Positions 1 to 64,000 of a stretch of 64,000 bases of DNA are shown here, piece after piece. The position numbers and the translations under genes were made by a program. Source of the DNA: Irineochytrium annulatum (taxonomy: Eukaryota; Chytridiomycota; Chytridiomycetes; Chytridiales; Chytridiaceae); assembly GCA_027600665.1 (NCBI GenBank), contig JADGJL010000001.1, forward strand, positions 310,001-374,000, read 5' to 3'. How positions within the stretch are numbered: position 1 is the stretch's first letter; every line of letters begins with the position of its first letter. The notes beneath the pieces were generated by a model. That model ran no database searches, was not told the DNA's origin, and worked only from the letters and a program-made list of their open reading frames with translations.

Positions 1-763
1 GCTCCTCTCTTACTTCTTGCAAGCCAGGATGGAAAATAGGTGAGTATACCGTATGCACTTCATCATGCAAGTAGATCGACATAAAACAATACTCTTTGTC
101 TGATTGATTCTCATAAAGATCGCTAATAATTTCTTTTAAGGCTAGAATGAGTTCCTCTTTTACCGTTTCTCTGAGTATTAAGACTTCCTCATATGGCATC
201 CTTACATAGATAACACCTTTGGTCCCATCTAACACTCGCAGTAGATTGCCTTGCTCATCATATTCGAAATAGGTTCGAAGAAGATGATTAAAATAAGCAT
301 TATTTTCATATTGAGGTTGATATATTTGAACCAAAATGGTCCCCTCATAGATATAGTCTTCAACCACTAATTTATCGAATCGAGGGAAATATTCCACAGA
401 CCGATCGATCAATCCATCTTGCAACAAGTACTCTTTGATGGAATCCAAAATTCCATTGACATACGTTCTGGTAGTTTTTTTATTTTCTTCATATGCAGTA
501 TAAGCATACCCTTCAATTAAATCATCACAAGCCGAGATCCTGATGTTGTCATGCTTATCAAACCCATAATATGTATTCGTCTCTTTATCTGAAATATCTC
601 CAGAGATTTCACCTTGGCGTTCAAACCAATATGGAGAAATGTCATAACGCTTGCTGGTGGTATATTCTCTTCTATGTAGCGATGCTTCAGCCTCTTCCTT
701 GAAAAATGTATAATTCTCTTGGGCATTTTGACTAAGCTTTGCATAATATTCTTTGTCTATCAT
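1..763 (-). CDS. hypothetical protein, 3' end cut by window edge
   Basis: The minus strand is open from an ATG at 763 to the left edge of the window, so at least 254 codons are present and the C-terminus is outside. A strong GGAGGAGT ribosome binding site lies about ten bases upstream of the ATG. The product is acidic and rich in Tyr, Asp and Glu, with no signal peptide and no membrane segment. It starts MIDKEYYAKLSQNAQENY. I do not recognise a family. Its style (soluble, acidic, many aromatic residues) resembles proteins found in toxin/immunity islands, but that is only an impression. The shorter open frames inside this stretch are shadows. Confidence 0.7.
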   Translation of the reverse strand, partial: MIDKEYYAKLSQNAQENYTFFKEEAEASLHRREYTTSKRYDISPYWFERQGEISGDISDKETNTYYGFDKHDNIRISACDDLIEGYAYTAYEENKKTTRTYVNGILDSIKEYLLQDGLIDRSVEYFPRFDKLVVEDYIYEGTILVQIYQPQYENNAYFNHLLRTYFEYDEQGNLLRVLDGTKGVIYVRMPYEEVLILRETVKEELILALKEIISDLYENQSDKEYCFMSIYLHDEVHTVYSPIFHPGLQEVREE

Positions 764-897
764 AATTTTTTACTCCTCCGTGTCAACTGTCTATGTCTTT
801 CTAAATCGCCTGTAATTGCCTGTGCTCGTCTCTTATCAAGTCTCATTCAAAAGAAAAAGAGAGAATTTCTTCTCTCTTTTCACTTAAGTAAGACAAC

Positions 898-1197
898 TTA
901 GTAAGACAACCACCCATACGTACGATAATCATGAGGTACTGGACGATAAAATTCTTCATGAACCATGTTCTTTTTAAATTGTTTTCGAAAACTTCTTTGA
1001 GTGAGTCTTCGAATGTACTTAACCTCGTTATGATAATAATACTTGGTTTTTCTGTGATTTCGATACTCATTTAATTTCTTGATTCTGGGATCGAAATCTC
1101 TTTTTATTCTCTTCCATGGATCCAGGTCCTTGTCTAGCTGTTGCATTTCCCATACTTGCATTTCGTCGTTATCTTTGAACAATAAGATCCCCGGCAC
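898..1197 (-). CDS. small basic protein ending in a YGWLSY motif
   Basis: A 99-codon frame opening with GTG at 1197. An in-frame ATG at codon 13 (MQVWEMQQLDK) is an alternative start, and neither has a strong ribosome binding site. The product is very rich in Lys, Arg and Tyr (DPWKRIKRDFDP, RNHRKTKYYYHNEVKYIRR) and ends in HDYRTYGWLSY. I associate this ending with short uncharacterised Bacillus/Paenibacillus proteins, often near mobile or phage-derived genes. No catalytic motif is visible. The charge suggests nucleic-acid binding, which is an inference only. Confidence 0.5.
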   Translation of the reverse strand: MPGILLFKDNDEMQVWEMQQLDKDLDPWKRIKRDFDPRIKKLNEYRNHRKTKYYYHNEVKYIRRLTQRSFRKQFKKNMVHEEFYRPVPHDYRTYGWLSY

Positions 1198-1441
1198 GGA
1201 CTTTAGATTTACCTAGAATAAGGTATGAGTAGTAACGTACCTAGAGGTCTATAACATATGGAGGTAGCAAAACGATTAACCTCGCTTCCATCAATAGATT
1301 GGTACTATATTACAACAAATTAATAGGATTGAAAATATTTACACAAAAAGAAGCCACCTCCCTGGCCTTCCCCAGTTCAGTGACTCCCTTTTCATAATAA
1401 ATTCATTTAAGTTAAGCAATACATGTTTACATTTACGTTCC

Positions 1442-2314
1442 CTACTCCTTAACAGCACCAACCACAATTCCCGTTACAAAGTACCGTTGCAGGAACGGAT
1501 ACACGAGCAGGATCGGAAGTGCACTGATAAAGATCTGCGAAGCCCGAATGGTCCGTTGGGACAGGTTCTTCACCGCTTCCGGATCAAGCTTCGACATGTC
1601 GGCCTGCACGATGATCGTCTGCATGAATGTCGCGAGTGGCAGCTTTTCCGCATCACGGATGTAGATGATCCCATCAAAGTATGCGTTCCAATGCCCAACC
1701 ATCATGAACAGTGAAACCGTAGCAATAACAGGTACGGAGACCGGCAGATAGATTTTGATAAACGTCTGCAAGTGACCTGCCCCATCGATAAATGCAGCTT
1801 CCTCCAGATCCTTTGGAACGGTACGGAAGAAATTCAGCAACAGAATGATGTTGAACACCGCAACCAATCCCGGCAGGATCAAGGCCAGCAATGTGTTCAT
1901 CAGACCCAGCTTCAGAATCAGGATATACCCCGGAATGAGGCCACCGCTGAACAGCATCGTGATGACAAAATACCACAGATAGATGTTACGTGCGCGGAAC
2001 ACCCGCGTCTCTTTGGAGAGTGCATAGGCTGCAATCGTATTGACGATTAACGCAAGTCCTGTACCCAGTACCGTCCGCTCCACGGATACCCACAAGGAGG
2101 AGAGGAAGTTGGTATTGGCAAATGTTTTTGCATACGCCTCCAATGTAAATCCAATCGGCCAGAACGTGACGAGACCAGCATTCGCAGGTGCAGATGCGCT
2201 AAGAGATACCATGAGCAAGTGATACAAAGGCAGCAAGCAGAGCAGTGAAAGCAGGGTCAGTAACACATTGTTGAATATGCTGAATATGCGGTAAGGCATC
2301 GTTTTATGATACAT
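1442..2314 (-). CDS. carbohydrate ABC transporter permease, LplC/YtcP type
   Basis: A 290-residue inner-membrane permease of the MalG superfamily, in the LplC/YtcP branch that handles oligosaccharides in Paenibacillus and Bacillus. Hydrophobic segments run from about residue 10 (FSIFNNVLLTLLSLLCLLPLYHLL) to the C-terminus. The cytoplasmic EAA loop that contacts the ATPase is visible (LEEAAFIDGAGHLQTFIKIYLP). A GAGGAGG site lies 7 bases before the ATG. It follows the partner permease by 16 bases, so the two are cotranscribed. No ATPase is encoded here, which is usual for this family because a shared MsmX-like ATPase is recruited. The substrate cannot be read from sequence. Confidence 0.93.
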   Translation of the reverse strand: MYHKTMPYRIFSIFNNVLLTLLSLLCLLPLYHLLMVSLSASAPANAGLVTFWPIGFTLEAYAKTFANTNFLSSLWVSVERTVLGTGLALIVNTIAAYALSKETRVFRARNIYLWYFVITMLFSGGLIPGYILILKLGLMNTLLALILPGLVAVFNIILLLNFFRTVPKDLEEAAFIDGAGHLQTFIKIYLPVSVPVIATVSLFMMVGHWNAYFDGIIYIRDAEKLPLATFMQTIIVQADMSKLDPEAVKNLSQRTIRASQIFISALPILLVYPFLQRYFVTGIVVGAVKE

Positions 2315-2330
2315 TCGTTCGTCCTCCTCT

Positions 2331-3293
2331 CTAGAAAATTCGGTATCCGGCGAATCGGTAAGCCAGTCGGTACGAGATCACAATCAGGATCAGGCTGATG
2401 ACCGATTTGAACAGATTCACAGCGGTAGCGAAACTGAACTGCCCACTAAGCAGACCTTCTCTATACACAAACGTATCGATAATATCGCCTTGTTGGTAAA
2501 TTAATGGACTATATAAGTTAAAGATCTGGTCAAAGTTGGCGTTAAGCACATTCCCCAGTGCCAAGGTTGCAATGACGATCCCAATCGGAATAAGAGCCGG
2601 GATGGTAATATACATCGTTTGCTTCCAGCGTCCTGCGCCGTCCACCTCAGCCGCTTCATACAGAGCCGGGTTAATGCCGGACAATGCCGCGAGGAAGATG
2701 ATCGTGTTGAATCCAAACTCTTTCCAGACGTCACTCGCAATAATCGTGAATCGGAACCAGCTGCCATCCCCCAGGAAGAAGATCGGCTTGATACCGAATA
2801 CCGAAACCAGGAACTGATTGACAATACCCGTCTGGGCCAAAATGTCGATCAGGATACCGGATAACGTTACCCAAGACAGAAAGTGTGGCAGATACACGAG
2901 CGTTTGAATCGTTCTTTTCAGCGCCATCTTCCGTACCTCGTTGAGCAATAAGGCGAAGACAAACGGAATGATTAGATTCATGACAATCTTCGTACAGGCA
3001 AAAAATAGCGTGTTCCACGTAATTTGCAGGAAGTAATCATTTTCCCACATGTACCTGAAGTGCTTTAGCCCTACCCATTCGGAATTGAAAAATCCCAGTG
3101 CAGGTTTATAATCTTGAAATGCCATCAAAATCCCGGACATCGGAATGTATGAAAATATAAAGACCATAATGGCCGCCGGTAACACCATGAAGTGCAGAAT
3201 CCATGGCTGTTTATAGCGTTTTTTTCTCTTTTTTTCCAGCTTGTTCCCAACGTTTGCCTGCGGGACCCGCTTACCCTCCAATTTAGCCTCCAT
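2331..3293 (-). CDS. carbohydrate ABC transporter permease, LplB type
   Basis: A 320-residue partner permease of the LplB/MalF type. A basic N-terminal tail of about 35 residues (KLEKKRKKRYKQPW) precedes the first membrane segment. The EAA loop reads YEAAEVDGAGRWKQTMYITIPAL. An AGGAG site lies about 9 bases upstream of the ATG. It is first in a two-permease operon and diverges from the YesM-type kinase gene at 3463. The 170-base gap between them should hold both promoters. With the lipoprotein at 7494 it completes a typical module: two permeases, two-component system and binding protein. Confidence 0.93.
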   Translation of the reverse strand: MEAKLEGKRVPQANVGNKLEKKRKKRYKQPWILHFMVLPAAIMVFIFSYIPMSGILMAFQDYKPALGFFNSEWVGLKHFRYMWENDYFLQITWNTLFFACTKIVMNLIIPFVFALLLNEVRKMALKRTIQTLVYLPHFLSWVTLSGILIDILAQTGIVNQFLVSVFGIKPIFFLGDGSWFRFTIIASDVWKEFGFNTIIFLAALSGINPALYEAAEVDGAGRWKQTMYITIPALIPIGIVIATLALGNVLNANFDQIFNLYSPLIYQQGDIIDTFVYREGLLSGQFSFATAVNLFKSVISLILIVISYRLAYRFAGYRIF

Positions 3294-3462
3294 AGCACTG
3301 CTCCTGTTCCCAAAAAAAGTTTTTGTGTGTGATGGGGTTCTCTGATATAAATAGTATCAAGCCATACTGAGGTCTGCTATATAACATTGTTAGGCTTGAT
3401 AGTGTTTTGTTAGGGCCATCCTAGAAGAAGTTGTTTACACACGAATTAGAAGGAGACTTTTT

Positions 3463-5268
3463 ATGTATATATGGAAGCGCTTCATGCCTTTTCAAAATAA
3501 AACCAGATCCCGATTCAGTCTGTTTGCCAAAATAAACCTGTTAATTGTGGTCTTATTCATCCCCATTCTGATCATGTACACCTACTCGAACAACGTCACC
3601 TATGATGTCGTCAGCAAAGAATTGCAGATCTCCAACACGAAACAGCTCACGTTTCTGCCCAGTCAGATCGACTCCCGTATTAATCAGATGATGGATTTCA
3701 GCCTGATTCTCTCTCGTGATCCGAATGTCAGAGCCTTCAACGGCCTGAACATGTGGGATGATCGATATGACCGGATGCAGACCCGTTATGTGATTCAGGA
3801 GAAGATGACGCTTCAGACGAGCGTTACCGATATATGGCCTACCCGATATGCGGTGTATTCACAGCAGAATGAGGATGTCATCGCCAACTACAACCGAACT
3901 ACAGGATATGATGAGGCGTATTTGAAAAAAAATATGAGCGGACAATGGACCTATGGGGACCAAAGTGCCGAATCACAAGATGAGATGAAATCCTTCTACT
4001 GGTTCTTTACGGACTCCCTTGCCCAACCAGGAATGCTCACGGGAAGCAATCTGGTGATTGAAGCCAGCTTCAGCTATGAGAATATTCAGAATATGCTGGA
4101 TACGTATAAAGCAGGCGGACAAGGCGATCCTTTCTTATATCACAAAGGAAATGCACCCATTCTGAATCGCAGCGCGGACAAGCAGTTATCCGCAGCACTT
4201 ACTCAGTATCTGGATACGCACTCGCCAGAGGATACCACACAGGACGTGGTCGAACTAAACGGAAAGAAATATCTGGTTAGCTCCGTGAAGTCCACCTATC
4301 TGGATTGGCATCTGGTTGATGTCATCCCGCTGTATCAGATTTTGAAACCCATCTCGCTCAGTCAGAATCTGTTCTACACCAGTATGATTTTGCTACTCGT
4401 TGTGGGCATCTCCGCTTCCATCCTGCTGTACCGGAATGTCCAGTATCCGATCAAACAGCTGATCAAAGGCTTACGCCGCGTAGAGCAGGGCGATTATTCC
4501 GTTCGACTGCATAGCAAAAACCAGAATGAATTCTCATTCCTGTTCCGAAGATTCAACGATATGTCCCATCAGATTCAGGATCTGATCGAGAATGTGTTCC
4601 ATGAGAAGATTAGAGCTAGGGAAGCTACCCTGAAGCAATTACAAGCACAGATCAATCCGCATTTCCTATATAATTGTCTTGGTTATATCATCAACATGGC
4701 CCAGATGAAGGACGAGCAAGCCGTGGTCTCCATGGCGCATAACCTAAGTGCGTATTATCGTTATACCACCCGTATGGAAAAGGAGACATCTTCGCTTCAG
4801 GAAGAGATCCAGCTGCTGATCAACTATCTGGACATTCAAAAGCTGCGCAATGGCCGGATTGAATATCACATTGATATCCCTGAGGATATGCTTGCCCAAT
4901 CGGTACCGCGATTAATGCTTCAGCCGATGGTCGAGAATTCCGTGATACATGGTGTGGCGAAGTCCTATTCATCCGGGGAAATCCGAATTACCGGGGAGCG
5001 CAAGAATGGTTTTGGCAGAATATACATCGACGACGATGGCCCAGGCCTAAGCCCGGAACAGTACGAAGCGCTGAACTTGAAGATGCAGGAACCGTTACAG
5101 GAAGAAATGGGCTGCGGCCTTTGGAATACGAATCAAAGAATCATGCACACATTCGGAAGCCATTCCTACCTCCTATTCGGCCCATCCCCACTTGGCGGAT
5201 TCCGAACCGAAATCATCTGGGAGATATCAAAAGAGGATACAGAGCACGGAGATGCTTCTAAGAGTTAA
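3463..5268 (+). CDS. sensor histidine kinase, YesM family
   Basis: A 601-residue membrane sensor kinase. Membrane segments lie near residues 23-42 and 305-325, with an extracellular Cache-like region between them, then a HAMP segment (YPIKQLIKGLRRVEQGDYSVRL). The phospho-acceptor motif QAQINPHFLYN marks the His_kinase/YesM class. The ATP-binding N box is LQPMVENSVIHG and the G box is DDDGPGLSP. The start has an AGAAGGAGA site. It probably senses an extracellular sugar or binding-protein state and phosphorylates the AraC-type regulator encoded next. The 235-base gap to that gene contains a hairpin repeat. Confidence 0.94.
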   Translation: MYIWKRFMPFQNKTRSRFSLFAKINLLIVVLFIPILIMYTYSNNVTYDVVSKELQISNTKQLTFLPSQIDSRINQMMDFSLILSRDPNVRAFNGLNMWDDRYDRMQTRYVIQEKMTLQTSVTDIWPTRYAVYSQQNEDVIANYNRTTGYDEAYLKKNMSGQWTYGDQSAESQDEMKSFYWFFTDSLAQPGMLTGSNLVIEASFSYENIQNMLDTYKAGGQGDPFLYHKGNAPILNRSADKQLSAALTQYLDTHSPEDTTQDVVELNGKKYLVSSVKSTYLDWHLVDVIPLYQILKPISLSQNLFYTSMILLLVVGISASILLYRNVQYPIKQLIKGLRRVEQGDYSVRLHSKNQNEFSFLFRRFNDMSHQIQDLIENVFHEKIRAREATLKQLQAQINPHFLYNCLGYIINMAQMKDEQAVVSMAHNLSAYYRYTTRMEKETSSLQEEIQLLINYLDIQKLRNGRIEYHIDIPEDMLAQSVPRLMLQPMVENSVIHGVAKSYSSGEIRITGERKNGFGRIYIDDDGPGLSPEQYEALNLKMQEPLQEEMGCGLWNTNQRIMHTFGSHSYLLFGPSPLGGFRTEIIWEISKEDTEHGDASKS

Positions 5269-5374
5269 AGTTAATACAAAAAAAATAAATTGACGATTTA
5301 ATTTTGAACAAGATCATGTACACGATAACGTAGAGGACAGAAAAAACCTGAAGAAACGGAGTGCTCGCCTTTAT

Positions 5375-5417
5375 CCCCAGATTTACACGTTTAAAAATTC
5401 AATCAATAAATCTGGGG
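5375..5417 (+). repeat. hairpin repeat in the kinase-regulator gap
   Basis: Inverted repeat of 10 bases (CCCCAGATTT at 5375-5384 and AAATCTGGGG at 5408-5417) with a 23-base AT-rich loop. It is flanked by GAGTGCTCGCCTTTATC on the left and GGTAACAGCGATCGGAAGGTTATT on the right. It is not followed by a clean T-run, so I prefer a dispersed chromosomal repeat or mRNA processing site over an intrinsic terminator. I have the impression that the GAAACGGAGTGCTCGCC flank recurs in Paenibacillus genomes, but this is memory, not a search. Confidence 0.5.
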
Positions 5418-5502
5418 GTAACAGCGATCGGAAGGTTATTCTGTCATCGGAGTGGCAAGTGTACATATGTCTGCGTTCAACCACCAAGGAGACAATACAA
5501 AC

Positions 5503-7113
5503 ATGCAAATGATGATCGTAGACGATGAAGCACACTGGGTCGATAACCTGTCCATGACTAAACCCTGGCATACACTCGGGATCGAACAGGTGCATAAAGC
5601 ATACTCGGCACACGAAGCACTGCAAATGATCGACACCCACCCCATCGATATCGTGATCTCGGACATCCAGATGCCTGAAATGACAGGCATAGAACTGATC
5701 GAACGCATCCGCATCCGGGACAAAAAAATAAAATGCATCCTGTTATCCGGGTATTCCGAATTCGATTACGCCAAAAAAGCCATCCAGTTCGAAGCCGTAG
5801 ACTATTTGTTGAAGCCGCCCACTGACGATGAACTAATGGGTGCTGTGCAAAAGGCCATAGATCAATTGAACAACGAATGGGAACTGGTCAGCTCACTGAC
5901 ACGGACCCAGTTTACGTTGCGAGAGAATCTCCCCCATTTGCGAGGAAGACTGCTCCTTGGAGCTTTGCAGGGACAACGAATCGCCGCTACCGAATGGGAG
6001 CGGAAACTCGCCAATTATGATCTCCCTTTTCACACCGGGGATGCCGCGTTAATGTTGGTACGGTTGGAAGAAGAATTCGGACACTATGACAGCAATGATC
6101 AGACCCTGATCGAATATGCGATCATCAATATGGCGGAAGAGATCATGGGTGAGTTTATGGAAGTGTGGGGCGTCAAGGAGGAGCACGGATATCTGGTGTT
6201 TTTGCTTCAGTTGAAAGAACGGAAAGGCGATATTGGCAAAGAAACCATGCTGGAGAAGTTATCGATTCAGCTTCAATCCAAAGTAAAACAGTTTCTGAAA
6301 GGCTCCCTCTCCATCGTTATCACCGAGTGGTTCACCTTCCCGGAACAGATTTACGATCGCTTCCGTCAGGCTTCCGCCTATTTCCGGCAGATCGTTGGGG
6401 ACGAACGCGAATTCGTCATGCGCGTGAGCGATGTTGAGACACCTGGGGCGCAAGGCCCCTTGGATGTCCTTTACACCCCGCCCACCTTCATTAGTCTGTT
6501 GGAAAGCGGACAGTGGGAAGCCGCCGAAGAGAAAATCCTTGCGGTCTGCGCAGAACTGGATGAGAAATGGTCGGAATCATGGGAGCATTGCATGGAGGCT
6601 GGTTTTCTCATTACCGCTTCATTCACTAATATTGCTCACCGAAACAAGCTGACCCTGACCACTTTAATGGGAAATGATGTTGAGGATTTGCAAAGCGGCG
6701 AAGTTTTCGCTACCATCAGCAAACTGCGGAAATGGTCACTCAGCGTGCTCGGCAAACTCAAGGAAGGCACGTCCAACGAGATCAAGGACATTCGTTCGGA
6801 TTATGTGAAGAAGATTCAGGATTTTACAGATAAAAACCTGCATCTCGATGTATCTTTGCGTGTGCTCGCAGATCATGTCAATCTGCACCCGACGCATCTG
6901 TCCAAAATCTATAAGATCGAAACGGGCGAAGGCATCAGTGATTACATCTCGCGCCTGCGTATGGATCGGGCCTGTCACAAGCTCGTGACGACCACCAAAA
7001 AAGTATATGAAATCAGCATGGAGATTGGTTATATGGACCCGGCTTATTTTATCAAAGTGTTCAAGCGTCAGTTCGGCGTTACGCCGCAGGAATACAGAGA
7101 CCAGCATAAATAA
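5503..7113 (+). CDS. response regulator with AraC-type DNA-binding domain, YesN family
   Basis: A 536-residue two-component regulator. An N-terminal receiver domain (MQMMIVDDEAHWVDNL, with acceptor Asp in DIVISDIQMPEMTG and conserved Lys in DYLLKPP) is followed by a long linker of about 300 residues. The C-terminus has two AraC helix-turn-helices (LADHVNLHPTHLSKIYK; GYMDPAYFIKVFKRQFGVTPQEYR). The frame is open from 5452, but I place the start at the ATG at 5503 because the receiver fold begins there and AAGGAGA lies upstream. It is probably phosphorylated by the preceding kinase and activates the neighbouring binding-protein and permease genes. Confidence 0.94.
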   Translation: MQMMIVDDEAHWVDNLSMTKPWHTLGIEQVHKAYSAHEALQMIDTHPIDIVISDIQMPEMTGIELIERIRIRDKKIKCILLSGYSEFDYAKKAIQFEAVDYLLKPPTDDELMGAVQKAIDQLNNEWELVSSLTRTQFTLRENLPHLRGRLLLGALQGQRIAATEWERKLANYDLPFHTGDAALMLVRLEEEFGHYDSNDQTLIEYAIINMAEEIMGEFMEVWGVKEEHGYLVFLLQLKERKGDIGKETMLEKLSIQLQSKVKQFLKGSLSIVITEWFTFPEQIYDRFRQASAYFRQIVGDEREFVMRVSDVETPGAQGPLDVLYTPPTFISLLESGQWEAAEEKILAVCAELDEKWSESWEHCMEAGFLITASFTNIAHRNKLTLTTLMGNDVEDLQSGEVFATISKLRKWSLSVLGKLKEGTSNEIKDIRSDYVKKIQDFTDKNLHLDVSLRVLADHVNLHPTHLSKIYKIETGEGISDYISRLRMDRACHKLVTTTKKVYEISMEIGYMDPAYFIKVFKRQFGVTPQEYRDQHK

Positions 7114-7247
7114 CATGACTGAAAACCGAATTTTTTGAACTTCATTTGCACATTCATTTGAACATTCACTAATAGAGTCCTATGGAAACTAACAAACTCA
7201 TATAGATGCCCTCCCACCCAAATTGGTACAGTTACATTGTAGAGGTT

Positions 7248-7453
7248 GTTCAAAAAGTCCGCTTTTGATTACGAAGGATGCCTAGCGGCATCATCAGCAT
7301 CGAATATAGGATTCAGCCGAAATAAGCGGGAGGCTTACGAAGTATGTTTCCTTTGGAAACATTGTAGTTGCTCACGTAGCTCTATCTACGCTCCGCTACT
7401 CCATTTCTAGCTTCATCCCATCTTCTCGGTACTGAAAACCGGCCTTTTTGAAC
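7248..7453. repeat. 206-bp element with imperfect terminal inverted repeats
   Basis: A stretch between the regulator and lipoprotein genes starts GTTCAAAAAGTCCG and ends with the inverse of GTTCAAAAAGGCCGG, so the termini are near-perfect inverted repeats. The interior contains smaller self-complementary blocks (GTTTCC TTT GGAAAC, and a TAGCTCTATCTACG segment). It has no coding capacity. The form is that of a MITE or REP-like unit. Its right end lies only about 40 bases before the lipoprotein start codon, so it should be transcribed into that gene's leader. Confidence 0.65.
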
Positions 7454-7493
7454 ACGCATTTATAAAGATCATACACCGTAGGGGGATTGAACA

Positions 7494-9173
7494 ATGATCA
7501 AATTCAAAACATGGTGGTCACTGCTCATGGTTATCGCGCTCATCACGATCACTGCGTGCGGCAGTGGCGAGACAGCCAGTGACAATGGTACCGATAATAC
7601 GCCGGGAACTGTCGGCTCAGCTGAAGCAGAAGCTGCTTTTGCCAAAGGAAAATATGACCCACCGATCGAGTTCAGTTCGGTATTGATGCCGAAGAAATAC
7701 GTGCAAGGAGATACCAAAGAAAATAACGTGCACGATCGCTGGATGCTCGAAACGCTGGGTATGAAGCATAAAGATACTTGGTATCCGGCCAATGACGATC
7801 AATACAGACAAAAACTGCAACTGGCGATCGCCTCTGGCGAGAAGCTGCCTGATTTCGTCACTGTACCAACCAATGCGGTGCTGACCAATCAGCTGATCGA
7901 CTCCGGTCAATTCATCGCCATCGATGAGTTGTTCGACAAGTACGCGAGTCAGACCCTGAAAGATCACGCAGCAGCACATCCTGAACTGTGGTATCCGTTC
8001 ACCAAGGACGGCAAGAAATACAACATGCCGATCATGGAGTACACCGATAACGACGATACACTGCTCTGGCTCCGTGAAGACTGGATGGAGAAGCTGAACC
8101 TGGAAGCTCCGAAAACCATCGCAGACCTTGAGAACATCATGGACAAATTCAAAAACGAGAACCCGGACGGTCTGTCTCCAGACAAAGTATTCCCGCTGGC
8201 GATCTCGCTGAAAAATAACACCAACACTTGGATGGGTCAGCTCGACTGGTTGTTCGGTGCATACGGCACAATCGAGGAGCAATGGAACAAAGACGCAAAC
8301 GGCAATCTCGAGTACGGCTCCGTTAACCCGGGTGCCAAACAAGCTCTTGCCAAGCTGGCTGAATGGATGGATAAAGGTTATATTCACGCTGACTCCGCTC
8401 TGTGGGACGAAGGCAAATCCGCTGAAAGCTGGACAGCTGGCAAAGCAGGCATTCTGCCTGGCGCCAACTGGGTACCGGACTGGCCTGCACCTGACCTGCT
8501 GAAGAACGTACCTGGCTCGAAGTATAAAGCTTACCCTGTTCCAGCTGGCCCAGACGGCAAGATCGGTACGAAGTGGCAGAACTCTGGTGTCAACGCAAGT
8601 ATCATGATCAACAAGGATGCGAAGCATCCAGAAGCCATCTTCCTGTACTACAACTACTTGCTCGATAACCTTGCGAACCCGAAAGCGGGCAGTGAGTATG
8701 AATACGGCTTCGCCAAAGGTTACGACTGGGATATCATTGATGGACAACCGACCAGTGACAAAGAGAAGATCAAAGACTTCTCCAACGAATTCCCTTTCCT
8801 GACCGGCCCAGCACGTATCCCGGATCTGTACATGAAAACACTCGTGAAGCTGGCCAATGGCGAGAAGCCTGAGACACCTTACGAGAAACAAATGGCCGAA
8901 TTCCGTAAACCGGAAAACTGGTATGCTGGTAAAGTCGTTATGTCCCAGATCGACATCCGTAAACAAAACTATTTCACTGGCGCTGCAACACCAACTATGG
9001 TATCCAAATGGAACCTGCTCCGCCAGTCCGAGATGGAAACCTTCAACAAAATCATCTACGGCAATCTGCCAATTGATGCCTTTGACCAATTCGTCGCCAA
9101 CTGGAAATCCAATGGCGGAGATCAGATCACGCAAGAAGTGAATGATTGGTTTAAATCGGTAAGTGCGAAGTAA
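7494..9173 (+). CDS. LplA-type extracellular solute-binding lipoprotein
   Basis: A 559-residue lipoprotein. The signal peptide (KFKTWWSLLMVIALITITAC) ends in a lipobox with the lipidated Cys near residue 23. The body is a large type-1 extracellular sugar-binding fold, with the length (about 550) typical of LplA relatives. Motifs such as NMPIMEYTDNDDTLLWLREDW are characteristic. An AGGGGGATT site precedes the ATG. It would capture an oligosaccharide outside the membrane and deliver it to the permeases at 1442-3293. A strong hairpin follows the stop. Base composition matches the chromosomal backbone. Confidence 0.94.
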   Translation: MIKFKTWWSLLMVIALITITACGSGETASDNGTDNTPGTVGSAEAEAAFAKGKYDPPIEFSSVLMPKKYVQGDTKENNVHDRWMLETLGMKHKDTWYPANDDQYRQKLQLAIASGEKLPDFVTVPTNAVLTNQLIDSGQFIAIDELFDKYASQTLKDHAAAHPELWYPFTKDGKKYNMPIMEYTDNDDTLLWLREDWMEKLNLEAPKTIADLENIMDKFKNENPDGLSPDKVFPLAISLKNNTNTWMGQLDWLFGAYGTIEEQWNKDANGNLEYGSVNPGAKQALAKLAEWMDKGYIHADSALWDEGKSAESWTAGKAGILPGANWVPDWPAPDLLKNVPGSKYKAYPVPAGPDGKIGTKWQNSGVNASIMINKDAKHPEAIFLYYNYLLDNLANPKAGSEYEYGFAKGYDWDIIDGQPTSDKEKIKDFSNEFPFLTGPARIPDLYMKTLVKLANGEKPETPYEKQMAEFRKPENWYAGKVVMSQIDIRKQNYFTGAATPTMVSKWNLLRQSEMETFNKIIYGNLPIDAFDQFVANWKSNGGDQITQEVNDWFKSVSAK

Positions 9174-9205
9174 GAGTTGGATTTTGGAAAAGTAGAGCAT
9201 AAAAA

Positions 9206-9242
9206 CCCGAGCCGAAGCGAGTTATTTACGCTTCGGCTCGGG
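9206..9242 (-). terminator. bidirectional intrinsic terminator
   Basis: A 14-bp perfect stem, CCCGAGCCGAAGCG paired with CGCTTCGGCTCGGG, with a 9-base loop. On the minus strand it is followed by TTTTTATG, ending the gene at 9277-9600. On the plus strand the T-run is weak, but it can still end the lipoprotein transcript. It separates convergent genes. Confidence 0.85.
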
Positions 9243-9276
9243 AATTTAAGTGTAGATCAGGGTCGCTTCCCCTGAC

Positions 9277-9600
9277 TTATGGGTTCGCATTATTTGATTG
9301 AGCCTTCGTATCGTTCTCCTCCGGCATCGAATGACCCAGCAAGGAAACTGTCAGCTGAATCCCATCCCTCAGCCCTTGCATGTACAACCGTTCATTCTCT
9401 ATGCCTTTGCTGACAATATAACGATTCTCCCACTCAGCATATTCAGGTGTCTGCTCGATATCCTTGCCAGTAAACAAAACTTGGAAGGCTTCGTCCTTTT
9501 CCTCACGTACACGACTCAATTCAGGGTCATGCTCGATTCGGGCAGATACTTCATCTAACCTTGCCTGGATCGCTTGTTGCAACCACGGCGGAAAATCCAT
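9277..9600 (-). CDS. hypothetical protein, helical, 107 aa
   Basis: The product starts MDFPPWLQQAIQARLDEVSARI, placed at the ATG at 9600 because AGGGGAGGAG lies 5 bases upstream (the frame itself opens a few codons earlier). It is predicted all-helical and rich in Glu and Arg, with no membrane segment and no catalytic motif. I recall similar short proteins in Paenibacillus without assigned function. It is followed by a strong terminator and lies 36 bases downstream of the Spo0E-like gene on the same strand, so the two are probably cotranscribed. Confidence 0.75.
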   Translation of the reverse strand: MDFPPWLQQAIQARLDEVSARIEHDPELSRVREEKDEAFQVLFTGKDIEQTPEYAEWENRYIVSKGIENERLYMQGLRDGIQLTVSLLGHSMPEENDTKAQSNNANP

Positions 9601-9636
9601 TGCTTCTCCTCCCCTACGCATTATGTACCTCTCTCA

Positions 9637-9822
9637 TCATCGTACAACTCGGTTATGTCTCGCCTTCATCTCACTCACTTGTGCCACCAGTTCATCCACC
9701 CTCCGGCTCTGTTCCTGAACCTCAGGGTTCTCCCACAACGGAATCGCTTGCTTCAAGGATGCCTCACCAAGCTGATTAAGCTTGCGCCGTTCCTCTTCCA
9801 ATAAGTCAAGCAACCGGCTCAT
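9637..9822 (-). CDS. Spo0E-like small protein
   Basis: A 61-residue two-helix protein (LLDLLEEERRKLNQLGE, then NPEVQEQSRRVDELV). Aspartyl-phosphate phosphatases of the Spo0E family are of this size and carry an SQxLDxLI-like motif in helix two. Here the equivalent is QSRRVDELV, so the match is partial. If it is a true member it would dephosphorylate Spo0A~P and delay sporulation. GAGAGGTG lies upstream of the ATG. The alternative is simply a short coiled-coil protein. Confidence 0.6.
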   Translation of the reverse strand: MSRLLDLLEEERRKLNQLGEASLKQAIPLWENPEVQEQSRRVDELVAQVSEMKARHNRVVR

Positions 9823-9986
9823 ACATGCACCTCTCTGATGGGTCTAAACTGCGCCATGTCTTGTTAAGACTAGACGTGAGCAGTCAATTTTAATGCGATT
9901 ATCGGTTTATTTCATTTTAATTCGATATACGCATTAAAACAACCATTATTTCTCATACAATTTGGTTGAAATGAGGGGTGTACATA

Positions 9987-10232
9987 ATGAAGCATAGACA
10001 AGAACCACCTGGCGACAAAAACATCATCGGCTCCCGAGTCGTAGCTATTCGTAAAAGTAAGGGCATCAAACAACGGGAATTCCTCGCCAGATTACAAACA
10101 TTGGGTTTGGATATCAGTCAGACAAGTCTTTCACGTCTAGAGGGTCAATATCGTCTTGTTCAAGATTATGAAGTGGTGATGATTGCGAAGGCTTTGGAGG
10201 TTTCTGTGGGGTATTTGCTTGGGGAAGAATAA
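9987..10232 (+). CDS. XRE-family helix-turn-helix regulator
   Basis: An 81-residue single-domain cro/cI-type repressor. The HTH runs over residues 15-70 (IGSRVVAIRKSKGIKQREFLARL, then SQTSLSRLEGQYRLVQDYEVVMIAKAL, ending VSVGYLLGEE). I place the start at the ATG at 9987, preceded by GAGGGG. It is divergent from the Spo0E-like gene across 160 AT-rich bases, so it may control that promoter or its own. It stands alone with no sign of a phage. Confidence 0.88.
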   Translation: MKHRQEPPGDKNIIGSRVVAIRKSKGIKQREFLARLQTLGLDISQTSLSRLEGQYRLVQDYEVVMIAKALEVSVGYLLGEE

Positions 10233-10342
10233 ATCATCTTACAATTTAACCCATATATTTTAATTCTTCTAAACAAATGTAACGCATGATATCCAAGACT
10301 AATATCACTTAGATTATAAACCTTCCAGCATTTATTTAATAG

Positions 10343-10369
10343 AAAAAGTCTGCCTATTAGTAGGCAGAC
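10343..10369 (-). terminator. intrinsic terminator closing array A
   Basis: Perfect stem GTCTGCCTA / TAGGCAGAC (10348-10369). It reads GTCTGCCTACTAATAGGCAG on the minus strand and runs straight into TTTTT. It lies 130 bases downstream of the SEC-C gene and ends leftward transcription through the cassette array. Confidence 0.85.
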
Positions 10370-10495
10370 ATCATAACTTGAATAATTATTTCATAAGTGC
10401 TATTGAGTGGGATACTTATTCTTAAATTTTTCACTCAATGATTTGCTCTCGATATTATGTCAATTGGAGCTTTTAGCTTTCATATCATACTGTCT

Positions 10496-11356
10496 CTAAC
10501 CGCAGCATTTTTTACTTTTTAATCCACTTCCACATAAGCACGGCTCATTTCTACCAATCTTTTGATTTCTAAATTTATATAAATCATCTATAAGTTTCAT
10601 AATTTTTTTAGTATTTTCCACAACAATAATAAATAAAGTATAATTAAAGTTGACCAATCCTTCTTCACCCTGTAATGTACCTGCTCGCAGATTATGATAG
10701 ATGTCATTTCTAAGATCATATAACCCTTGATAATAGTCATCATTCAGAATATCCACAATAATATTTGACAAGGCAGATTTATCTAGTTTTTTCTTAAAAT
10801 CATGAAAGTACTTTATATCTTTATACTGAGGGTAACGTTCTGATATATAGCGGGACAATTTATCATAACAAGAGTATATCCTTGAAATAGCACTATAAAG
10901 TAAATATTGTTGATCCATCAGGTCATACAAGTGTAAATTCTCTCTTTGAATCCACTCTTTATAGAAAATTTCATTTTCCATATTACAAAAGTCAAATACA
11001 CACCGTACTACTTCATTTAGCCTGAAAAATACATCGGCAATTATTATATTATTATACTGAGGAAGCTTATTGAATATTTTAATCTTCTCAAATTCTAATT
11101 GTTGTATTTCTTTACTAGAATATTGTTTATCAAAATGTGTAACTTGGAACTTCATAAATTTCGTGATCATTGGATGAGAAGTGTGTTCCTCGATATTTGT
11201 TAGGCTACTTACTTTACTTAATATGAGTTCAAATAATTCATAATGTTTGTTTAAACAAAAAATGAGGTTTTTAATTTGAGGCAAATAAAAATCCGCATCC
11301 ACTGCATCCCCGTCTCGATTCCAAAACTTACTTGCTGCGATAACATCTTCGTTCAT
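10496..11356 (-). CDS. hypothetical protein with C-terminal SEC-C zinc motif
   Basis: A 286-residue protein, AT-rich and helical, ending in a clear SEC-C zinc-binding motif (IGRNEPCLCGSGLKSKKCCG, with the CxC...CC ligands). The rest is not a family I know. SEC-C tails are found on SecA and on many proteins of defence and mobile gene clusters, where they bind zinc and often a protein or nucleic-acid partner. The start is 9 bases after the stop of the preceding gene, so the two form one unit with no attC-like site between them. The ribosome binding site is weak (AGAAGAAG). Confidence 0.8.
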   Translation of the reverse strand: MNEDVIAASKFWNRDGDAVDADFYLPQIKNLIFCLNKHYELFELILSKVSSLTNIEEHTSHPMITKFMKFQVTHFDKQYSSKEIQQLEFEKIKIFNKLPQYNNIIIADVFFRLNEVVRCVFDFCNMENEIFYKEWIQRENLHLYDLMDQQYLLYSAISRIYSCYDKLSRYISERYPQYKDIKYFHDFKKKLDKSALSNIIVDILNDDYYQGLYDLRNDIYHNLRAGTLQGEEGLVNFNYTLFIIVVENTKKIMKLIDDLYKFRNQKIGRNEPCLCGSGLKSKKCCG

Positions 11357-11364
11357 TTCTTCTT

Positions 11365-12171
11365 CTATTTTTTTGAATAGTATGATAAATCATGTGTATT
11401 TAGTTTTCTTATTGTATTTAGTGTACGATACATATGATTACCTTTAAGACTGTCTAGTATATTCTTAATATCAGAATTCTTATAATCATCAATTCCTTTT
11501 ATATAATCTTCAATTTTATAGTTTTTATTGAGAGATAATTCATCTTTGAAATTAAAATTGTAGACTATACCTAAGATAACGTATATTCTTTCGTTTACTT
11601 GGAACAAGTGTTCAATAGCGTTATTATAAAAAAATCTTCCAGAATAAAATTGTTTATCAGCGAATAGAATTCCACAGTTAAATAAAGCTAAGTCTTTACA
11701 GCAAAGATTCATAAAAAAATGCGTATCTTCTAATAGGTTAATCATGTATCCGAATTCTGTCATTTCTTGAGGGACTTTTGTTAACTCATTATCATTTAAG
11801 TACCTAACAACTAGATCATCTAAACTTTCTTCAATCTTACTGGTCCTGCTATATAGTATAGTTTTTAAAGTTTGTTTTTCCTTCTCAGTCAATAAATTAT
11901 ACCGATTGTCATCAACAATAGCTGTAAACATCTTATTTATTTCTGCATCATCAATCCAAAAATGTTTATCGATATAATCTGAAGTGAAGTATCCATTAAA
12001 TTCATCCTTTTCAAAAATGGATCCAATATTTATTAAGGTCTCATCACAGCCATTTTCACATTCACAGGCACTATCGTGAATTATATATAGTGAAAAACTA
12101 TCACAAACAGGACATTTAAATCTCTTCCTGTAACTGATACTAGAACTTACTCTCATCGCTTTCTTCCACAT
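11365..12171 (-). CDS. hypothetical zinc-ribbon-like protein
   Basis: A 268-residue protein with a short N-terminal cysteine cluster: CPVCDSF near residue 20, then CECENGC about 14 residues later. This is compatible with a zinc ribbon. The rest is helical with many Asp, Asn and Tyr residues and no recognised catalytic site. A GGGGGAAAT site precedes the ATG at 12171. It is translationally close to the SEC-C gene (9-base gap). The pair is probably a functional two-gene unit carried as the last cassette of array A. A defence role would fit the context but is not shown. Confidence 0.75.
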   Translation of the reverse strand: MWKKAMRVSSSISYRKRFKCPVCDSFSLYIIHDSACECENGCDETLINIGSIFEKDEFNGYFTSDYIDKHFWIDDAEINKMFTAIVDDNRYNLLTEKEKQTLKTILYSRTSKIEESLDDLVVRYLNDNELTKVPQEMTEFGYMINLLEDTHFFMNLCCKDLALFNCGILFADKQFYSGRFFYNNAIEHLFQVNERIYVILGIVYNFNFKDELSLNKNYKIEDYIKGIDDYKNSDIKNILDSLKGNHMYRTLNTIRKLNTHDLSYYSKK

Positions 12172-12279
12172 TTTATTTCCCCCTGTTATAAGAACACTTT
12201 TGTAAAAGGATTGGTCATATGCTTATCTCGCTTAGTGTTATTATCTAACGAAATAAAGTATCTTAACATGGCAGAAGTA

Positions 12280-12600
12280 TTACGACTCGAATCTTTGGTG
12301 AGTAATATTGAAATCAACGGCTTCTTCCTCGAATAAATAGTAGACAACACCAAACTTAATTAAGTCATCAGTACTCGGCACTATTGAAGGACTATACCAC
12401 TGGACAACCATTTCCCGAATGGGTGTGTTGTTGCATAAACATCTATTTCCACATCTAGTGTTCTACTTTTTAATTGTTTCTCATATTCCAAATGTCTTTC
12501 TATCATTATTCTCAATGGTCTAGTGCATAGATTAAGCCGTACTAAAGTTGATCTAATTCATGATAATAATAACATCTACAACGACAAGAATTAATAAACC
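12280..12600 (-). pseudogene. decayed cassette gene, frameshifted
   Basis: Between the 268-aa gene and the degraded attC-like site, the minus strand still reads as protein in two frames. One frame gives CTRPLRIMIERHLEYEKQL and continues through HPFGKWLSSG to a stop. The next gives STDDLIKFGVVYYLFEEEAV and ends HQRFES at 12280. The pieces are contiguous across a single frame change, as expected for a gene broken by a small indel. There is no recognisable family. It occupies exactly the position of one cassette. Confidence 0.45.
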
Positions 12601-12633
12601 TAACAATATGTATTCTTGTTTCTTCTCAATCAT
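12553..12633 (-). CDS. 26-residue hydrophobic peptide, possible
   Basis: A very short frame (ATG at 12633, TAG at 12553) encodes MIEKKQEYIL followed by a run of Leu, Val and Ile. That is a charged N-terminus plus one membrane span. It begins immediately inside the cassette boundary. Short cassette-borne membrane peptides exist in other integrons, but there is no good ribosome binding site here and it may be chance within decaying DNA. Confidence 0.25.
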   Translation of the reverse strand: MIEKKQEYILLGLLILVVVDVIIIMN

Positions 12634-12748
12634 TCAAATGTGCCTGTATTCAATGCTTTAATAAAGATGTTTTCCAATTTTTATATTGGTTATACCGATA
12701 TTAAAGCAATTATATTCTAAGCCGCGCAGTGTGAATATTATGTTAACT
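12633..12748 (-). repeat. attC-like site A4, one end degraded
   Basis: On the plus strand the right side reads GTGAATA (12731-12737), TTAT, GTTAACT (12742-12748), identical in plan to the other sites. The left side, TTCAAATGTGCCTGTATTCAA, has lost its AAC box but keeps the CCTGTATTCA spacer-plus-L element. The right box GTTAACTGAA matches 10/10 the inverse of the 5' boundary of the 348-aa cassette at 13857-13866. Confidence 0.6.
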
Positions 12749-12773
12749 GAAGTTCCTGCCTTCATAGACTATG

Positions 12774-13820
12774 CTAATCACCATAAGTCCCTAACATATA
12801 TGCATTCATTTCCTCTATATATTTGTTGTGTAAAGGGAATTTATTACGGCACAAATCTACCAACTTATCTCTTAATGTCTGGTCTTGAATCATGTACTTA
12901 CACATATGCTCAAACTTTGCAAGTTCAATAGGTAGAGCTGGAATTTTTAGTTTCTCATATAAATGAAATAGTTCAGTAAAAACTCCAAGTGTTACTCCCA
13001 CTACATCGTCATAAACTAATTGAGCTTCTCTTTTAGTATCGTCCCTATTGAAATATTGATGGAAGTTATCATTAAACAAGTTAAAGTCTATCTGCATATA
13101 GCCATCAAAAGTATAATTCTCTTCATTCCTTGCCTTTGATAAATGATCATATTTGTTGTCAAAAAGTTCTTCATAAGTTATCTTAGTAAGTTCAAGTTCG
13201 TCATGGTCCAAGTCACAGTAAATTCTCCATGTATCATCATGCGAATTAATTCTCTCATTATCAAATATTAGATGACCCCCTTTGTTTTTTATATCTAATT
13301 TCAAGTGCATAGAATAAGAAACAATGTCAGCATCATAATCAATTTTATTGGGGTTATGTTTATTTGATAAAGTTTGATATCGCTTTGGATTTGTTATTTT
13401 AAACACATCTTCTATAAAAATAAATTTATCACTGGTAATTCGATAACTTTGAATGCCGCAAAGAGTATTAATTGCTCTTGCAAGATATAGCTTTGCATAA
13501 TAATTTGTAATCTCTATCCAATGAAGAGCTCCTGATAAATATAGATTCTTTGCTGCTAAATAGTTGTAAAATACTTTATAGAAAGAAAATAACGATTCAT
13601 GTAGCAATGTAACTCTCAAAAGTTTCATATCTTTTTCATCAAGAGGAATTATGATTTTTGTGCCATTCTTATATTTCTCAAAGAAATCTACATCTTTATT
13701 AAAATTTTCATGCATAAACTTAGGAAGATGCCATTCTCTTGGACGTGGTACACCGGCCCTAAATTCAGCATATTCTGTATCTTTGTAAAAATTAATAATA
13801 GCGTGTCTTAATGAATTCAT
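12774..13820 (-). CDS. hypothetical protein, array A cassette
   Basis: A 348-residue soluble protein rich in Tyr, Phe, Asp and Lys, starting MNSLRHAIINFYKDTEYAEF, with an AAGGAG site at normal distance. No signal peptide, no membrane segment and no motif I recognise. Central segments such as YYAKLYLARAINTLCGI look helical. It is bounded by attC-like sites on both sides and is the only gene of its cassette. The flanking boxes are perfect inverted repeats (TTCAGTTAAC / GTTAACTGAA). The function is unknown. Similarly sized helical proteins occur in phage-defence cassettes, which is only a suggestion. Confidence 0.8.
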   Translation of the reverse strand: MNSLRHAIINFYKDTEYAEFRAGVPRPREWHLPKFMHENFNKDVDFFEKYKNGTKIIIPLDEKDMKLLRVTLLHESLFSFYKVFYNYLAAKNLYLSGALHWIEITNYYAKLYLARAINTLCGIQSYRITSDKFIFIEDVFKITNPKRYQTLSNKHNPNKIDYDADIVSYSMHLKLDIKNKGGHLIFDNERINSHDDTWRIYCDLDHDELELTKITYEELFDNKYDHLSKARNEENYTFDGYMQIDFNLFNDNFHQYFNRDDTKREAQLVYDDVVGVTLGVFTELFHLYEKLKIPALPIELAKFEHMCKYMIQDQTLRDKLVDLCRNKFPLHNKYIEEMNAYMLGTYGD

Positions 13821-13859
13821 TGATTTTTCTCCTTTTTAATAATACTTTGCAGGAATTTC

Positions 13860-13983
13860 AGTTAACGTTCATGTATTCATGACGTCCGACGTAGTCGGAT
13901 GTGTCTGCTGAATCTACTTCCTTGGAATCCATCCGGCACACCAAGCCTCCGTGAGGAGCCGCAGCTTGAATATTATGTTAGGT
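13860..13983 (-). repeat. attC-like site A3
   Basis: Plus strand: AGTTAAC (13860-13866), GTTCATG, TATTCAT (13874-13880), 85 bases of inner sequence with GTCCGACGTAGTCGGA hairpin potential, TTGAATA (13966-13972), TTAT, GTTAGGT (13977-13983). Outer and inner boxes pair as in attC (R''/R' and L''/L'), separated by short unpaired spacers. The left box starts the 348-aa cassette. The right box ends the reverse transcriptase cassette. Confidence 0.72.
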
Positions 13984-14007
13984 GAAGTACTGTGCTTTCT
14001 AGACATT

Positions 14008-15594
14008 CTAGAAGGAGTTTTTCTGTGCCCATTTCTCTATTACTTGCTCTAATAGATCTCTTTGAGTTAAACCTCTTGATTTATAATAGGGATTTCGTTC
14101 ATCCTTTGGTAGGCAACTTATTGCTACTAGAAAAGCTCTCCTGACCCAAGGATCAGAAATAATACTAAATTTGTTTTCTCTAAAATATCTATGATTTTTT
14201 GATCTTCCTAAATCCAGTATCAGCTCTCTCACTGTGAAGTTATCATGATATTTCTTTATTAATTCAGAAAAAAAATGTTTATTGTTCCATTCATCATTAT
14301 TAGAAAATAGATGCAATAACCAAGATCTATTGAATTCTAACTCACTCATAAAGCTACTTTGAAATAGGCTTAACACTTTATTTCCTATTTCATGCTTTTG
14401 TTCTTCACTATAAGATCTAACTAGTTCAAGATGATTAATAATAGTTTTAATAATAGGAAACAACTTTCTCATATTTTCTTCTGTCAATATCAAATCTGCT
14501 ACTTCAGTACTATCAAAACGTGCTAAATTTCCGATTAGAAATTTAGCAAAGCCTATATCAAAGTCATCTTTATCAAGTTCTTCTTCTAGTAATTCAAATA
14601 TGTTTAACTCATGAAGTTTTTTTATTTCTTCTTCTCCCAATAAGGAAAGATCAATTTCCCCATAGAAATCTCTACTAAACCCCAGTTTATCTAATAACTC
14701 ATAAAACTCTTCAATGACCCTATCTTTTTCTCTATCCTTATATAAATAAAGATGCTTAGAAATAAAGCTTTCAGTAGTCAAAATTTTAGTTTTTTGTTCA
14801 TTTAATTTTAAATTTAAAATATCATATAACTTTTGTGCTAAGAATGCTAACGATTTATAGGCATCATTTTCAGATTTACAAAAAAGCCGATAATCATCGA
14901 CATATCTAATAAACATAATATCATTTTCAATAAGTATCATATCGATCTCATTTAGTATAAGCTCCGCTATTGGGCGACTAAACTGAGGACCAATTGGAAG
15001 TCCTTTATGAGTCTGACTGATGTGCATAGCTTTAATTATATTAATCAAAGTCTCAGCATGAGCATTCTTTCCACTTAACCTTACACATTCGCGCAGATGG
15101 GTCTCAATATTATGTAAATATATACTCGGGTAAAAGTCCGTAATGTCTGTCATCACAACATACGAATACTCTTCAGATTCTAACAAATCTCTTGTTTTAT
15201 CTTCGTATTCCTTCCAATTGTATTTAGGATCAAACAGTGTACCATCACTTTCAGGATTTAGCCTGAATGAATACACAACATCATGTACAGCTGGTATTCT
15301 TTTGTTTTCTATTTCTTCAAATATTTCATAAATCAATGCGTTATATACTATTGAATCTAAGGGATCTAATTGAGTACATATTCTAAACCCGACATTACTC
15401 TTTGGTGTGATAGTAGTTCTATATGGTCTAACTCCATTAGAGTATACATCAGTTGTTAATAGATAATTTTTCACATCATCCCAATTCTCATTAATTGCTG
15501 CAAATTCAAAAAGCTTTGGAAAAACATAAGAATCCCCGTATTTATTAATATGCTTCAAGGACCAATTGAGAGATTCTTCTTTTAGTTTCAGCAT
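14008..15594 (-). CDS. reverse transcriptase of the defence-associated type, cassette-borne
   Basis: A 528-residue RNA-directed DNA polymerase. RT motifs are visible in order: an N-terminal motif around RICTQLDPLDSIVYNAL (about 75-90), motif A VVMTDITDFYPSIYL (about 150), motif B GLPIGPQFSRPIAE (about 202), motif C RYVDDYRLF (about 229) and motif D LKLNEQKTKIL. The catalytic Asp residues are intact. The C-terminal 240 residues are helical and repeat-like, ending in SCLPKDERNPYYKS. There is no group II intron maturase domain and no retron ncRNA is obvious. This layout fits Abi/DRT-type anti-phage reverse transcriptases. GGAGGT lies 12 bases before the ATG. It is alone between two attC-like sites. 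Confidence 0.88.
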   Translation of the reverse strand: MLKLKEESLNWSLKHINKYGDSYVFPKLFEFAAINENWDDVKNYLLTTDVYSNGVRPYRTTITPKSNVGFRICTQLDPLDSIVYNALIYEIFEEIENKRIPAVHDVVYSFRLNPESDGTLFDPKYNWKEYEDKTRDLLESEEYSYVVMTDITDFYPSIYLHNIETHLRECVRLSGKNAHAETLINIIKAMHISQTHKGLPIGPQFSRPIAELILNEIDMILIENDIMFIRYVDDYRLFCKSENDAYKSLAFLAQKLYDILNLKLNEQKTKILTTESFISKHLYLYKDREKDRVIEEFYELLDKLGFSRDFYGEIDLSLLGEEEIKKLHELNIFELLEEELDKDDFDIGFAKFLIGNLARFDSTEVADLILTEENMRKLFPIIKTIINHLELVRSYSEEQKHEIGNKVLSLFQSSFMSELEFNRSWLLHLFSNNDEWNNKHFFSELIKKYHDNFTVRELILDLGRSKNHRYFRENKFSIISDPWVRRAFLVAISCLPKDERNPYYKSRGLTQRDLLEQVIEKWAQKNSF

Positions 15595-15629
15595 TTCAAA
15601 TTTTAACCTCCAGATTATTATAGTATTTC

Positions 15630-15725
15630 AGCTAACGTTCCTGTATTCACGCCCCGACGTATGTCGGGTGTACGGCGGATACCAAATCAAGGACGGATGT
15701 TCGCAGCGTGAATATTATGTTCTAA
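15630..15725 (-). repeat. attC-like site A2
   Basis: 96 bp. Plus strand: AGCTAAC (15630-15636), GTTCCTG, TATTCAC (15644-15650), inner CCCCGACGTATGTCGGG hairpin, GTGAATA (15708-15714), TTAT, GTTCTAA (15719-15725). The left boundary TTCAGCTAAC starts the RT cassette and matches 9/10 the inverse of the 3' box of that same cassette at site A3. Confidence 0.75.
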
Positions 15726-15754
15726 GAGGTTAGCGACTTCCCCGAATACACAAA

Positions 15755-16777
15755 TCAATCAAAAAACATTTTTATGACCATCTCCTTAGTTACGTTGTAG
15801 CCCTTTAATCGAGTATTTTCATTAGTTATATAGATATTTTTGGGTGCCAATAATATTGGGTCAAGATGGCTCGTAAGTAATTCTTTTATTTGAACATAGT
15901 CAAATTGAACTGTCACTTCATCTTTATTAGATTCGCTTGTCAATAGAAGCTCTATTCTCAAATAATCTCTATTAGTATCTATTTTCACATCCGTTTTTAG
16001 ATTATACCAATAATAATCATTAAATCCATTATAAGGTGAGTACGTAGATGAAAGATCTTGTGTTCCATCTATAATTTTTTCTGGTAGATTAATAATGTTC
16101 GAATAATAATCGTCATCTTCATTTGGATTATTTAATCCCATATAGAGCTCATTTGCAACCTCGATGTTTGTAAAAGGTAGAGGAAGCCCTATTAAAAATT
16201 GGTAAGAATCTTTATCATCCCATCTTATAATCCGCACCTTTAAAAACTGACCAACAATCACTATAGTATTAATATCGTTTTTTGTATTCCCACTTAAAAT
16301 TTCTTGTGGAGTTGGTAAATCACTAATTTTTTTAGTGTTTCCAATAAACGAAATTAACCGAATAAACAAAAAAATTGTAGAACCTACACAAATAATAAAT
16401 GACGTAGATATAATAAATTCAAGTAGTGTAGATACAGGAGGCTTGATTATCAATAAAACCATAAGAAAAACTAATGATAACATTATAAGAGAATACATAG
16501 CTGTTGATAGTATTCGTCTTGTCAGTTTACTTCCATTATTATAAATTTGATTGTAGATTGTATATTGCTCAAAAAAATGTAATTCAGCATCAATATTATA
16601 ATGAGTATTTATATATCTGGAGTATTTTGAAAGTTCCCAAAATACTTCTCTTAATTTTTGAATATTTTGTTGCATACTAAAAGAAAAGAAAATAGCTATC
16701 AATCCAACCAAGGTAGAGATCGTCGTAACCACTCCAAAAGCTATAGTTAAAAGGTTACTCAAGTTTTCTATTTGCAT
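15755..16777 (-). CDS. membrane protein, unknown, array A cassette
   Basis: A 340-residue protein. The frame opens with GTG at 16786, but the ATG at 16777 has AAGGAG eight bases upstream and is preferred. Hydrophobic helices lie at about residues 8-30 (LLTIAFGVVTTISTLVGLIA), 95-115 (MYSLIMLSLVFLMVLLII) and 123-145. The C-terminal 190 residues are soluble with beta-rich character. No known family. The plan (membrane anchor plus cytosolic domain) is common among effectors of abortive-infection systems, but nothing specific supports that. It is the only gene in its cassette. Confidence 0.8.
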   Translation of the reverse strand: MQIENLSNLLTIAFGVVTTISTLVGLIAIFFSFSMQQNIQKLREVFWELSKYSRYINTHYNIDAELHFFEQYTIYNQIYNNGSKLTRRILSTAMYSLIMLSLVFLMVLLIIKPPVSTLLEFIISTSFIICVGSTIFLFIRLISFIGNTKKISDLPTPQEILSGNTKNDINTIVIVGQFLKVRIIRWDDKDSYQFLIGLPLPFTNIEVANELYMGLNNPNEDDDYYSNIINLPEKIIDGTQDLSSTYSPYNGFNDYYWYNLKTDVKIDTNRDYLRIELLLTSESNKDEVTVQFDYVQIKELLTSHLDPILLAPKNIYITNENTRLKGYNVTKEMVIKMFFD

Positions 16778-16831
16778 TCTTATCACTCCTTAGAAAACAA
16801 ATTTTCTGTCACTAAAATTTAAGCTAATTTC

Positions 16832-16927
16832 TTTTAACGCTCCTGTATTCACGACCCAGCCCATGCTGGGTGTCCGGCGAATGCCGGATCAAGGACGTAT
16901 ATCCACAGCGTGAATATTATGTTAGTT
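16832..16927 (-). repeat. attC-like site A1
   Basis: 96 bp. Plus strand: TTTTAAC (16832-16838), GCTCCTG, TATTCAC (16846-16852), CCCAGCCCATGCTGGG hairpin, GTGAATA (16910-16916), TTAT, GTTAGTT (16921-16927). The right box with flank GTTAGTTGAA is the exact inverse of TTCAACTAAC at the attI-like junction (18272-18281), that is, the other end of the same cassette. Confidence 0.78.
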
Positions 16928-16956
16928 GAAGTTATTGTCTTCTTAGAGAAGCTAAA

Positions 16957-18234
16957 TTATTTAGATACTTCTTCACTTATACTTTCCCATACATCTAAAA
17001 CAGGTTTTAAAAAATATCCTGGATTCCCTTCAGAAATTTTCGTTTCCAAAAATTTAATGTTCCCAAAATATCTTCTCTGGAATTCGGTCATATAACTTCT
17101 GGATTTCCCATCAGAAGTTATTACAGAAACACAAAGTGCTTCCGCTTTATCTAGTGTCTCACTAACAGGAGTACCGTCCATTATTGCATCTACATCTCTA
17201 GATACCCATGCCTCATTGATATTAATTATACAAGTGGCTTTTGTTTCCTTAACATATTGAGCAAGCTCTTTCATAATTAAAAACTTATCTGATTTGTCTT
17301 CTGGAATAACAGAGCGTAACTCCCACCCTTTGTAGGGCACTTTAATAAACTGTATCCATTGGTGATACTTATCTTTTTTAAGCACTTTCAAAGCCATTTC
17401 ATTCAAAGTATCAGCAAACTTAAATGGATCATGTTTTGAACCAGTAAACTGACTAGGTATCTTGGAGAAATATCTTTTCTTAGCTGCTGATATTATTTGT
17501 TCATTCATTTTCACTGTATTCGTTTCAAATGTTCTTGTTTGAAAGTCACTTAATACTATATTTTGTGTTCTGAATGTTGCATTCATATTCATACAGCTAT
17601 ATTGTCCCGTCAGATCATCATAGGATAACGGGTGTAAGGAATCTCGGAGTGAGCATTCAATATAATTAGAACCTGCTTGTTTATGTGCATCAAGAACGAT
17701 ATCTTTAGCAAAATTAAACCCGTATGCAAGAGCATCGAGAATTTCCCAATCAGGTAGGTCTTCGGCTACCCATCTTCGTTCTACAACTGCTATACACTCT
17801 TTTAATCGATGTTCAGGAATTTCAACTTTTTCTTTGATAATACTTTTTGCCTTGTGAGCAATTATCTCAGAGGGCAAAAGCGCTGGTACATCAAACTTAT
17901 ACTCCATAAGGTTAAAATAACTATGAATTAGAACATTTGCCTGGCTTTTTGTTTCAAGATCTTTTTGATGAACGATTTTGACTCTCGCTTCATTAAGCCA
18001 CTTCATAATTGGATCAGTTTTCATTTTTGATTGCCAATTTGGATACCAAGAATCAAAGTCTATAATTTTTTCTTTTTCATTTTGAAGAGCAAAAGTCAAA
18101 TTTCTTAAAGCTTGAATGGTTGCATTGATATTTACTCTAAACCCTTCTGGATCGAAATAGTTATCATAGGCTTGGTGCCACAAACGATGTGCTTCAAGTA
18201 ATCTTTTATGTGTATAAGGAATAATACAATCCAT
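16957..18234 (-). CDS. hypothetical protein, first cassette of array A
   Basis: A 425-residue soluble protein starting MDCIIPYTHKRLLEAHRLWH, with a GGGAGG site. The N-terminal third is helical (HRLWHQAYDNYFDPEGFRVNINAT) and resembles HEPN-like or long alpha-hairpin regions only in general character. The C-terminal part contains a mixed alpha/beta region (ATCIININEAWVSRDVDAIM, with a catalytic-looking Glu/Asp pattern that I cannot assign). No membrane segment. It occupies the position directly next to the attI-like junction, which in integrons is the most recently inserted cassette. Function unknown. Confidence 0.8.
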   Translation of the reverse strand: MDCIIPYTHKRLLEAHRLWHQAYDNYFDPEGFRVNINATIQALRNLTFALQNEKEKIIDFDSWYPNWQSKMKTDPIMKWLNEARVKIVHQKDLETKSQANVLIHSYFNLMEYKFDVPALLPSEIIAHKAKSIIKEKVEIPEHRLKECIAVVERRWVAEDLPDWEILDALAYGFNFAKDIVLDAHKQAGSNYIECSLRDSLHPLSYDDLTGQYSCMNMNATFRTQNIVLSDFQTRTFETNTVKMNEQIISAAKKRYFSKIPSQFTGSKHDPFKFADTLNEMALKVLKKDKYHQWIQFIKVPYKGWELRSVIPEDKSDKFLIMKELAQYVKETKATCIININEAWVSRDVDAIMDGTPVSETLDKAEALCVSVITSDGKSRSYMTEFQRRYFGNIKFLETKISEGNPGYFLKPVLDVWESISEEVSK

Positions 18235-18274
18235 ATTAGCCTCCCAATATTAATTTATTTGTCACAATAATTTC

Positions 18275-18405
18275 AACTAACATCAAATCTATGTACTTCG
18301 TAAATAACACACATCCTACCTGATATCTGAACTACGTATATGATAACCTATGCGGTGATATTTGCGAAGAAAAATTTGGTGAAAAAGGGGGGACTATTAG
18401 GATAA
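18275..18405 (-). other. attI-like recombination junction A
   Basis: Directly downstream of the recombinase stop. It shares with the junction at 41271-41400 the block ATGTACTTCGTAAATA (18291-18306), the block ATCTGAACTACGTATATGAT and GCGAAGAAAAATTTGG. It ends in ATGTTAGTTGAAAT (minus strand), where the GTTAG box gives way to cassette sequence. Conservation between the two loci stops exactly at this box. Confidence 0.65.
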
Positions 18406-19293
18406 TCAATCTCCCAAATCCATCCGATCCAGCGGGCTTTGAATACGCTGGATATTTTTCGTAGTAACATGCGTATATCGCTGAGTTGTACGTGCACTCG
18501 TATGACCAAGTAGCTCCTGAATGTAGCGGAGGTCTGTCCCGTTTTCTAGCAAATGAGTGGCAAAGGAATGCCTTAACACATGAATACTAACCTTCTTCAC
18601 AATTCCTGCGCGTTGTCTAGCTTCTTCAAAAACCTTCTGTACGCTCCGCTCAGTAAGATGTCGATCAGAAGATTGGCCCAGAAATAGCCAACGATTGGGA
18701 CTGTATTCATCTATGTATTTCTGCACCATATCCCAGGCGAGGCTTGAAAGTAGCGTCCTCCGATCCTTTTGACCCTTTCCCTGTCTCACAATGAGTGTCT
18801 GCCTTTCAATATCCAGATAGGTGAAACGCAGACGCACAACTTCACCTACACGAAGCCCGGAAGAATAGGTCACAAACAATATGGCCTTATGTTTAGGGTT
18901 GGTTACGGATTTGAGTAATTGTGCAACTTCCTTTTCGGACATCACTTGTGGAAGCTTGGTCTGCTTCTTGGGACGAATATACTGGATATCCGTAGGATGA
19001 TGGAGCACATGTTTGCAATAGAAGCGGAGCGCGCTAATGGTCTGATTCACGCTTGAATGGGAAATTCCTCGCTCCAGCAAACCTAAACAATACATCTGAA
19101 CATTGGAAGTAGTGACATCCTTATTTTTAAGGCTAAGGCTGCTTAGAAAACGCTCGACCTGATTACAATACGCTTTGATCGTTTTGCGACTATATCCTCG
19201 TAACTTTAGTGCCTTCTGTAACGGTTCTTTGCTCCGGGGTAATCTGAACTTCATCTGGATCAAACTGGCTCGTAAACTCCTGGATGGCCGCAA
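18406..19293 (-). CDS. Xer-like tyrosine recombinase, catalytic portion (copy 1)
   Basis: The SAM-like core-binding region starts near LQKALKLRGYSRKTIKAYCNQ. The catalytic domain keeps the full set: Arg in SSGLRVGEVVRLR, Lys in VRQGKGQKDRR, HxLR in HVLRHSFATHLLENG, His in LLGHTSARTTQ and nucleophile Tyr in QRYTHVT. It ends NIQRIQSPLDRMDLGD. I see no extra helix segment before HxLR of the kind that marks IntI integrases. The first 25 or so residues of this frame (MRPSRSLRASLIQ) are out-of-frame linker sequence. The true N-terminus is the separate frame at 19190-19459. So this is a frameshifted copy that could still make a catalytic fragment. Confidence 0.85.
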   Translation of the reverse strand: MRPSRSLRASLIQMKFRLPRSKEPLQKALKLRGYSRKTIKAYCNQVERFLSSLSLKNKDVTTSNVQMYCLGLLERGISHSSVNQTISALRFYCKHVLHHPTDIQYIRPKKQTKLPQVMSEKEVAQLLKSVTNPKHKAILFVTYSSGLRVGEVVRLRFTYLDIERQTLIVRQGKGQKDRRTLLSSLAWDMVQKYIDEYSPNRWLFLGQSSDRHLTERSVQKVFEEARQRAGIVKKVSIHVLRHSFATHLLENGTDLRYIQELLGHTSARTTQRYTHVTTKNIQRIQSPLDRMDLGD

Positions 19294-19459
19294 TAGTGTA
19301 GGGTATGATCCACATTTTCTGTTTGGGTTCCCACTTTCTGCCCGTAATCTGGCGAATGCGCTGAATATATGCAGGGTTATAGGGACAACGAATATGCAAT
19401 GAATGAGTAGAACCTTTAGTTATGGTAATCTTCTTTTCCGTTGTAGTATCATCGTTCAT
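19190..19459 (-). CDS. N-terminal domain of the split recombinase (copy 1)
   Basis: An 89-codon frame with an AAAGGAGAG site. It encodes a compact domain with YNPAYIQRIRQITGRKWEP and KMWIIPYTIAAIQEFTSQFD. Related N-terminal domains precede the catalytic part in some Xer-like recombinases and are thought to contact arm or inner DNA sites. It overlaps the catalytic frame by about 100 bases. Compared with copy 2, the linker between VQITPEQ and LQKALKLRG is shorter here and the reading frame changes. A deletion has therefore split one gene of about 370 codons. Confidence 0.7.
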   Translation of the reverse strand: MNDDTTTEKKITITKGSTHSLHIRCPYNPAYIQRIRQITGRKWEPKQKMWIIPYTIAAIQEFTSQFDPDEVQITPEQRTVTEGTKVTRI

Positions 19460-19511
19460 AGGAAACTCTCCTTTGTTTGAGTCTATGTCTTTCTCCGCAA
19501 TTTTGAGAAAT

Positions 19512-19572
19512 AAAAAGGAAGGCTATCCTCATCCCAAAAAGGGAATCAGATGACCTTCCGATGCTTTCGGAA
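19512..19572 (-). promoter_or_regulatory. recombinase leader with overlapping hairpins (copy 1)
   Basis: On the minus strand TTCCGAAAGCATCGGAA (hairpin 1) is followed by GGAAGG...CCTTCC (hairpin 2) and TTTTTATTT, 55 bases before the recombinase N-terminal start. The segment TCGGAAGG is shared by both stems, so the two folds exclude each other. Stem 2 plus the T-run is a canonical terminator. The same layout occurs at 42555-42609 and, weakened, at 27497-27547. Confidence 0.6.
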
Positions 19573-19671
19573 CATATATGATCTTTAAAAGTAAAGATGG
19601 GCACAGCCAGTGCAATAAAAAACTGCCACTCCATGTAGCTTCAACAAAGTATACCTACTGTCAATTTGTCC

Positions 19672-19965
19672 TCATGGATAATAGTAGACGATTGAACCCG
19701 CAGGTATTTCGTCTGGGGATATACTTTTACCCAAACATATACCGATATTCTTTTTACCCGCAATAGAATGATTAATTTGAGTAGAAACAACTCCAAACAC
19801 TTGCTCCTCCCCATCCGTTTTTTTGATAATAATCTGGTCACCGATCATCTCTTTGATTGTTGAAGGAAGTAGTTCATCCAACTCTTCATTGGCTCCCATG
19901 ACGATGGTTCCGAATTCCGGTGTATCGAAGACTAACCCCACGCCAAACAGCATTTTAGTTTCCAT
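19672..19965 (-). CDS. probable immunity or partner protein of the WXG toxin
   Basis: A 97-residue soluble beta-rich protein (MLFGVGLVFDTPEFGTIVMG, ending PAGSIVYYYP) with an AAGGAGG site. It starts 12 bases after the stop of the polymorphic toxin gene, which is the standard place for the cognate immunity gene in LXG/WXG systems. I do not recognise a named family. A fragment of a paralogous gene survives at 33691-33760. Confidence 0.7.
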   Translation of the reverse strand: METKMLFGVGLVFDTPEFGTIVMGANEELDELLPSTIKEMIGDQIIIKKTDGEEQVFGVVSTQINHSIAGKKNIGICLGKSISPDEIPAGSIVYYYP

Positions 19966-19977
19966 TGTAAGGCCTCC

Positions 19978-21216
19978 TTATCTCTGATCTATGAATAGCT
20001 CGCCTTTGACATCTCGCACTCTGAGATCGGCATTACGAAGTCTAACCATCGCGTCTCTTAATAAAGCATACCGTTCAGTAGAATTGAGTTCAGGAGCAAA
20101 CCTTGCTGCCCGGATACTTGCCTGAGCCTCATCAAGAGCATAGTTTCTCTTGATGACTTTAGGAGGAAGATCATAAAGTGGGAACGATCTGCCTGCGATA
20201 GAAGCCTCATAGTGCCCAACAATCTCGTGAGCTAGTGTAGCATTCATTGAAATGCGTGTATTCGCACTCAAAGTCCCTACTCCCGGGGCTGCTGCTGGTA
20301 AGACATCCGTATTGATGACCAAGCGATTATACATCATGCCTGTATTCCAGGTATCATAATAACCAGGTTGTGCGATTAAGATATTTTCTTCGGGGAAATC
20401 AAGCTTGTTCAAGTAACGCTTTATCTCAATCTTTTGGTTATCCGTCAGCGGAAGCTCATTGCGTTGTCCGTCACTTAAAATCTGTCTAAAATCCACTGCA
20501 CCCTCATATTTGACAGGGGTATCGATATGCAGCTTTGGTTTGAAAACAGAGCTTACCCCTAATACCATACCACCTGTACCAAGCAAACTTGCCCAATGTT
20601 CACTTGACCAAGCATTTGTAGGCAAAACGGCTTCCCTAATCGTTCCATGGACTCCAAATGTCAACCAGTTCAATGTGTCTTGAGGCGACTCTAAAGCTTT
20701 GTCAGCTCGATCAACATACCCGTTTACGAGTCCACTTGGAATACCAAATGTCCAGTAATCCAGAAATCCGCCTACACTATCATATCTCTTCTGATATCGG
20801 TCATCTGCCGATTGAATAAATGCTTGTCCTAGCTCTTTTAAACTATCTACAGACTTCTCAACTGCATTCCGATCGTCTACACCTTCCTGTGGGCCACAAG
20901 CATTCGGTGGGGGTGGTGGTAAACAGTTCATGTCTACTTGCCCTTCCGACCCGTGATCAGCATGGAGAAATCGTTCTCCATGGATATGTAACACAGTTGA
21001 TATTGAACTCATAAGTGTGACAACTTCAGTCATAACAAGCTGTGACTTCTTGAAATCATAGTAGAACCTTTCTCTAGTACTCCCATCCCAGTTCGCTTCT
21101 ATATCAGTCATGCTTCGTAGAAGACTTTCATTCATGTGTTGAAGAGTAGTATAAGCTGCAGAGAACTGTTTACTAATTGCGAAAAGTTGCTCTGGCGTAA
21201 CCATAATTCTCGTCAT
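19978..21216 (-). CDS. WXG-type polymorphic toxin with C-terminal zincin-like domain
   Basis: A 412-residue protein in three parts. Residues about 1-95 form a helical WXG100-like secretion domain (EANWDGSTRERFYYDF holds the WxG turn). The middle region resembles a pre-toxin TG segment (NWLTFGVHGTIREAVLP). The C-terminal region contains LAHEIVGHYEAS, an HExxH zinc-protease signature. Export is expected through a type VII (Yuk/Ess) system, which is not encoded in this window. The start is the ATG at 21216, preceded by GAGG. The neighbouring 97-aa gene is the likely immunity protein. The target of the protease-like domain is unknown, and the motif could also be structural. Confidence 0.78.
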   Translation of the reverse strand: MTRIMVTPEQLFAISKQFSAAYTTLQHMNESLLRSMTDIEANWDGSTRERFYYDFKKSQLVMTEVVTLMSSISTVLHIHGERFLHADHGSEGQVDMNCLPPPPPNACGPQEGVDDRNAVEKSVDSLKELGQAFIQSADDRYQKRYDSVGGFLDYWTFGIPSGLVNGYVDRADKALESPQDTLNWLTFGVHGTIREAVLPTNAWSSEHWASLLGTGGMVLGVSSVFKPKLHIDTPVKYEGAVDFRQILSDGQRNELPLTDNQKIEIKRYLNKLDFPEENILIAQPGYYDTWNTGMMYNRLVINTDVLPAAAPGVGTLSANTRISMNATLAHEIVGHYEASIAGRSFPLYDLPPKVIKRNYALDEAQASIRAARFAPELNSTERYALLRDAMVRLRNADLRVRDVKGELFIDQR

Positions 21217-21400
21217 AGAATACCTCACACCTACTAAAGAAATATTTAGTTTCTGAATTCAGGGAATATCTGGATTTTACCGTTCGTTTATTAACTGTGT
21301 CAAATACCTGTAGCAATAAGCCAGTGAAGGATCTAAACTAGAGCCCTGATCATTTTTGTTGTTACCTTTGAGTTTGTTTATATACTTGTCCAACTAATTT

Positions 21401-21436
21401 AAAGACAGCAGGTCCCGATAAGGAACTGCTGTCTTT
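21401..21436 (-). terminator. intrinsic terminator after the serine hydrolase gene
   Basis: An 11-bp perfect stem, AAAGACAGCAG / CTGCTGTCTTT, with a 14-base loop and T/A-rich flanks. It lies between the serine hydrolase stop (21566) and the toxin start. The rest of the gap 21229-21565 shows nothing else I can name. Confidence 0.75.
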
Positions 21437-21565
21437 ATGTCTTTGTAATTGACCTCAATTAATATCACTTATATATAGGAGTCATCCGCAAGCCTTTGTA
21501 ATTTTTTAAATATCCACATTCAGCGTTTGCCACTCTATACATACAAATGCAACCCCACAACACGT

Positions 21566-22915
21566 TTATTTCGTTTGTAAAGTAGCATCTGGATAAAATA
21601 GACGAGCAAAGCTGTCACACTGAAAAGCAGCTTTTGTGAATTTCGTTATATCAAGCTGTCTGAATAAATCGGTAAATCTAGCGGCAGGCCGTCGTGCGGA
21701 TTGAAAATATCCTCCCCCCTCGGAAGTAATAATATTAGAATTTACGCTATCACCAAAAATTTCTTTGATGAGCCCATAACCATAAACTTCTTCAAAAGAC
21801 TGATTTGTCATGACCACCACCCCAAATTTAGATGCGGGATCAAAGACAACTTTGCTAGAGAATGCTTTCAAATTCCCCTCGTGCATCAGTGTAGGCACCC
21901 AGTATTCCATCTCAACGAACCCATGCGCAAATCGCGGAGTAGAAGTCCCTTCATAATATAGACTTGTTGACAACATTTCGTTCAACGTATCCCTGTTCTT
22001 AAATAATACAGTGCTATCATCTACTGGCATCAACGCTGCAAGGAATTTCCCTAAATCTTCTGCTGTCCCAATCGCTGCCCCGGCAGGATAAAATGTTACG
22101 TATCCTCTGTTCTCAGGGATCAGTTTCAAATCTTTTGTATACCCTTCAACCTCATTCCTTCTTTGTACTAGATCTGGATGATCTTGTCCTGTTAGATGAA
22201 TTGAAGTGTCGTTCATATGAAGCGGTTCAAAAATATGTTGTTTAACATATTCATAAAAAGGTTGTCCACTTATCTCTTCCACGATGTAACCAGCTAGACC
22301 AACACCGTAGTTCGAATAACCCACTATGCTATTCGGTTTATAGATCTGTTTTGGCTCATTTCTACGTAACGTTTCTCCTAATGCTAACGTTTCTTTCTCG
22401 GAGTAATACAAAACCCCGGCCGCTGTTTGATCTTCCCAACCCGCATTGTGATGCATCAGGTTCAAGAGGGTAATTGGATCATCGTATTTCAGCTTTTTGA
22501 AAAATCCATCTGGCAGATATTCCTGGATATCCGTCTGCAAATCAAGCTTTCCTTGTTCGACAAGCTGCATCACACTCGTATAGACCAACAGTTTTGAGAT
22601 CGAAGCCCATTCAAAAACCGTAGAGGTATCCGCCTTTCGCTGATTCTCTATATCTGCGTAACCATATGCCTTATTCACAATGGTTTCGCCATCTTTGATA
22701 GCCACAACCGAAACGGCAGCGGTGTACTTCTCATACGAGGCTACATAAGCATCAATCGTCTCCTCTAAATTGGATAAAGGAATCCCGGATGGTGTAGTCT
22801 CAACCTGTTTCTCTTCAGCGTGGGCAGGTACCGCTATTGCCATAATGATAAATATGAATGATAGAACACAAGCGATTACTTTGTTTAACGTGTGATGTCT
22901 ACAATTCATCTGCAT
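21566..22915 (-). CDS. secreted serine hydrolase of the class C beta-lactamase/PBP family
   Basis: 449 residues. A signal peptide (NKVIACVLSFIFIIMAIAVPAHA) is followed by the serine beta-lactamase-like fold. The catalytic SxxK is in EWASISKLLVY (about residue 105). The YxN element is VGYSNYGVG, and an HxG-type third motif is LMHEGNLKAFSS. This family includes D-aminopeptidases, esterases and peptidoglycan-remodelling enzymes as well as AmpC-like lactamases, so antibiotic resistance should not be assumed. AAGGAGAG precedes the ATG. Composition is lower in GC than the backbone. Confidence 0.88.
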   Translation of the reverse strand: MQMNCRHHTLNKVIACVLSFIFIIMAIAVPAHAEEKQVETTPSGIPLSNLEETIDAYVASYEKYTAAVSVVAIKDGETIVNKAYGYADIENQRKADTSTVFEWASISKLLVYTSVMQLVEQGKLDLQTDIQEYLPDGFFKKLKYDDPITLLNLMHHNAGWEDQTAAGVLYYSEKETLALGETLRRNEPKQIYKPNSIVGYSNYGVGLAGYIVEEISGQPFYEYVKQHIFEPLHMNDTSIHLTGQDHPDLVQRRNEVEGYTKDLKLIPENRGYVTFYPAGAAIGTAEDLGKFLAALMPVDDSTVLFKNRDTLNEMLSTSLYYEGTSTPRFAHGFVEMEYWVPTLMHEGNLKAFSSKVVFDPASKFGVVVMTNQSFEEVYGYGLIKEIFGDSVNSNIITSEGGGYFQSARRPAARFTDLFRQLDITKFTKAAFQCDSFARLFYPDATLQTK

Positions 22916-23027
22916 TTGCTTCTCTCCTTTTATATGAAATGTTAATTACATCTCTTGTTTTCGAGTATGCGTTTTCAAAAGAGTCCTCATGGCTCCAAAT
23001 CATTTTCAAATGCAATTACACTTCCAT

Positions 23028-23402
23028 TCAAGAGAGAGGTCGGAGAATTTCACCTTTCCAATTAACGATGTTTATTTCTTTATCTTTCAAGAGGCACCAA
23101 TCAATGATTTCACCTATCAATTTTGGCGTGATGATCTCATCGCTCCATTTCGGTGTTAGTACTCTTCTGTATCCTATATATTCAGTTGTCCAGCCTTCGA
23201 ATTCTTCTCCGATGATGACTATAAATGGGATCTTGTTCTTAATACTGTGTTGTCCCACTTCATAAGTGACGATTAACTTCTTATCCTCAGAAACGATATG
23301 TAATTTGATTATTCCTTCATCGTCAATATCCGATTCAACATACCAATAAAATAATCGATTAGAGCGAACGATTTTACGTTTATATTTTTTTCTTACGCCC
23401 AT
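23028..23402 (-). CDS. hypothetical protein, 124 aa
   Basis: A small soluble protein with a basic start (MGVRKKYKRKIVRSNRLFYWYV) and alternating hydrophobic and charged residues typical of a beta-sheet. It ends NIVNWKGEILRPLS. A CGAGGTGAG site precedes the ATG. No family recognised. It lies in a run of small co-oriented genes (25.9 to 23.0 kb) that look like immunity or orphan cassette genes. Confidence 0.72.
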   Translation of the reverse strand: MGVRKKYKRKIVRSNRLFYWYVESDIDDEGIIKLHIVSEDKKLIVTYEVGQHSIKNKIPFIVIIGEEFEGWTTEYIGYRRVLTPKWSDEIITPKLIGEIIDWCLLKDKEINIVNWKGEILRPLS

Positions 23403-23412
23403 AACTCACCTC

Positions 23413-23492
23413 GCATATTCCTTTTTCTCTGTATGCAGTAATTCAACAGTTTGCCCATCTACATGAACACTTTGTTATCCGATGTTGATGGG
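23413..23492 (-). repeat. possible degenerate attC-like site
   Basis: The left part TTCTCTGTATGCAG resembles the TTCCTGTATTCAC of intact sites. The right part ATGAACACTTTGTTATCCGAT resembles GTGAATATTATGTTA plus box. Both halves lie in the right order and spacing between two minus-strand genes. The similarity is weak and I would not call it without the intact copies elsewhere. Confidence 0.25.
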
Positions 23493-23510
23493 CCTTATGA
23501 TTCATTCATT

Positions 23511-23975
23511 TTATTGCTTTGTTATTCTTTCTTTATTGCCTAAGATGACTTCATGAATTTCATCATATAATTGTAAATCTATAAACTCTTCATGAATCCA
23601 TAGTCCTTCCTCAACATCTCCTCCCCCCATACCTCCACTAATCCCATCACCAGGAAAGAGTTTTTCGTAAAATAGTCCTTGACCTTCTCCGTCATTACAG
23701 TCCCATGCAATGGTATCTAAATCTTTTAATAGAGTATGTAATGTCTCCTCACTGCAATTGACTAGTTTCATAGGGCAAGACAAGTAGATTTGTCCTCCAT
23801 AATCACCTTCCATAATTACATATGCATCTGGAGTATTTGCAGCTTTCTTAAAACTATCTATAAATTGATTGTTCGGTAGTCCGTTTGCTTCATTAAGGAT
23901 ATGTCGTACAGGGCTATGGTGCTCTGGAATTACATTCATCTCTTTTTTTTCATCTTTTTCTCTTTCCAAAAACAT
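23511..23975 (-). CDS. hypothetical protein, 154 aa, immunity-like
   Basis: An acidic soluble protein. A central segment DAYVIMEGDYGGQIYLSCPMKLV is followed by a Gly-rich loop (GDGISGGMGGGDVEEGLW) and a C-terminal helix. AGAGGTG lies just before the ATG. An internal Met at codon 13 (MNVIPEHHSP) is an alternative start. The pattern resembles small immunity-type proteins of Bacilli, but I cannot name the family. Confidence 0.7.
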   Translation of the reverse strand: MFLEREKDEKKEMNVIPEHHSPVRHILNEANGLPNNQFIDSFKKAANTPDAYVIMEGDYGGQIYLSCPMKLVNCSEETLHTLLKDLDTIAWDCNDGEGQGLFYEKLFPGDGISGGMGGGDVEEGLWIHEEFIDLQLYDEIHEVILGNKERITKQ

Positions 23976-24014
23976 ACACCTCTTTGTTAGATATTTTTTT
24001 GTACTTTTTTCATA

Positions 24015-24470
24015 TTAGTTATTTACTTCATTCATTCCTACGACTTGTTCCGTTGCTATATTAAATTCGTTAACATTAATGTTTAACTTGATTATTCCTT
24101 CTTTATCCAGCCCTTTAGTATCTAATTTAAAAGTACCTGTCAGTTCTTCCGAGCTATTACCATCAATTTTCATATTTATGTCCAATTTAATATCCCTATC
24201 AATTAATCGCTCCTGAATATTCTTACTCAAGATCGGTTCAACTGTTTTTAGCATTATTGATGTATTGGTTCTATTTCGAAGATTGAAATTGTATGTCACG
24301 ACTGTAATACCTGCATCTTCTTCGCTCTCTCCCAGTCCAATTGTAATTGAGTTTATGTCTAACCCATCCTCAACAATTTCATCCGTCTTTACACTGCTTG
24401 AACTACAACCACTTAGGGCTAGTATCATTAAAAGAAATATTAAAATCATTGAACGCTTTTGATTCTTCAA
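24015..24470 (-). CDS. small lipoprotein
   Basis: 151 residues starting with TTG after an AAGGAG site. Signal peptide RSMILIFLLMILALSGC, with the lipobox LSGC giving a lipidated Cys near residue 22. The mature part is a predicted beta-sandwich (ITVVTYNFNLRNRTNTSIML; TGTFKLDTKGLDKEGII). It starts 19 bases after the stop of the membrane-protein gene, so the two are one transcript. Function unknown. Confidence 0.78.
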   Translation of the reverse strand: MKNQKRSMILIFLLMILALSGCSSSSVKTDEIVEDGLDINSITIGLGESEEDAGITVVTYNFNLRNRTNTSIMLKTVEPILSKNIQERLIDRDIKLDINMKIDGNSSEELTGTFKLDTKGLDKEGIIKLNINVNEFNIATEQVVGMNEVNN

Positions 24471-24488
24471 TTCGAAACTCCTTTAGAT

Positions 24489-25169
24489 TTATTCTCCTAT
24501 TACAAAATCACATAGATTATGTTCAAAGTCATCTGAATTACAATACGGTTGAACAGTTGTGTTATTTCGAATCGTAAAATCAATAAAATACTGATCGTTT
24601 GGATACTCTTTAAAGCTCTTATAATATATGAATACTCTTACATTATACTTATACTTAGCTGAAGGTAAGGCATTAATTACGTTATTTAAATCCTCTGATG
24701 TCAGTGTTTCATTTTTCTTTCTTAATTTGATCCAAATATCATGTCCATTACTACTCCAGTAACGTAGAGTTTCAGTCTTGCTTTCGTTAAAATCAAATTC
24801 CAATGGTGTTATTTTTTCAACAAAACCTGTTTTTAAGTCATTCATATAACTTTCCACATAAGGATTCGCACGGTGTGTTTGATAAGTATCAATCACATTA
24901 TCAGCCATGTCTACAACTGGCAAAGTCAGAATAGCCGTAACAACTATGACTGCAATGCTTGGGCCATTATAGGAGTTGGAATTGTAAATGAGTCTGCCAA
25001 GCAGTAAAAAAACGATTGTTCCTACTATCGCCAAAGCAGCAACCCCGAAAGCGGCAGGCTTGTTATCATTACTAATAAAACCACCGCCAATATTGAAAAT
25101 AAAAAATATGAATGAATAAAAACATCCAACGCCTACTCCTACAGCAGATAATAAGTAGATTGACTTCAA
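24489..25169 (-). CDS. membrane protein, unknown
   Basis: 226 residues, probable TTG start with a weak ribosome binding site. Three hydrophobic spans in the N-terminal half (SAVGVGVGCFYSFIFFIFNIG; AFGVAALAIVGTIVFLLLG; IAVIVVTAILTLPVV), then an extracytoplasmic or cytoplasmic domain of 130 residues with two Cys near the C-terminus. No family recognised. It is coupled to the downstream lipoprotein gene. Confidence 0.72.
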   Translation of the reverse strand: MKSIYLLSAVGVGVGCFYSFIFFIFNIGGGFISNDNKPAAFGVAALAIVGTIVFLLLGRLIYNSNSYNGPSIAVIVVTAILTLPVVDMADNVIDTYQTHRANPYVESYMNDLKTGFVEKITPLEFDFNESKTETLRYWSSNGHDIWIKLRKKNETLTSEDLNNVINALPSAKYKYNVRVFIYYKSFKEYPNDQYFIDFTIRNNTTVQPYCNSDDFEHNLCDFVIGE

Positions 25170-25381
25170 AAATATTCTCAGAATTCCCGCATCCCTGCTA
25201 TAAATTAATTATTTTTTCATCCTAATGAAGCAAGAAGCAACATAACTTTTATCTTTCTAGTATGTTTGAGAATATTCTCTTCAGAATATAGTTTTTCTTA
25301 AACTTAATTTAGTAAAATTATGGCTATTGTCACTGCAGATTATGTATAAATACATTTATTAATTATCTCTTCATCAGAAAG

Positions 25382-25440
25382 TTTCATATAAAGCTTCTGT
25401 ATTCACAACCCAATGTATGCTAAGTGTCGCCATTACTTCG
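25382..25440 (-). repeat. half attC-like site
   Basis: The plus strand TTCATATAAAGCTTCTGTATTCAC, followed by an imperfect CCCAATGTATGC hairpin arm, aligns with the TTCANNTAACGTTCCTGTATTCACGACCCA half of the intact sites. The partner half (GTGAATATTATGTTA) is not found within 150 bases. The rest of the gap 25170-25569 shows nothing else recognisable. Confidence 0.5.
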
Positions 25441-25569
25441 GTTTTGTCTTTCAGAAGTTTCACCTCTTTGAGAATTGATATGTGGATCTCGCCTACTCCA
25501 ACTCTTTTAATACAATTTCACATCATATTTGGTGTTACAAGCCCGAGAACCCTAACTGACCAGTAATTA

Positions 25570-25959
25570 TTATTCTTGTTTCCATTGATGTGATTCGTGT
25601 AGTTTACCGGTTTCATAAAAATACTTTAGTACTTCAAGCATGGGCATTAATTCTATACAAATGTTATCGCAATAATTGCCTAACTGACCACCAATCACTA
25701 AAGAAATTTCACCGTTTCCCTGCTTATCGTTCATAAGCGTATATATATTATCATCCATTGTAATGGACACAACAAAATATTCCGGTCCGCCTCCAACTAA
25801 TGCTGAATCTGTGTCTGAAACCTCCAAAAAAACTAATGTAAATTTATCTCCGTCAAGTTTTCTCAAAAAACGCAAACTGTCTAGCCATGTAGGATTCATA
25901 ACGATCTCTTCATTAAATGTGGTCCCGTTCCGTTCATCAATGCTAATAGAGTTTATCAT
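25570..25959 (-). CDS. Imm1-family immunity protein
   Basis: 129 residues. The order of features matches Imm1: an NPTWLDSLRFLRKL helix near the N-terminus, a beta-hairpin ending in VGGGPEYFVVS, then SLVIGGQLGNY, and a C-terminal ALKYF-like helix (VLKYFYETGKLHESHQW). Imm1 proteins neutralise nuclease or deaminase-type polymorphic toxins. No cognate toxin gene is adjacent, so it looks like an orphan immunity gene. AAAGGAT precedes the ATG. Confidence 0.75.
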   Translation of the reverse strand: MINSISIDERNGTTFNEEIVMNPTWLDSLRFLRKLDGDKFTLVFLEVSDTDSALVGGGPEYFVVSITMDDNIYTLMNDKQGNGEISLVIGGQLGNYCDNICIELMPMLEVLKYFYETGKLHESHQWKQE

Positions 25960-25982
25960 TTTTTTATCCTTTTTAGATCATT

Positions 25983-26100
25983 TTATTGGTTTAGATCCTC
26001 CATCTTAAATGCTTCACTATAGAATTTACGCAGCTTGGTTGAATTATCATTCCACTGAATAAGCATACCATTGATAATTGGGACCAATACATCCAGACAC
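25983..26100 (-). pseudogene. C-terminal fragment of a lost small gene
   Basis: Between the Imm1-like gene and the next gene, the minus strand reads DVLVPIINGMLIQWNDNS and continues to FKMEDLNQ before a stop at 25983. There is no start codon with a ribosome binding site. The length and composition suggest the end of another immunity-type protein. Confidence 0.3.
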
Positions 26101-26151
26101 CGATGTCATCATCCTCCCTTACCGTGGACATCCACAATTAAATAACATTTA

Positions 26152-26466
26152 TCACACATATCCATCTTCAGGTTCACCAATATCAAAGCCCAACACTTTT
26201 GACGCTTCCAACTTAAATGCTTCTATCCAAGAAGTCCAATCCTCGCTATTCATCTGCGCATAAAAGGATAACCCACTAGGCTCAACGGATGCTTCAATGA
26301 AGACTTCATCCTCTTCAGTACCAAACCAATGTGGAATTCCACTGTTATAACCCATCCACCCTGGCATACGCTCATATACTTTAGCAACGTTAGCCCATAC
26401 CTCATCAGGCAGGTCATACCGTATATTTAGGTTGCAATGATGAGAGTTTATGTTGTTCATATCCAT
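26152..26466 (-). CDS. hypothetical protein, 104 aa, immunity-like
   Basis: A small acidic protein with conserved-looking aromatic residues (VYERMPGWMGYNSGIPHWFG; ASVEPSGLSFYAQM) and an LGFDIGEPEDGYV tail. GGAGAAAGAGAG precedes the ATG. It sits in the island of small immunity-like genes on this strand. I recall similar proteins encoded near LXG and WapA loci of Bacilli but cannot name the family. Confidence 0.7.
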   Translation of the reverse strand: MDMNNINSHHCNLNIRYDLPDEVWANVAKVYERMPGWMGYNSGIPHWFGTEEDEVFIEASVEPSGLSFYAQMNSEDWTSWIEAFKLEASKVLGFDIGEPEDGYV

Positions 26467-26504
26467 TCTCTCTTTCTCCTTTAGATCTGTACCAAAGATA
26501 TCCT

Positions 26505-26640
26505 CTTTTTATGTAAACCCTCACTACCTTAAAGAGTGCAGCGACTTGCCGAAATGCGGTAAGGTAGTGTAGGGGTACCTGCTGACTCCACTTCTTTAAA
26601 TACCCTCGGCAGACCAAGAAGTGAAAGAGACACGGCTTAG
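26505..26640. repeat. double inverted-repeat segment
   Basis: Two nested stem-loops in a gap between genes: CACTACCTTA (26522-26531) with TAAGGTAGTG (26560-26569), and CACTTCTT (26589-26596) with AAGAAGTG (26616-26623). It has no coding sense. It may be a chromosomal repeat unit or a diverged recombination site. It does not share the TATTCAC/GTGAATA boxes of the attC-like sites. Confidence 0.45.
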
Positions 26641-26681
26641 ATATGTTGTTGTTTAGATGTCCATTGCCTTCCACGAACTAC

Positions 26682-27287
26682 TTATAAATTGTATTTCATT
26701 TTCATTCTTTCATATAACTTATATTCCGTATTTCGATTTACAATCTCTCCAATTAACTCTTTCCATTTGTTTTCAATCCACTTAGGACTTTGTTCTTTCA
26801 GAATATCCTCGTTAAATTGACTATCAATATACTCCAAATTTTGTTTAAGCACTCCTAGATCCTTAATCAGTTGATTTCTCGATTCTTTTTCTAGCGATAT
26901 CTTATTCGATATAATGTCGTCTGTGATTTCTACACTTATATACGTATACATATCTCTAAACACATTGTAGATTAAATTGGTTGATGATAATTGATCTTCC
27001 CTGAAGTCGGAATCCAAAAAGATGAATGATTCTTCACCCACTTTCAAAGATACGACCACATTTCCTAATGCGTTTATGACTGTTTCCTTCGAAGAATTGT
27101 CCTCTAAGCTTTTGATCACATTATCTAGATTGTAGATGGATTCTTTTATACCAATTTCTGTTCCATGATTCAGTTTAACCGTGTAATCTACTTCTTGATT
27201 GTCTTTGTATGCTTTGAATTGATAGTTGAAGTACATGCTTATGATCAATCCAAGTATTAGTATGATTACTGCTATATTTTTTCTCAT
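26682..27287 (-). CDS. hypothetical protein with N-terminal membrane anchor
   Basis: 201 residues. One membrane span at residues 5-22 (IAVIILILGLIISMYFNYQF) is followed by a helical, probably coiled-coil extracytoplasmic region (NLDNVIKSLEDNSSKETVINAL; LIKDLGVLKQNLEYIDSQF). GTAGGAGGT precedes the ATG. It begins directly after the conserved left end of the third recombinase copy, so it takes the place of a first cassette. Function unknown. Confidence 0.72.
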   Translation of the reverse strand: MRKNIAVIILILGLIISMYFNYQFKAYKDNQEVDYTVKLNHGTEIGIKESIYNLDNVIKSLEDNSSKETVINALGNVVVSLKVGEESFIFLDSDFREDQLSSTNLIYNVFRDMYTYISVEITDDIISNKISLEKESRNQLIKDLGVLKQNLEYIDSQFNEDILKEQSPKWIENKWKELIGEIVNRNTEYKLYERMKMKYNL

Positions 27288-27299
27288 TGAATTACCTCC

Positions 27300-27547
27300 T
27301 ACTAGTGCCTGAACTACGTATATATTAACCCATATTGTTACAATTGTTAAACCAAATTGGAGAATAAGGGAGATTTATTAATTTTCTCAAACCCTCATCC
27401 ATACAATCTAATGGGCTGTGAATACGCTGAATATATGCAGGGTTGCGTAGAATGCGAGTATGCAGTGGAATCTTTCATTATAGTAATAAAACAAATAGGC
27501 CGTTCTTCATCCCATAGGGATTCCGACGACCTTCCGATGCTTTTGGA
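27300..27547 (-). pseudogene. recombinase copy 3, internally deleted remnant
   Basis: Contains, in order on the minus strand, the leader hairpin region (GCATCGGAAGGTCG), codons resembling the N-terminal domain up to the IQRI motif, and then directly the last codons of the catalytic domain (IHSPLD) and the downstream ACGTATATATTAACC block. The whole catalytic domain is missing. The break lies in ATTCAGCGTATTC, a sequence present at both ends of the intact gene. Confidence 0.65.
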
Positions 27548-27615
27548 ATATATCAACTTTTAAAAGGTGAATGTACCATCATTCGCTGCAAGCGCCTAGC
27601 ACCAATAACCACCGC

Positions 27616-29385
27616 TCACCCCAACAACGCCTGCTCAATCTGATCCACAATGCCATTGATCCCCATCGGCCCATAGCACCCGATCCATGTCGCAGCATCT
27701 ACGGAATGTATTTGCTGTCGCTCACCTGTATCCAGCATCCCCCACACACGCTGTTCTGTCGCGGATATCCCATCCTGCATAAGCTCATTACTTAGCAAAA
27801 AGTAATGACTGGCTTGTACAGCCGGTAATCTATCAACCGAGATATGATAGGCCGTGTCAGCGGTATCGGATACAAATAACGGAACAGGCAGACCCAGATC
27901 ACGGTATAACACAGCACCTGTACGATGAGCAGCAGAGTGAACCCGAACGAGAGAGTCCAGCGGACGAATCAGTGCCACACTTTTACCTGCCAGTACCGGA
28001 GCCAGTTCTTCGGACAGCAAAGCAGTACGTCGATGATAATCGGCAAGTATTCGTTTGGCCTCTGCCCGCTTGCCTGTCAGTTCACCGAACAGACCCAGTA
28101 TGGTCTGCCAGCTTTCATTACGTTTAAACATAATCACTGGAGCGATCCGGCTTAACCGTTCATAATGCTGATCATGCACCTCGGTACAGATAATCAGATC
28201 CGGTGACAATCGTTCTACAGCAAGCAGATCAGGGTACTCATACGTCCCAAGTAATTCGGTACCTTGAAGTCCTGCTCGGATATATTGAGGGAAATTGACC
28301 ACGGCACTTCCCGATCCTACACTTCCTACTGGAGACAACCCAAGCGCTAGCAAATGATCGGCATATTGAACATCCAGTACAGCGATGCGCTGTGGCGATT
28401 CAGTAACTTGATATTCACCTCGCATATGGCAGATCACCGGACCTTGGGCCGACTCGTATGAAGAAGCTGTGCGATTCCGCAGTAAGGCTTGAGCATACTT
28501 TTCATCTAATTCTGAAGCGGCAGCAAGTCGATAACGAAGCGGAGGAACGCCATAATATTTCTTAAACGCCCTGCTGAAATAATACATGTCGCGGTAGCCC
28601 ATTTTGTCAGCAATTTCCCCAATGGAAGAATCCGTATGAAGTAACATCCGCGAGGCATTCTCCATCCGCAACTGGATGACGTATTCCATCGGCCCGAGCT
28701 GCTTCTCTTGTTTGAATCGTCGCTGCAACTGCCTTACGCTGCATCCAGCGAGGGCTGCCAACTCTTTCAGCTCCAGATTCTGGCGATAATGCGATGATAT
28801 ATAGGACACGACAACATCCACCATGTCGGACTCTGCTCCGCCTTGACCACGTTCATACTCCATAATCAGTTCGTAGATCATTCCCTGGAGCAAAGCATTG
28901 GCATGAAAACGTTCCAGCCCTTCGCCGCGACGCCATTTGGCAACGATTTTTTCCGCATTCTGAATCCATTCCGCTTGCGTCACAGGGTTCTGAATAAACG
29001 ACGTTTGCAGCGGGTGTTTGCGATACGAGGGCAACGCATGGGAGGCTCCTTCCAGGGAAGAAGCCTTATACATAATCACGATATAATAAAGTTCGTCTGA
29101 TCTGGCCGTCAGTGTAAAGGATGTTCCCCTCGCCACATGACAAGCAAAAGAAGCTCCAATGTGGCAAACTTCACCATTCATTGCAAGCTCCCCTTCCCCG
29201 CCTACCGCCAGCAGCAACACATTTGAAGTTAATTCGGTTTCGTGAAGAACACTGCCAGTCTGCAAAGTACCGCTATATCCGTCGATCATCTTGATCGTCG
29301 TATCACTCCATAGACTTGTCTGTTCTTGCAGCGGCATTTCTCTCATCTCCTGACAATCGCATAGGTAAATTGTTGCTGTTGTCAT
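27616..29385 (-). CDS. AraC regulator fused to a siderophore-binding-protein domain, Btr-like
   Basis: 589 residues. N-terminal cupin-like region (about 1-150), two AraC helix-turn-helices (ELAALAGCSVRQLQRRFK; IADKMGYRDMYYFSRAFKKYYGVPPLRYR, about 200-290), then a type III (FecCD/BtuF-like) binding domain of about 270 residues (RIAVLDVQYADHLLALGLSPVGS; DLIICTEVHDQHYERL). This is the architecture of B. subtilis Btr, which senses ferric siderophore inside the cell and activates its uptake genes. The start codon overlaps the stop of the upstream gene (ATGA), so it is translationally coupled. Confidence 0.9.
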   Translation of the reverse strand: MTTATIYLCDCQEMREMPLQEQTSLWSDTTIKMIDGYSGTLQTGSVLHETELTSNVLLLAVGGEGELAMNGEVCHIGASFACHVARGTSFTLTARSDELYYIVIMYKASSLEGASHALPSYRKHPLQTSFIQNPVTQAEWIQNAEKIVAKWRRGEGLERFHANALLQGMIYELIMEYERGQGGAESDMVDVVVSYISSHYRQNLELKELAALAGCSVRQLQRRFKQEKQLGPMEYVIQLRMENASRMLLHTDSSIGEIADKMGYRDMYYFSRAFKKYYGVPPLRYRLAAASELDEKYAQALLRNRTASSYESAQGPVICHMRGEYQVTESPQRIAVLDVQYADHLLALGLSPVGSVGSGSAVVNFPQYIRAGLQGTELLGTYEYPDLLAVERLSPDLIICTEVHDQHYERLSRIAPVIMFKRNESWQTILGLFGELTGKRAEAKRILADYHRRTALLSEELAPVLAGKSVALIRPLDSLVRVHSAAHRTGAVLYRDLGLPVPLFVSDTADTAYHISVDRLPAVQASHYFLLSNELMQDGISATEQRVWGMLDTGERQQIHSVDAATWIGCYGPMGINGIVDQIEQALLG

Positions 29386-30158
29386 TTTAATTGAGATTCT
29401 TTCTCATTGTCAATTTTCGGACATTTGAGGCAATACTCCCCTGACATCTGGTAATAGAAACAGCAGGTGATCCGCTCACTTTTGGCAACATGCACATTGT
29501 CCTTACAATCGGTGAAGCGGGTTAACGGATTCTTCCTCTCACCAAACACCTCCCCGGATGCCACCTGTGTTAGATAGGAAAAGTCCTCTCGAATGATCTT
29601 ACTTTCCTGCTCTGTCTCGGCTTCATCAGGAGCGAATAGTCGGCCAATCCGTACCATAATATTCTCCCAGAGTATGCTCATCGAAAGAGGTGCAATCGCA
29701 GCAAGTGTCTTTAACAGAGGTGTCAGCTGGACCGCAAACATCTCCTTGACCGCTTTTTCCCGCCATACGTTCCTGTCTCCAGTCCATTCTTCAGCCTGAA
29801 GCCCATTCACCGCTAGAAAAGGAAATCGTGTACCCTCCTCATGTTCTTCGAGCTTTGGATGATAGAGGAAGCTGTTCTCCAGCTGAAAGGTTACATGCTG
29901 ATGATGAAACGTCATCGCAGTCACGAGCGGAGTCGTCCATAGATAGCCAAGCCGCTTGGCTAACATGGAGGCTGCGACTTTCATGTCAGGCGCATCGATA
30001 TAGTTCTGAAACCAGCGGATATACTCTCGACACGCCTCTTCGTCATGCAACTCACTCAAAGCAATGGTACGGACACTATGTTCAGGCGGCTCACCAAGCA
30101 AAATCGAATGATCCTCTACCGTCTCTTTCCATAAGTCTGTCGAGAGATATCGGTTCAT
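29382..30158 (-). CDS. FhuF-like ferric siderophore reductase
   Basis: 258 residues. The C-terminal cysteine motif ITCCFYYQMSGEYCLKCPKI has the CC-x(10)-C-x2-C arrangement that binds the 2Fe-2S cluster in FhuF-type ferrisiderophore reductases. The rest is a helical cytosolic body (TTPLVTAMTFHHQHVTFQLE). It lies between the binding-protein gene (gap of one base) and the Btr-like regulator (4-base overlap). It would release iron from the imported siderophore by reduction. Confidence 0.83.
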   Translation of the reverse strand: MNRYLSTDLWKETVEDHSILLGEPPEHSVRTIALSELHDEEACREYIRWFQNYIDAPDMKVAASMLAKRLGYLWTTPLVTAMTFHHQHVTFQLENSFLYHPKLEEHEEGTRFPFLAVNGLQAEEWTGDRNVWREKAVKEMFAVQLTPLLKTLAAIAPLSMSILWENIMVRIGRLFAPDEAETEQESKIIREDFSYLTQVASGEVFGERKNPLTRFTDCKDNVHVAKSERITCCFYYQMSGEYCLKCPKIDNEKESQLK

Positions 30159-30159
30159 A

Positions 30160-31200
30160 TTAATTCGATCCGAGCAGGGCTTCCGATGCCTGATCTACAA
30201 TCAGATTAATCGCAAGCGGTCCGTAGTATGCAATCCACAGTGTTGAGTTTACATCATACGTGCGGTTATTTTTCACAGCATCGAGGGACTTCCACACTGG
30301 ATTAGTCAACATAGCCTCTGCTTCTGCCGCAAACAGCTCATCCGACAGGACAAAGTAACGATCTGCCCCAATCTCAGGAACTTTCTCCATGGAAATTTCT
30401 ACGGAACCATCTTCATTAATCTCCTGCACCAAAGCAGGCATCTTCAGTCCCAAGTCATTATACATAATACCGCCAATGCGGTGCTCAATTCCGTGCACAC
30501 GAATGCCTTCTTTTCGAGGACGAATGATCGCCACTGTTTCATCGCCCAGCTTCTCTGACAATTTTGTCTTCAGCCCGGCAATTTTGTCTTCATACGCTGT
30601 GCGCACTTTCTCTGCCTCGTCCTGCTTGTCTGTAACTTGGGCAACCGTAGCTAACGTATCACGCCAGTCTTCGTAGAAATCAAGTACTAAGGTAGGAGCA
30701 ATTTTACTTACACTTTCATACTGTTTCTCTTGAAAGTCGGTCATGATGATCAGATCCGGGTCAAGTGCAACAATGGCTTCCAGGTTAGGCTCGTCCCGTG
30801 TACCCAGAACTTCTACGCCATTCGGCTGGTCTCCTAAATATTCTGGAAAATCGGTATTCCCTCCTGCAATAACACTTCCTGCTGGCTTCTCGCCAATCGC
30901 TAACATCTGATCCAAAAACTTAACATCGAGAATTGCAATTCTCTTCGGTTTTTCGTTTAGAGTGATGTCACCCTTCATGCCCTTGATCGTTACGGGAAAA
31001 GCTCCGTCCGTCTGCGTTTCCGCATTCGCAGGTGTCTCCGCTGGTGTTGCCGCAGATTGCTTACCGCTATCTGTACCTGTTGCAGCACCGCAAGCCGTCA
31101 ATACAAGAATAAGGGCCAGCATCAAGCCCATAAGTAATCGTGATTTGTGAGCAGCATAGGCTTTGCTTCCGGCTGCTTGCCCCTGTGTTCCTTGTTTCAT
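30160..31200 (-). CDS. iron-siderophore ABC transporter binding lipoprotein
   Basis: 346 residues from the ATG at 31200 (AAGGGGGATT site; the open frame extends further but without a site). Signal peptide LLMGLMLALILVLTACG with lipobox LTAC. Body of the type III periplasmic-binding-protein class (KRIAILDVKFLDQMLAIGEKP; DLIIMTDFQEKQYESVSKIAPT). It binds a ferric siderophore outside the membrane. The permease and ATPase genes are not in the window, so partners must be elsewhere. Its binding domain is clearly related to the C-terminal domain of the Btr-like regulator in the same operon. Confidence 0.92.
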   Translation of the reverse strand: MKQGTQGQAAGSKAYAAHKSRLLMGLMLALILVLTACGAATGTDSGKQSAATPAETPANAETQTDGAFPVTIKGMKGDITLNEKPKRIAILDVKFLDQMLAIGEKPAGSVIAGGNTDFPEYLGDQPNGVEVLGTRDEPNLEAIVALDPDLIIMTDFQEKQYESVSKIAPTLVLDFYEDWRDTLATVAQVTDKQDEAEKVRTAYEDKIAGLKTKLSEKLGDETVAIIRPRKEGIRVHGIEHRIGGIMYNDLGLKMPALVQEINEDGSVEISMEKVPEIGADRYFVLSDELFAAEAEAMLTNPVWKSLDAVKNNRTYDVNSTLWIAYYGPLAINLIVDQASEALLGSN

Positions 31201-31227
31201 CTGTAAATCCCCCTTATGTATACTAGT

Positions 31228-31246
31228 GATAATGATTTTCATTATC
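31228..31246 (-). promoter_or_regulatory. Fur box of the iron operon
   Basis: GATAATGATTTTCATTATC, a near-perfect 19-bp palindrome (8 of 9 arm positions pair), matches the classical Fur operator GATAATGATWATCATTATC. It lies 28 bases upstream of the binding-protein start codon, where bound Fur would block transcription when iron is sufficient. Confidence 0.93.
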
Positions 31247-31336
31247 GAAACATAAAGAGAGTATATACGATCTCCGTATCGGGTTACCATGTACTTTTGC
31301 GACATTTCAGCCGGACTAATGCGACATTATGAGCGC

Positions 31337-31630
31337 TTATCCACCCTTTAATGTTTCGCTGATGTATGCTTGCAGTCGGTAAATGTCTGAAAGAAGCTCT
31401 TCTTCCTCTGGCGTATTGCCATACTCCCCTAACCAGCGCGGTGTACGGATATGCCACTCATCTGTCAGGTATTGCTTTACATCGCGATAGTCTACAATAT
31501 GTCCCAGGAAATATTCCAGTGAGCCGAGGGATTGTTTACTGCTATCTTTAATGATGGATTGTGTTTTTTCGATGATTACCTGCAACATATGTTGGATATG
31601 GTCTTCTGGATTCATAGCTTTTGTTTCCAT
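31337..31630 (-). CDS. hypothetical protein, 97 aa
   Basis: A helical soluble protein (EDHIQHMLQVIIEKTQSIIKD; TPEEEELLSDIYRLQAYISETL) with a GGGGAGG site before the ATG. No membrane segment and no motif. It lies upstream of the iron operon on the same strand with a 90-base gap that includes the Fur box, so it is probably a separate transcript. Function unknown. Confidence 0.65.
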   Translation of the reverse strand: METKAMNPEDHIQHMLQVIIEKTQSIIKDSSKQSLGSLEYFLGHIVDYRDVKQYLTDEWHIRTPRWLGEYGNTPEEEELLSDIYRLQAYISETLKGG

Positions 31631-31788
31631 CCATAACCTCCCCTATTTCTATACACAAAAATGAATTAGTATATGATTTAAATGAGTCTCCTATTGCTAA
31701 ACGTAGAATTATGTTCTTATTGAACAAGGAATTTATGCCCAATGAGTATTGAGACATCGATTCATTTTTATGGAGGTGAATAATCAGT

Positions 31789-32154
31789 ATGCGACCAAGC
31801 ATGAAGTATGGCATTATTGTTGGAGCAGTTTTTATTATCGTTGTTCCTATTATCATTGGACTTTTTATGTTAAACAACGTTGTTGATCCTGACGAGATTA
31901 TGGTTACGAGAACTGAAGTTTCTCCTGATCTTATTACTTTACAAGGTGGGTTTGGAGACAGTATTAGCAGATATCATGGTTACAACATTTCACATAATAA
32001 CAATACACTATTCATTCAGATTAAAGGCAGTAAACTTCCTATCGGTGGTAATAAAGACTTCGCAATTTCATTTTCTAATACTTATGCGTTTGTTGATGAA
32101 ATCTACTTATTAGGTCGAGGCAACGCTAAGAAAAAGATTTGGCCGAATCCCTAA
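31789..32154 (+). CDS. small membrane-anchored hypothetical protein
   Basis: 121 residues. A hydrophobic N-terminal span (YGIIVGAVFIIVVPIIIGLFML) is followed by an extracytoplasmic beta-rich domain of about 85 residues ending KKKIWPNP. GGAGGTG precedes the ATG. Proteins of this plan are common and uncharacterised in Bacilli. No operon partner on this strand. Confidence 0.72.
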   Translation: MRPSMKYGIIVGAVFIIVVPIIIGLFMLNNVVDPDEIMVTRTEVSPDLITLQGGFGDSISRYHGYNISHNNNTLFIQIKGSKLPIGGNKDFAISFSNTYAFVDEIYLLGRGNAKKKIWPNP

Positions 32155-32193
32155 CCTTCATTTAGAGCAAAATATGATCTGACGCAATCAGCC

Positions 32194-32778
32194 TCATTCT
32201 CTTCTACCCAACTTCCTAAATGCCGAGTAATCCTGATCGGACTTGATATAACTTAATATCTTTTCCGCACATGCAGCTGAGCTAAGCTCTTCCGTATTCA
32301 CTTCCAGATCATATTCATCATAGGCGTAGATGTAGTCGAATTGGGAATGGGCCAGTCCAATCTCACGATCTCCCCTGGTCTGCTCTCTTCTGGTGAGTTC
32401 TTCAATCGAGCAGTGTACACCTACAAACAATATCGGATAATCCGATAATAAATCATAAAACTCGTTAAACCACTTGTCATTGCTGATGACTGTATCCACG
32501 ATGACATTCAGGCCCATCTCCGAAAACAGTTTAATGGTTGCACAGTACAACGAATTGATGGGGTCGAACAGGATATCGGTCATCACGTGGTGTTCCACTT
32601 CTCTTATTGGTTTAATATCTGGATATGTAGTATCTATGAATTGGTCATAATTATGAAGAAATTGATCTACAGATAGATGATGAAACGGAATGTCTCCTTG
32701 ATTCTTCATTTCCATCGCGATGCTTGTTTTCCCCGAACTTGATGTTCCGTTTAGAAATATAATGAGTCCTTTATCCAC
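32194..32778 (-). CDS. chloramphenicol phosphotransferase-like P-loop kinase
   Basis: 194 residues. Walker A is FLNGTSSSGKTS. The CPT-family features DTVISNDKW and FVGVHCSIEELTRREQTRGDREIGLAHSQ follow. In this family the enzyme phosphorylates a small hydroxylated substrate (chloramphenicol in Streptomyces), but most members have unknown substrates, so a resistance phenotype is not implied. I place the start at the GTG at 32778, eight bases after AAGGG. The frame also allows GTG at 32787. Confidence 0.82.
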   Translation of the reverse strand: MDKGLIIFLNGTSSSGKTSIAMEMKNQGDIPFHHLSVDQFLHNYDQFIDTTYPDIKPIREVEHHVMTDILFDPINSLYCATIKLFSEMGLNVIVDTVISNDKWFNEFYDLLSDYPILFVGVHCSIEELTRREQTRGDREIGLAHSQFDYIYAYDEYDLEVNTEELSSAACAEKILSYIKSDQDYSAFRKLGRRE

Positions 32779-33065
32779 ATTAATCACCCTTGTCTATTAA
32801 AATTGAACGAATGGACGAGTAATAGCCATATTTTTTTAGGGAGGCTTTATCTAAAATGGGTGTTATGCTATTCGGTCAAATTACCACTCTCTCCATTCTT
32901 CCGTAATGTCTTCACGTTCCTTTATATCAATAAAGTAACCATTGGCCTCATTCATTTCATTAAACCAGGTATGTATAATTAATTTACAATAATTTTCAGA
33001 TATGTGTATAGTAGAAATGATGCTAAATGCTTTCAATATAGCAATCTAACAGAGAGGATGAGATC

Positions 33066-33680
33066 ATGTCTTTTTTCAAAAAGAAGATTGTACTAGTCTC
33101 TTTATTCGTATTATTAGCTATCTCTGTCAGTGCAATCGCTTACGTCAATGGTCAATCGAAACGGGACGTTCCCATTCATAATGTCGTCAACCTTTCAGCT
33201 AACTCCCTAACATTTCATGAAATAGATAAGCTGGATGCATTCGCTGAACTGATCGTCATTGGTTATGCAACAGAAAATTTCAAAGATCGCGAGCATATCA
33301 TAACTGCATTTGATGATGGAACCATGCAATCTTTTCACACCAATACGAATATAAAAATTGATAAGATATTGAAAAAGCCCGATGATTTCCCTTCAGATCA
33401 AAACAAATTAACGATCATCGAACCCATCAGTCTGGAAGGAAACGTCAAGTACACAGTTAATGACTATACGGAACTACAGAAAGGCGATAGAAGTGTACTT
33501 TTCTTGATGAAAAATACTTTTGGTGATTATGGATTAATCAACGATAATTTAGGCAAATTCAGCTTGGAAGGGATAACTCAATATAGTGTACCTCAATCCT
33601 CCACTGCACAAGCGTTATCAGAATACGAAAAATTTCGTAACTCTGTCATGGACAAGTATAATATACAGCAAGTTCAATAG
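33066..33680 (+). CDS. hypothetical secreted or membrane-anchored protein
   Basis: 204 residues. N-terminal signal/anchor (KKIVLVSLFVLLAISVSAIAY) without a lipobox. The body has a beta-rich domain (KLDAFAELIVIGYATENF; IKIDKILKKPDDF; RSVLFLMKN) of the kind seen in small Bacillus surface proteins. GAGAGGATG precedes the ATG. A strong hairpin terminator follows at 33843-33900. Function unknown. Confidence 0.75.
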   Translation: MSFFKKKIVLVSLFVLLAISVSAIAYVNGQSKRDVPIHNVVNLSANSLTFHEIDKLDAFAELIVIGYATENFKDREHIITAFDDGTMQSFHTNTNIKIDKILKKPDDFPSDQNKLTIIEPISLEGNVKYTVNDYTELQKGDRSVLFLMKNTFGDYGLINDNLGKFSLEGITQYSVPQSSTAQALSEYEKFRNSVMDKYNIQQVQ

Positions 33681-33690
33681 CAGACCACCA

Positions 33691-33760
33691 GCTATAGCAT
33701 GATTAATTTGAGTCGAAACAACTCCCAACAGTTACTCTTCCCCATCCATTTTGGATAATA
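33691..33760 (-). pseudogene. fragment related to the 97-aa immunity gene
   Basis: About 65 bases (ATTAATTTGAGTCGAAACAA and following, through CCCCATCCATTTTGGATAAT) align with 19770-19825 inside the gene at 19672-19965, with few mismatches. Nothing else of that gene is present here. It is a relic of a second toxin/immunity locus. Confidence 0.55.
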
Positions 33761-33842
33761 AAAAAATACAATTGTATAATGGAAATAATTTTTTTCATTG
33801 GTTGGCAAGTAAAGTTAATTCATAATATGTTGAATGTACAAA

Positions 33843-33900
33843 GAAACCGTCTCTTTTGGTAAATGGTTGCTCGCACACCCATTTACCAAGGAACGGTTTC
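33843..33900 (+). terminator. long hairpin terminator
   Basis: Two stacked stems, GAAACCGT / ACGGTTTC and TGGTAAATGG / CCATTTACCA, with a 12-base loop. TTTTGATTTT follows on the plus strand and AAAG precedes, so it can act in both directions. It ends the gene at 33066-33680. Confidence 0.75.
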
Positions 33901-33974
33901 TTTTGATTTTACAATTTTAACAATGGGGCTATGCTAATCATTTACGACTTATGGGAACAGCCACACGAGCTGTG

Positions 33975-34080
33975 GGTCTATAACAGCAGATCCATGTCGC
34001 AAAATCTACCGAGTATATGCGCTGTCGCTCATCCGTATCCATAGTTCCCAGACACTTGCTCGATCGCTGATATTCCGCCC
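33975..34080 (-). pseudogene. remnant of a second Btr-like regulator gene
   Basis: About 105 bases containing GATCCATGTCGCA, CGCTGTCGCTCA and GATATTCCGCC align with 27675-27785, the codons for the C-terminal end of the Btr-like regulator (the region around TWIGCYGPMG and QQIHS). Only the tail is left. It borders the sugar permease operon. The second Btr-like gene must have been lost by deletion or insertion here. Confidence 0.5.
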
Positions 34081-34091
34081 TGTATGATTGT

Positions 34092-34928
34092 TCAACCTTT
34101 TATACCGCTAAATGTAATGCCGCTAATAAACGTCTTTTGAAGAAAAAAGAACAAAACAATAATAGGTAATGTCATCAAGGTGGATACCGCCATTAATAGA
34201 CCCCATTCAGATCCCTTTTGACTCTGAAATTGCTGCAATCCGAGCGAAACCGTGTAAGATGGTTCATTGGTTAAATATAGCAAGGGACCCATGAAATCAG
34301 TCCAGCTCCCCATAAATTGAAACAATGCCACGGCTAATACGGCGGATTTGGCTAGTGGAAACATGATCTGTAAATATATACGGAACTCACTAGCGCCGTC
34401 TAAGCGGCCCGCTTCGCGCAGGGCATCAGGCAGTCCCATGAAAAACTGCCGCAACAGAAAAATGTAAATGGGCACTCCAAAAAATTGGGGTACAATCAGT
34501 GGAAGAGGTGTTCCTACCCAACCTAATTTAGTAAACAACAGGAATAGAGGAATCATGGTCACCTGTCCGGGGATCATCATAACAGCAAGGGTAACAAAGA
34601 AAAGTAAACCTCTCCCACGGTACTCTAACTTGGCAAAACTATATGCAACCAAGGGACAGGATATAATCACACCAAGCGTACTAACGATAGTTATAATCGC
34701 CGTGTTTTTCAGATAGGTCCAGAAAGGGATATACTCAACAGCACGGGAATAATTACTCCACAGAATTGGACGCGGAATCCACTCTGGTGGGAATGTAAAG
34801 ATTTGTGTGAGTGGTTTAAGAGAAGTCGAAAGCAGCCAAATGAACGGAATCATGAAAAATGCAGAAGCAACAATTAGACATACATAGGCTAAGGCACGAT
34901 TGATTCTTTTGATAGCGGTAGGATTCAT
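34092..34928 (-). CDS. carbohydrate ABC transporter permease, MalG type
   Basis: 278 residues, six predicted spans beginning at YVCLIVASAFFMIPFIWLL. The EAA loop is DALREAGRLDGASEFRIYLQIMFPL. AGGAGGAAG precedes the ATG. It is third in the operon, 17 bases after the MalF-type partner. Together they form the membrane channel for the sugar bound by the lipoprotein at 35954-37255. No ATPase gene is present, so a shared MsmX-like ATPase is expected. Confidence 0.94.
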   Translation of the reverse strand: MNPTAIKRINRALAYVCLIVASAFFMIPFIWLLSTSLKPLTQIFTFPPEWIPRPILWSNYSRAVEYIPFWTYLKNTAIITIVSTLGVIISCPLVAYSFAKLEYRGRGLLFFVTLAVMMIPGQVTMIPLFLLFTKLGWVGTPLPLIVPQFFGVPIYIFLLRQFFMGLPDALREAGRLDGASEFRIYLQIMFPLAKSAVLAVALFQFMGSWTDFMGPLLYLTNEPSYTVSLGLQQFQSQKGSEWGLLMAVSTLMTLPIIVLFFFLQKTFISGITFSGIKG

Positions 34929-34945
34929 CCTTTGCTTCCTCCTCC

Positions 34946-35881
34946 TTATTTTCCCTGATAATGAACCCAGCGTTTAGACGTAATAAAAATAATTCCGGTT
35001 AATGCCATGACGATAATAAATAAGATCCAGGCCATTGCGGAGGCATAACCCATTTTGAAATACCTGAATCCGTTCTCATATAAATACATGACGTAAAAAG
35101 TCATGGAATTTGCAGGAGTTCCTTGCCCTTTGGTCAACGTATAGGGAAGAGTAAACTGTTGGAATGCACCAATCATTCCCATGACAAGGTTGTAGAAAAT
35201 AACGGGAGTGAGCAAAGGCAGGGTTACCTTTCTCGTTTTCTGAAACCAGTTAGCTCCATCGATTTGCGCCGCTTCATAGTACTCCTCAGGAATGTCTCCT
35301 AATCCAGCAAGGTAGATAACGACCGCTTGCCCAATACCCCAAAGCGACATCAGAATGAGAGAGGGCTTGGACCATGACTCACCACCAAGCCAAGCGGGTC
35401 CATCGATACCTATATTCGCTAACATCCCGTTCACCAATCCGAAGTTTGGATGTAACAGCCACATCCACAGAACAGCCAGAGCTACTTGTGGGACGAGAGT
35501 AGGTAAGAAAAAGATCGTTCTGAATACAGCCATACCCTTAACCTTCATATTCAACATCATAGCGAGTGCCACACCGAAAAATATACTTAATGGAACAAAA
35601 AATACCGTAAAATAAATCGTGTTGTATATGGATTTCCAAAACAGAGGATCATGGAAAAGATCTCTATAATTATTCATTCCGACAAATTCACCAGGCTGCA
35701 GAATGCTGTAAGTAGTGAAGCTGAAGTAGATGGACATTAGCATCGGAATTGCATAAAAGCATAGCAGCCCTATAGCCCAAGGTGAAGCAAACAGCCACCC
35801 AATCGCGTTAGTTCTGTGGAGTGCTCGTTTACTTGCCGATGGAATTGCTTTTACTTGAACTGGATCGGCCAGTTTCGCCAT
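34946..35881 (-). CDS. carbohydrate ABC transporter permease, MalF type
   Basis: 311 residues from the ATG at 35881 (GAAGGAGAA site; the frame is open to 35905). A cytosolic tail of about 30 residues precedes the first span (WLFASPWAIGLLCFYAIPML). The EAA loop reads EYYEAAQIDGANWFQKTRKVTLPLL. It sits between the binding-protein gene (72-base gap) and the MalG-type gene in one operon, probably controlled by the cre site and operator at 37.3-37.4 kb. Confidence 0.94.
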   Translation of the reverse strand: MAKLADPVQVKAIPSASKRALHRTNAIGWLFASPWAIGLLCFYAIPMLMSIYFSFTTYSILQPGEFVGMNNYRDLFHDPLFWKSIYNTIYFTVFFVPLSIFFGVALAMMLNMKVKGMAVFRTIFFLPTLVPQVALAVLWMWLLHPNFGLVNGMLANIGIDGPAWLGGESWSKPSLILMSLWGIGQAVVIYLAGLGDIPEEYYEAAQIDGANWFQKTRKVTLPLLTPVIFYNLVMGMIGAFQQFTLPYTLTKGQGTPANSMTFYVMYLYENGFRYFKMGYASAMAWILFIIVMALTGIIFITSKRWVHYQGK

Positions 35882-35953
35882 GTACATTCTCCTTCCAATT
35901 GTCATTCATGAATAGGCAAGGAGAAAGTTCGCTCCCCCTGCCTACCGAGCACT

Positions 35954-37255
35954 CTATTTGTCGTATTTTTCTAAAGCCTTATTAACCGTCTCTGTTACTC
36001 TATCAAGGTTCTCTTTCGGAGTACCGTTACCGCGGGTAGCCTTTTCCGTAGCGGAAGCTAACTCATTCCACAGCAGTTGTCCTTCAGGAATAACTGGGCG
36101 GTTGTGTGAATTGGGCAAAATATTAATAAATTCCTTCATAATCGGATCGTCCTTGTAACCGTATTTGTCGTTAACCGAATCAATAACGGAAATTTGAGAA
36201 TCAGCGTTTAATAACGTTTGCCCCTCTTCTTTCCCTAAGAATTCGAGGAATTCCCAAGCAGCAGCGACGTTCTTGGCGCCTTTAGGGATAATAGCGGACC
36301 CGCCTCCCGACCATGTCGTAAAATTAGTACCTGTTGGGGTCGGTATAGGTGCAACACCGTAGTTTAAATCCGGCTTAAATTTTTCTATTCCCTTCACCGT
36401 AAAATTTCCACTTATCTTCATGCTGACTTGACCGGAAATGAACGGATCCATTTCCTCCGTACCCGCTGCACTTGTGAATCCGGCAATATCCTCGACATTG
36501 TATTTTTTGCCAAAGTCGGTCATCCATTGTAATGCTTCCACGACTTTAGGATCATTTGCGGTAATTTTGCCGGTGGCAGCATCCTGGAACTCTCCTCCAA
36601 ATGCCCATCCCCAAGTATACAGCCAGCCTTGCGAATACCATGGGATGAACCCAATCCGTTTGAAACGTTTACCTTCCTTGATGGTCAACTTATCGGCGGC
36701 CGCTTCAAGCTCGGCGATCGTTTGTGGTGGTTTGTTGGGATCCAACCCCACTTCTGTGAAATGATCCTTATTGTAAAATAGCAGGCGAGAGTCCGTATCC
36801 ATCGGCATTGCATAAAGCTTTCCTTGATAACTGGACTCCTCCCATGCAAATGGATAATACATTTCCTTACGTATTCCGGATTCTGCTGCCATCGAGGATA
36901 AGTCAGTCAGAGAACCTTGCGCAGCCCAAGTACCGACCTTAAACCGATCGAAAAATGCAACGTCAGGAGGATTGCCGCCTGCGACTGCAGTCAGCAGCTT
37001 CTGATCGGATCCCTCGTTGGATTCTGTATAAACCAAATTCATTTTGATCGTAGGGTTTTTCTCTTCAAATGCCTTCACGACTTTATTCATATTATCTAAA
37101 TCAATGGAGGTAAGACCATGCCACATCGTAACCGTTGTAATCCCCTCTCCGGCCTGATCGCTAGAGCCTCCCTTCGTTGAACAAGCCGTTACAAGTAGTA
37201 ACATAACCAGAAAGCAAACAAGAATTGGAAATGCGAATCTTTTGGATCTCCTCAT
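35954..37255 (-). CDS. extracellular sugar-binding lipoprotein
   Basis: 433 residues. Signal peptide RFAFPILVCFLVMLLLVTAC with lipobox VTAC (Cys near residue 25). Family 1 extracellular solute-binding protein with VTMWHGLTSIDLDNMNKVVKAFEEKNP at the start of the mature fold and a FTTWSGGGSAIIPKGAKN motif later. AAGGGGGAC precedes the ATG. It is first gene of the operon with the two permeases. The upstream 530 bases carry a CcpA site, a palindromic operator and a regulator terminator, so the operon is likely sugar-induced and glucose-repressed. Confidence 0.94.
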   Translation of the reverse strand: MRRSKRFAFPILVCFLVMLLLVTACSTKGGSSDQAGEGITTVTMWHGLTSIDLDNMNKVVKAFEEKNPTIKMNLVYTESNEGSDQKLLTAVAGGNPPDVAFFDRFKVGTWAAQGSLTDLSSMAAESGIRKEMYYPFAWEESSYQGKLYAMPMDTDSRLLFYNKDHFTEVGLDPNKPPQTIAELEAAADKLTIKEGKRFKRIGFIPWYSQGWLYTWGWAFGGEFQDAATGKITANDPKVVEALQWMTDFGKKYNVEDIAGFTSAAGTEEMDPFISGQVSMKISGNFTVKGIEKFKPDLNYGVAPIPTPTGTNFTTWSGGGSAIIPKGAKNVAAAWEFLEFLGKEEGQTLLNADSQISVIDSVNDKYGYKDDPIMKEFINILPNSHNRPVIPEGQLLWNELASATEKATRGNGTPKENLDRVTETVNKALEKYDK

Positions 37256-37338
37256 TCAAAGTCCCCCTTAAGTTAAATGAATTCGTTTAACTTGAATTCC
37301 TATAGAATCCACTTCATTTTCTGATCATCCACAACTTA

Positions 37339-37352
37339 TGTAAGCGCTAACA
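37339..37352 (-). promoter_or_regulatory. cre site (CcpA)
   Basis: TGTAAGCGCTAACA matches the cre consensus TGWNANCGNTNWCA at every defined position. It lies 84 bases upstream of the sugar-binding lipoprotein start, suitable for catabolite repression of the operon. Confidence 0.85.
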
Positions 37353-37422
37353 ACTCTGGTGATATGAACTATAAAATCAGAAAATGATGAACACCGTGAA
37401 TTTGTTATAGGAGCCCACTAGT

Positions 37423-37435
37423 TATACTAAGTATA
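37423..37435. promoter_or_regulatory. operator palindrome upstream of the sugar operon
   Basis: TATACTAAGTATA, a perfect 13-bp palindrome around a central A. The identical 13-mer lies in front of the GntR/LacI-type regulator gene, inside a 19-bp palindrome. Occurrence at exactly these two promoters supports it being that regulator's binding site. Confidence 0.75.
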
Positions 37436-37706
37436 TTAATATGACATTATAAAACATGTCAATTGCAATATTACGACATCACTATTCATGATGTATGGCT
37501 ATAATTTAGATGTAGAGAGCGACGTTTCAAGGTTGGTTAACCTCCGGTCCCCTAACCAATTCCCTAATGTGAGACATGCTTAACCATAAGAAAAACGCCT
37601 ATCCACATACTTCATAGAAGACAGACTGCGTCAAAACGAGGTTTTTCTTGCGATATCAGGTCAGGAAGGTCCCTGCTTGGAAGTTTGATATGTCTGATAT
37701 CAAAAA

Positions 37707-37744
37707 AAAGTGCCGAAAAGCCCATCGGGACTTCTCGACACTTT
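37707..37744 (-). terminator. intrinsic terminator of the regulator gene
   Basis: AAAGTGTCGAGAAGTCCC pairs with GGGCTTTTCGGCACTTT (minus strand), followed by TTTTTT. It lies 43 bases after the regulator stop. The remaining gap, 37436-37700, has a GTTGGTTA/TAACCAA stem near 37532-37562 and a GATATCAG/CTGATATC pair near 37650-37700 but no coding sense. Confidence 0.85.
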
Positions 37745-37786
37745 GAACAATATCCTTGCTTTGGTTTAGCTGCACTTGAATAAACC

Positions 37787-38911
37787 CTATCCGTTATTTT
37801 TCACAACCATACGATGGTTAATAATGTTCAGCTCGGGAACTGCTGTTCCATGCAGTTGAGAGATTAACATGTCCACTGCCAATTCACCCATCTGCTTCTC
37901 ATCCTGCTTAATATGAGTGAAGATGGGTTGACCCAGGTGATCGTTCAGGGAGTCGAAACAAACGATCTCGAATTCCTCCAGAGATTTCCCCATCGAGTGG
38001 ATGACTTGAGCCAGCATGGTAGCTATTAGAAATTCCGATGCGACAAATGCCTTTACATCAGGGTGTTTTTTCAAAAAATGCTTTACTGTTTCTTTATCAC
38101 TTTCAATCGCTGTTCCGTTTATGTTCTTGGGAAGGGTGCCCTTCAAGTTCGTCAATACATAATCTTTGTTCAAATTCATTCCTTCCTGGGTGAAGGCAAA
38201 CGTATATCCAAGCAGCCTTTCCTCCAATGTTGAAGTGTTCTCTTCCGGCGGAGATAAAAAGGCAATTTTTTTATGACCTTTGCTAATCAGATGACGCGTA
38301 AGATCCATGGCTGCTTTCTTATTGTCTGTATATACCGAACAAACCGGAATTCCTTTTAGATATCTATCGGCCAAAACAATTGGAAACCGATCTAATACAA
38401 GTCGGAGCAGTTCAGAATTATAGTGTTGACCATGAATGGGGGTCACGATTAATCCTTTGATGCCTAAACCAATAAATAAGTCGATCGCACGTTTTTCCTC
38501 ATCCCGATCTCCGCAAGTTCGCTTGATAACGAGTTGATAATTATGCTCAGCACTCCGCTTTTCCATCGATCTAAGAAGTTCCAGGCCAAACTCGTCAGAA
38601 AAATTCGGTATAATAAACCCGATCACCCGCTTATCGTCCTCAGGAACCAAAGTTGTTCTTACCTCTGAATAATGCTTCGGTTCTTGTCCTCCAATGATAC
38701 CATCGGCCACATATGAACCTTTTCCTTGTATTCGTTTAATAACCCCAGAATCTGCCAATTTCTCCAAAGCCTTTTTAGATGTAATACGACTGACGCCAAA
38801 TTGTTCAGCCAACTCTTTTTCAGAAGAGACCCGGTCACCTTCGTTTAAACGACCTTCTTTAATCTCTTGTACAATATAGCTATATATCTGCTCGTATAAA
38901 TGCAATTCCAC
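37787..38911 (-). CDS. GntR/LacI-type sugar repressor, AraR-like
   Basis: 374 residues, GTG start after AGGGTGG. N-terminal GntR winged helix (LYEQIYSYIVQEIKEGRLNEG; ELAEQFGVSRITSKKALEKLADSG, about 1-70) joined to a LacI-type periplasmic-binding sensor domain (VIGFIIPNFSDEFGLELLRSM, about 95 onward, to VDMLISQLHG). This fusion is the AraR architecture, so a pentose or related sugar may be the inducer, though the specificity cannot be read. It probably represses both itself and the adjacent sugar ABC operon through the TATACTAAGTATA operators. Confidence 0.92.
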   Translation of the reverse strand: MELHLYEQIYSYIVQEIKEGRLNEGDRVSSEKELAEQFGVSRITSKKALEKLADSGVIKRIQGKGSYVADGIIGGQEPKHYSEVRTTLVPEDDKRVIGFIIPNFSDEFGLELLRSMEKRSAEHNYQLVIKRTCGDRDEEKRAIDLFIGLGIKGLIVTPIHGQHYNSELLRLVLDRFPIVLADRYLKGIPVCSVYTDNKKAAMDLTRHLISKGHKKIAFLSPPEENTSTLEERLLGYTFAFTQEGMNLNKDYVLTNLKGTLPKNINGTAIESDKETVKHFLKKHPDVKAFVASEFLIATMLAQVIHSMGKSLEEFEIVCFDSLNDHLGQPIFTHIKQDEKQMGELAVDMLISQLHGTAVPELNIINHRMVVKNNG

Positions 38912-38935
38912 AAAACCACCCTGACATCATAATAT

Positions 38936-38954
38936 TAATATACTAAGTATATTA
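38936..38954. promoter_or_regulatory. autoregulatory operator palindrome
   Basis: TAATATACTAAGTATATTA, a perfect 19-bp palindrome, 25 bases upstream of the regulator's start codon. Its 13-base core is identical to that at 37423-37435. It probably binds the GntR/LacI-type regulator. Confidence 0.78.
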
Positions 38955-39218
38955 CACAAGAAGTAATTCGCAAAGTTACTGAGAATACCGACGAACTTCT
39001 GTAGCACGGAATAAAGGGTCCTTAGTCTACAGCACATTCCCGTTTATCTTGTGGATATGATGGTGGTTAATTTCCTTGAAGAAGGTCGAATGCCTCCTAG
39101 AGGCTTGATGATTGTTCAGTCGTCAAGTTCTATCCATAATTTTATATGTACCGATCCAGCTTTGAAGCTCAATATTATTCAATTAGATCACCCATTCTTC
39201 AAAATCTCATTTAGTTTC

Positions 39219-39362
39219 GCATAACGTTCTGATATTCACGAAACGCCCAATCCTTAGATAACTCTTATCTTAGGCTTGGGCGTTTGTTGACTGAGCTTCC
39301 TCCAAGATTATACATCTGTCAACCAAGGGCCGATAGCCCCGCTGCGTGAATACAAGATAAAT
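39219..39362 (-). repeat. attC-like site B3
   Basis: 144 bp. Plus strand: GCATAAC (39219-39225), GTTCTGA, TATTCAC (39233-39239), a long inner arm with CGCCCAATCCT and GGCTTGGGCG pairing, GTGAATA (39346-39352), then GATAAAT where GTTAGAT would be expected. The outer right box is worn, but GATAAATGAT still matches 7/10 the inverse of the 5' boundary of the phosphatase cassette. Left of it, 38955-39218 shows no gene. Confidence 0.62.
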
Positions 39363-39398
39363 GATTGATTGGCCTTCTTCGGATTTGCTATTCATAAT

Positions 39399-39977
39399 TT
39401 ATTCAACGTTTAAGTGAGTAATACAATTATATAGTTCACAATCCCATCTGAATCGGTCTTTATTTAAAATTGTTACTGATGTATTATGGAGGTGTTCTTC
39501 TGTATCGATGTGCGGAATTAGTTTCTTTAGAGTCAGTCCAATTAGTGCTCCATGACTTATTATCAATATTTTTTTGTCGGGGTGTCTTTCAGAAATGTCC
39601 ATTAGGCAATTCATTCCTCTTGTGATTATCTCAGCGTTTGGTTCTATACCAAGATCTAGTTTGGACCATCCGTATCCCCACTTACTAACTCTATCTTGTT
39701 CAGTTGTTCCCTCAATAAGACCGCAGTTCATTTCTCTTAATCGCGGGTCAGTTTTCACTTCAACATTCTTAATCCTTCCTATCATTTCTGCTGTTTCGAG
39801 TGCTCTTGATAAGTCACTTGAATAAATATAATCCCACTCCTCGTTCTCCATTCTCTTAGATAGTAATTCAGCTTGCCTTCGTCCCTCATCATTTAAAGGT
39901 ATATCAACTTGTCCCTGTGCCCTGTATTCATCATTCCAATCTGTTACTCCATGTCTTATAAGTCCTATCAATGTCAT
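39399..39977 (-). CDS. histidine phosphatase family protein, array B cassette
   Basis: 192 residues. The N-terminal LIGLIRHGVTDWN contains the RHG catalytic motif with the phospho-accepting His. Other family residues are in SSDLSRALETAEMIG, LREMNCGLIEGTTEQDR and KILIISHGALIGLTLKKL (second His). This is the size of phosphoglycerate-mutase-like, CobC-like or broad-specificity phosphatases, so the substrate is open. GAGGAAC precedes the ATG. It is the only gene in its cassette. Confidence 0.88.
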   Translation of the reverse strand: MTLIGLIRHGVTDWNDEYRAQGQVDIPLNDEGRRQAELLSKRMENEEWDYIYSSDLSRALETAEMIGRIKNVEVKTDPRLREMNCGLIEGTTEQDRVSKWGYGWSKLDLGIEPNAEIITRGMNCLMDISERHPDKKILIISHGALIGLTLKKLIPHIDTEEHLHNTSVTILNKDRFRWDCELYNCITHLNVE

Positions 39978-40029
39978 ACTTGTTCCTCTTTCATTTCATT
40001 TTATGTTTTTAGGATACTGCCGATCTTTC

Positions 40030-40151
40030 ATCTAACGTTCCTGTATTCACGACGCTTGGCGTATGCCAAGTGTGTCCGGCAGCCTCTGCTTCCCTGAAAT
40101 GCTTCAGCCGGATCGAGGGCGTATGCCCAATACGTGAATATATTGTTATCT
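40030..40151 (-). repeat. attC-like site B2
   Basis: 122 bp. Plus strand: ATCTAAC (40030-40036), GTTCCTG, TATTCAC (40044-40050), CTTGGCGTATGCCAAG hairpin, GTGAATA (40134-40140), TATT, GTTATCT (40145-40151). The left box starts the phosphatase cassette. The right box ends the SnoaL-like cassette and is the exact inverse of AGATAAC at the other end of that cassette (40622-40628). Confidence 0.77.
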
Positions 40152-40189
40152 GATTTCAGGATAATCTATGAATAACTTTCAACAATGTT

Positions 40190-40573
40190 TCAACTATGAT
40201 CTTCAATCAGTATCAACATCTTATCTTTCATTTGAAATATTGATTTCCCTTGAATTTTTAATGTTTCTCCTGCCTTCATTCCATTAGGGAGATCACTGGA
40301 CAATATTCCCTCATAATCAATGTCAACCTCTGCTTTATCTCCTGTGAAAGTAATGTTCTTTATTACTTGACGTCTGTGAGAGAATACCTCAATTGACTGC
40401 TCTGCTAATGTGCGAAATTCCTGTATCCCCTTTGTTTCCGAATTCACTTCACCTTTAGAAATGTTTCGAAAATGAATATTCTCATTCAAAACTCCTATCA
40501 TTCCATCAATGTTAAACGTGTTATATGCGCTCAGGTATTTTTCAATAAGATCTTTTAAATTTGAGTTCTCCAA
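40190..40573 (-). CDS. SnoaL/NTF2-like protein, array B cassette
   Basis: 127 residues with a probable TTG start about 11 bases after AGGAG. The fold pattern is NTF2-like: an N-terminal helix pair (LKDLIEKYLSAYNTFNIDGMIGVLNENIHF) and a curved sheet (AEVDIDYEGILSS; LKIQGKSIFQMKDKMLILIEDHS). Family members are small enzymes or ligand-binding proteins with a conical pocket, and no catalytic residue can be assigned. It is the only gene in its cassette. Confidence 0.8.
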   Translation of the reverse strand: MENSNLKDLIEKYLSAYNTFNIDGMIGVLNENIHFRNISKGEVNSETKGIQEFRTLAEQSIEVFSHRRQVIKNITFTGDKAEVDIDYEGILSSDLPNGMKAGETLKIQGKSIFQMKDKMLILIEDHS

Positions 40574-40621
40574 GTCGAATCACACTCCTAGATTTTGATA
40601 TTACATATTTGTCCTGATTTC

Positions 40622-40717
40622 AGATAACGTTCCTGTATTCACGACCCAGCTTATGCTGGGTGTCTGGCGACTGCAAGACCAAGGACGAATGTCCGCATTG
40701 TGAATATTATGTTAGGT
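40622..40717 (-). repeat. attC-like site B1
   Basis: 96 bp. Plus strand: AGATAAC (40622-40628), GTTCCTG, TATTCAC (40636-40642), CCCAGCTTATGCTGGG hairpin, GTGAATA (40700-40706), TTAT, GTTAGGT (40711-40717). It is nearly identical in its inner part to site A1, 24 kb away. The left box starts the SnoaL-like cassette; the right box ends the kinase cassette. Confidence 0.78.
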
Positions 40718-40744
40718 GATGTTCCCCTCTTCTCAAAATTAACA

Positions 40745-41233
40745 TCAACATATTATTTCCGCTATTCTTTCAATAATCTCTTCTATCCCACTTTCACTTG
40801 TATCAATAATGTTAGTATCCATATTCTCATACATTCTTAACCTCTTGATGCTTAAAGTAATTTGTTCTTCCGATCTATTATCTTGATTCATTCTTTGTCG
40901 TAATGCAGCTTCAGAACACAACAAAGTAACCTTCTTAACCTGAAAATCTAAATCACCTAAACGGTCAAGTAAACCATCTAGGATCTCTTTTCTATGAAGA
41001 ACCCAGTTGAAAATGACATAATCAAATGTAGAATTTGATAAAAAGTTTCTTAGTAAATATGTAATATTATTCTCAACCATTCGCATGTTCTCTTCATTTA
41101 CTATCCAGGGATTCATCATCCAACACCAATCACCATCTAACCATACTGCTTTATCAAGTGACTTATATAATTCTTTACAAATTGTGGTTTTTCCGACTCC
41201 CATTGTTCCGTTTATTACAATGAGTTTCTTCAT
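40745..41233 (-). CDS. P-loop kinase-like protein, first cassette of array B
   Basis: 162 residues from the ATG at 41233 (GAAGGTG site; the frame extends five codons further). Walker A is VINGTMGVGKTT. A lid-like Arg-rich segment follows (LRQRMNQDNRSEEQITLSIKRL), and a nucleoside/nucleotide-kinase-like DYVIFNWVLHRKE lies in between. It resembles the AAA_33/zeta-like small kinases that phosphorylate nucleotides, antibiotics or sugars, and I cannot fix the substrate. It lies next to the attI-like junction. Confidence 0.82.
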   Translation of the reverse strand: MKKLIVINGTMGVGKTTICKELYKSLDKAVWLDGDWCWMMNPWIVNEENMRMVENNITYLLRNFLSNSTFDYVIFNWVLHRKEILDGLLDRLGDLDFQVKKVTLLCSEAALRQRMNQDNRSEEQITLSIKRLRMYENMDTNIIDTSESGIEEIIERIAEIIC

Positions 41234-41270
41234 TGAATACACCTTCATTTTATAGATTTAGGGGAATTTC

Positions 41271-41400
41271 AGCTAACATCTAATTTATGTACTTCGTAAA
41301 TACCACACTTCCAAAGTAATATCTGAACTACGTATATGATAACCTATGAGGCGATATATGCGAAGAAAAATTTGGTGAAAAAGGGAGAGATTTGAGATAC
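41271..41400 (-). other. attI-like recombination junction B
   Basis: Shares with 18275-18405 the blocks ATGTACTTCGTAAATA (41287-41302), ATCTGAACTACGTATATGAT and GCGAAGAAAAATTTGG, and the stop-codon region of the recombinase. On the minus strand it ends in GATGTTAGCTGAAAT, after which the two loci are unrelated. Confidence 0.65.
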
Positions 41401-42141
41401 TCAATCTCCCATGTCCACACCATCCAGTGGACTCTGAATACGCTGAATATTTTTCGTGCTCACATGCGTATATCGTTGTGTTGTTTGTGCACTCGTATGA
41501 CCAAGAAGCTCCTGAATATAGCACAGGTCTGTTCCATTTTCCAGCAAATGTGTAGCGAAAGAGTGCCCCAAAGCATGAATGCTGCATTTTATTACAATAC
41601 CCGCTCTTTGTCTAGCTTCTTCAAAAACCTTTTGTACACTGCGCTCCGTAAGATGTCGATCTGAAGACTGTCCCGGAAACAACCAACGATCGGTTTTATA
41701 TTCGGCGATGTACTTCTGTACAATCTCCCAAGCAAGATGGGAGAGAAGAGTTCTTCGATCCTTTTGACCTTTTCCCTGCCTTACGATAATGGTCTGACGC
41801 TCAATGTCCAGATCACTACAGCGTAGACGAACGACTTCGCCGACACGAAGCCCTGCCGAATAGGTTAGATAAAGAATTGTTTTGTGTTTGAGATTAGTCA
41901 CAGTTTTCAGCAATTGGGTGACTTCTTTTTCGGACATGACATTGGGCAACTTCTTTTGTTTTTTAGGACGTATATATTGAAACTCGGCAGGATGAAGTAA
42001 CACATGTTTACAATAGAATCGGATCGCACTAATCGTCTGATTTACACTGGAATGGGAGACTCCTCGCTCAAGCAATCTCAAACAATATGTCTGGACATGA
42101 GATGCATGAATTTCTGTATCGATCTGAGGAAGACTGGTCAC
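41401..42141 (-). pseudogene. Xer-like recombinase copy 2, catalytic part
   Basis: Homologous throughout to copy 1 at 18406-19293, ending NIQRIQSPLDGVDMGD. Box I SAGLRVGEVVRLR, Lys loop GKGQKDRR and Tyr QRYTHVS are kept, but the box II motif is HALGHSF where copy 1 has HVLRHSF, so the conserved catalytic Arg is replaced by Gly (AGG to GGG). The frame is also separated from its N-terminal domain: after LQQALKLRG the sequence jumps to KAYCNQ through a missing stretch of about 17 bases (lost YSRKTI codons). It is most likely inactive. Confidence 0.82.
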
Positions 42142-42169
42142 AAATCGTTCAATCTGATTACAGTATGCT

Positions 42170-42493
42170 TTACCCTCTCAATTTTAGAGCTTGTTGCAAC
42201 TCATCTCTTCTCCATTGTGTTTTCTCTCCATGTAACTTCCATTTTCTCAATATATCACTCTCCACCCACAGCTCCGGGGAAATCTCTACATCTCGCGCAT
42301 CAAAGTGCTTTGTAAACTCCTGAAGAGATGTGTCTGAATAGGGGATGACCCAACGTTTCGTGTCAGGCTCCCACCTTCTTCCTGTTACCTGACGAATGCG
42401 CTGGATATGCACCGTATTATACGGAATTTGCACATACAACGTATCATCAGAACCTTTGGTTAAAATGATGGTGTTTTCTGCTTTATCTTTCAT
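42170..42493 (-). pseudogene. recombinase copy 2, N-terminal domain and linker
   Basis: The frame encodes the same N-terminal domain as copy 1 (HIQRIRQVTGRRWEPDTKRW; SLQEFTKHFDARDVEI), then a linker of about 35 residues (ESDILRKWKLHGEKTQWRRD) that copy 1 lacks, then LQQALKLRG and a premature TAA caused by the 17-base loss. Copies 1 and 2 together imply an ancestral recombinase of roughly 370-390 residues. The start is placed at the ATG at 42493. Confidence 0.72.
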
Positions 42494-42554
42494 AAAAACT
42501 CTCACTTCAGCTTAATTGGATTTATGAGTTCTATAAAATTAAAAAAATAAAAAA

Positions 42555-42609
42555 GGAAGATCATCTTCATCCCGTAAGGGAATCTAGTGATCTTCCGATG
42601 CTTTCGGAA
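42555..42609 (-). promoter_or_regulatory. recombinase leader with overlapping hairpins (copy 2)
   Basis: The 9-bp stem GGAAGATCA / TGATCTTCC (42555-42563 with 42588-42596) and the adjacent TTCCGA / TCGGAA stem (42593-42609) share the bases TTCC. On the minus strand a long T-rich tract follows, then the recombinase start. Differences from copy 1 keep stem pairing (A-T pairs here where copy 1 has G-C). Confidence 0.6.
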
Positions 42610-42624
42610 ATATGGTCGCTGCAC

Positions 42625-44667
42625 CTACATGGCAGCGGCTTCTTCTCCCAGCGGCAGCATGTAATACTGCGCCTGCTGCCCTTCGTGCTGCTGGTACACA
42701 ACGACCAGCAGCGTCCGGCCTTTCGCGGCAAGCGGGCTGGCGCCAGCTAGCACACGCTCAAGCCGGAACGGAAGCAAATCCAGTACGGTGTGCTTCTGCA
42801 GTTCCTTTTCGCCGAGACCAAGGTCGGCGAAAGCCCGGGCACCCATGACCGTCTGTGCGGTCATGGCCGAGGTCATCGGCAACGCACGCGAAGCGTTGCC
42901 GTCTTCCCCGTCCGCCGCTCCATCCGCGGCGGACCCTGTTGCGTCGCCCGAAGTGAGCGACGCTGCACCCCCGGCATCGCTGCCGATCACACCCGCCGCA
43001 TCTGCGGCAGAGTCTTCTCCGGCAGCAGCCGAACTTGCCACAGCGGCACTCGGACCCGTGCCGCTACTTTCCAGCCATGCCGTGCCAGCGGCACCGGCAA
43101 CACGTGGCAGACGAACGTCTTCCGGACGTTCAGCCAACGTTTTCATATAACCCGCCCACTGGTCTTTCTGGAGCGGATCTTCCCACCAGATTTTGCGTGG
43201 TTTGTACTTGTGGCCGAGGAAATAGTCCAGCTTCATCAGGCCAAGCACGACATCCATATGCGGCGTGTTCCGCGACTCCAGGAAGCTGTGCAGACGCGTG
43301 AACAGATCCTCCAGCTGGTGACCGATCTTCTGCCAACCCTGCCCCTCCCAGTAATCCCCGAATGCCTGAAAGAAATCAAACGGCGAATTGAACTCCTGCT
43401 CCATCAGATACTTCAGCGTGTGATCCATCCGGTGTGCGTTCCAGTATTTCTCCAATACATCCTCCAGCCGCTTCAAGCGCACGATGTCGCTAAACGGCAG
43501 CACATCACTACCCAGAATCTCATACGGCGCGTGATCCATATACGTATAGTTGTACTTCTCCGCATCCAGACGCAGACCCGTACCACGCAGCATTTTGAGG
43601 AATCCGAGCTGAAGCTCTTCCGGCCCCAGGGCAAATACATCGTTAAACGTCTTGCGGAACGTATTGTAATCTTCCTCTGGCAGTCCGGCGATGAGATCCA
43701 GATGCTGGTCGATCTTGCCACTGGCTTTGACTTTGTTGACGGTCCGGCTCAGCTTGGTAAAGTTCTGGCGGCGTTTCACCAGTTCATTCGTCGGATCATT
43801 CGTGGATTGAACCCCGATCTCGAAGCGGAATGTGCCCGGCGGCGCATTCTCTGCCAGATAATCCAGTACCTCGGGACGCATAATGTCTGCCGTAATTTCA
43901 AACTGGAACACCGTCCCCTGATGATTCTCGATCAGGAATTTGAACATTTCGAGCGCATAATCCCGCTTGATGTTAAACGTCCGATCCACAAACTTGATCA
44001 GCTTCGCACCCTTCTCAATCAGGTACAGAATATCCGACTTCGTCCGCTCAATATCGTAATACCGCACGCCGACCTCAATACTGGACAGACAGAACTGACA
44101 ACTGAACGGACAGCCCCGGCTGGTCTCAAAATAAACCACACGTTTCCCGAGGTCGGGAATATCCTCTTCAAATCGGTGCGGTGACGGCAGATCGTTCAGA
44201 TCCGCTTTCGGGCGTCCTGGCATGAGAATAACCTCTTCCCCTTTGCGATACGCCAGTCCATAGACAAAGTGGAACTTCTTGCTTCCTTCCAGCTCCATCA
44301 ACAGCTGATGCAGCGTCTCTTCCCCTTCACCCATCACGATGAAATCGACATTGGGAATTCGGTTCATCCAATATTCCGTGTCGTAGGACACTTCCGGCCC
44401 GCCCAGCAAAATTTTCACGTCAGGCATAACCTTTTTCAGATTATCAATGACCTTAATCGTCTCTTCAATGTTCCAGATGTAACACGAGAACCCAATCACG
44501 TCCGCGCCGCGCTGGTATAGATCAGACACAATGTTCATGACTGGATCTTTGATCGTATACTCCGCCAGATCAATATCAAAATCCTTCTCACTGTACGCCT
44601 TCAGACAACGCAAGGCCAAGGAGGTATGGATGTATTTTGCATTTAATGTAGAAAGAATAACCTTCAT
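42625..44667 (-). CDS. B12-binding-domain radical SAM protein
   Basis: 680 residues. N-terminal cobalamin-binding-like domain (MKVILSTLNAKYIHTSLALRCL; ADVIGFSCYIWNIEETIKVID), then the radical SAM core with the 4Fe-4S motif CPFSCQFC (about 185) and GVQSTNDPTNELVKRRQN. A DUF4080-like region follows. Between about residues 560 and 625 there is an Ala/Gly/Ser/Asp-rich low-complexity insertion (SSAAAGEDSAADAAGVIG). Such enzymes modify unknown substrates by radical chemistry. It is preceded by AAAGG and is a single gene. GC is clearly higher at its 3' end. Confidence 0.92.
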   Translation of the reverse strand: MKVILSTLNAKYIHTSLALRCLKAYSEKDFDIDLAEYTIKDPVMNIVSDLYQRGADVIGFSCYIWNIEETIKVIDNLKKVMPDVKILLGGPEVSYDTEYWMNRIPNVDFIVMGEGEETLHQLLMELEGSKKFHFVYGLAYRKGEEVILMPGRPKADLNDLPSPHRFEEDIPDLGKRVVYFETSRGCPFSCQFCLSSIEVGVRYYDIERTKSDILYLIEKGAKLIKFVDRTFNIKRDYALEMFKFLIENHQGTVFQFEITADIMRPEVLDYLAENAPPGTFRFEIGVQSTNDPTNELVKRRQNFTKLSRTVNKVKASGKIDQHLDLIAGLPEEDYNTFRKTFNDVFALGPEELQLGFLKMLRGTGLRLDAEKYNYTYMDHAPYEILGSDVLPFSDIVRLKRLEDVLEKYWNAHRMDHTLKYLMEQEFNSPFDFFQAFGDYWEGQGWQKIGHQLEDLFTRLHSFLESRNTPHMDVVLGLMKLDYFLGHKYKPRKIWWEDPLQKDQWAGYMKTLAERPEDVRLPRVAGAAGTAWLESSGTGPSAAVASSAAAGEDSAADAAGVIGSDAGGAASLTSGDATGSAADGAADGEDGNASRALPMTSAMTAQTVMGARAFADLGLGEKELQKHTVLDLLPFRLERVLAGASPLAAKGRTLLVVVYQQHEGQQAQYYMLPLGEEAAAM

Positions 44668-44808
44668 GGTTCACAACCTTTGCCTGGACACCCAGACCAT
44701 ATTTTTTTGGTAAAAGTAAAGCTGCACAGCCATCCTGCCCCGGATGCTGTTCATGCAAACCTCTTTTGAACTAGCCATTCCAATGTCTCATGGACATTTT
44801 CTACTTTT

Positions 44809-44961
44809 GTCTTTCAAAGAGTGGACACTCTTTTCAAAAAGACATATACACCTCGCCAAACCAAAAACACAACATACAGTGCGCAACCAAATAAACAAAA
44901 CCACATATTGTACATGCTACTTTCAGACATCCCTAACGCCAATGTCCACCCTTTGAAAGAC
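44809..44961. repeat. 153-bp element with 19-bp terminal inverted repeats
   Basis: GTCTTTCAAAGAGTGGACA (44809-44827) and the inverse of GTCTTTCAAAGGGTGGACA (44943-44961) differ at one base. The left end also folds on itself (AAAGAGTG-GA-CACTCTTT). The interior is strongly strand-biased, rich in A and C on the plus strand and almost free of G. It has no coding capacity. It looks like a MITE-type unit. The rest of the gap 44668-45192 shows nothing I can name. Confidence 0.55.
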
Positions 44962-45192
44962 AATTCACCTTAATTTGTCCACAATACAGAGACACACTCT
45001 AGTCCAATTCCATTTCAAACTTAATTGCGCTCCGGCTTTCGACAGGTTTGAAGATATCCTCTGAATAGACATATAGCATCTCTACAATCCTTTAAGCTTT
45101 ACGCACATGAGCCTCAAAGACCTGAAAGCGCGAATGTAACCACAATTCACACTTCATCCCAACTTGCTCATATCTGATTATACCTTTGCATA

Positions 45193-47073
45193 CTACTCAA
45201 ACTCGTAAAATGCATCATCATCCGTATCCACTTCTTCACCCGATTGCTTCTGGAAAAACTCCAGGAACGGCAGTCCGTACTTGCGATACTTGACCTCACC
45301 GACCCCTTTGATATCCAGCATGTCACGTTCCGTCTGTGGACATACCACACTCATCTCGCGCAGGGTCGCGTCATTGAAAATAATGTACGATGGTACATGC
45401 TCTTTCGCCGCCAGATCACGCCGGATCAGACGAAGTTGTTCAAATACCGTCTCGTTAACCGCAGATGGCATCGCATCGCGTCCACGACGTCCACCATAAT
45501 TCGTACCCGAAGCCGTCGCCGCTGTCTTGCGCACGACACGTTGCATTACTTCACGCTGACCTTTGAGCACTTCCACCGCAAGTGGCTGCAAACGAACGAC
45601 CGGATACTGCCCCTCGGACAGCATCAGATATCCTTCGGATACCATCACGTTGATGATCTCCGATATCTCGCGCTCTGTGCGATTTCCCATCACACCATAG
45701 GTTGGCAGGGAATCGAAGCCATAATCAAGCACCTTTTTGGCACGGGAGCCTTTGAGCACCGAAGCGACCAGCGATACACCATACCGTTCACGCATGCGGT
45801 GAATGCAGCTGAATATTTTCTGAGCATCAATCGTCATGTCTACCAGCTCACGGTCGTCCGTACAGGAACTGCAAATACCGCAAGGTGTATCGTCATGCAC
45901 CTCACCGAAATAATCCAGCTGCGCACTGCGCAGACAACGCGTCGTGTAACAGTAATCCACCATCTGTTGCAGCTTCCGGTAATCGTTCTGTTTACGGTCG
46001 CCTTCCATCGGATTCTGCTCAATCAGGAACTTCTGGGTGATAATGTCCTGTGCCCCAAATAGCAGAATACACTGACTGGGCTCTCCGTCCCGGCCTGCAC
46101 GTCCGGCTTCCTGTACATATGCCTCCATGTTCTTCGGCATGCTGTTATGAATTACGTAACGCACGTTCGATTTATCAATCCCCATCCCGAACGCATTCGT
46201 TGCCACCATCACTCGGATATCATCGTACAAAAAAGCTTCCTGGCTCTGGGCCCGTTCATCATCCGTCATGCCGGCATGGTAGCGTCCAGCTGGCAATCCC
46301 GCCTGCAACAAACGCTGATGCAGATCATCCACGTCCTTACGGGTCGCGGCATATACAATTCCAGGCTCGCTGGCATGCTCGCGCGCATAATTCAGGACAA
46401 AGTCCTTCTTGCTCTCGCCGCGAAGCACGCTAAACGCCAGATTATCCCGCCCAAGTCCGGTCACATACGTCTGCGGGTCCTGCAAACGCAGCAGCCGCAG
46501 AATATCGCCCATGACCTCGGGCGTCGCTGTTGCCGTGAAGGCCGCAACCACCGGCCGCTCCGGCAAACTGTCCACAAACGGCGCTACCGCCAGGTAGCTT
46601 GTCCGAAAATCATGCCCCCACTGTGACACACAGTGGGCCTCATCCACAGCAACGCACGAGATCGGCAAATAGCCCATCTCCTCGCGGAACCAATCCAGCT
46701 CCAGTCGCTCAGGCGCGACATAGAGCAACTTCAGCTCACCGCGTTGCGCCGCGCGGATACGATCATTCACTTCTTTGCCGCTAAGTGTACTATTAATATA
46801 CGCGGCAGCAATTCCGGCGGTCGTCAACGCATCGACCTGGTCCTTCATTAATGAGATCAACGGGGAGACAACAAGCGTCAGACCCGAATATAACAGAGCG
46901 GGGATCTGATAACAGATCGACTTACCGCCCCCGGTTGGCATAATGCCGAGCGTATCTTCACGTTCGAGCAGGCTGGCTACAATCTTTTTCTGTCCCTCAC
47001 GAAAGTCGGGGTAGCCATAATATTTTTGCAGGAGACCCTGCGCTTCTTCAATAGTAGGTGTTTGCACACTCAT
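45193..47073 (-). CDS. recQ: RecQ-family ATP-dependent DNA helicase
   Basis: 626 residues. Helicase motifs: [18 protein letters not shown] (Walker A), [17 protein letters not shown] (DEAH box), [23 protein letters not shown] (motif VI). Then the zinc-binding RecQ-Ct cysteines ([19 protein letters not shown]), a winged helix and a C-terminal HRDC domain ([23 protein letters not shown]). It unwinds recombination and replication intermediates in a 3'-5' direction. AAGGAG precedes the ATG. Bacilli often carry two RecQ paralogues (RecQ and RecS), so the exact symbol is not certain. Confidence 0.93.
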
Positions 47074-47362
47074 GTAAAGACTCCTTACTTATCACCGGTG
47101 TTCTTCCACCAGCTTGGTCCGATCCGATTCTGACATCCGAAAGCGGCTCATATACCGCATCCTTGACAACAAAATGGCGTTCTCATGACTTGTCCGTCAA
47201 GCAAACGCCGCTCCCTTTAGTTTAACGGCCCAGCCCCGAATGAGCAACCGCGTTTTACTGTAAAACGATCTTTTGCAAATGGGTGACAGTGTTGTATAAC
47301 CTGAATGATAGGAAAGATCGCAAGTAGATTCAGATGTGATTGAACATTCCAGGAAAAATCAA

Positions 47363-47401
47363 AAACAATCGCATGCCTTTTTGGGGACAAAACGATTGTT
47401 T
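47363..47401 (-). terminator. intrinsic terminator
   Basis: 9-bp stem AAACAATCG / CGATTGTTT with a 21-base loop, followed on the minus strand by TTTTTGATTTTTCC. It ends transcription from the ABC exporter operon and the Rpn remnant. The rest of 47074-47362 shows no gene. Confidence 0.7.
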
Positions 47402-47417
47402 GTTTAAAGTGCGTTTG

Positions 47418-47697
47418 CTAATCTTTTAGCGCCTCAATTTCAGACTTAGTTAGACCACTTGTTTTGGCAATAACTGAAACTTCAATCCCAACTGAGAGCA
47501 TGTTTTTTGCAATTTCAATCGCCTTTCTTTTTTCGCCTACAACTAATCCTTTTTCCATTCCCTTTTCCGTAGCCCACTCAATCATGGATGCTTCGTCATG
47601 CAATTACTTCTGACACTCTTCATACAAACGACGTGCTTCACGATCCTGACTCAAGAACTCCAGCGTATCCATTGCCTTCTTAACCCCAGATTCATTC
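47418..47697 (-). pseudogene. remnant of an Rpn/PD-(D/E)XK family gene
   Basis: The minus strand encodes MNESGVKKAMDTLEFLSQDREARRLYEE and, after an in-frame TAA, LHDEASMIEWATEKGMEKG...KNMLSVGIEVSVIAKTSGLTKSEIEALKD. This is the C-terminal portion of the Rpn (recombination-promoting nuclease, formerly 'transposase_31') family, including the typical MEKG...IA...L..G.......TGL....I..L tail. The nuclease domain is missing and one stop interrupts the rest. The first ATG overlaps the ABC exporter stop codon. Confidence 0.72.
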
Positions 47698-49672
47698 ATG
47701 TTGTATCACCGCCTCTTGCATTCATCCGATAATACAATCCTTTCCTCTGCATTAACTGTTCATGCGTCCCATCCTCGGCGATTCGGCCATGCTCCATCAC
47801 AAGGATACGAGAACACTGACGAGCGACCTCCATACGATGTGTGACAAGCAACCCGATTCTGCCTTTCATAAAGTTCAGCAAGTGATTCATCACCTTCTGT
47901 TCTGTCTGAATATCCAGTGAGGACGTTGGTTCGTCCAGAATGTACAGATCGGATGACCTCATAAAGAGCCTGGCCAGCGACAGTCGCTGCTGTTGTCCTC
48001 CAGATATATTGGAGCCTTTCTCTTGCAACATGGCTGCGTATTGTCCTTCCTGTGCCTCAATGTATTCATGCAAACCTGCCTGCTCTGCCGCAAGCTTCAC
48101 TCTGTCCAATGTAACGTCTGAACTCAGACGGATATTGTCTTCGATCGTTCCTGTAAAAAAAGTTGGGGTCTGTGGCATATACGTCAGTCTGGATTGCTTA
48201 TCCATTTCATTATCCATCTCTATGTACTCTGCAACATGTTGATCACCCAGCAATGCGCTTCCGTTTGTTGGCTCGATCAGCCCTGCACACACTTGGCATA
48301 ATGTAGATTTTCCTGCCCCACTGGCACCAACTACCGCAACCAATTCACCAGGAACCAGACTAAGCGAAATCTGATCCAGAATTTTTCGACCACTGTCTTC
48401 ATCGGTTACCGTAACCTGTTGTAGACGTAGCATAGCCACTTCGTTCTTTTCATGTGCCCCTTTTGGTGTACTCCCCTGATCTTGGTCATACATTCCCTGT
48501 GCAACCTTCACGTCCTTAGTATTGGATGAGCCTGTCTTCTTGTGATCCCCCAACTTAAACCATGCAGAGATACGTCCAAATGCTCCCACGCTGGCTTGCA
48601 TCTGACTCCACTGGCTGGACAAGCCGAGTACTGGCCACACCACCAATTCAAAGAGCAGACTACTTGCGACAACCATGCCCGGAGACAGAGTTCCCCTAGC
48701 CGCTGACAGAGCAATAAGGAATAACGCTGCCAATTGAGCCAGACCAAACACCGCCATCGCCACATTATCCGACATACTCAGTGTCATCTGTAACTTGGCC
48801 TGAACTCGATTCAGTGATTGTTGTTGTGTTCGAAAACGAGCGAGAAACCACGGTGAAGCATCATACATCTGAATCACCGGTATCCCTTCAACATACTGCT
48901 GGATCTGTTCTTGGGACTCGCCCTCTCTGGATTCGACCTCATCGGACAGATGTACAATTCGCTGATCATACAACCTCGCCGTGAACCAGATTGCCCCTGC
49001 ACTTACTAAGGCGATCACCGCAACCCATGCATCTGCTCTGTACAAGTATCCCAGCGATAGAGCAATGATGAACACAACCGTTACCCCTTCTGCAATTGCC
49101 TCCACAACTTCTGCACCATGCTTGGTGTCTTCCTTGATGCGAAGCATTACATCCCCGGACTTCTGCCTGCGCACCCAGGAATAGGGCATGCGGTTCCACA
49201 GTTTCAACAGATCCATCGACATGTCTCGTTGCATCGACTCCTTTAGCCATACCAGTACATACCGATGCATCGCGAGCAATACGATAAACCCTGCCAGAAT
49301 GGCGATAAAGATTAACGCCGTAGCATTAAGCTTTCCTTGTCCCCCATCATGAATGGCATCCACGAAGAATCCCTGTACGAAGGCAAGTCCCCAATCAAAG
49401 ACCGCATCTGCTGCAATAAAAATAAGCAAGATCGCTACAGCTAATCCATAAGGCTTCATCCATCGAAAAATAACGGGCCATACCGTTGCCAGTGATACAG
49501 CTTCTTTTGAATCATCTGAGTCATCTGGAACATGGCTTTCGTTCATCTGATGATCAACTTCTATTTCACTATTTTCATTATTTTCATTTATCTCATTTGC
49601 TCCACTTTTCTCCTGACTGCTCTTCGTTCCAACACCATCGGCATATGCTGCATCTTCAATTTTGTTACTCAT
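47696..49672 (-). CDS. ABC exporter half-transporter, subunit 2
   Basis: 658 residues from the ATG at 49672 (GGAGGG site; the frame is open further upstream inside the previous gene). An acidic tail of about 50 residues (GANEINENNENSEIEVDHQ) precedes a six-span membrane domain. The ATPase has VVGASGAGKSTLC (Walker A), NISGGQQQRLSLAR (signature) and LYILDEPTSSLD (Walker B). It overlaps the previous gene by 8 bases, so the two subunits are made together and probably form a heterodimeric drug or peptide exporter. Substrate unknown. Confidence 0.92.
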   Translation of the reverse strand: MSNKIEDAAYADGVGTKSSQEKSGANEINENNENSEIEVDHQMNESHVPDDSDDSKEAVSLATVWPVIFRWMKPYGLAVAILLIFIAADAVFDWGLAFVQGFFVDAIHDGGQGKLNATALIFIAILAGFIVLLAMHRYVLVWLKESMQRDMSMDLLKLWNRMPYSWVRRQKSGDVMLRIKEDTKHGAEVVEAIAEGVTVVFIIALSLGYLYRADAWVAVIALVSAGAIWFTARLYDQRIVHLSDEVESREGESQEQIQQYVEGIPVIQMYDASPWFLARFRTQQQSLNRVQAKLQMTLSMSDNVAMAVFGLAQLAALFLIALSAARGTLSPGMVVASSLLFELVVWPVLGLSSQWSQMQASVGAFGRISAWFKLGDHKKTGSSNTKDVKVAQGMYDQDQGSTPKGAHEKNEVAMLRLQQVTVTDEDSGRKILDQISLSLVPGELVAVVGASGAGKSTLCQVCAGLIEPTNGSALLGDQHVAEYIEMDNEMDKQSRLTYMPQTPTFFTGTIEDNIRLSSDVTLDRVKLAAEQAGLHEYIEAQEGQYAAMLQEKGSNISGGQQQRLSLARLFMRSSDLYILDEPTSSLDIQTEQKVMNHLLNFMKGRIGLLVTHRMEVARQCSRILVMEHGRIAEDGTHEQLMQRKGLYYRMNARGGDTT

Positions 49673-51485
49673 GCTGTCCCTCCACTTCGGTATCCTGCTC
49701 CGCAATATAGCTCCGATATCCATTGGGACGATCTAGCAGTTCACGATGAGTCCCCGTATCTTCGAGGCGTCCTTTCTGAATATAGATGACCTGATCCGCC
49801 CGTTCGATCAGCGATAATCGATGGGTAACTGCAATAACCGTGGTGCCTTTGTCAGCAGTTATTCTCGCAAAGAGATTATTCAATCGTTGCTCATGTAGAG
49901 GATCTTGAGATGACGTCGGTTCATCCAACAATAGAATATCCGGCTTCCTCAGCATCGCTCTTGCCAAACTAATACGCTGAAGCTCACCACCCGACATTGT
50001 CCCGCCTTGTAGCTGAAGCTCCGTCCCATAGCCGAGCGATTGACGCATAATGGCGTCATGTGCATAAGTCATGTGGGCCGCAGCCTCTACTTGATCGGCA
50101 GATATCCCCTCTTGCCCAAAAACAATATTCTCTTCCACTGTGCCTGTGAAAATAAAGGCTTGTTGCGGAACATACACCTGATTGACATGTGCTGTCTGAA
50201 CCTCATACATATCATTCAGCGAATTATTCTGATTCATGACCTGAATCGAGCCAGTAACAGGTCTATCTAATCCGGCTATTAACTTCAATAACGTGGTTTT
50301 CCCGCACCCACTTGGCCCCGTGATCACAGTAAGCTTTCCTTTCTTGGCCTCAAAAGAAATATCCGTTAACACTTCTTCTTGCTCCGCATACCTATAAGAC
50401 ACATGCTGCAGGTTGATGCCACCCTGTTTAGATTGCTTTTCAAGCTGTCCTAACTCCGTTTCGGGTCGTACATATGTAGTTGTACTGGTCTCAACAACCT
50501 CATCCTTTTTCTCCAAATCCAGTACTTCAAAGATTCTGGATGCGTGAGAAGCAGAACCAATAAAATCATTCCACAGCCCGGATAACGACTCGATCGGACG
50601 AGTTAACTGACTGCTTGCTACCAGAAAAGCTGCCAGTCCTCCTACATCCATATGTCCATTCAGCACCTGCATGCCGCCTAGATAGAGAATCAGAATCATG
50701 CCACCATACGTCGAGACCCGTCCGGCTGCTTCCGAAAGACGTTGTAACACAGATACAGACATCGTATGTCTGAACACTTGATCCATTCGATCTTTAAAAT
50801 GATGGTGAACATAACCTGCGAGTCCGTAACTTCGGATCTCAACTGGGGCTTGGATGATTTCAGTTAGCATCTCATCTCTTGACGCTGCACTGGCATTTAA
50901 CTGATCATGTTGTCGTTGCAGACGTTTACCCAATCCTACCGTTACAAGAGGATAAATTAACGTGAATGCAATGATAGCCAATGACAACGGCAAGTTCACC
51001 CAGCTGAAGTAAGCAAAGGCAAGAATCAGCTGAATGATATTTTTTGCGAGTTCAATGCCGTGTTGGTTTATGCCCTTCTGTGCTTCCTTGGCTGAAGTCC
51101 ATATCCTGGAGGTTAGGTCACCCGTGTGATAATGTGCCACATCACGTGGCTCTGTGCTGCCTAGAGATGAGAACAATAAAGACTGCATAGACAATAATGT
51201 CTTTTGCTGGAATAACGTCTCCACCCTCGTCATGAATGCGGTTACAACCAATCGTAATCCTACAATGCTAACGCCTATAATCAAACCTGAGTAGAGTAAT
51301 GAAAACTGTGCTTCGGTAGCACCTTTGACCAGTCTTCGGATCGATTCCAAATAACCGACCTCAATCAAGGAGACCATACATGCGGCGAAAAGTAACAGAA
51401 TGATGAACAGACGGTACTTGCCCGTTAACGTCCATAATCGAGTTAACATGCCTAACGTTGTATACGTTCTTTTGTCAGCTAACAT
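49665..51485 (-). CDS. ABC exporter half-transporter, subunit 1
   Basis: 606 residues from the ATG at 51485, preceded by TTGGAG (an upstream ATG at 51509 has no clear site). Membrane domain about residues 20-320 (YRLFIILLLFAACMVSLIEVG onward), then an ATPase with ITGPSGCGKTTLLK, GTMSGGELQRISLARA and ILLLDEPTSSQD. Here the residue after Walker B is Gln-Asp, and the D-loop is SSQD. First gene of a two-gene exporter operon, divergent from an AraC regulator at 51600 that probably controls it. Confidence 0.92.
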   Translation of the reverse strand: MLADKRTYTTLGMLTRLWTLTGKYRLFIILLLFAACMVSLIEVGYLESIRRLVKGATEAQFSLLYSGLIIGVSIVGLRLVVTAFMTRVETLFQQKTLLSMQSLLFSSLGSTEPRDVAHYHTGDLTSRIWTSAKEAQKGINQHGIELAKNIIQLILAFAYFSWVNLPLSLAIIAFTLIYPLVTVGLGKRLQRQHDQLNASAASRDEMLTEIIQAPVEIRSYGLAGYVHHHFKDRMDQVFRHTMSVSVLQRLSEAAGRVSTYGGMILILYLGGMQVLNGHMDVGGLAAFLVASSQLTRPIESLSGLWNDFIGSASHASRIFEVLDLEKKDEVVETSTTTYVRPETELGQLEKQSKQGGINLQHVSYRYAEQEEVLTDISFEAKKGKLTVITGPSGCGKTTLLKLIAGLDRPVTGSIQVMNQNNSLNDMYEVQTAHVNQVYVPQQAFIFTGTVEENIVFGQEGISADQVEAAAHMTYAHDAIMRQSLGYGTELQLQGGTMSGGELQRISLARAMLRKPDILLLDEPTSSQDPLHEQRLNNLFARITADKGTTVIAVTHRLSLIERADQVIYIQKGRLEDTGTHRELLDRPNGYRSYIAEQDTEVEGQHE

Positions 51486-51599
51486 GGATGCTTTCTCCAA
51501 TCTTGTCATTAAATTATGTACTTGGTTATGATATCATCGGTGATAAGGAAAAAATGAACATTTATTGCTGTAAGTACTATTCGAAGTAGGGAGATTGAT

Positions 51600-52493
51600 A
51601 TGCAACACGATTTGCTAGAGACATTGGATAAACTGTTCGACTACATAGAAGACCATATTCAAGACAAATTAACGCTGGATCATCTGGCATCTGTGACTCA
51701 TATATCCAAGTTCCACCTGCATCGCATGTTCAAACACGCAAGCGGACAATTGCCTGGAGAATACATTCGTTCACGCAAATTGGCGCGCAGCCTGGAGCAG
51801 TTGGTGAACCTGAATTGGAAGATTATCGATATCAGTGGACATTACGCTTTTGAACATGAACAATCCTACATACGTGCTTTCAAACAAACCTTTGGGATCA
51901 CCCCCTTGCAATATCGCAAACAGGGAGCTGGAGACCTTGAATTCACAGCTCGTCTGACTTCGTCCATGATCACGATGCTTCCGTACGGATATATTTTCAC
52001 ACCAACGTATGTACGAAAACCGGCTATGAAAATCATCGGACAACGTTCCGATACTCGGTATGCAGATAATGAAGAACACTATGAAGCCAATTCAGCAGGC
52101 AACGATTTTTTTGAAAAACACTTTCATTCGATTCCTAATGTGTTGCAGCCTAACGTGTATATTGGATTTACCCATGAGATTAACGAGGATTACAGTACAT
52201 ATCAACCGTCTGTAGAAGTGACCTCTCTGGAGCATATCCCTGAAGACCTGAATGGACTTGAGGTCCCGGCCAACCAGTATGCCGTATTCAAATTCGTCTG
52301 TGATTTCCATCCAAGTCTGATCAACATTGATCATCTGGACAGTGTCTGGACATTTATCGATGAATATTGGCAGAGCCATTCGGGGTACGAGAAGAGTGAT
52401 TCATACTATTTTGAACGAATTGATGGCAGTCTGGCTCAGGACCACTACGGAGAAATGGACATCTATATTCCTGCAAAGCAAATTTCACTGTAG
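51600..52493 (+). CDS. AraC regulator with GyrI-like effector domain
   Basis: 297 residues. Two helix-turn-helices in the first 110 residues (LTLDHLASVTHISKFHLHRMFK; IDISGHYAFEHEQSYIRAFKQTFGITPLQYRK). The C-terminal half is an integron-cassette/GyrI-like effector-binding domain (RKPAMKIIGQRSDTRYADN, ending DHYGEMDIYIPAKQIS). Rob- and BmrR-like regulators of this plan bind hydrophobic drugs and activate exporters. AGGGAG precedes the ATG. It is divergent from the ABC exporter operon by about 110 bases. Confidence 0.9.
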   Translation: MQHDLLETLDKLFDYIEDHIQDKLTLDHLASVTHISKFHLHRMFKHASGQLPGEYIRSRKLARSLEQLVNLNWKIIDISGHYAFEHEQSYIRAFKQTFGITPLQYRKQGAGDLEFTARLTSSMITMLPYGYIFTPTYVRKPAMKIIGQRSDTRYADNEEHYEANSAGNDFFEKHFHSIPNVLQPNVYIGFTHEINEDYSTYQPSVEVTSLEHIPEDLNGLEVPANQYAVFKFVCDFHPSLINIDHLDSVWTFIDEYWQSHSGYEKSDSYYFERIDGSLAQDHYGEMDIYIPAKQISL

Positions 52494-52510
52494 GTGGAGG
52501 TGCGATACTT

Positions 52511-53035
52511 ATGAATCAAAATACTCAAGCTAATTCAAGTTCATGCAATGCAAATTCTCGCAAACCCTGGATACGTAGACATCCGATATTCAGCACATTA
52601 TCATTATTAATTCTTGTACTGTTCGTTGCCGTATTCCTGTACTTCTGGCTCCGTCCATACTTCTCCACATTTGACCGTTCCGAGCTGGGAGATCTGAGTT
52701 ATTCCATGCCTTCGCGAAACGGTGAATATACTGCCGAGATTTACGGCGTACCTTACGGTGGTGCGGCAGGCGGCGTTACGATCTGGGTCGATGTGAAGAA
52801 GACGGATGCCCCAGAGGACTCCACGGTAAAAACGATCTATCGTGCCGAGCACCATGGGAATAACCATCTCGAATGGGAAAGTGAAAATACAATCCGGATT
52901 GAAAACTGGAATGAATACACGGATGAGACCATTACACTGAACATAGAGGAGGAAATATATGATGGACGGGGCTGGGCGTGCAAAAGCTTACGGATGAAAG
53001 ACCAGTATGTGCGCTGCCTGGCACCGGAAAAGTAA
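52511..53035 (+). CDS. DUF5412-like membrane-anchored protein
   Basis: 174 residues. A single span at about residues 30-50 (TLSLLILVLFVAVFLYFWL), then an extracytoplasmic domain with SRNGEYTAEIYGVPYGGAAGGVTIWVDV, NHLEWESENTIRIE and ITLNIEEEIYD. This pattern fits DUF5412-type proteins of Bacilli. GGAGGTG precedes the ATG. It starts 17 bases after the AraC gene, so the two are cotranscribed. Function unknown. Confidence 0.78.
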   Translation: MNQNTQANSSSCNANSRKPWIRRHPIFSTLSLLILVLFVAVFLYFWLRPYFSTFDRSELGDLSYSMPSRNGEYTAEIYGVPYGGAAGGVTIWVDVKKTDAPEDSTVKTIYRAEHHGNNHLEWESENTIRIENWNEYTDETITLNIEEEIYDGRGWACKSLRMKDQYVRCLAPEK

Positions 53036-53210
53036 AACAACGTACTAGCAGCTAATATGACGGCCTTGAATACTCAACTCTCATCTTGATGCGTAATCTT
53101 TACTGCATCGCACACCAGAAGTTCTACGCTGTGGAAGGCTTGTGAACCCCCCAAAAAATGCTTACTTACATTACATCATGATTGGAGATACTTTTGCGGT
53201 ACGAGAAGCG

Positions 53211-53255
53211 TAAAAAGCCCCACTCACCGACTCTTTCGGTTAAGCGGGGCTTCTT
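53211..53255. terminator. bidirectional terminator between convergent genes
   Basis: Stem AAGCCCC...ACCG / CGGT...GGGGCTT with the loop ACTCTTT. On the minus strand it runs into TTTTTACGC. It ends the glycosyltransferase transcript (stop at 53419) and can also end the plus-strand genes. The rest of 53036-53418 shows no gene. Confidence 0.75.
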
Positions 53256-53418
53256 GTGTTCATTAACAATTCGTATCTATCGGACTTAAAACATATGGCA
53301 GCATTATAATTTATCTATCATTCTGCTTCTGCTCTTTCACTTATGCTTCAATCTATTTGCCTTATTTCCTTCTCCCCGCTTCAAACGCTTCTGTCCTCAT
53401 CTGTCCCAGTTCATCTCC

Positions 53419-54549
53419 CTACTTACGAGGTGACTCTGTACCACGTTCTTCCCGTTCCTTCATCTCTTTGCGCACCACTACTTCGAGTTTCTGCCGATTG
53501 GCAAGCAGCCCTGGATCGTTGGGCAAATACTCACGGGCTTTGGTGTTATGCATCAATGCCTGCTCCCAGTTGCCCAGATGGGCATAACAAAGGGAGAGCC
53601 GGGCATGCGGCAACCAGGTGCGACAGGCGACAGGTACCGGGCGCAGACCCGGATCGCGGCTGCTCACATCGACTGCCTGCATATACCAGTAGATCGCCGA
53701 GACGGGTTCATGCCGTTCATGGAAACAGGCAGCAATGGCGCAACAGAAATCGGCATGCGGTAGATCAAACTGGAACGATTGCAGCAATGCCCCCAGCTTG
53801 CGGCCCGTCTCGCCCAGTCGTTCATAACATTCCGCCAGCCTCGCGCAGGCAATCAGGCGATCCTCGCGGTAACCGCTTGGCTGTTCCAGCAGCTTCGCGT
53901 ACCCGCGTGCCGCCGCCGCATACTGCTGGCGGTCATAACATTCGCCTGCATAATAGAACAGCAGGCGACCTTGGGCTACGCCCTCTTCGGCGATCCATTT
54001 GCGCAGAATGCGCACGTTTCGCGCCGAATGATGTCCCGCTTCGCGCCGATGCGTAACGGCAATATCTGCCGTAATGACCTCGCCCTGCGGGAAGCTGAGC
54101 TGCTCGTGCAGCCGGCCATGCCAGCGGCACCCGGCATCCCGCTTGACCAGGCGAAGGCGTCGGTCCGTCACAAGCGGACTTTCCTCCGGCCCCTCGGCCA
54201 GCGTGTAGTTCAGGATCACAGCCGCCGTCTCCCCCTCAGACGGAAGCTGTTGCTTCAACACCTCCAGCTTCGCCCGTTCCGCGGGCAGCAGTACATCATC
54301 CGCATCCAGCCACAGGATATACTCCTGCGTGGCCTTGGCGAATGACTCATTCCGCGCTGCGGCAAAGTCTTCCTTCCATTCATACGTGTAGACGTGGTTG
54401 GTGTACCGCGCAGCAATGTCCATCGTGCGATCTGATGAACCGGTATCCACAATGACGATCTCGTCGGCGATGCCAGCAACCGAATCGAGACAGCGCGCTA
54501 GCGTGCGTTCCTCGTTCTTCACAATCATGCACAGACTGATGGTGATCAC
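53419..54549 (-). CDS. family 2 glycosyltransferase with TPR-like tail
   Basis: 376 residues, GTG start after AGGAAGGAG. The GT-A domain lies at the N-terminus (ISLCMIVKNEERTLARCLDSV; IVIVDTGSSDRTMDIA; YILWLDADDVLLP, with the metal-binding DAD). From about residue 190 there are tetratricopeptide-like repeats (AAARGYAKLLEQPSGYREDRL; ACARLAECYERLGETGRK; LSLCYAHLGNWEQALMHNTKA). Such SunS-like or TPR-GT2 proteins glycosylate proteins or extend cell-surface glycans. It lies next to the sugar-nucleotide gene cluster at 55-59 kb. Confidence 0.9.
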   Translation of the reverse strand: MITISLCMIVKNEERTLARCLDSVAGIADEIVIVDTGSSDRTMDIAARYTNHVYTYEWKEDFAAARNESFAKATQEYILWLDADDVLLPAERAKLEVLKQQLPSEGETAAVILNYTLAEGPEESPLVTDRRLRLVKRDAGCRWHGRLHEQLSFPQGEVITADIAVTHRREAGHHSARNVRILRKWIAEEGVAQGRLLFYYAGECYDRQQYAAAARGYAKLLEQPSGYREDRLIACARLAECYERLGETGRKLGALLQSFQFDLPHADFCCAIAACFHERHEPVSAIYWYMQAVDVSSRDPGLRPVPVACRTWLPHARLSLCYAHLGNWEQALMHNTKAREYLPNDPGLLANRQKLEVVVRKEMKEREERGTESPRK

Positions 54550-54701
54550 ATTTTGAGCTCCTTCCTGTCGTACGCGTATTGCAAAATGTCATGACGGCTT
54601 TGCTCTTTCATTGACTAGTTACTTCAAACAAAGTACTAGCACTCTCATTCCGTCAAATCTCAAAGTCCAATAAAGAATACATCGACATCATTTTCACTAT
54701 G

Positions 54702-54900
54702 GCTAACGAACCGAGGTAACGCTATTAGGTGTATTTCAGCCACTTGGAAAAACTAACGAATCTGAGGCGCGCTATCCTTGCGTTTTAGGCATGCATTCCT
54801 CTTTTATCACAGCTTTCTAATGTAATAGCGTCGCTTAGATTCGTTAGATTTGTCACCTCTCGAAAATCACCAATATAAGACGTGTGAGTTTCGTTAGAAC
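54702..54900. repeat. cluster of CTAACGAA-type repeats
   Basis: Four related units in 200 bases: CTAACGAACCGAGGTAACGC (54703 onward, direct), CTAACGAATCTGAGGCGCGC (54753 onward, direct), the inverse of CTAACGAATCTAAGCGACGC (54825-54848) and a partial inverse at 54889-54899. Each carries CGCTATT-like ends. Units 2 and 3 face each other and can fold into a long stem. They have no coding sense. They behave as a dispersed extragenic repeat. Confidence 0.6.
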
Positions 54901-55011
54901 ATAGACTGTCCTTGTCCTTGACTTAGGCTCTAACCCTGCCCTTGCCACTGTCTCTCCCCCTGCCTTGCCACTGGCCGTATCTCTTTTCTTTTTCCTGCCC
55001 TGTTCCCACCT

Positions 55012-55764
55012 TTACAGCTGCCCTTCCCCGCTATCCTGACGACGAAGACGTTTCACCTGCTCCACCGCACTGTCCAGTGCCTTCTTGCGCTGTTTCATTA
55101 CGCGGAGATGCTGTTGTTCCACCTCGGCAAAATGTGCATGATCCAGTTCCATCCACTCCATCAGTTGATCTAATGTTGGCGACATATGCAGCTGTGTTCT
55201 CCGCCGTCTGCGGGCCACGCAACATAGATATTTATGATGAACTTCCAGTTTCAAGACTTCAAAATACGGCATCAGACACATCGCCAGATTTCCTGCATAG
55301 AAGGTCTGTTTGTGATCATAGAACGGATGATATCCATATGGCACGGTTACCACCAGCGTCCCCTCTTCTTGCAACAGCCGATGAATCTGAATCAATAACG
55401 TCTCTGGATGAGCAAAATGCTCCAGTACTTCTCCCAGTAGTACCGTGTCAAAAGTCGTTCTGACTTTCCATTGCGTAATATCCAGCATCCGAAAATCCAC
55501 ATTATTCCTGACCGGCCTGGACTCTTTGGCAAGCTCTTCTTGTGCATACCGAATGCTCTCTTCCTCCAGATCAATGCCAGTGACACGAAATCCTTCACGT
55601 GCCAGCAGAATTGAGGTAATCCCCTGACTGCACCCGACATCCAGAATGCGTTTGCCTGTCGCCTCACGGCACATCCAGTGGATACGCGTTCTCGTTGCTT
55701 CATGAGAATCTTCCGAGTTAATCTCGCCATAGTAACGTTCACTCACACGATCATGATTTGCCAT
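55012..55764 (-). CDS. class I SAM-dependent methyltransferase
   Basis: 250 residues from the ATG at 55764 (AGGGAGA site seven bases upstream). The SAM-binding motif I is KRILDVGCSQGITSILLAREG, with the acidic end of strand 2 in RVTGIDLEEESI. Motif FDTVLLGEVLEHFAHPETLL is typical of UbiG/glycan methyltransferases. The C-terminus is basic and helical (KQRKKALDSAVEQVKRLRRQ). The start overlaps the stop of the nucleotide-sugar dehydrogenase by 14 bases, so it belongs to the glycan operon and may methylate a surface sugar. Confidence 0.88.
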   Translation of the reverse strand: MANHDRVSERYYGEINSEDSHEATRTRIHWMCREATGKRILDVGCSQGITSILLAREGFRVTGIDLEEESIRYAQEELAKESRPVRNNVDFRMLDITQWKVRTTFDTVLLGEVLEHFAHPETLLIQIHRLLQEEGTLVVTVPYGYHPFYDHKQTFYAGNLAMCLMPYFEVLKLEVHHKYLCCVARRRRRTQLHMSPTLDQLMEWMELDHAHFAEVEQQHLRVMKQRKKALDSAVEQVKRLRRQDSGEGQL

Positions 55765-57277
55765 GGGCGTCTCCCTGATCCTCGTCGGGGCCGATGGCAA
55801 CTTCATGGTGAGCTGCACCATCCTCGACTGCCGTTTCTTTTTGTCCTACCGATGCTATACTCTCCTGTTGCTCGCATACTCCCTTCACCTCAGGCCGCAC
55901 AGGCTGGCCCAACACCACAATGTTTCCTCCGTGGCATCCGGCCGTTGCGTTGCGTGTATCGAAGATCAGCTTCGCGTGATCCGCCATCTCCTGATAATCG
56001 AATCCCGAATGATCCGTTGTGATGATCACCAGATCAGCTCCTGTCCACAATTCCGGCACAGCCGGACTAGCGTGCAACACTGTCCCATCATCCTTGCGGA
56101 AGACAGGCACCATCGGATCGGTGAAAACGACTTCTGCCCCCGCTGCGCTCAGCAGCCGAAAGACGTCCAGCGCAGGTGATTCGCGCAAGTCATCGATGTC
56201 TTTTTTATAAGCCATACCCGCCAGCACAACGCGCGCGCCCCGCAGAGATATCCCCTTTTGCTCCAGCAATTCTGCTGAACGCTTCACTACGTTCTCTGGC
56301 ATCTGTCGATTGGTTGCATCTGCCAGCTGGATGAATTGCAACTCTGATCCTTGCCGGCTTGCCGCCCAGGACAGATAGATGGGATCGATCGGGATACAGT
56401 GTCCGCCGATGCCTGGACCGGGATAAAATGGCATGTAACCAAACGGCTTGGTGGCCGCAGCACCCAACACCTCCCAGATGTTCACGCCCATCTGTTCACA
56501 GGCCGGAGTCAGCTCATTGACGAGTGCAATGTTGACACTGCGAAATGTATTTTCGAACAGCTTCGCCGTCTCCGCTACCGTCGTTGAACTGACCGGAACA
56601 ACTTCGTTGAGGAACGAGCCGTAGAACTGTTTACCATACTCCAGACAGGCAGGCGTAGAGCCGCCAATGATCTTTGGCGTATTTTTCACACCATAATGCA
56701 CACTGCCAGGATCTACCCGTTCGGGAGAATAGCAAACGTAGAATTGTTCTCCCGCCCGCCAGCCGTTTGCCACTTCTATCGGTTGTTTCACGACTTCTTC
56801 CGTCGTGCCCGGATAAGTCGTGCTTTCCAATATAACAAGACTGCCCTCCTGCAAATATGGAGTCATGCCATCCACCGCAGACGCAATATACGAGATATCC
56901 GGTTGATGCTCGGCAGTCAGCGGAGTGGGCACACAGATTACAATGACATTCGCCTGTGCCACCGCTGTATAATCCGTGCTGGCCGTGAACAAACCTGCCT
57001 TCATGAGAGACTGCAGGACTGTATCATCTATACCGATGACATACGAATGTCCGGCACGCAGCTTGGCTACCTTGGAGGTATCGATATCGATCCCGTGAAC
57101 CCGATATCCTGCCTGGGCCATCTCGATGGCCATGGGCAAACCTACATAACCGAGACCGATGACAACAGCTTTCAAGGAGCGATCATGAATAGGTTGTATT
57201 GGGGTCGGTGGCTGTAATTCTTCATTTCCTTCGTGCTGCTCATGCTGATGATTCTCTTCCATTCCTTCCAACTCCAA
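55751..57277 (-). CDS. nucleotide-sugar dehydrogenase, UDP-ManNAc/GlcNAc type
   Basis: About 508 residues. NAD-binding VVIGLGYVGLPMAIEMAQAGY, then CVPTPLTAEHQPDISY, the active-site region with catalytic Cys in GPGIGGHCIPIDP, and YKKDIDDLRESPALDV. The resemblance is to WecC/TuaD-like UDP-sugar dehydrogenases that oxidise C6 in two NAD-dependent steps. A Glu/Gln/His-rich tail of about 25 residues precedes the fold. I choose the TTG at 57277 because AAGGGAGG lies eight bases upstream. A GTG at 57337 is also open. It is followed by an unusual acidic C-terminal tail. Confidence 0.88.
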   Translation of the reverse strand: MELEGMEENHQHEQHEGNEELQPPTPIQPIHDRSLKAVVIGLGYVGLPMAIEMAQAGYRVHGIDIDTSKVAKLRAGHSYVIGIDDTVLQSLMKAGLFTASTDYTAVAQANVIVICVPTPLTAEHQPDISYIASAVDGMTPYLQEGSLVILESTTYPGTTEEVVKQPIEVANGWRAGEQFYVCYSPERVDPGSVHYGVKNTPKIIGGSTPACLEYGKQFYGSFLNEVVPVSSTTVAETAKLFENTFRSVNIALVNELTPACEQMGVNIWEVLGAAATKPFGYMPFYPGPGIGGHCIPIDPIYLSWAASRQGSELQFIQLADATNRQMPENVVKRSAELLEQKGISLRGARVVLAGMAYKKDIDDLRESPALDVFRLLSAAGAEVVFTDPMVPVFRKDDGTVLHASPAVPELWTGADLVIITTDHSGFDYQEMADHAKLIFDTRNATAGCHGGNIVVLGQPVRPEVKGVCEQQESIASVGQKETAVEDGAAHHEVAIGPDEDQGDAHGKS

Positions 57278-57340
57278 ATGCTCCGCCTCCCTTCGCTGGG
57301 CGTGTCTGAAAACTCCGTTGAAGCCGTTTTGAGACACACC

Positions 57341-58330
57341 CTAATCGATATAACCGCCTGCACGCAAAAACCGGGCAATCGCTGGTTTGTTCATCATGGC
57401 ACTGTCCGAACGATACTCTGTGAAGTTCACACGAGGCAGGCTGCTGTACTGTTCCGTCAGTCCCTTGTCCTGGTGCTCCGGCAGGATCACATAATACTGT
57501 GCATCGTATTGACGAGTGCGCGGTGCTTCAAAGGGCGAGATCAGCACTTCATGCAACTTCTCGCCCGGACGAATTCCGGTCACCTTGTAATCGAAGGATG
57601 GACGACCTGCCTGTTCCAACATGACGGAGGCCAGATCCGTCATCTTGCAAGCTTTCATTTTCATCACAAACGTCTCCCCGCCCACGGCTGCCTCAGCGGC
57701 CTTAAGCAGTAAATGTATGGCCTCGGTACGCGTAAGGAAAAAACGGGTCATGCCTTTGTCTGTAATGGTCAGGCTCTTGCCTTCATCGATCTGACGACGG
57801 AACAAGGGCACGACACTTCCGCTGGTTCCAAGCACATTACCGCCGCGGATGCAGACAAACCGGGTCCCTTCACTCAGCCAATTGGCACGGATCATCATTT
57901 TTTCACCCAAAGCCTTCGTCATGCCATATACGTTAATCGGATCTACCGCCTTATCCGTGGACACATCAATAACTTTGGGAATCTGCATACGGATCGCAGC
58001 CCGAATAATGTTCTGTGTGCCGATCACATTGGTCTTGAACGCCTCATCCGGCTGGTCCTCGCAGACCGGAACATGCTTCAGCGCAGCCAAATGGAAAAGC
58101 ACATCCACGCCCCTGCATGCATCTTCCACTGCCCGATAATCCCGGATATCTCCAATGATGAATCGCAGACGCGGGTCATGGTTGAACTCACGCTGCATTG
58201 CAATCTGGGCATATTCATTGCGTGACAGAAGGCGAATCTCAGCAGGGTCCTGTTCCAGCAGCACCTCGGTCAGCTTTTGACCCCAGGAACCTGTTCCTCC
58301 GGTGATCAGAATCGTTTGTCCTTGAATCAT
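57341..58330 (-). CDS. UDP-GlcNAc 4,6-dehydratase-like (PseB/CapD type)
   Basis: 329 residues. Rossmann motif ILITGGTGSWGQKL, substrate/catalytic segment VSTDKAVDPINVYGMTKALGEK with the Tyr-x3-Lys pair, and TGIRPGEKLHEVLIS. Short, single-domain and cytosolic, it matches PseB/FlaA1-like inverting dehydratases rather than the long membrane CapD type. It makes a 4-keto-6-deoxy sugar nucleotide for surface or flagellar glycans. GGGGGGATT precedes the ATG. Cotranscribed with the dehydrogenase and methyltransferase. Confidence 0.88.
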   Translation of the reverse strand: MIQGQTILITGGTGSWGQKLTEVLLEQDPAEIRLLSRNEYAQIAMQREFNHDPRLRFIIGDIRDYRAVEDACRGVDVLFHLAALKHVPVCEDQPDEAFKTNVIGTQNIIRAAIRMQIPKVIDVSTDKAVDPINVYGMTKALGEKMMIRANWLSEGTRFVCIRGGNVLGTSGSVVPLFRRQIDEGKSLTITDKGMTRFFLTRTEAIHLLLKAAEAAVGGETFVMKMKACKMTDLASVMLEQAGRPSFDYKVTGIRPGEKLHEVLISPFEAPRTRQYDAQYYVILPEHQDKGLTEQYSSLPRVNFTEYRSDSAMMNKPAIARFLRAGGYID

Positions 58331-58347
58331 CGATGAATCCCCCCTGA

Positions 58348-59037
58348 TCAGATCATGAATTCGCGTAATACCTGGGCCATCTCATCCCGGCTTAATCGGT
58401 CTTTTGGTGGTACTTTTTTCACTGAAGTATTGTTTGAATGTACGATGTTGACATAATTGCGCGGAGCAAGCAGTTCATGCGGCAAGTCTATGACATTGCC
58501 ATGTGTACCTCTGCCCGGAAGCTTGACCCGGTATCCGGATGCGTACTCCGCTGCTTTATACAGGTAGACATAGAATTGCGGAGAACGATGAAACGCTGGT
58601 GCCATTTCGTTGTTCACGCTGTCCCAGAGATAGCCGTTCTGGTTAATCAATGCCATCGTCTGCGGCTGTGGCTGAATATCGTAGAGTTGCTGAACAAAGG
58701 TTCTATGATACAGATCATCCGAATCCAGACGGGCAATATAGATATCCTCTGCTCCTTCAGCAAAAGCCAGAATGGCACGCACACTTTCAATATTTGTTCC
58801 AAAACGGATATTGGAAGGGAGCGGCTCTTGACCTGCCAGAATCTCCTGCATCAACTCCCCCGATTCCTTGGACAGCTTCACCACGGTCAGGAAATCCTGA
58901 TTCGTCTGTGCCTTCAGGCAATGCAATGTGAACGTGCGGAAGATGCTCATTCGACGTTCCAGCCACTCCCGCGTCAATCGCTGCGGGTCCATCCCGTAAT
59001 TGTTGAAGTTAATCTCAATCACAACTTTCCTGGACAT
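58348..59037 (-). CDS. putative rhamnosyltransferase-family glycosyltransferase
   Basis: 229 residues from the ATG at 59037 (AGGAGGAATG site). RMSIFRTFTLHCLKAQTNQDF at the N-terminus and IYIARLDSDDLYHRTFVQQ with the DSDD metal site fit the 'putative rhamnosyl transferase' family, a GT-A-type group. KLPGRGTHGNVIDLPHE and a conserved HSNNTS follow. It is first in the glycan operon with a 17-base gap to the dehydratase gene. Acceptor unknown. Confidence 0.82.
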   Translation of the reverse strand: MSRKVVIEINFNNYGMDPQRLTREWLERRMSIFRTFTLHCLKAQTNQDFLTVVKLSKESGELMQEILAGQEPLPSNIRFGTNIESVRAILAFAEGAEDIYIARLDSDDLYHRTFVQQLYDIQPQPQTMALINQNGYLWDSVNNEMAPAFHRSPQFYVYLYKAAEYASGYRVKLPGRGTHGNVIDLPHELLAPRNYVNIVHSNNTSVKKVPPKDRLSRDEMAQVLREFMI

Positions 59038-59129
59038 AACATTCCTCCTCATGAACGCTACTGCATGATCCTTTTACAGCATACAGACCGTTTTCATAGT
59101 ATTGATGTCGTTTCTCTCGATGCCGTCTC

Positions 59130-59357
59130 TCAATGAGCCACATCTATCACATTCATATCTCTTCCAAGCAACATCTCCTTTGGAATTCCGCACTCTATAA
59201 CGTATGAAACGTTAATAGAAGCGGTACCGACAGATGTACTGACTTTCATATAAATAGATTCATATACGCCTGAAGATGAAGCCCTGCGGGTCGAACGTAC
59301 ATATCGTTGCTCCAGTCGCAACATAGAATAGAGCAGTTCTATTTTCAAAGGGGGCAA
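59130..59357 (-). CDS. possible small protein, 60-75 aa
   Basis: A minus-strand frame whose translation looks protein-like (YESIYMKVSTSVGTASINVS, ending ECGIPKEMLLGRDMNVIDVAH) and lies upstream of the glycan operon on the same strand. Starts are poor (TTG at 59357 or ATG at 59322, no clear ribosome binding site), and it overlaps the region that should hold the promoter of the plus-strand gene at 59365. Weakly supported. Confidence 0.3.
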   Translation of the reverse strand: MPPLKIELLYSMLRLEQRYVRSTRRASSSGVYESIYMKVSTSVGTASINVSYVIECGIPKEMLLGRDMNVIDVAH

Positions 59358-59364
59358 TCGCTGA

Positions 59365-60075
59365 ATGGATTCGATCTATCTTGAACTGGAAGGTGTGCTT
59401 GAGCAGCTTGAAACGGCGCTTCTTGAACAGCGTCCGCTCTCTCTTGTACGAGTCGGTGATGGCGAGAATATCGTCATGTCTCAAGAAACGGTGTGGACCA
59501 CGGAACAGGTTCTTCAGGAGCGTTGGGCCAAGAAAGCCAATTTAGGACAAAAGGGATTGCGTCTTCCCAACCCACAGCTCCGGGATGAAGTTGCCGCTTC
59601 CTTGCAACGGGCAGATATCGTCGGCGTTCTTCCCCGCGGTGACAGTACCATTAACGCGCCGGATTATCTCAAACGACCTCTGACCGATATGGTGTTTGCC
59701 CACTTTGGCATCTCTCCCTCACGGACTTGTCATGCCTGTGTCAATCGAGAGCTGGCACAAAATCCGCGTTTCTGGCAGATGCTTGCAGGCAAGCGTGTGC
59801 TTCTCGTTACCCGTGAGACCGAAGCCTTGCGTGCTACGCTCGAACGTGAGCCGTATCATTTAAACATCGTGACTGCACTGCCCTTCGACAGCTATGATCA
59901 CATGCAGGAAACACTCGAGTGGATTCAGACGAATCAAGATACCTTTGATGTCGCTCTCTTCTCCTGTGGTGTCAACGCGGTTGTTCTGGCTGAGCGTACA
60001 GCTGCACTCGCCGGCAAAGTCGCCATTGACTTCGGCAAAGCCAACAACATCATTCTGAAAGGGCGTGCCAACTAA
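59365..60075 (+). CDS. GT-D fold glycosyltransferase
   Basis: 236 residues. The N-terminal LSLVRVGDGENIVMSQETVW contains the xRxGDGE signature of the GT-D fold, named for the DUF1792-type transferase of streptococcal surface glycosylation. VLPRGDSTINAPDY and NIVTALPFDSYDHMQETLEWI follow. GGGGGC precedes the ATG. It is divergent from the glycan operon and probably acts in the same surface glycan pathway. A strong terminator follows. Confidence 0.85.
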   Translation: MDSIYLELEGVLEQLETALLEQRPLSLVRVGDGENIVMSQETVWTTEQVLQERWAKKANLGQKGLRLPNPQLRDEVAASLQRADIVGVLPRGDSTINAPDYLKRPLTDMVFAHFGISPSRTCHACVNRELAQNPRFWQMLAGKRVLLVTRETEALRATLEREPYHLNIVTALPFDSYDHMQETLEWIQTNQDTFDVALFSCGVNAVVLAERTAALAGKVAIDFGKANNIILKGRAN

Positions 60076-60145
60076 TCCCCCTGGACACCTCCATCCTTCA
60101 GATGAGTGATCCGCCTTGACTGTACAGACATTTGTATGACAAAAA

Positions 60146-60170
60146 CCCCCGGCTCCTTAAGCCGGGGGTT
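60146..60170. terminator. bidirectional intrinsic terminator
   Basis: ACCCCCGGCT / AGCCGGGGGT with a 5-base loop, an AAAAA run on the left and TTTC on the right. It separates the GT-D gene from the convergent minus-strand gene at 60301. Confidence 0.88.
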
Positions 60171-60300
60171 TCATGCTGAGCGCTAGTCGAGATATATTGC
60201 GACACGACCTTCTACTTCTGGTTTCTGGGAAATGAAACGAACTCTGCCGTCAACATAAGCGATGACGAGCACTCTGCTTATTGATATTACGCCTTCACAA

Positions 60301-60708
60301 CTAACCAGTGGCTGCAATACCGTATAACATCTCCGGCCCGGTTCTTACTGCTGTGGACACCCCCGAGATGAACGAAGTATACACACTTTCCAGTGCGGGT
60401 GGTGCAGACAGGTCCTGAGCTGTGAACGAATGAAATTCGGCACCGCCGTTCTGTCCAATCGTCCCTTCAGCACGGTAGATGACATAGAATGGATCATATA
60501 CGAATCCCCGTACCAGCTCCACCACAAAGGTATCTCCCAGTTCTCCCGTAACCCCCACTGTTCCGTTCAACGTAATAATGGGATTCACCACGCCTTGAGT
60601 CTGCAGACCAATCGCACCAAAAGCTGTCGGGGATTCTGACAGCGACAAACCGGGCTGTCCAACAGTTCCCGAGTTCATCGAAGTTCTCATATCGAGAAAC
60701 ACGCCCAT
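60301..60708 (-). CDS. hypothetical beta-rich structural protein
   Basis: 135 residues from the ATG at 60708 (GGAGGTG site; frame open five codons further). Rich in Gly, Thr, Val and Ser (TAFGAIGLQTQGVVNPIITLNGTVGVTGELGDTF) without Cys, without a signal peptide and without charge clusters. The alternating pattern predicts a beta-sandwich. It resembles C-terminal domains of spore or exosporium surface proteins in Bacilli in general character only. Single gene. Confidence 0.7.
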   Translation of the reverse strand: MGVFLDMRTSMNSGTVGQPGLSLSESPTAFGAIGLQTQGVVNPIITLNGTVGVTGELGDTFVVELVRGFVYDPFYVIYRAEGTIGQNGGAEFHSFTAQDLSAPPALESVYTSFISGVSTAVRTGPEMLYGIAATG

Positions 60709-60896
60709 GAGTAACACCTCCAATGCTATGGGATACCATATCCTATGAATCTCACAACTCTTCGGATTGGATGTATAGCAGTTTCATGAACCTATTTTTA
60801 TTTGTCGACTGTTAATGGTATATTGGACTGCATAACGAAATGAACGGATCGTATGCACACAAGCGGTACAGGCTGTTCAGAAGGAGATTACTATTC

Positions 60897-62045
60897 ATGA
60901 ATAAACGCAAACGTCCAACAGGCAAAACATCGGCCTCGGCCAAGGGAAAATCATACGCAGGTTCATCTACAGCACGTTCCGGCAAGTCTAACTTCTCATC
61001 TGCAAAATCATCAGGTGCTTCCCCATCACGCAATACGGAGGAGAATAAAAAATCACTAGCTGCCAAATCATCAGCCGCACCGAAGAAAGCCGGAGGTAAC
61101 AAATCCAAAAATGGCAGTGCTTCCAAGCGCCCGGGCAATGCCTATTATCGCAAGCAGGAACCACCACGCCAGTACAAAGTCACCGAACCGGACGAACTGC
61201 TGAACTTCCTGTTGCAGCATTTGAAATCGGGACGGAACGCGGTGAAGTCCATTCTGGGTCGTGGACAGGTGTCCGTGGATCAGAAAGTCGTAACCAAGTT
61301 TAATGAAGCGCTAACGCCAGGTCAGATTGTCTACATCCGAAAAGAAGGTGCAGTCGCTGCTCCATCCTTGACGGGTATTAACATTTTGCATGAAGACGAT
61401 GATATCATCGTGATCCGCAAGGAAGCCGGACTGTTGTCCATTGCCGCTGACAAGACGGATGATCTGACAGCTTATCGCCAACTGACAGAGCATGTACGCC
61501 GCACCAATCCGCTGAACCGGATCTTTGTCGTCCATCGTCTGGATCGGGATACATCGGGTGTAATGATGTTTGCCAAAAGTGAAGAGGTACAGCAGAAGCT
61601 GCAAAACAACTGGAAAGAAAATGTGCAGGACCGTGTCTACGTTGCCCTTGTTGAAGGTGCAGTAGCCAAAGAAGAAGGCACCATCTCTTCCTGGCTGAAG
61701 GAAACCAAAACACTGAAAATGTACTCCAGCTCTCGTCCGAATGATGGACAACATGCGATCACGCATTACAAACGTCTGAAGTCGAACCGCGACTTCTCTC
61801 TGCTGGAAGTACGTCTGGAGACAGGTCGCAAAAATCAGATTCGTGTGCACATGGAAGATCTCGGACATCCGATTGCCGGTGACCGAAAATATGGCGCACG
61901 CACAAGAGACCTCGGCCGCCTCGGACTTCATGCACGTATACTCTCATTTATTCATCCGACAACGGATGAGCTGATGTCATTTGAAACGGATATTCCGAAA
62001 CCATTCCTGTATCCGTTCCGTGCAGATGCTCCACCTGCGAAATAA
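60897..62045 (+). CDS. RluA-family pseudouridine synthase with basic tail
   Basis: 382 residues from the ATG at 60897 (AAGGAGA site). The first 85 residues are low-complexity, rich in Lys, Ser and Ala (GKTSASAKGKSYAGSSTARS), probably a disordered RNA-binding tail. An S4-like segment follows (RNAVKSILGRGQVSVDQKVV), then the catalytic domain with VHRLDRDTSGVMMFAKS, which holds the catalytic Asp in the HRLDxxTSG motif, and TGRKNQIRVHM. It isomerises uridine in rRNA or tRNA. The specific position is unknown. Confidence 0.9.
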   Translation: MNKRKRPTGKTSASAKGKSYAGSSTARSGKSNFSSAKSSGASPSRNTEENKKSLAAKSSAAPKKAGGNKSKNGSASKRPGNAYYRKQEPPRQYKVTEPDELLNFLLQHLKSGRNAVKSILGRGQVSVDQKVVTKFNEALTPGQIVYIRKEGAVAAPSLTGINILHEDDDIIVIRKEAGLLSIAADKTDDLTAYRQLTEHVRRTNPLNRIFVVHRLDRDTSGVMMFAKSEEVQQKLQNNWKENVQDRVYVALVEGAVAKEEGTISSWLKETKTLKMYSSSRPNDGQHAITHYKRLKSNRDFSLLEVRLETGRKNQIRVHMEDLGHPIAGDRKYGARTRDLGRLGLHARILSFIHPTTDELMSFETDIPKPFLYPFRADAPPAK

Positions 62046-62125
62046 CTGCATCTTTAGTGTGTGTCTATAGAAAATATAGAAAATTCCACTGATCCATTGA
62101 TCATGCCTGAAAGGAGGAATGGACA

Positions 62126-62704
62126 CTGAAAAATCTGTTGATTACCGGTTACCGGGCACATGAATTGCAAATTTTCGGACAAAAACATGAAGGTATTCCT
62201 TTTATCAAAAAGGCTATCTCATCCCGCTTAACGCCTATTGTCGAGGATGGTCTGGAATGGGTGCTGACGCCGGGACAATACGGTGTGGATCTGTGGGCAT
62301 GCGAAGTCGTGATTGATCTGAAGAAGACGTATCCACATCTCAAACTATCGATCATTACTGCCTTTCAGAACCCCGAGGAACAATGGAAAGAAGACAAGCA
62401 GGAGTATTACCGTTCCATCCTCTCGGGTGTGGACTATTACGGTGCGATTAGCAATCAGCCTTATATTGGACCGTGGCAGTTCACTGCCCGGGATGACCTG
62501 TTGCTGCGTAAAAGCGACGGTCTTCTGCTCGTTTATGATGAAGATGCCGGGGAAGGCAGTCCCCGTTTTGTGAAGGAAAAAGCCGTGAAGAAACAGCAGA
62601 ATGAGGACTATACGATCATCAGTGTCACTTCAGAGGATATCCAATCGGTAGCTGAAGATGAGCGCATGAACGATATTGTAGACTTCGACGATTCTTCCTT
62701 CTGA
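62126..62704 (+). CDS. ypsA: YpsA-family (SLOG superfamily) protein
   Basis: 192 residues. YpsA/DUF1273 proteins begin with a strand and a Gly-Tyr turn, here KNLLITGYRAHELQIFGQ, then LTPGQYGVDLWACEVVIDLKK and YEEDAGEGSPRF-like nucleotide-binding loops. In B. subtilis YpsA affects cell division and stress. I place the start at the CTG at 62126, eight bases after AAGGAGG, because it restores the family's 'M-x-x-L-x-x-TGY' start. A TTG at 62138 is the alternative. The out-of-frame ATG at 62119 is unlikely. Confidence 0.85.
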   Translation: MKNLLITGYRAHELQIFGQKHEGIPFIKKAISSRLTPIVEDGLEWVLTPGQYGVDLWACEVVIDLKKTYPHLKLSIITAFQNPEEQWKEDKQEYYRSILSGVDYYGAISNQPYIGPWQFTARDDLLLRKSDGLLLVYDEDAGEGSPRFVKEKAVKKQQNEDYTIISVTSEDIQSVAEDERMNDIVDFDDSSF

Positions 62705-62871
62705 ATCATGCTGGATCAATGCAGACCGTTCAAGGTCCATCCGTTCACATCCATCATCAGAGGAGATTAACATTCCGTATGACGTACATATGTTTTTTTT
62801 GGAGTCAGGTTGGGTATAAGTAGTATTATAACTGCGATGATATGTCGTATGGGATAAGGGGAACTGCAACC

Positions 62872-63687
62872 ATGACAATTACGCCAGAGCAGCGCATTCA
62901 ACTGCATGGATTTAACAACCTGACCAAGTCGCTGAGCTTCAATATGTACGATATCTGTTATACGAAAACCAAAGACGAACGCGAAGCTTACATTGAATAT
63001 ATTGATGAACAATATAACGCCGACCGGCTAAGCAAGATTCTGAACAACGTCTCCGACATCATCGGGGCCCACGTGTTAAATGTTGCTAAGCAGGATTATG
63101 TGCCTCAAGGTGCCAGTGTGACGATCCTTGTCTCGGAAGGTCCTATTGTGGAGATCCCCGAAGAATCACTCGATGAATCTCCCGGCCCTCTGCCCGATAA
63201 CGTCGTTATGCAACTGGACAAAAGTCATATCACGGTGCACACCTACCCAGAGTTTCACCCTAGTGAAGGCATCAGTACCTTTCGTGCGGACATCGACGTC
63301 TCCACCTGCGGTGAGATTTCACCGCTCAAGGCGCTTAATTATCTGATCCACTCGTTTGATACAGACATTATGACGATGGATTACCGGGTACGTGGCTTCA
63401 CGCGGGACACCAGTGGACGCAAGCTGTTCATTGACCATGAGATCGGCTCGATTCAGAATTATATTCCCGACGAGATCAAGAACAGCTTTGACATGATTGA
63501 CGTGAACGTTTATCAGGAGAATATTTTCCACACCAAATGTAAGCTGAAGGAATTCGACCTCGATAATTATCTGTTTGGGTACACCAAGGATAAGCTCAGC
63601 AAGAAGGAACAACAGGAGATTACGGAGTGGCTGAAGCTGGAGATGGACGAGATCTATTACGGCAAAAATAAGAATCGTCCCACTTAA
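62872..63687 (+). CDS. speD: S-adenosylmethionine decarboxylase proenzyme, SpeD type 1A
   Basis: 271 residues from the ATG at 62872 (AAGGGG site). The self-cleavage region is [15 protein letters not shown], in which the Ser becomes the pyruvoyl group. Other family stretches are [22 protein letters not shown] and [36 protein letters not shown]. The length fits the E. coli-like class rather than the short SpeH form of B. subtilis. It supplies decarboxylated AdoMet for spermidine synthesis. Confidence 0.95.
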
Positions 63688-63731
63688 AAGTCTGCTCGAA
63701 GGCTGATCCAGAAAGCCAGCCAAGGTCTAAG

Positions 63732-63789
63732 ACAAGATTTCATGAAGGCAAGGTTCTCTTCAAGAGCCTCCGGCATGTGCTTGTCTTTT
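63732..63789 (+). terminator. probable terminator after speD
   Basis: AAGACAAG pairs with CTTGTCTT around a smaller GGTTCTCTTCAAGAGCC hairpin. TTTTTCT follows on the plus strand. The outer stem has a long loop, so the call is moderate. Confidence 0.5.
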
Positions 63790-63871
63790 TCTATGTTATG
63801 TTGACAGTGTGCAACTTTATTTTTTATTATAGGAGTAACTGTATTAATATGCAGTGAAGGAGACTGAGCCT

Positions 63872-64000
63872 GTGATCGAAACGAATACCACTAGACGTAA
63901 CGAATCACTGTTACAAGCGCTTACTGCACAGCATAATGCCATTACCAACAACATAGCCAATGCGGACACGCCCAACTACAAAAAGAAAACGGTAGAGTTT
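63872..64000 (+). CDS. flgB: flagellar basal body rod protein FlgB, N-terminal part
   Basis: GTG start after GAAGGAG. 43 codons are present before the window ends. MIETNTTRRNESLLQALTAQ is followed by HNAITNNIANADTPNYKKK, the conserved rod-protein N-terminus (N-x-ANxxTPxYK). This marks the beginning of the flgB-flgC-fliE operon that lies outside the window to the right. Confidence 0.88.
   Translation, partial: MIETNTTRRNESLLQALTAQHNAITNNIANADTPNYKKKTVEF

Follow-up and report, generated by a model that had tools for sequence, protein, structure and literature searches.

An integron-like gene-cassette system of the Paenibacillus family, with a decayed example in two arrays

A tyrosine recombinase gene followed, on its own strand, by unrelated genes that each end in a folded site raises the question of whether such a locus is an integron, something that works like one, or a row of structured repeats. 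Array B occupies 39222-42505 on the minus strand of the window (the whole 64,000-nucleotide stretch analysed); there, a tyrosine recombinase gene and an attI-like junction precede three cassettes of one gene each. The preliminary description had read it as an integron-like array with an Xer-like enzyme, new in Bacilli, and the analysis supports this interpretation: the locus is very probably a degraded local representative of a Paenibacillus-family system that captures gene cassettes in the manner of an integron.

Layout and decay of the arrays

The genes and sites proposed for array B were confirmed on the minus strand, and the kinase, SnoaL-like and histidine phosphatase identities suggested for its cassette genes correspond to AAA_18, SnoaL_2 and His_Phos_1 (Table 1). 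Array A (12640-19459) has the same layout, with four sites against three in array B, giving the seven counted previously. The attI regions of the two arrays (18269-18389 and 41265-41385) are 90% identical, and an attI-like junction adjoining the recombinase gene is conserved in 12 sequences (10 fetched loci and both window arrays).

Table 1. Features of arrays A and B and of the remnants between them (window coordinates)
Feature	Position	Strand	Evidence
Array A recombinase, N-terminal piece	19190..19459	-	71% to P0001 residues 1-76
Array A recombinase, SAM-like and catalytic piece, different frame	18406..19293	-	91% to P0001 residues 95-371; Phage_integrase E 6.7e-40
Array A attI-like junction	18271..18312	-	Conserved junction alignment
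Cassette A1 gene	16957..18234	-	No Pfam or PADLOC match
Site A1, 90 nt	16835..16924	-	cmsearch E 8.6e-21; weight-matrix scan
Cassette A2 gene	15755..16786	-	No Pfam or PADLOC match
Site A2, 90 nt	15633..15722	-	cmsearch E 1.7e-20; weight-matrix scan
Cassette A3 gene, reverse transcriptase, DRT8 defence model match	14008..15594	-	RVT_1 E 1.4e-12; PADLOC Drt8 E 9.8e-144
Site A3, 118 nt	13863..13980	-	cmsearch E 2.1e-15; weight-matrix scan
Cassette A4 gene	12774..13820	-	No PADLOC match
Site A4, terminal, degenerate	12640..12757	-	cmsearch 12621-12761, E 4.6e-11; fold z -0.3; missed by weight-matrix scan
Half site, probably from remnant C	25382..25440	-	Between arrays A and B
Remnant C, recombinase module, two ends kept, middle gone	27309..27571	-	Between arrays A and B
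Site B3, terminal, degenerate, without TAAC outer box	about 39222..39360	-	Fold z -8.1; missed by weight-matrix scan
Cassette B3 gene, histidine phosphatase	39399..39977	-	His_Phos_1 E 7.3e-47
Site B2, 116 nt	40033..40148	-	cmsearch; weight-matrix scan
Cassette B2 gene, SnoaL-like	40190..40573	-	SnoaL_2 E 3.3e-07
Site B1, attC-like, 90 nt	40625..40714	-	cmsearch; weight-matrix scan
Cassette B1 gene, P-loop kinase-like	40745..41248	-	AAA_18 E 1.9e-16
Array B attI-like junction, 3' end GATGTTAGCTGAAAT	41266..41308	-	Kept downstream of recombinase in the 12 aligned sequences
Array B recombinase, part of SAM-like domain and catalytic domain	41401..42141	-	Phage_integrase E 1.8e-38; residues 124-369 of P0012, 92.7%
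Array B recombinase, N-terminal piece (weakly HARP-like domain and linker)	42170..42505	-	77.6% identity to residues 1-107 of intact P0012; HARP E 0.00046

The array B enzyme was rightly taken for a tyrosine recombinase (Phage_integrase), but its breakage had been missed. The gene is a pseudogene: its two pieces match separate parts of an intact relative, and its motif reads HALGHSFA instead of HxLRHSFA. Since the reading frame is interrupted and the HxxR arginine lost, array B is a relic. The array A recombinase is likewise split over two frames, with GLRVGE, GKGQKDR and HVLRHSFA motifs retained in its catalytic piece. Arrays A and B are probably frozen in this genome unless another copy works in trans. 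The N-terminal domain is called HARP-like on the strength of weak Pfam matches: the two window pieces reach 20.1 and 17.6 bits, short of the cut-off of 25, and 11 of 40 relatives match at E <= 0.1 (best 1.9e-4). A LexA-type box did not stand out (16 matches with <=2 mismatches, 19.4 expected), and a promoter scan of 41100-42700 gave 5 matches against 3.9 in shuffles, about chance level.

Folded sites and the exchange of cassettes

Sites B1 and B2 were detected by cmsearch with E-values of 1.7e-20 and 1.2e-15, both being among the sites from which the model was built. The weight-matrix scan was trained on 150 matches, those of the window among them; applied to 262,610 base-shuffled bases, drawn from 11 of the 42 sources, it gave no site. 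No Rfam family matched the window at gathering thresholds. The common site plan put forward earlier is degenerate at B3, where the spacer is variant and the TAAC outer box absent. Single-strand folding z-scores were -2.7, -4.2 and -8.1 for the array B sites and -4.0, -2.1, -2.3 and -0.3 for those of array A; the last value (site A4) means folding no better than that of shuffles.

Sites of the commonest class fold as a stem with three hairpins, and compensatory changes occur in all three. The folding count covered 81 of 83 sites, leaving out two near copies from L140; in the covariation analysis, 148 cells were altered on both sides, with a score of 0.196 compared with 0.031-0.065 when slid (0 of 500 shuffles). 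By sequence, these sites appear to follow the R'', L'', L', R' box plan and one-strand folding of integrons. The integron outer-box consensus is RYYYAAC and GTTRRRY, to which the outer boxes here do not conform; AAC and GTTA are retained, and the next base is mostly T (A6 consensus). Among mismatches, A.C outnumbered G.T in the 81 sites (69 vs 39, p 0.005) and, in a set of 320 sites, in both the anchor stems (81 vs 48, p 0.005) and the inner hairpins (55 vs 34, p 0.03), in a test that counts related sites as independent, with overlapping site sets and outer boxes that hardly vary. This bias points to the bottom strand as the folded one.

The main alternative accepts mobile units but has them recombined in an Xer-like manner at a duplex core (TATTCAC/GTGAATA with GTTA), with the hairpins serving another purpose, e.g., transcription termination. 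It would suit the almost invariant anchor sequences, an attI that resembles an imperfect inverted repeat by eye, and a recombinase without the insert to which passages of PMC7790495 attribute the single-strand activity of IntI. However, the compensatory changes in all three hairpins, the excess of A.C over G.T, indicating one folded DNA strand, and an asymmetric bubble as in attC speak against it, making double-strand exchange unlikely.

Exchange of whole units is apparent from genome comparison. Cassette intervals of <=4 kb numbered 272 (median 866 bp). In 230 of them the longest ORF lay on the array strand, with a median gap of 37 nt from stop codon to site; in 41 it lay on the opposite strand, and 1 had none. 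Cassettes are mostly single-gene units in one orientation, each with a site at its end. Among 38 near-full-length shared cassette pairs, flanks were unrelated on both sides in 30, on one in 5 and on neither in 3, at a flank-identity threshold of 0.7 that was set after unrelated flanks were found to average 0.61 (at 0.6, only 3 of the 38 pairs are isolated). Identity in these pairs stops within CGTTA, as would be expected from a crossover at the site. One pair, from two genomes, is 99.8% identical over 620 bases, and the entire cassette B2 has 95-96% identity to cassettes of four other genomes. Homologous recombination could account for part of this sharing, although 30 pairs lack a related flank. 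The comparison of matching loci proposed in the preliminary description revealed that the number and kind of units differ between the same flanking genes: seven such loci range from 2.5 to 25.9 kb, and 33 of their 49 cassettes occur in a single locus only.

The recombinase and its distribution

An IntI-specific additional domain around patch III, given as part of the integron definition in a section of PMC9668308, is absent from the recombinase. With the IntI model TIGR02249 (cut-off 265), seven intact relatives score 197-210 bits in a match split around the missing insert, whereas nine real IntI rows score 413-485 bits, unbroken. The spacing from GKGxxR to HxxR is 66 residues, compared with 106-107 in eight of the nine IntI rows (eight measured). 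In the tree, IntI (100/100) and the Paenibacillus-family group (100/99) form separate clades, with the recombinase outside the former. These differences make it very improbable that the array is a true IntI integron from elsewhere, with a diverged IntI and ordinary attC sites, even though it shares the recombinase, attI, cassette and site plan, the AAC/GTT cores and a C-terminus SPL as in IntI4, and a tree uniting the group with IntI was not rejected (p-AU 0.24). The integron-integrase naming of some relatives at NCBI would also suit that reading; the label, site-specific tyrosine recombinase/integron integrase, belongs to the XerA-type model NF040815.

The best-scoring profiles are those of XerA-type and XerC/XerD enzymes, which also lack the IntI insert. 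The NF040815 cut-off of 220 bits is reached by five of the seven intact relatives, by one exactly; the remaining two fall below it, as do both pieces from the window. Against the XerC and XerD cut-offs of 330-335 bits, all seven score far lower (187-208), and in genomes G138 and G387 a different gene makes a better XerD candidate. Integron-like behaviour combined with these departures from IntI suggests a system that works like an integron but lies outside the IntI definition.

The covariance-model search suggested earlier located arrays next to the recombinase throughout the Paenibacillus family. The recombinase is present in 117 of 394 genomes, with up to 17 sites alongside one copy, and the weight-matrix scan placed 325 of 327 sites (42 sources) on the recombinase strand, both exceptions being in L149. 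Sites without a recombinase nearby, which the preliminary description had named as evidence against its reading, do occur: 66 of the 394 genomes hold a strong site and no recombinase match at E <= 1e-70, but 15 of 18 such genomes examined contain pieces of this recombinase. The reverse case was seen in 38 genomes at strong thresholds. With weak matches counted, a site at E <= 1e-3 was present in 114 of the 117 recombinase genomes. That the sites are static structured repeats between genes (RNA terminators or REP-like elements), with the recombinase uninvolved, is hardly credible: strong hairpins at gene ends, clusters distant from the recombinase, such as that of 31 sites in G387, and sites at E <= 1e-3 in 139 of the 277 genomes that lack a recombinase match would fit, but the unit boundaries, units shared among unrelated neighbours, the attI beside the recombinase, its co-occurrence with sites and a mismatch bias opposite to that of RNA from the gene strand argue against it.

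Among plasmids, 84 records matched at E <= 1e-50, and among phages 4 records at E <= 1e-40, all below 60% identity, which gives no hint that either kind of element serves as a vector; viral contigs, searched with patterns reaching close kin only, yielded no relative. A k-mer search of 43 other loci found no array downstream in 39, a search that is insensitive, being blank in two of six Paenibacillus-family control arrays (L145, L158).

Proposed mechanism and relation to known systems

The capture system proposed for the Paenibacillus family builds on the layout, unit boundaries, recurrence of units in unrelated contexts, conserved folding and its own attI, which comparison of sequences establishes. 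A dedicated tyrosine recombinase would catalyse the joining of the attI-like site, just past its own stop codon, to the terminal attC-like site of a cassette, a unit running from TTA to CG with the crossover inside CGTTA. In this exchange the cassette site is most likely single-stranded, with the bottom strand forming an outer TAAC/GTTA stem, a 4/7-nt bubble and an 8-bp stem, to which the commonest class adds three hairpins with ATNC loops; the extra N-terminal domain may aid binding of this folded DNA. Incoming cassettes would land beside the recombinase; most genes share its direction and could be transcribed from the recombinase side. Both window recombinases are broken, and the insert thought to give IntI its single-strand activity is missing; both observations weigh against this reading. 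We lean slightly towards a second integron lineage, in which folded single-strand sites are recombined by an Xer-like clade that lacks the IntI insert and perhaps relies on an N-terminal DNA-binding domain of its own; it would be parallel to IntI or a pre-insert survivor, and would extend beyond the Paenibacillus family to Bacteroidota and Spirochaetota, each lineage having its own kind of site.

Sedentary chromosomal integrons offer a close comparison: they, too, have a recombinase with an adjoining attI and a one-strand array in which most cassettes carry a single gene and end in a folded site, with AAC/GTT outer boxes and an asymmetric bubble, and they, too, occur as array-only clusters. 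The Paenibacillus-family system differs in its separate clade, its extra N-terminal domain, a recombinase on the cassette strand with attI past its 3' end, the three terminal ATNC-loop hairpins of the commonest site class, and a host family in Bacillota. CALIN is the IntegronFinder term for attC clusters without an integron integrase; the arrays far from a recombinase are similar, but their sites belong to another recombinase family, whose remnants persist in 15 of the 18 such genomes checked. XerA-type, XerC and XerD enzymes are known for resolving chromosome dimers at one site and are not known to have cassette arrays. In pdif modules, too, gene units lie between tyrosine-recombinase sites, but these are short duplex dif-like sites acted on by host XerC/XerD, with no recombinase or attI of their own, whereas the Paenibacillus-family system has both.

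No description of this system was found in the literature searched. Integrons are reported to be extremely rare in Firmicutes, where IntegronFinder 2.0 detected one complete integron (in Limnochorda pilosa) and a few CALIN (PMC9024848). The survey methods, as set out in a passage of PMC9668308, demand an IntI-specific domain match for an integrase, so an enzyme without that domain would go uncounted. A passage of PMC7790495 views acquisition of the I2 helix as the source of single-strand recombination by integrases; if active, the system would allow a direct test of this view, because folded sites seem to be used here by an enzyme without that helix. It looks like a route, so far unrecognised, by which bacteria gather and rearrange foreign genes, and, if active, would give a widespread family of bacteria a cassette reservoir of its own, here including a defence-type gene.

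Integron-like arrays in the window

The layout proposed in the preliminary description, a recombinase followed by an attI-like junction and three single-gene cassettes, was found in array B. Remnant C, a gutted copy of the module, is placed between arrays A and B. The window belongs to contig C1. The closest named relatives of the window recombinase are from Paenibacillus, and the assembly (1082 contigs) is probably a mixture, since its 26.9 Mb far exceeds one Paenibacillus genome. The recombinase genes of arrays A and B are each split in two pieces, and in that of array B the HxxR arginine is missing as well; the window copies are therefore either relics or reliant on another enzyme. In both arrays and in remnant C, the recombinase is preceded by a recurring stretch that contains an inverted repeat (GGAAGATCA...TGATCTTCC in array B, with a T-run after it) and may serve the module as a terminator or attenuator. 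On two other contigs of the assembly, the right end of the site was also partially matched.

Positions of the features in the window and in the other sources
Feature	Source	Position	Strand	Description
Array B	Window	42505 -> 39222	minus	Recombinase, attI-like junction, kinase, SnoaL-like, histidine phosphatase; site after each cassette gene
Array A	Window	19459 -> 12640	minus	Order as in array B, four cassettes
Reverse transcriptase	Window, array A	14008-15594		Single-gene cassette; PADLOC Drt8 (DRT8 defence model), 9.8e-144
Radical-SAM-like gene	Window	42625-44667		Flanks array B
Regulator gene	Window	37787-38911		Flanks array B
Pre-recombinase repeat	Window, array A	19499-19572
Pre-recombinase repeat	Window, remnant C	27516-27571
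Pre-recombinase repeat	Window, array B	42536-42609	minus
Partial match to right end of site	Same assembly (G000)	C547:69326-69343		1 mismatch
Partial match to right end of site	Same assembly (G000)	C731:15910-15927		2 mismatches
Near-identical 287-bp cassettes	L140	2588-3161, 10071-10357		Array orientation; two adjacent
Site cluster	G387 (L177, L178)	C1:3486525-3510036		31 consecutive sites
Spaced repeats	L022, Flavobacterium enshiense	11600-20200		11 repeats
Spaced repeats	L028, Rufibacter	11800-20500		11 repeats
Module with one gene	L013, Spirochaetota contig	11014-12000		Recombinase, attI-like junction, one gene, attC-like site
Upstream repeats	L034, Firmicutes MAG contig	500-4750		Five repeats
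Upstream repeats	L025, Oceanirhabdus	2700-8800		Four long repeats

Cassette content and probable exchange

A weight-matrix scan of 42 sources (40 fetched stretches adjoining recombinases, the window, and the stretch L008), which overlooks both degenerate terminal sites of the window, detected 327 sites. None was found in L148, a 2-kb contig end, or in base-shuffled DNA from 11 sources, and two sites in the stretch L149 were on the strand opposite the recombinase. The 272 inter-site intervals of up to 4 kb had a median of 866 bp, and their longest ORF was located on the array strand in 230 and on the other strand in 41, with no ORF of 50 codons in one. For ORFs on the array strand, the median gap between stop codon and site was 37 nt. 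The median GC of the cassettes was 0.358.

The radical-SAM-like gene was matched in all 18 genomes tested, at most 0.7 kb from a recombinase copy in 15, and the regulator gene in 11 of the 18, being downstream of the array and within 26 kb in six of the 11 and in the window. The other five (G095, G099, G100, G133, and G153), with the regulator on a different contig, on the opposite side, or more than 50 kb off, were left out of the locus comparison. Comparison of loci with the same flanking genes, suggested in the preliminary description, revealed units differing in number and kind: in the seven loci the gaps were 2.5, 5.8, 7.4, 17.4, 23.3, 25.6, and 25.9 kb. The scan recorded between 2 and 10 sites per locus, overlooking the third site of array B. 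Of the 49 cassettes, 33 were present in one locus only. G135 and G136 have a run of cassettes in common and in the same order, as expected of kin. The recombinase of G150 at this locus is also broken.

Shared cassette pairs, with at least 80% identity and at least 80% of the longer cassette covered, numbered 38, of which both flanks were unrelated in 30, one in five, and neither in three; three of the 38 pairs are copies inside L140, a single array with three near-identical cassettes. The SnoaL-like cassette of the window has 95-96% identity to cassettes of G080, G119, G129, and G151. At the left edge of the 30 pairs, the three bases after GTTA agreed in 93-100%, versus 34-43% for unrelated cassettes, and at the right edge in 73, 27, and 33%. 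These figures place the point of exchange within CGTTA.

Proposed fold of the sites

The commonest site class was of 90 nt (89 of 327), and pairing was counted in 81 of these. The proposed fold comprises outer TAAC/GTTA boxes, a 4/7-nt bubble, an 8-bp stem, and three hairpins with ATNC loops. Standard pairs made up 95.6%, and 148 cells were altered on both sides; the covariation score was 0.196, versus 0.031-0.065 with partners slid, and no shuffle of this set reached it. In a scan of all column pairs, the top seven places were taken by hairpin pairs, either exact or displaced by a single base. Little variation is seen in the outer boxes or in most of the 8-bp stem, which are weak witnesses for pairing. 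On the gene strand, A.C mismatches exceeded G.T (69 vs. 39, p 0.005), as they did in the anchor stems (81 vs. 48, p 0.005) and inner hairpins (55 vs. 34, p 0.03) of 320 sites, these p values being optimistic owing to relatedness among the sites and overlap between the sets. Such an excess would be expected if the bottom strand folded as DNA. The GTTA in which the attI-like junction ends is that of the sites and is followed by GAAA in 12 aligned sequences (10 fetched loci picked for a plainly visible junction and both window arrays).

Distribution of the system and relation to IntI

Intact relatives of the recombinase have about 370 residues, with an N-terminal domain weakly resembling HARP, followed by SAM-like and tyrosine-recombinase domains. 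Among 394 genomes of the family of Paenibacillus sp. NFR01 (G001), assumed to be Paenibacillaceae, 117 had a recombinase match at E <= 1e-70, and a model built from six window sites, with at most eight candidates scored in each genome, matched 253 at E <= 1e-3. In an order-wide draw of 392 genomes, 120 genomes were matched at E <= 1e-8, only G461 being without a handle from the family set. Sites at E <= 1e-3 occurred in 114 of the 117 recombinase genomes versus 139 of the remaining 277, where matches near this threshold may be due to chance and the model is biased to close kin; at E <= 1e-8, 79 genomes had both, 38 the recombinase only, 66 the site only, and 211 neither (odds ratio 6.6). Sites without a recombinase match, a finding akin to what the preliminary description regarded as counting against an integron, occur in these 66 genomes; 15 of the 18 site-only genomes searched retain recombinase pieces of at least 46% identity, in nine (G082, G089, G104-G108, G148, and G377) at most 9 kb from a listed site, and only G096, G098, and G378 gave none. 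In G387, a same-strand site cluster of about 23.5 kb is 2 Mb from the sole recombinase match. Enzyme decay with survival of the array seems to be common, the window being one case.

Outside the family, recombinase relatives of the Bacteroidota Flavobacterium enshiense and Rufibacter head spaced repeats unlike the Paenibacillus-family sites in sequence, those of Rufibacter having GTGTAAACG/CGTTTACAC arms in part of the copies. The longest ORF was on the array strand in nine of the 10 Flavobacterium intervals (the tenth without an ORF) and in all 10 of Rufibacter. The stretches L032 and L048 are weaker cases, with four repeats. Read by eye, the Spirochaetota module has its parts in the order listed; its single gene looks methyltransferase-like, and its site follows the common plan but differs in the arms (model match E 0.004). 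No downstream repeat was detected in 39 of 43 loci screened by an insensitive test. Repeats on the upstream side of related recombinases were observed around GTTTAGCCTGTTGTT in the Firmicutes MAG contig and in Oceanirhabdus, the latter being unlike attC sites in appearance. An archaeal (Undinarchaeales) MAG contig, L010, which stops directly after the recombinase gene, encodes one of the nearest outside relatives of the recombinase in the tree, with weak support.

No prior description of the system was found in the literature searched, with preprints outside it and subscription journals thinly covered, nor in the available parts of PMC9024848, PMC9668308, PMC7790495, PMC8138268, PMC2426708, PMC8352920, PMC4909258, and PMC3382206; in those parts, Paenibacillus appears as a low-identity match of ORFs (PMC4909258) and as a single isolate in a list (PMC3382206). 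From its sequences, the system is predicted to work as integrons do, and that part of the original proposal stands, but it does not belong to the IntI integrons. With the IntI model, seven intact relatives scored 197-210 bits, matching in two pieces and falling below the cut-off of 265, whereas the nine IntI rows of the tree scored 413-485. The recombinase differs from IntI in the absence of the insert, and the IntI and Paenibacillus-family recombinases form separate clades. A sister relation of the recombinase group and IntI was not rejected (p-AU 0.24), so this recombinase line may be of parallel origin to IntI, or it may be a survivor from before the insert.
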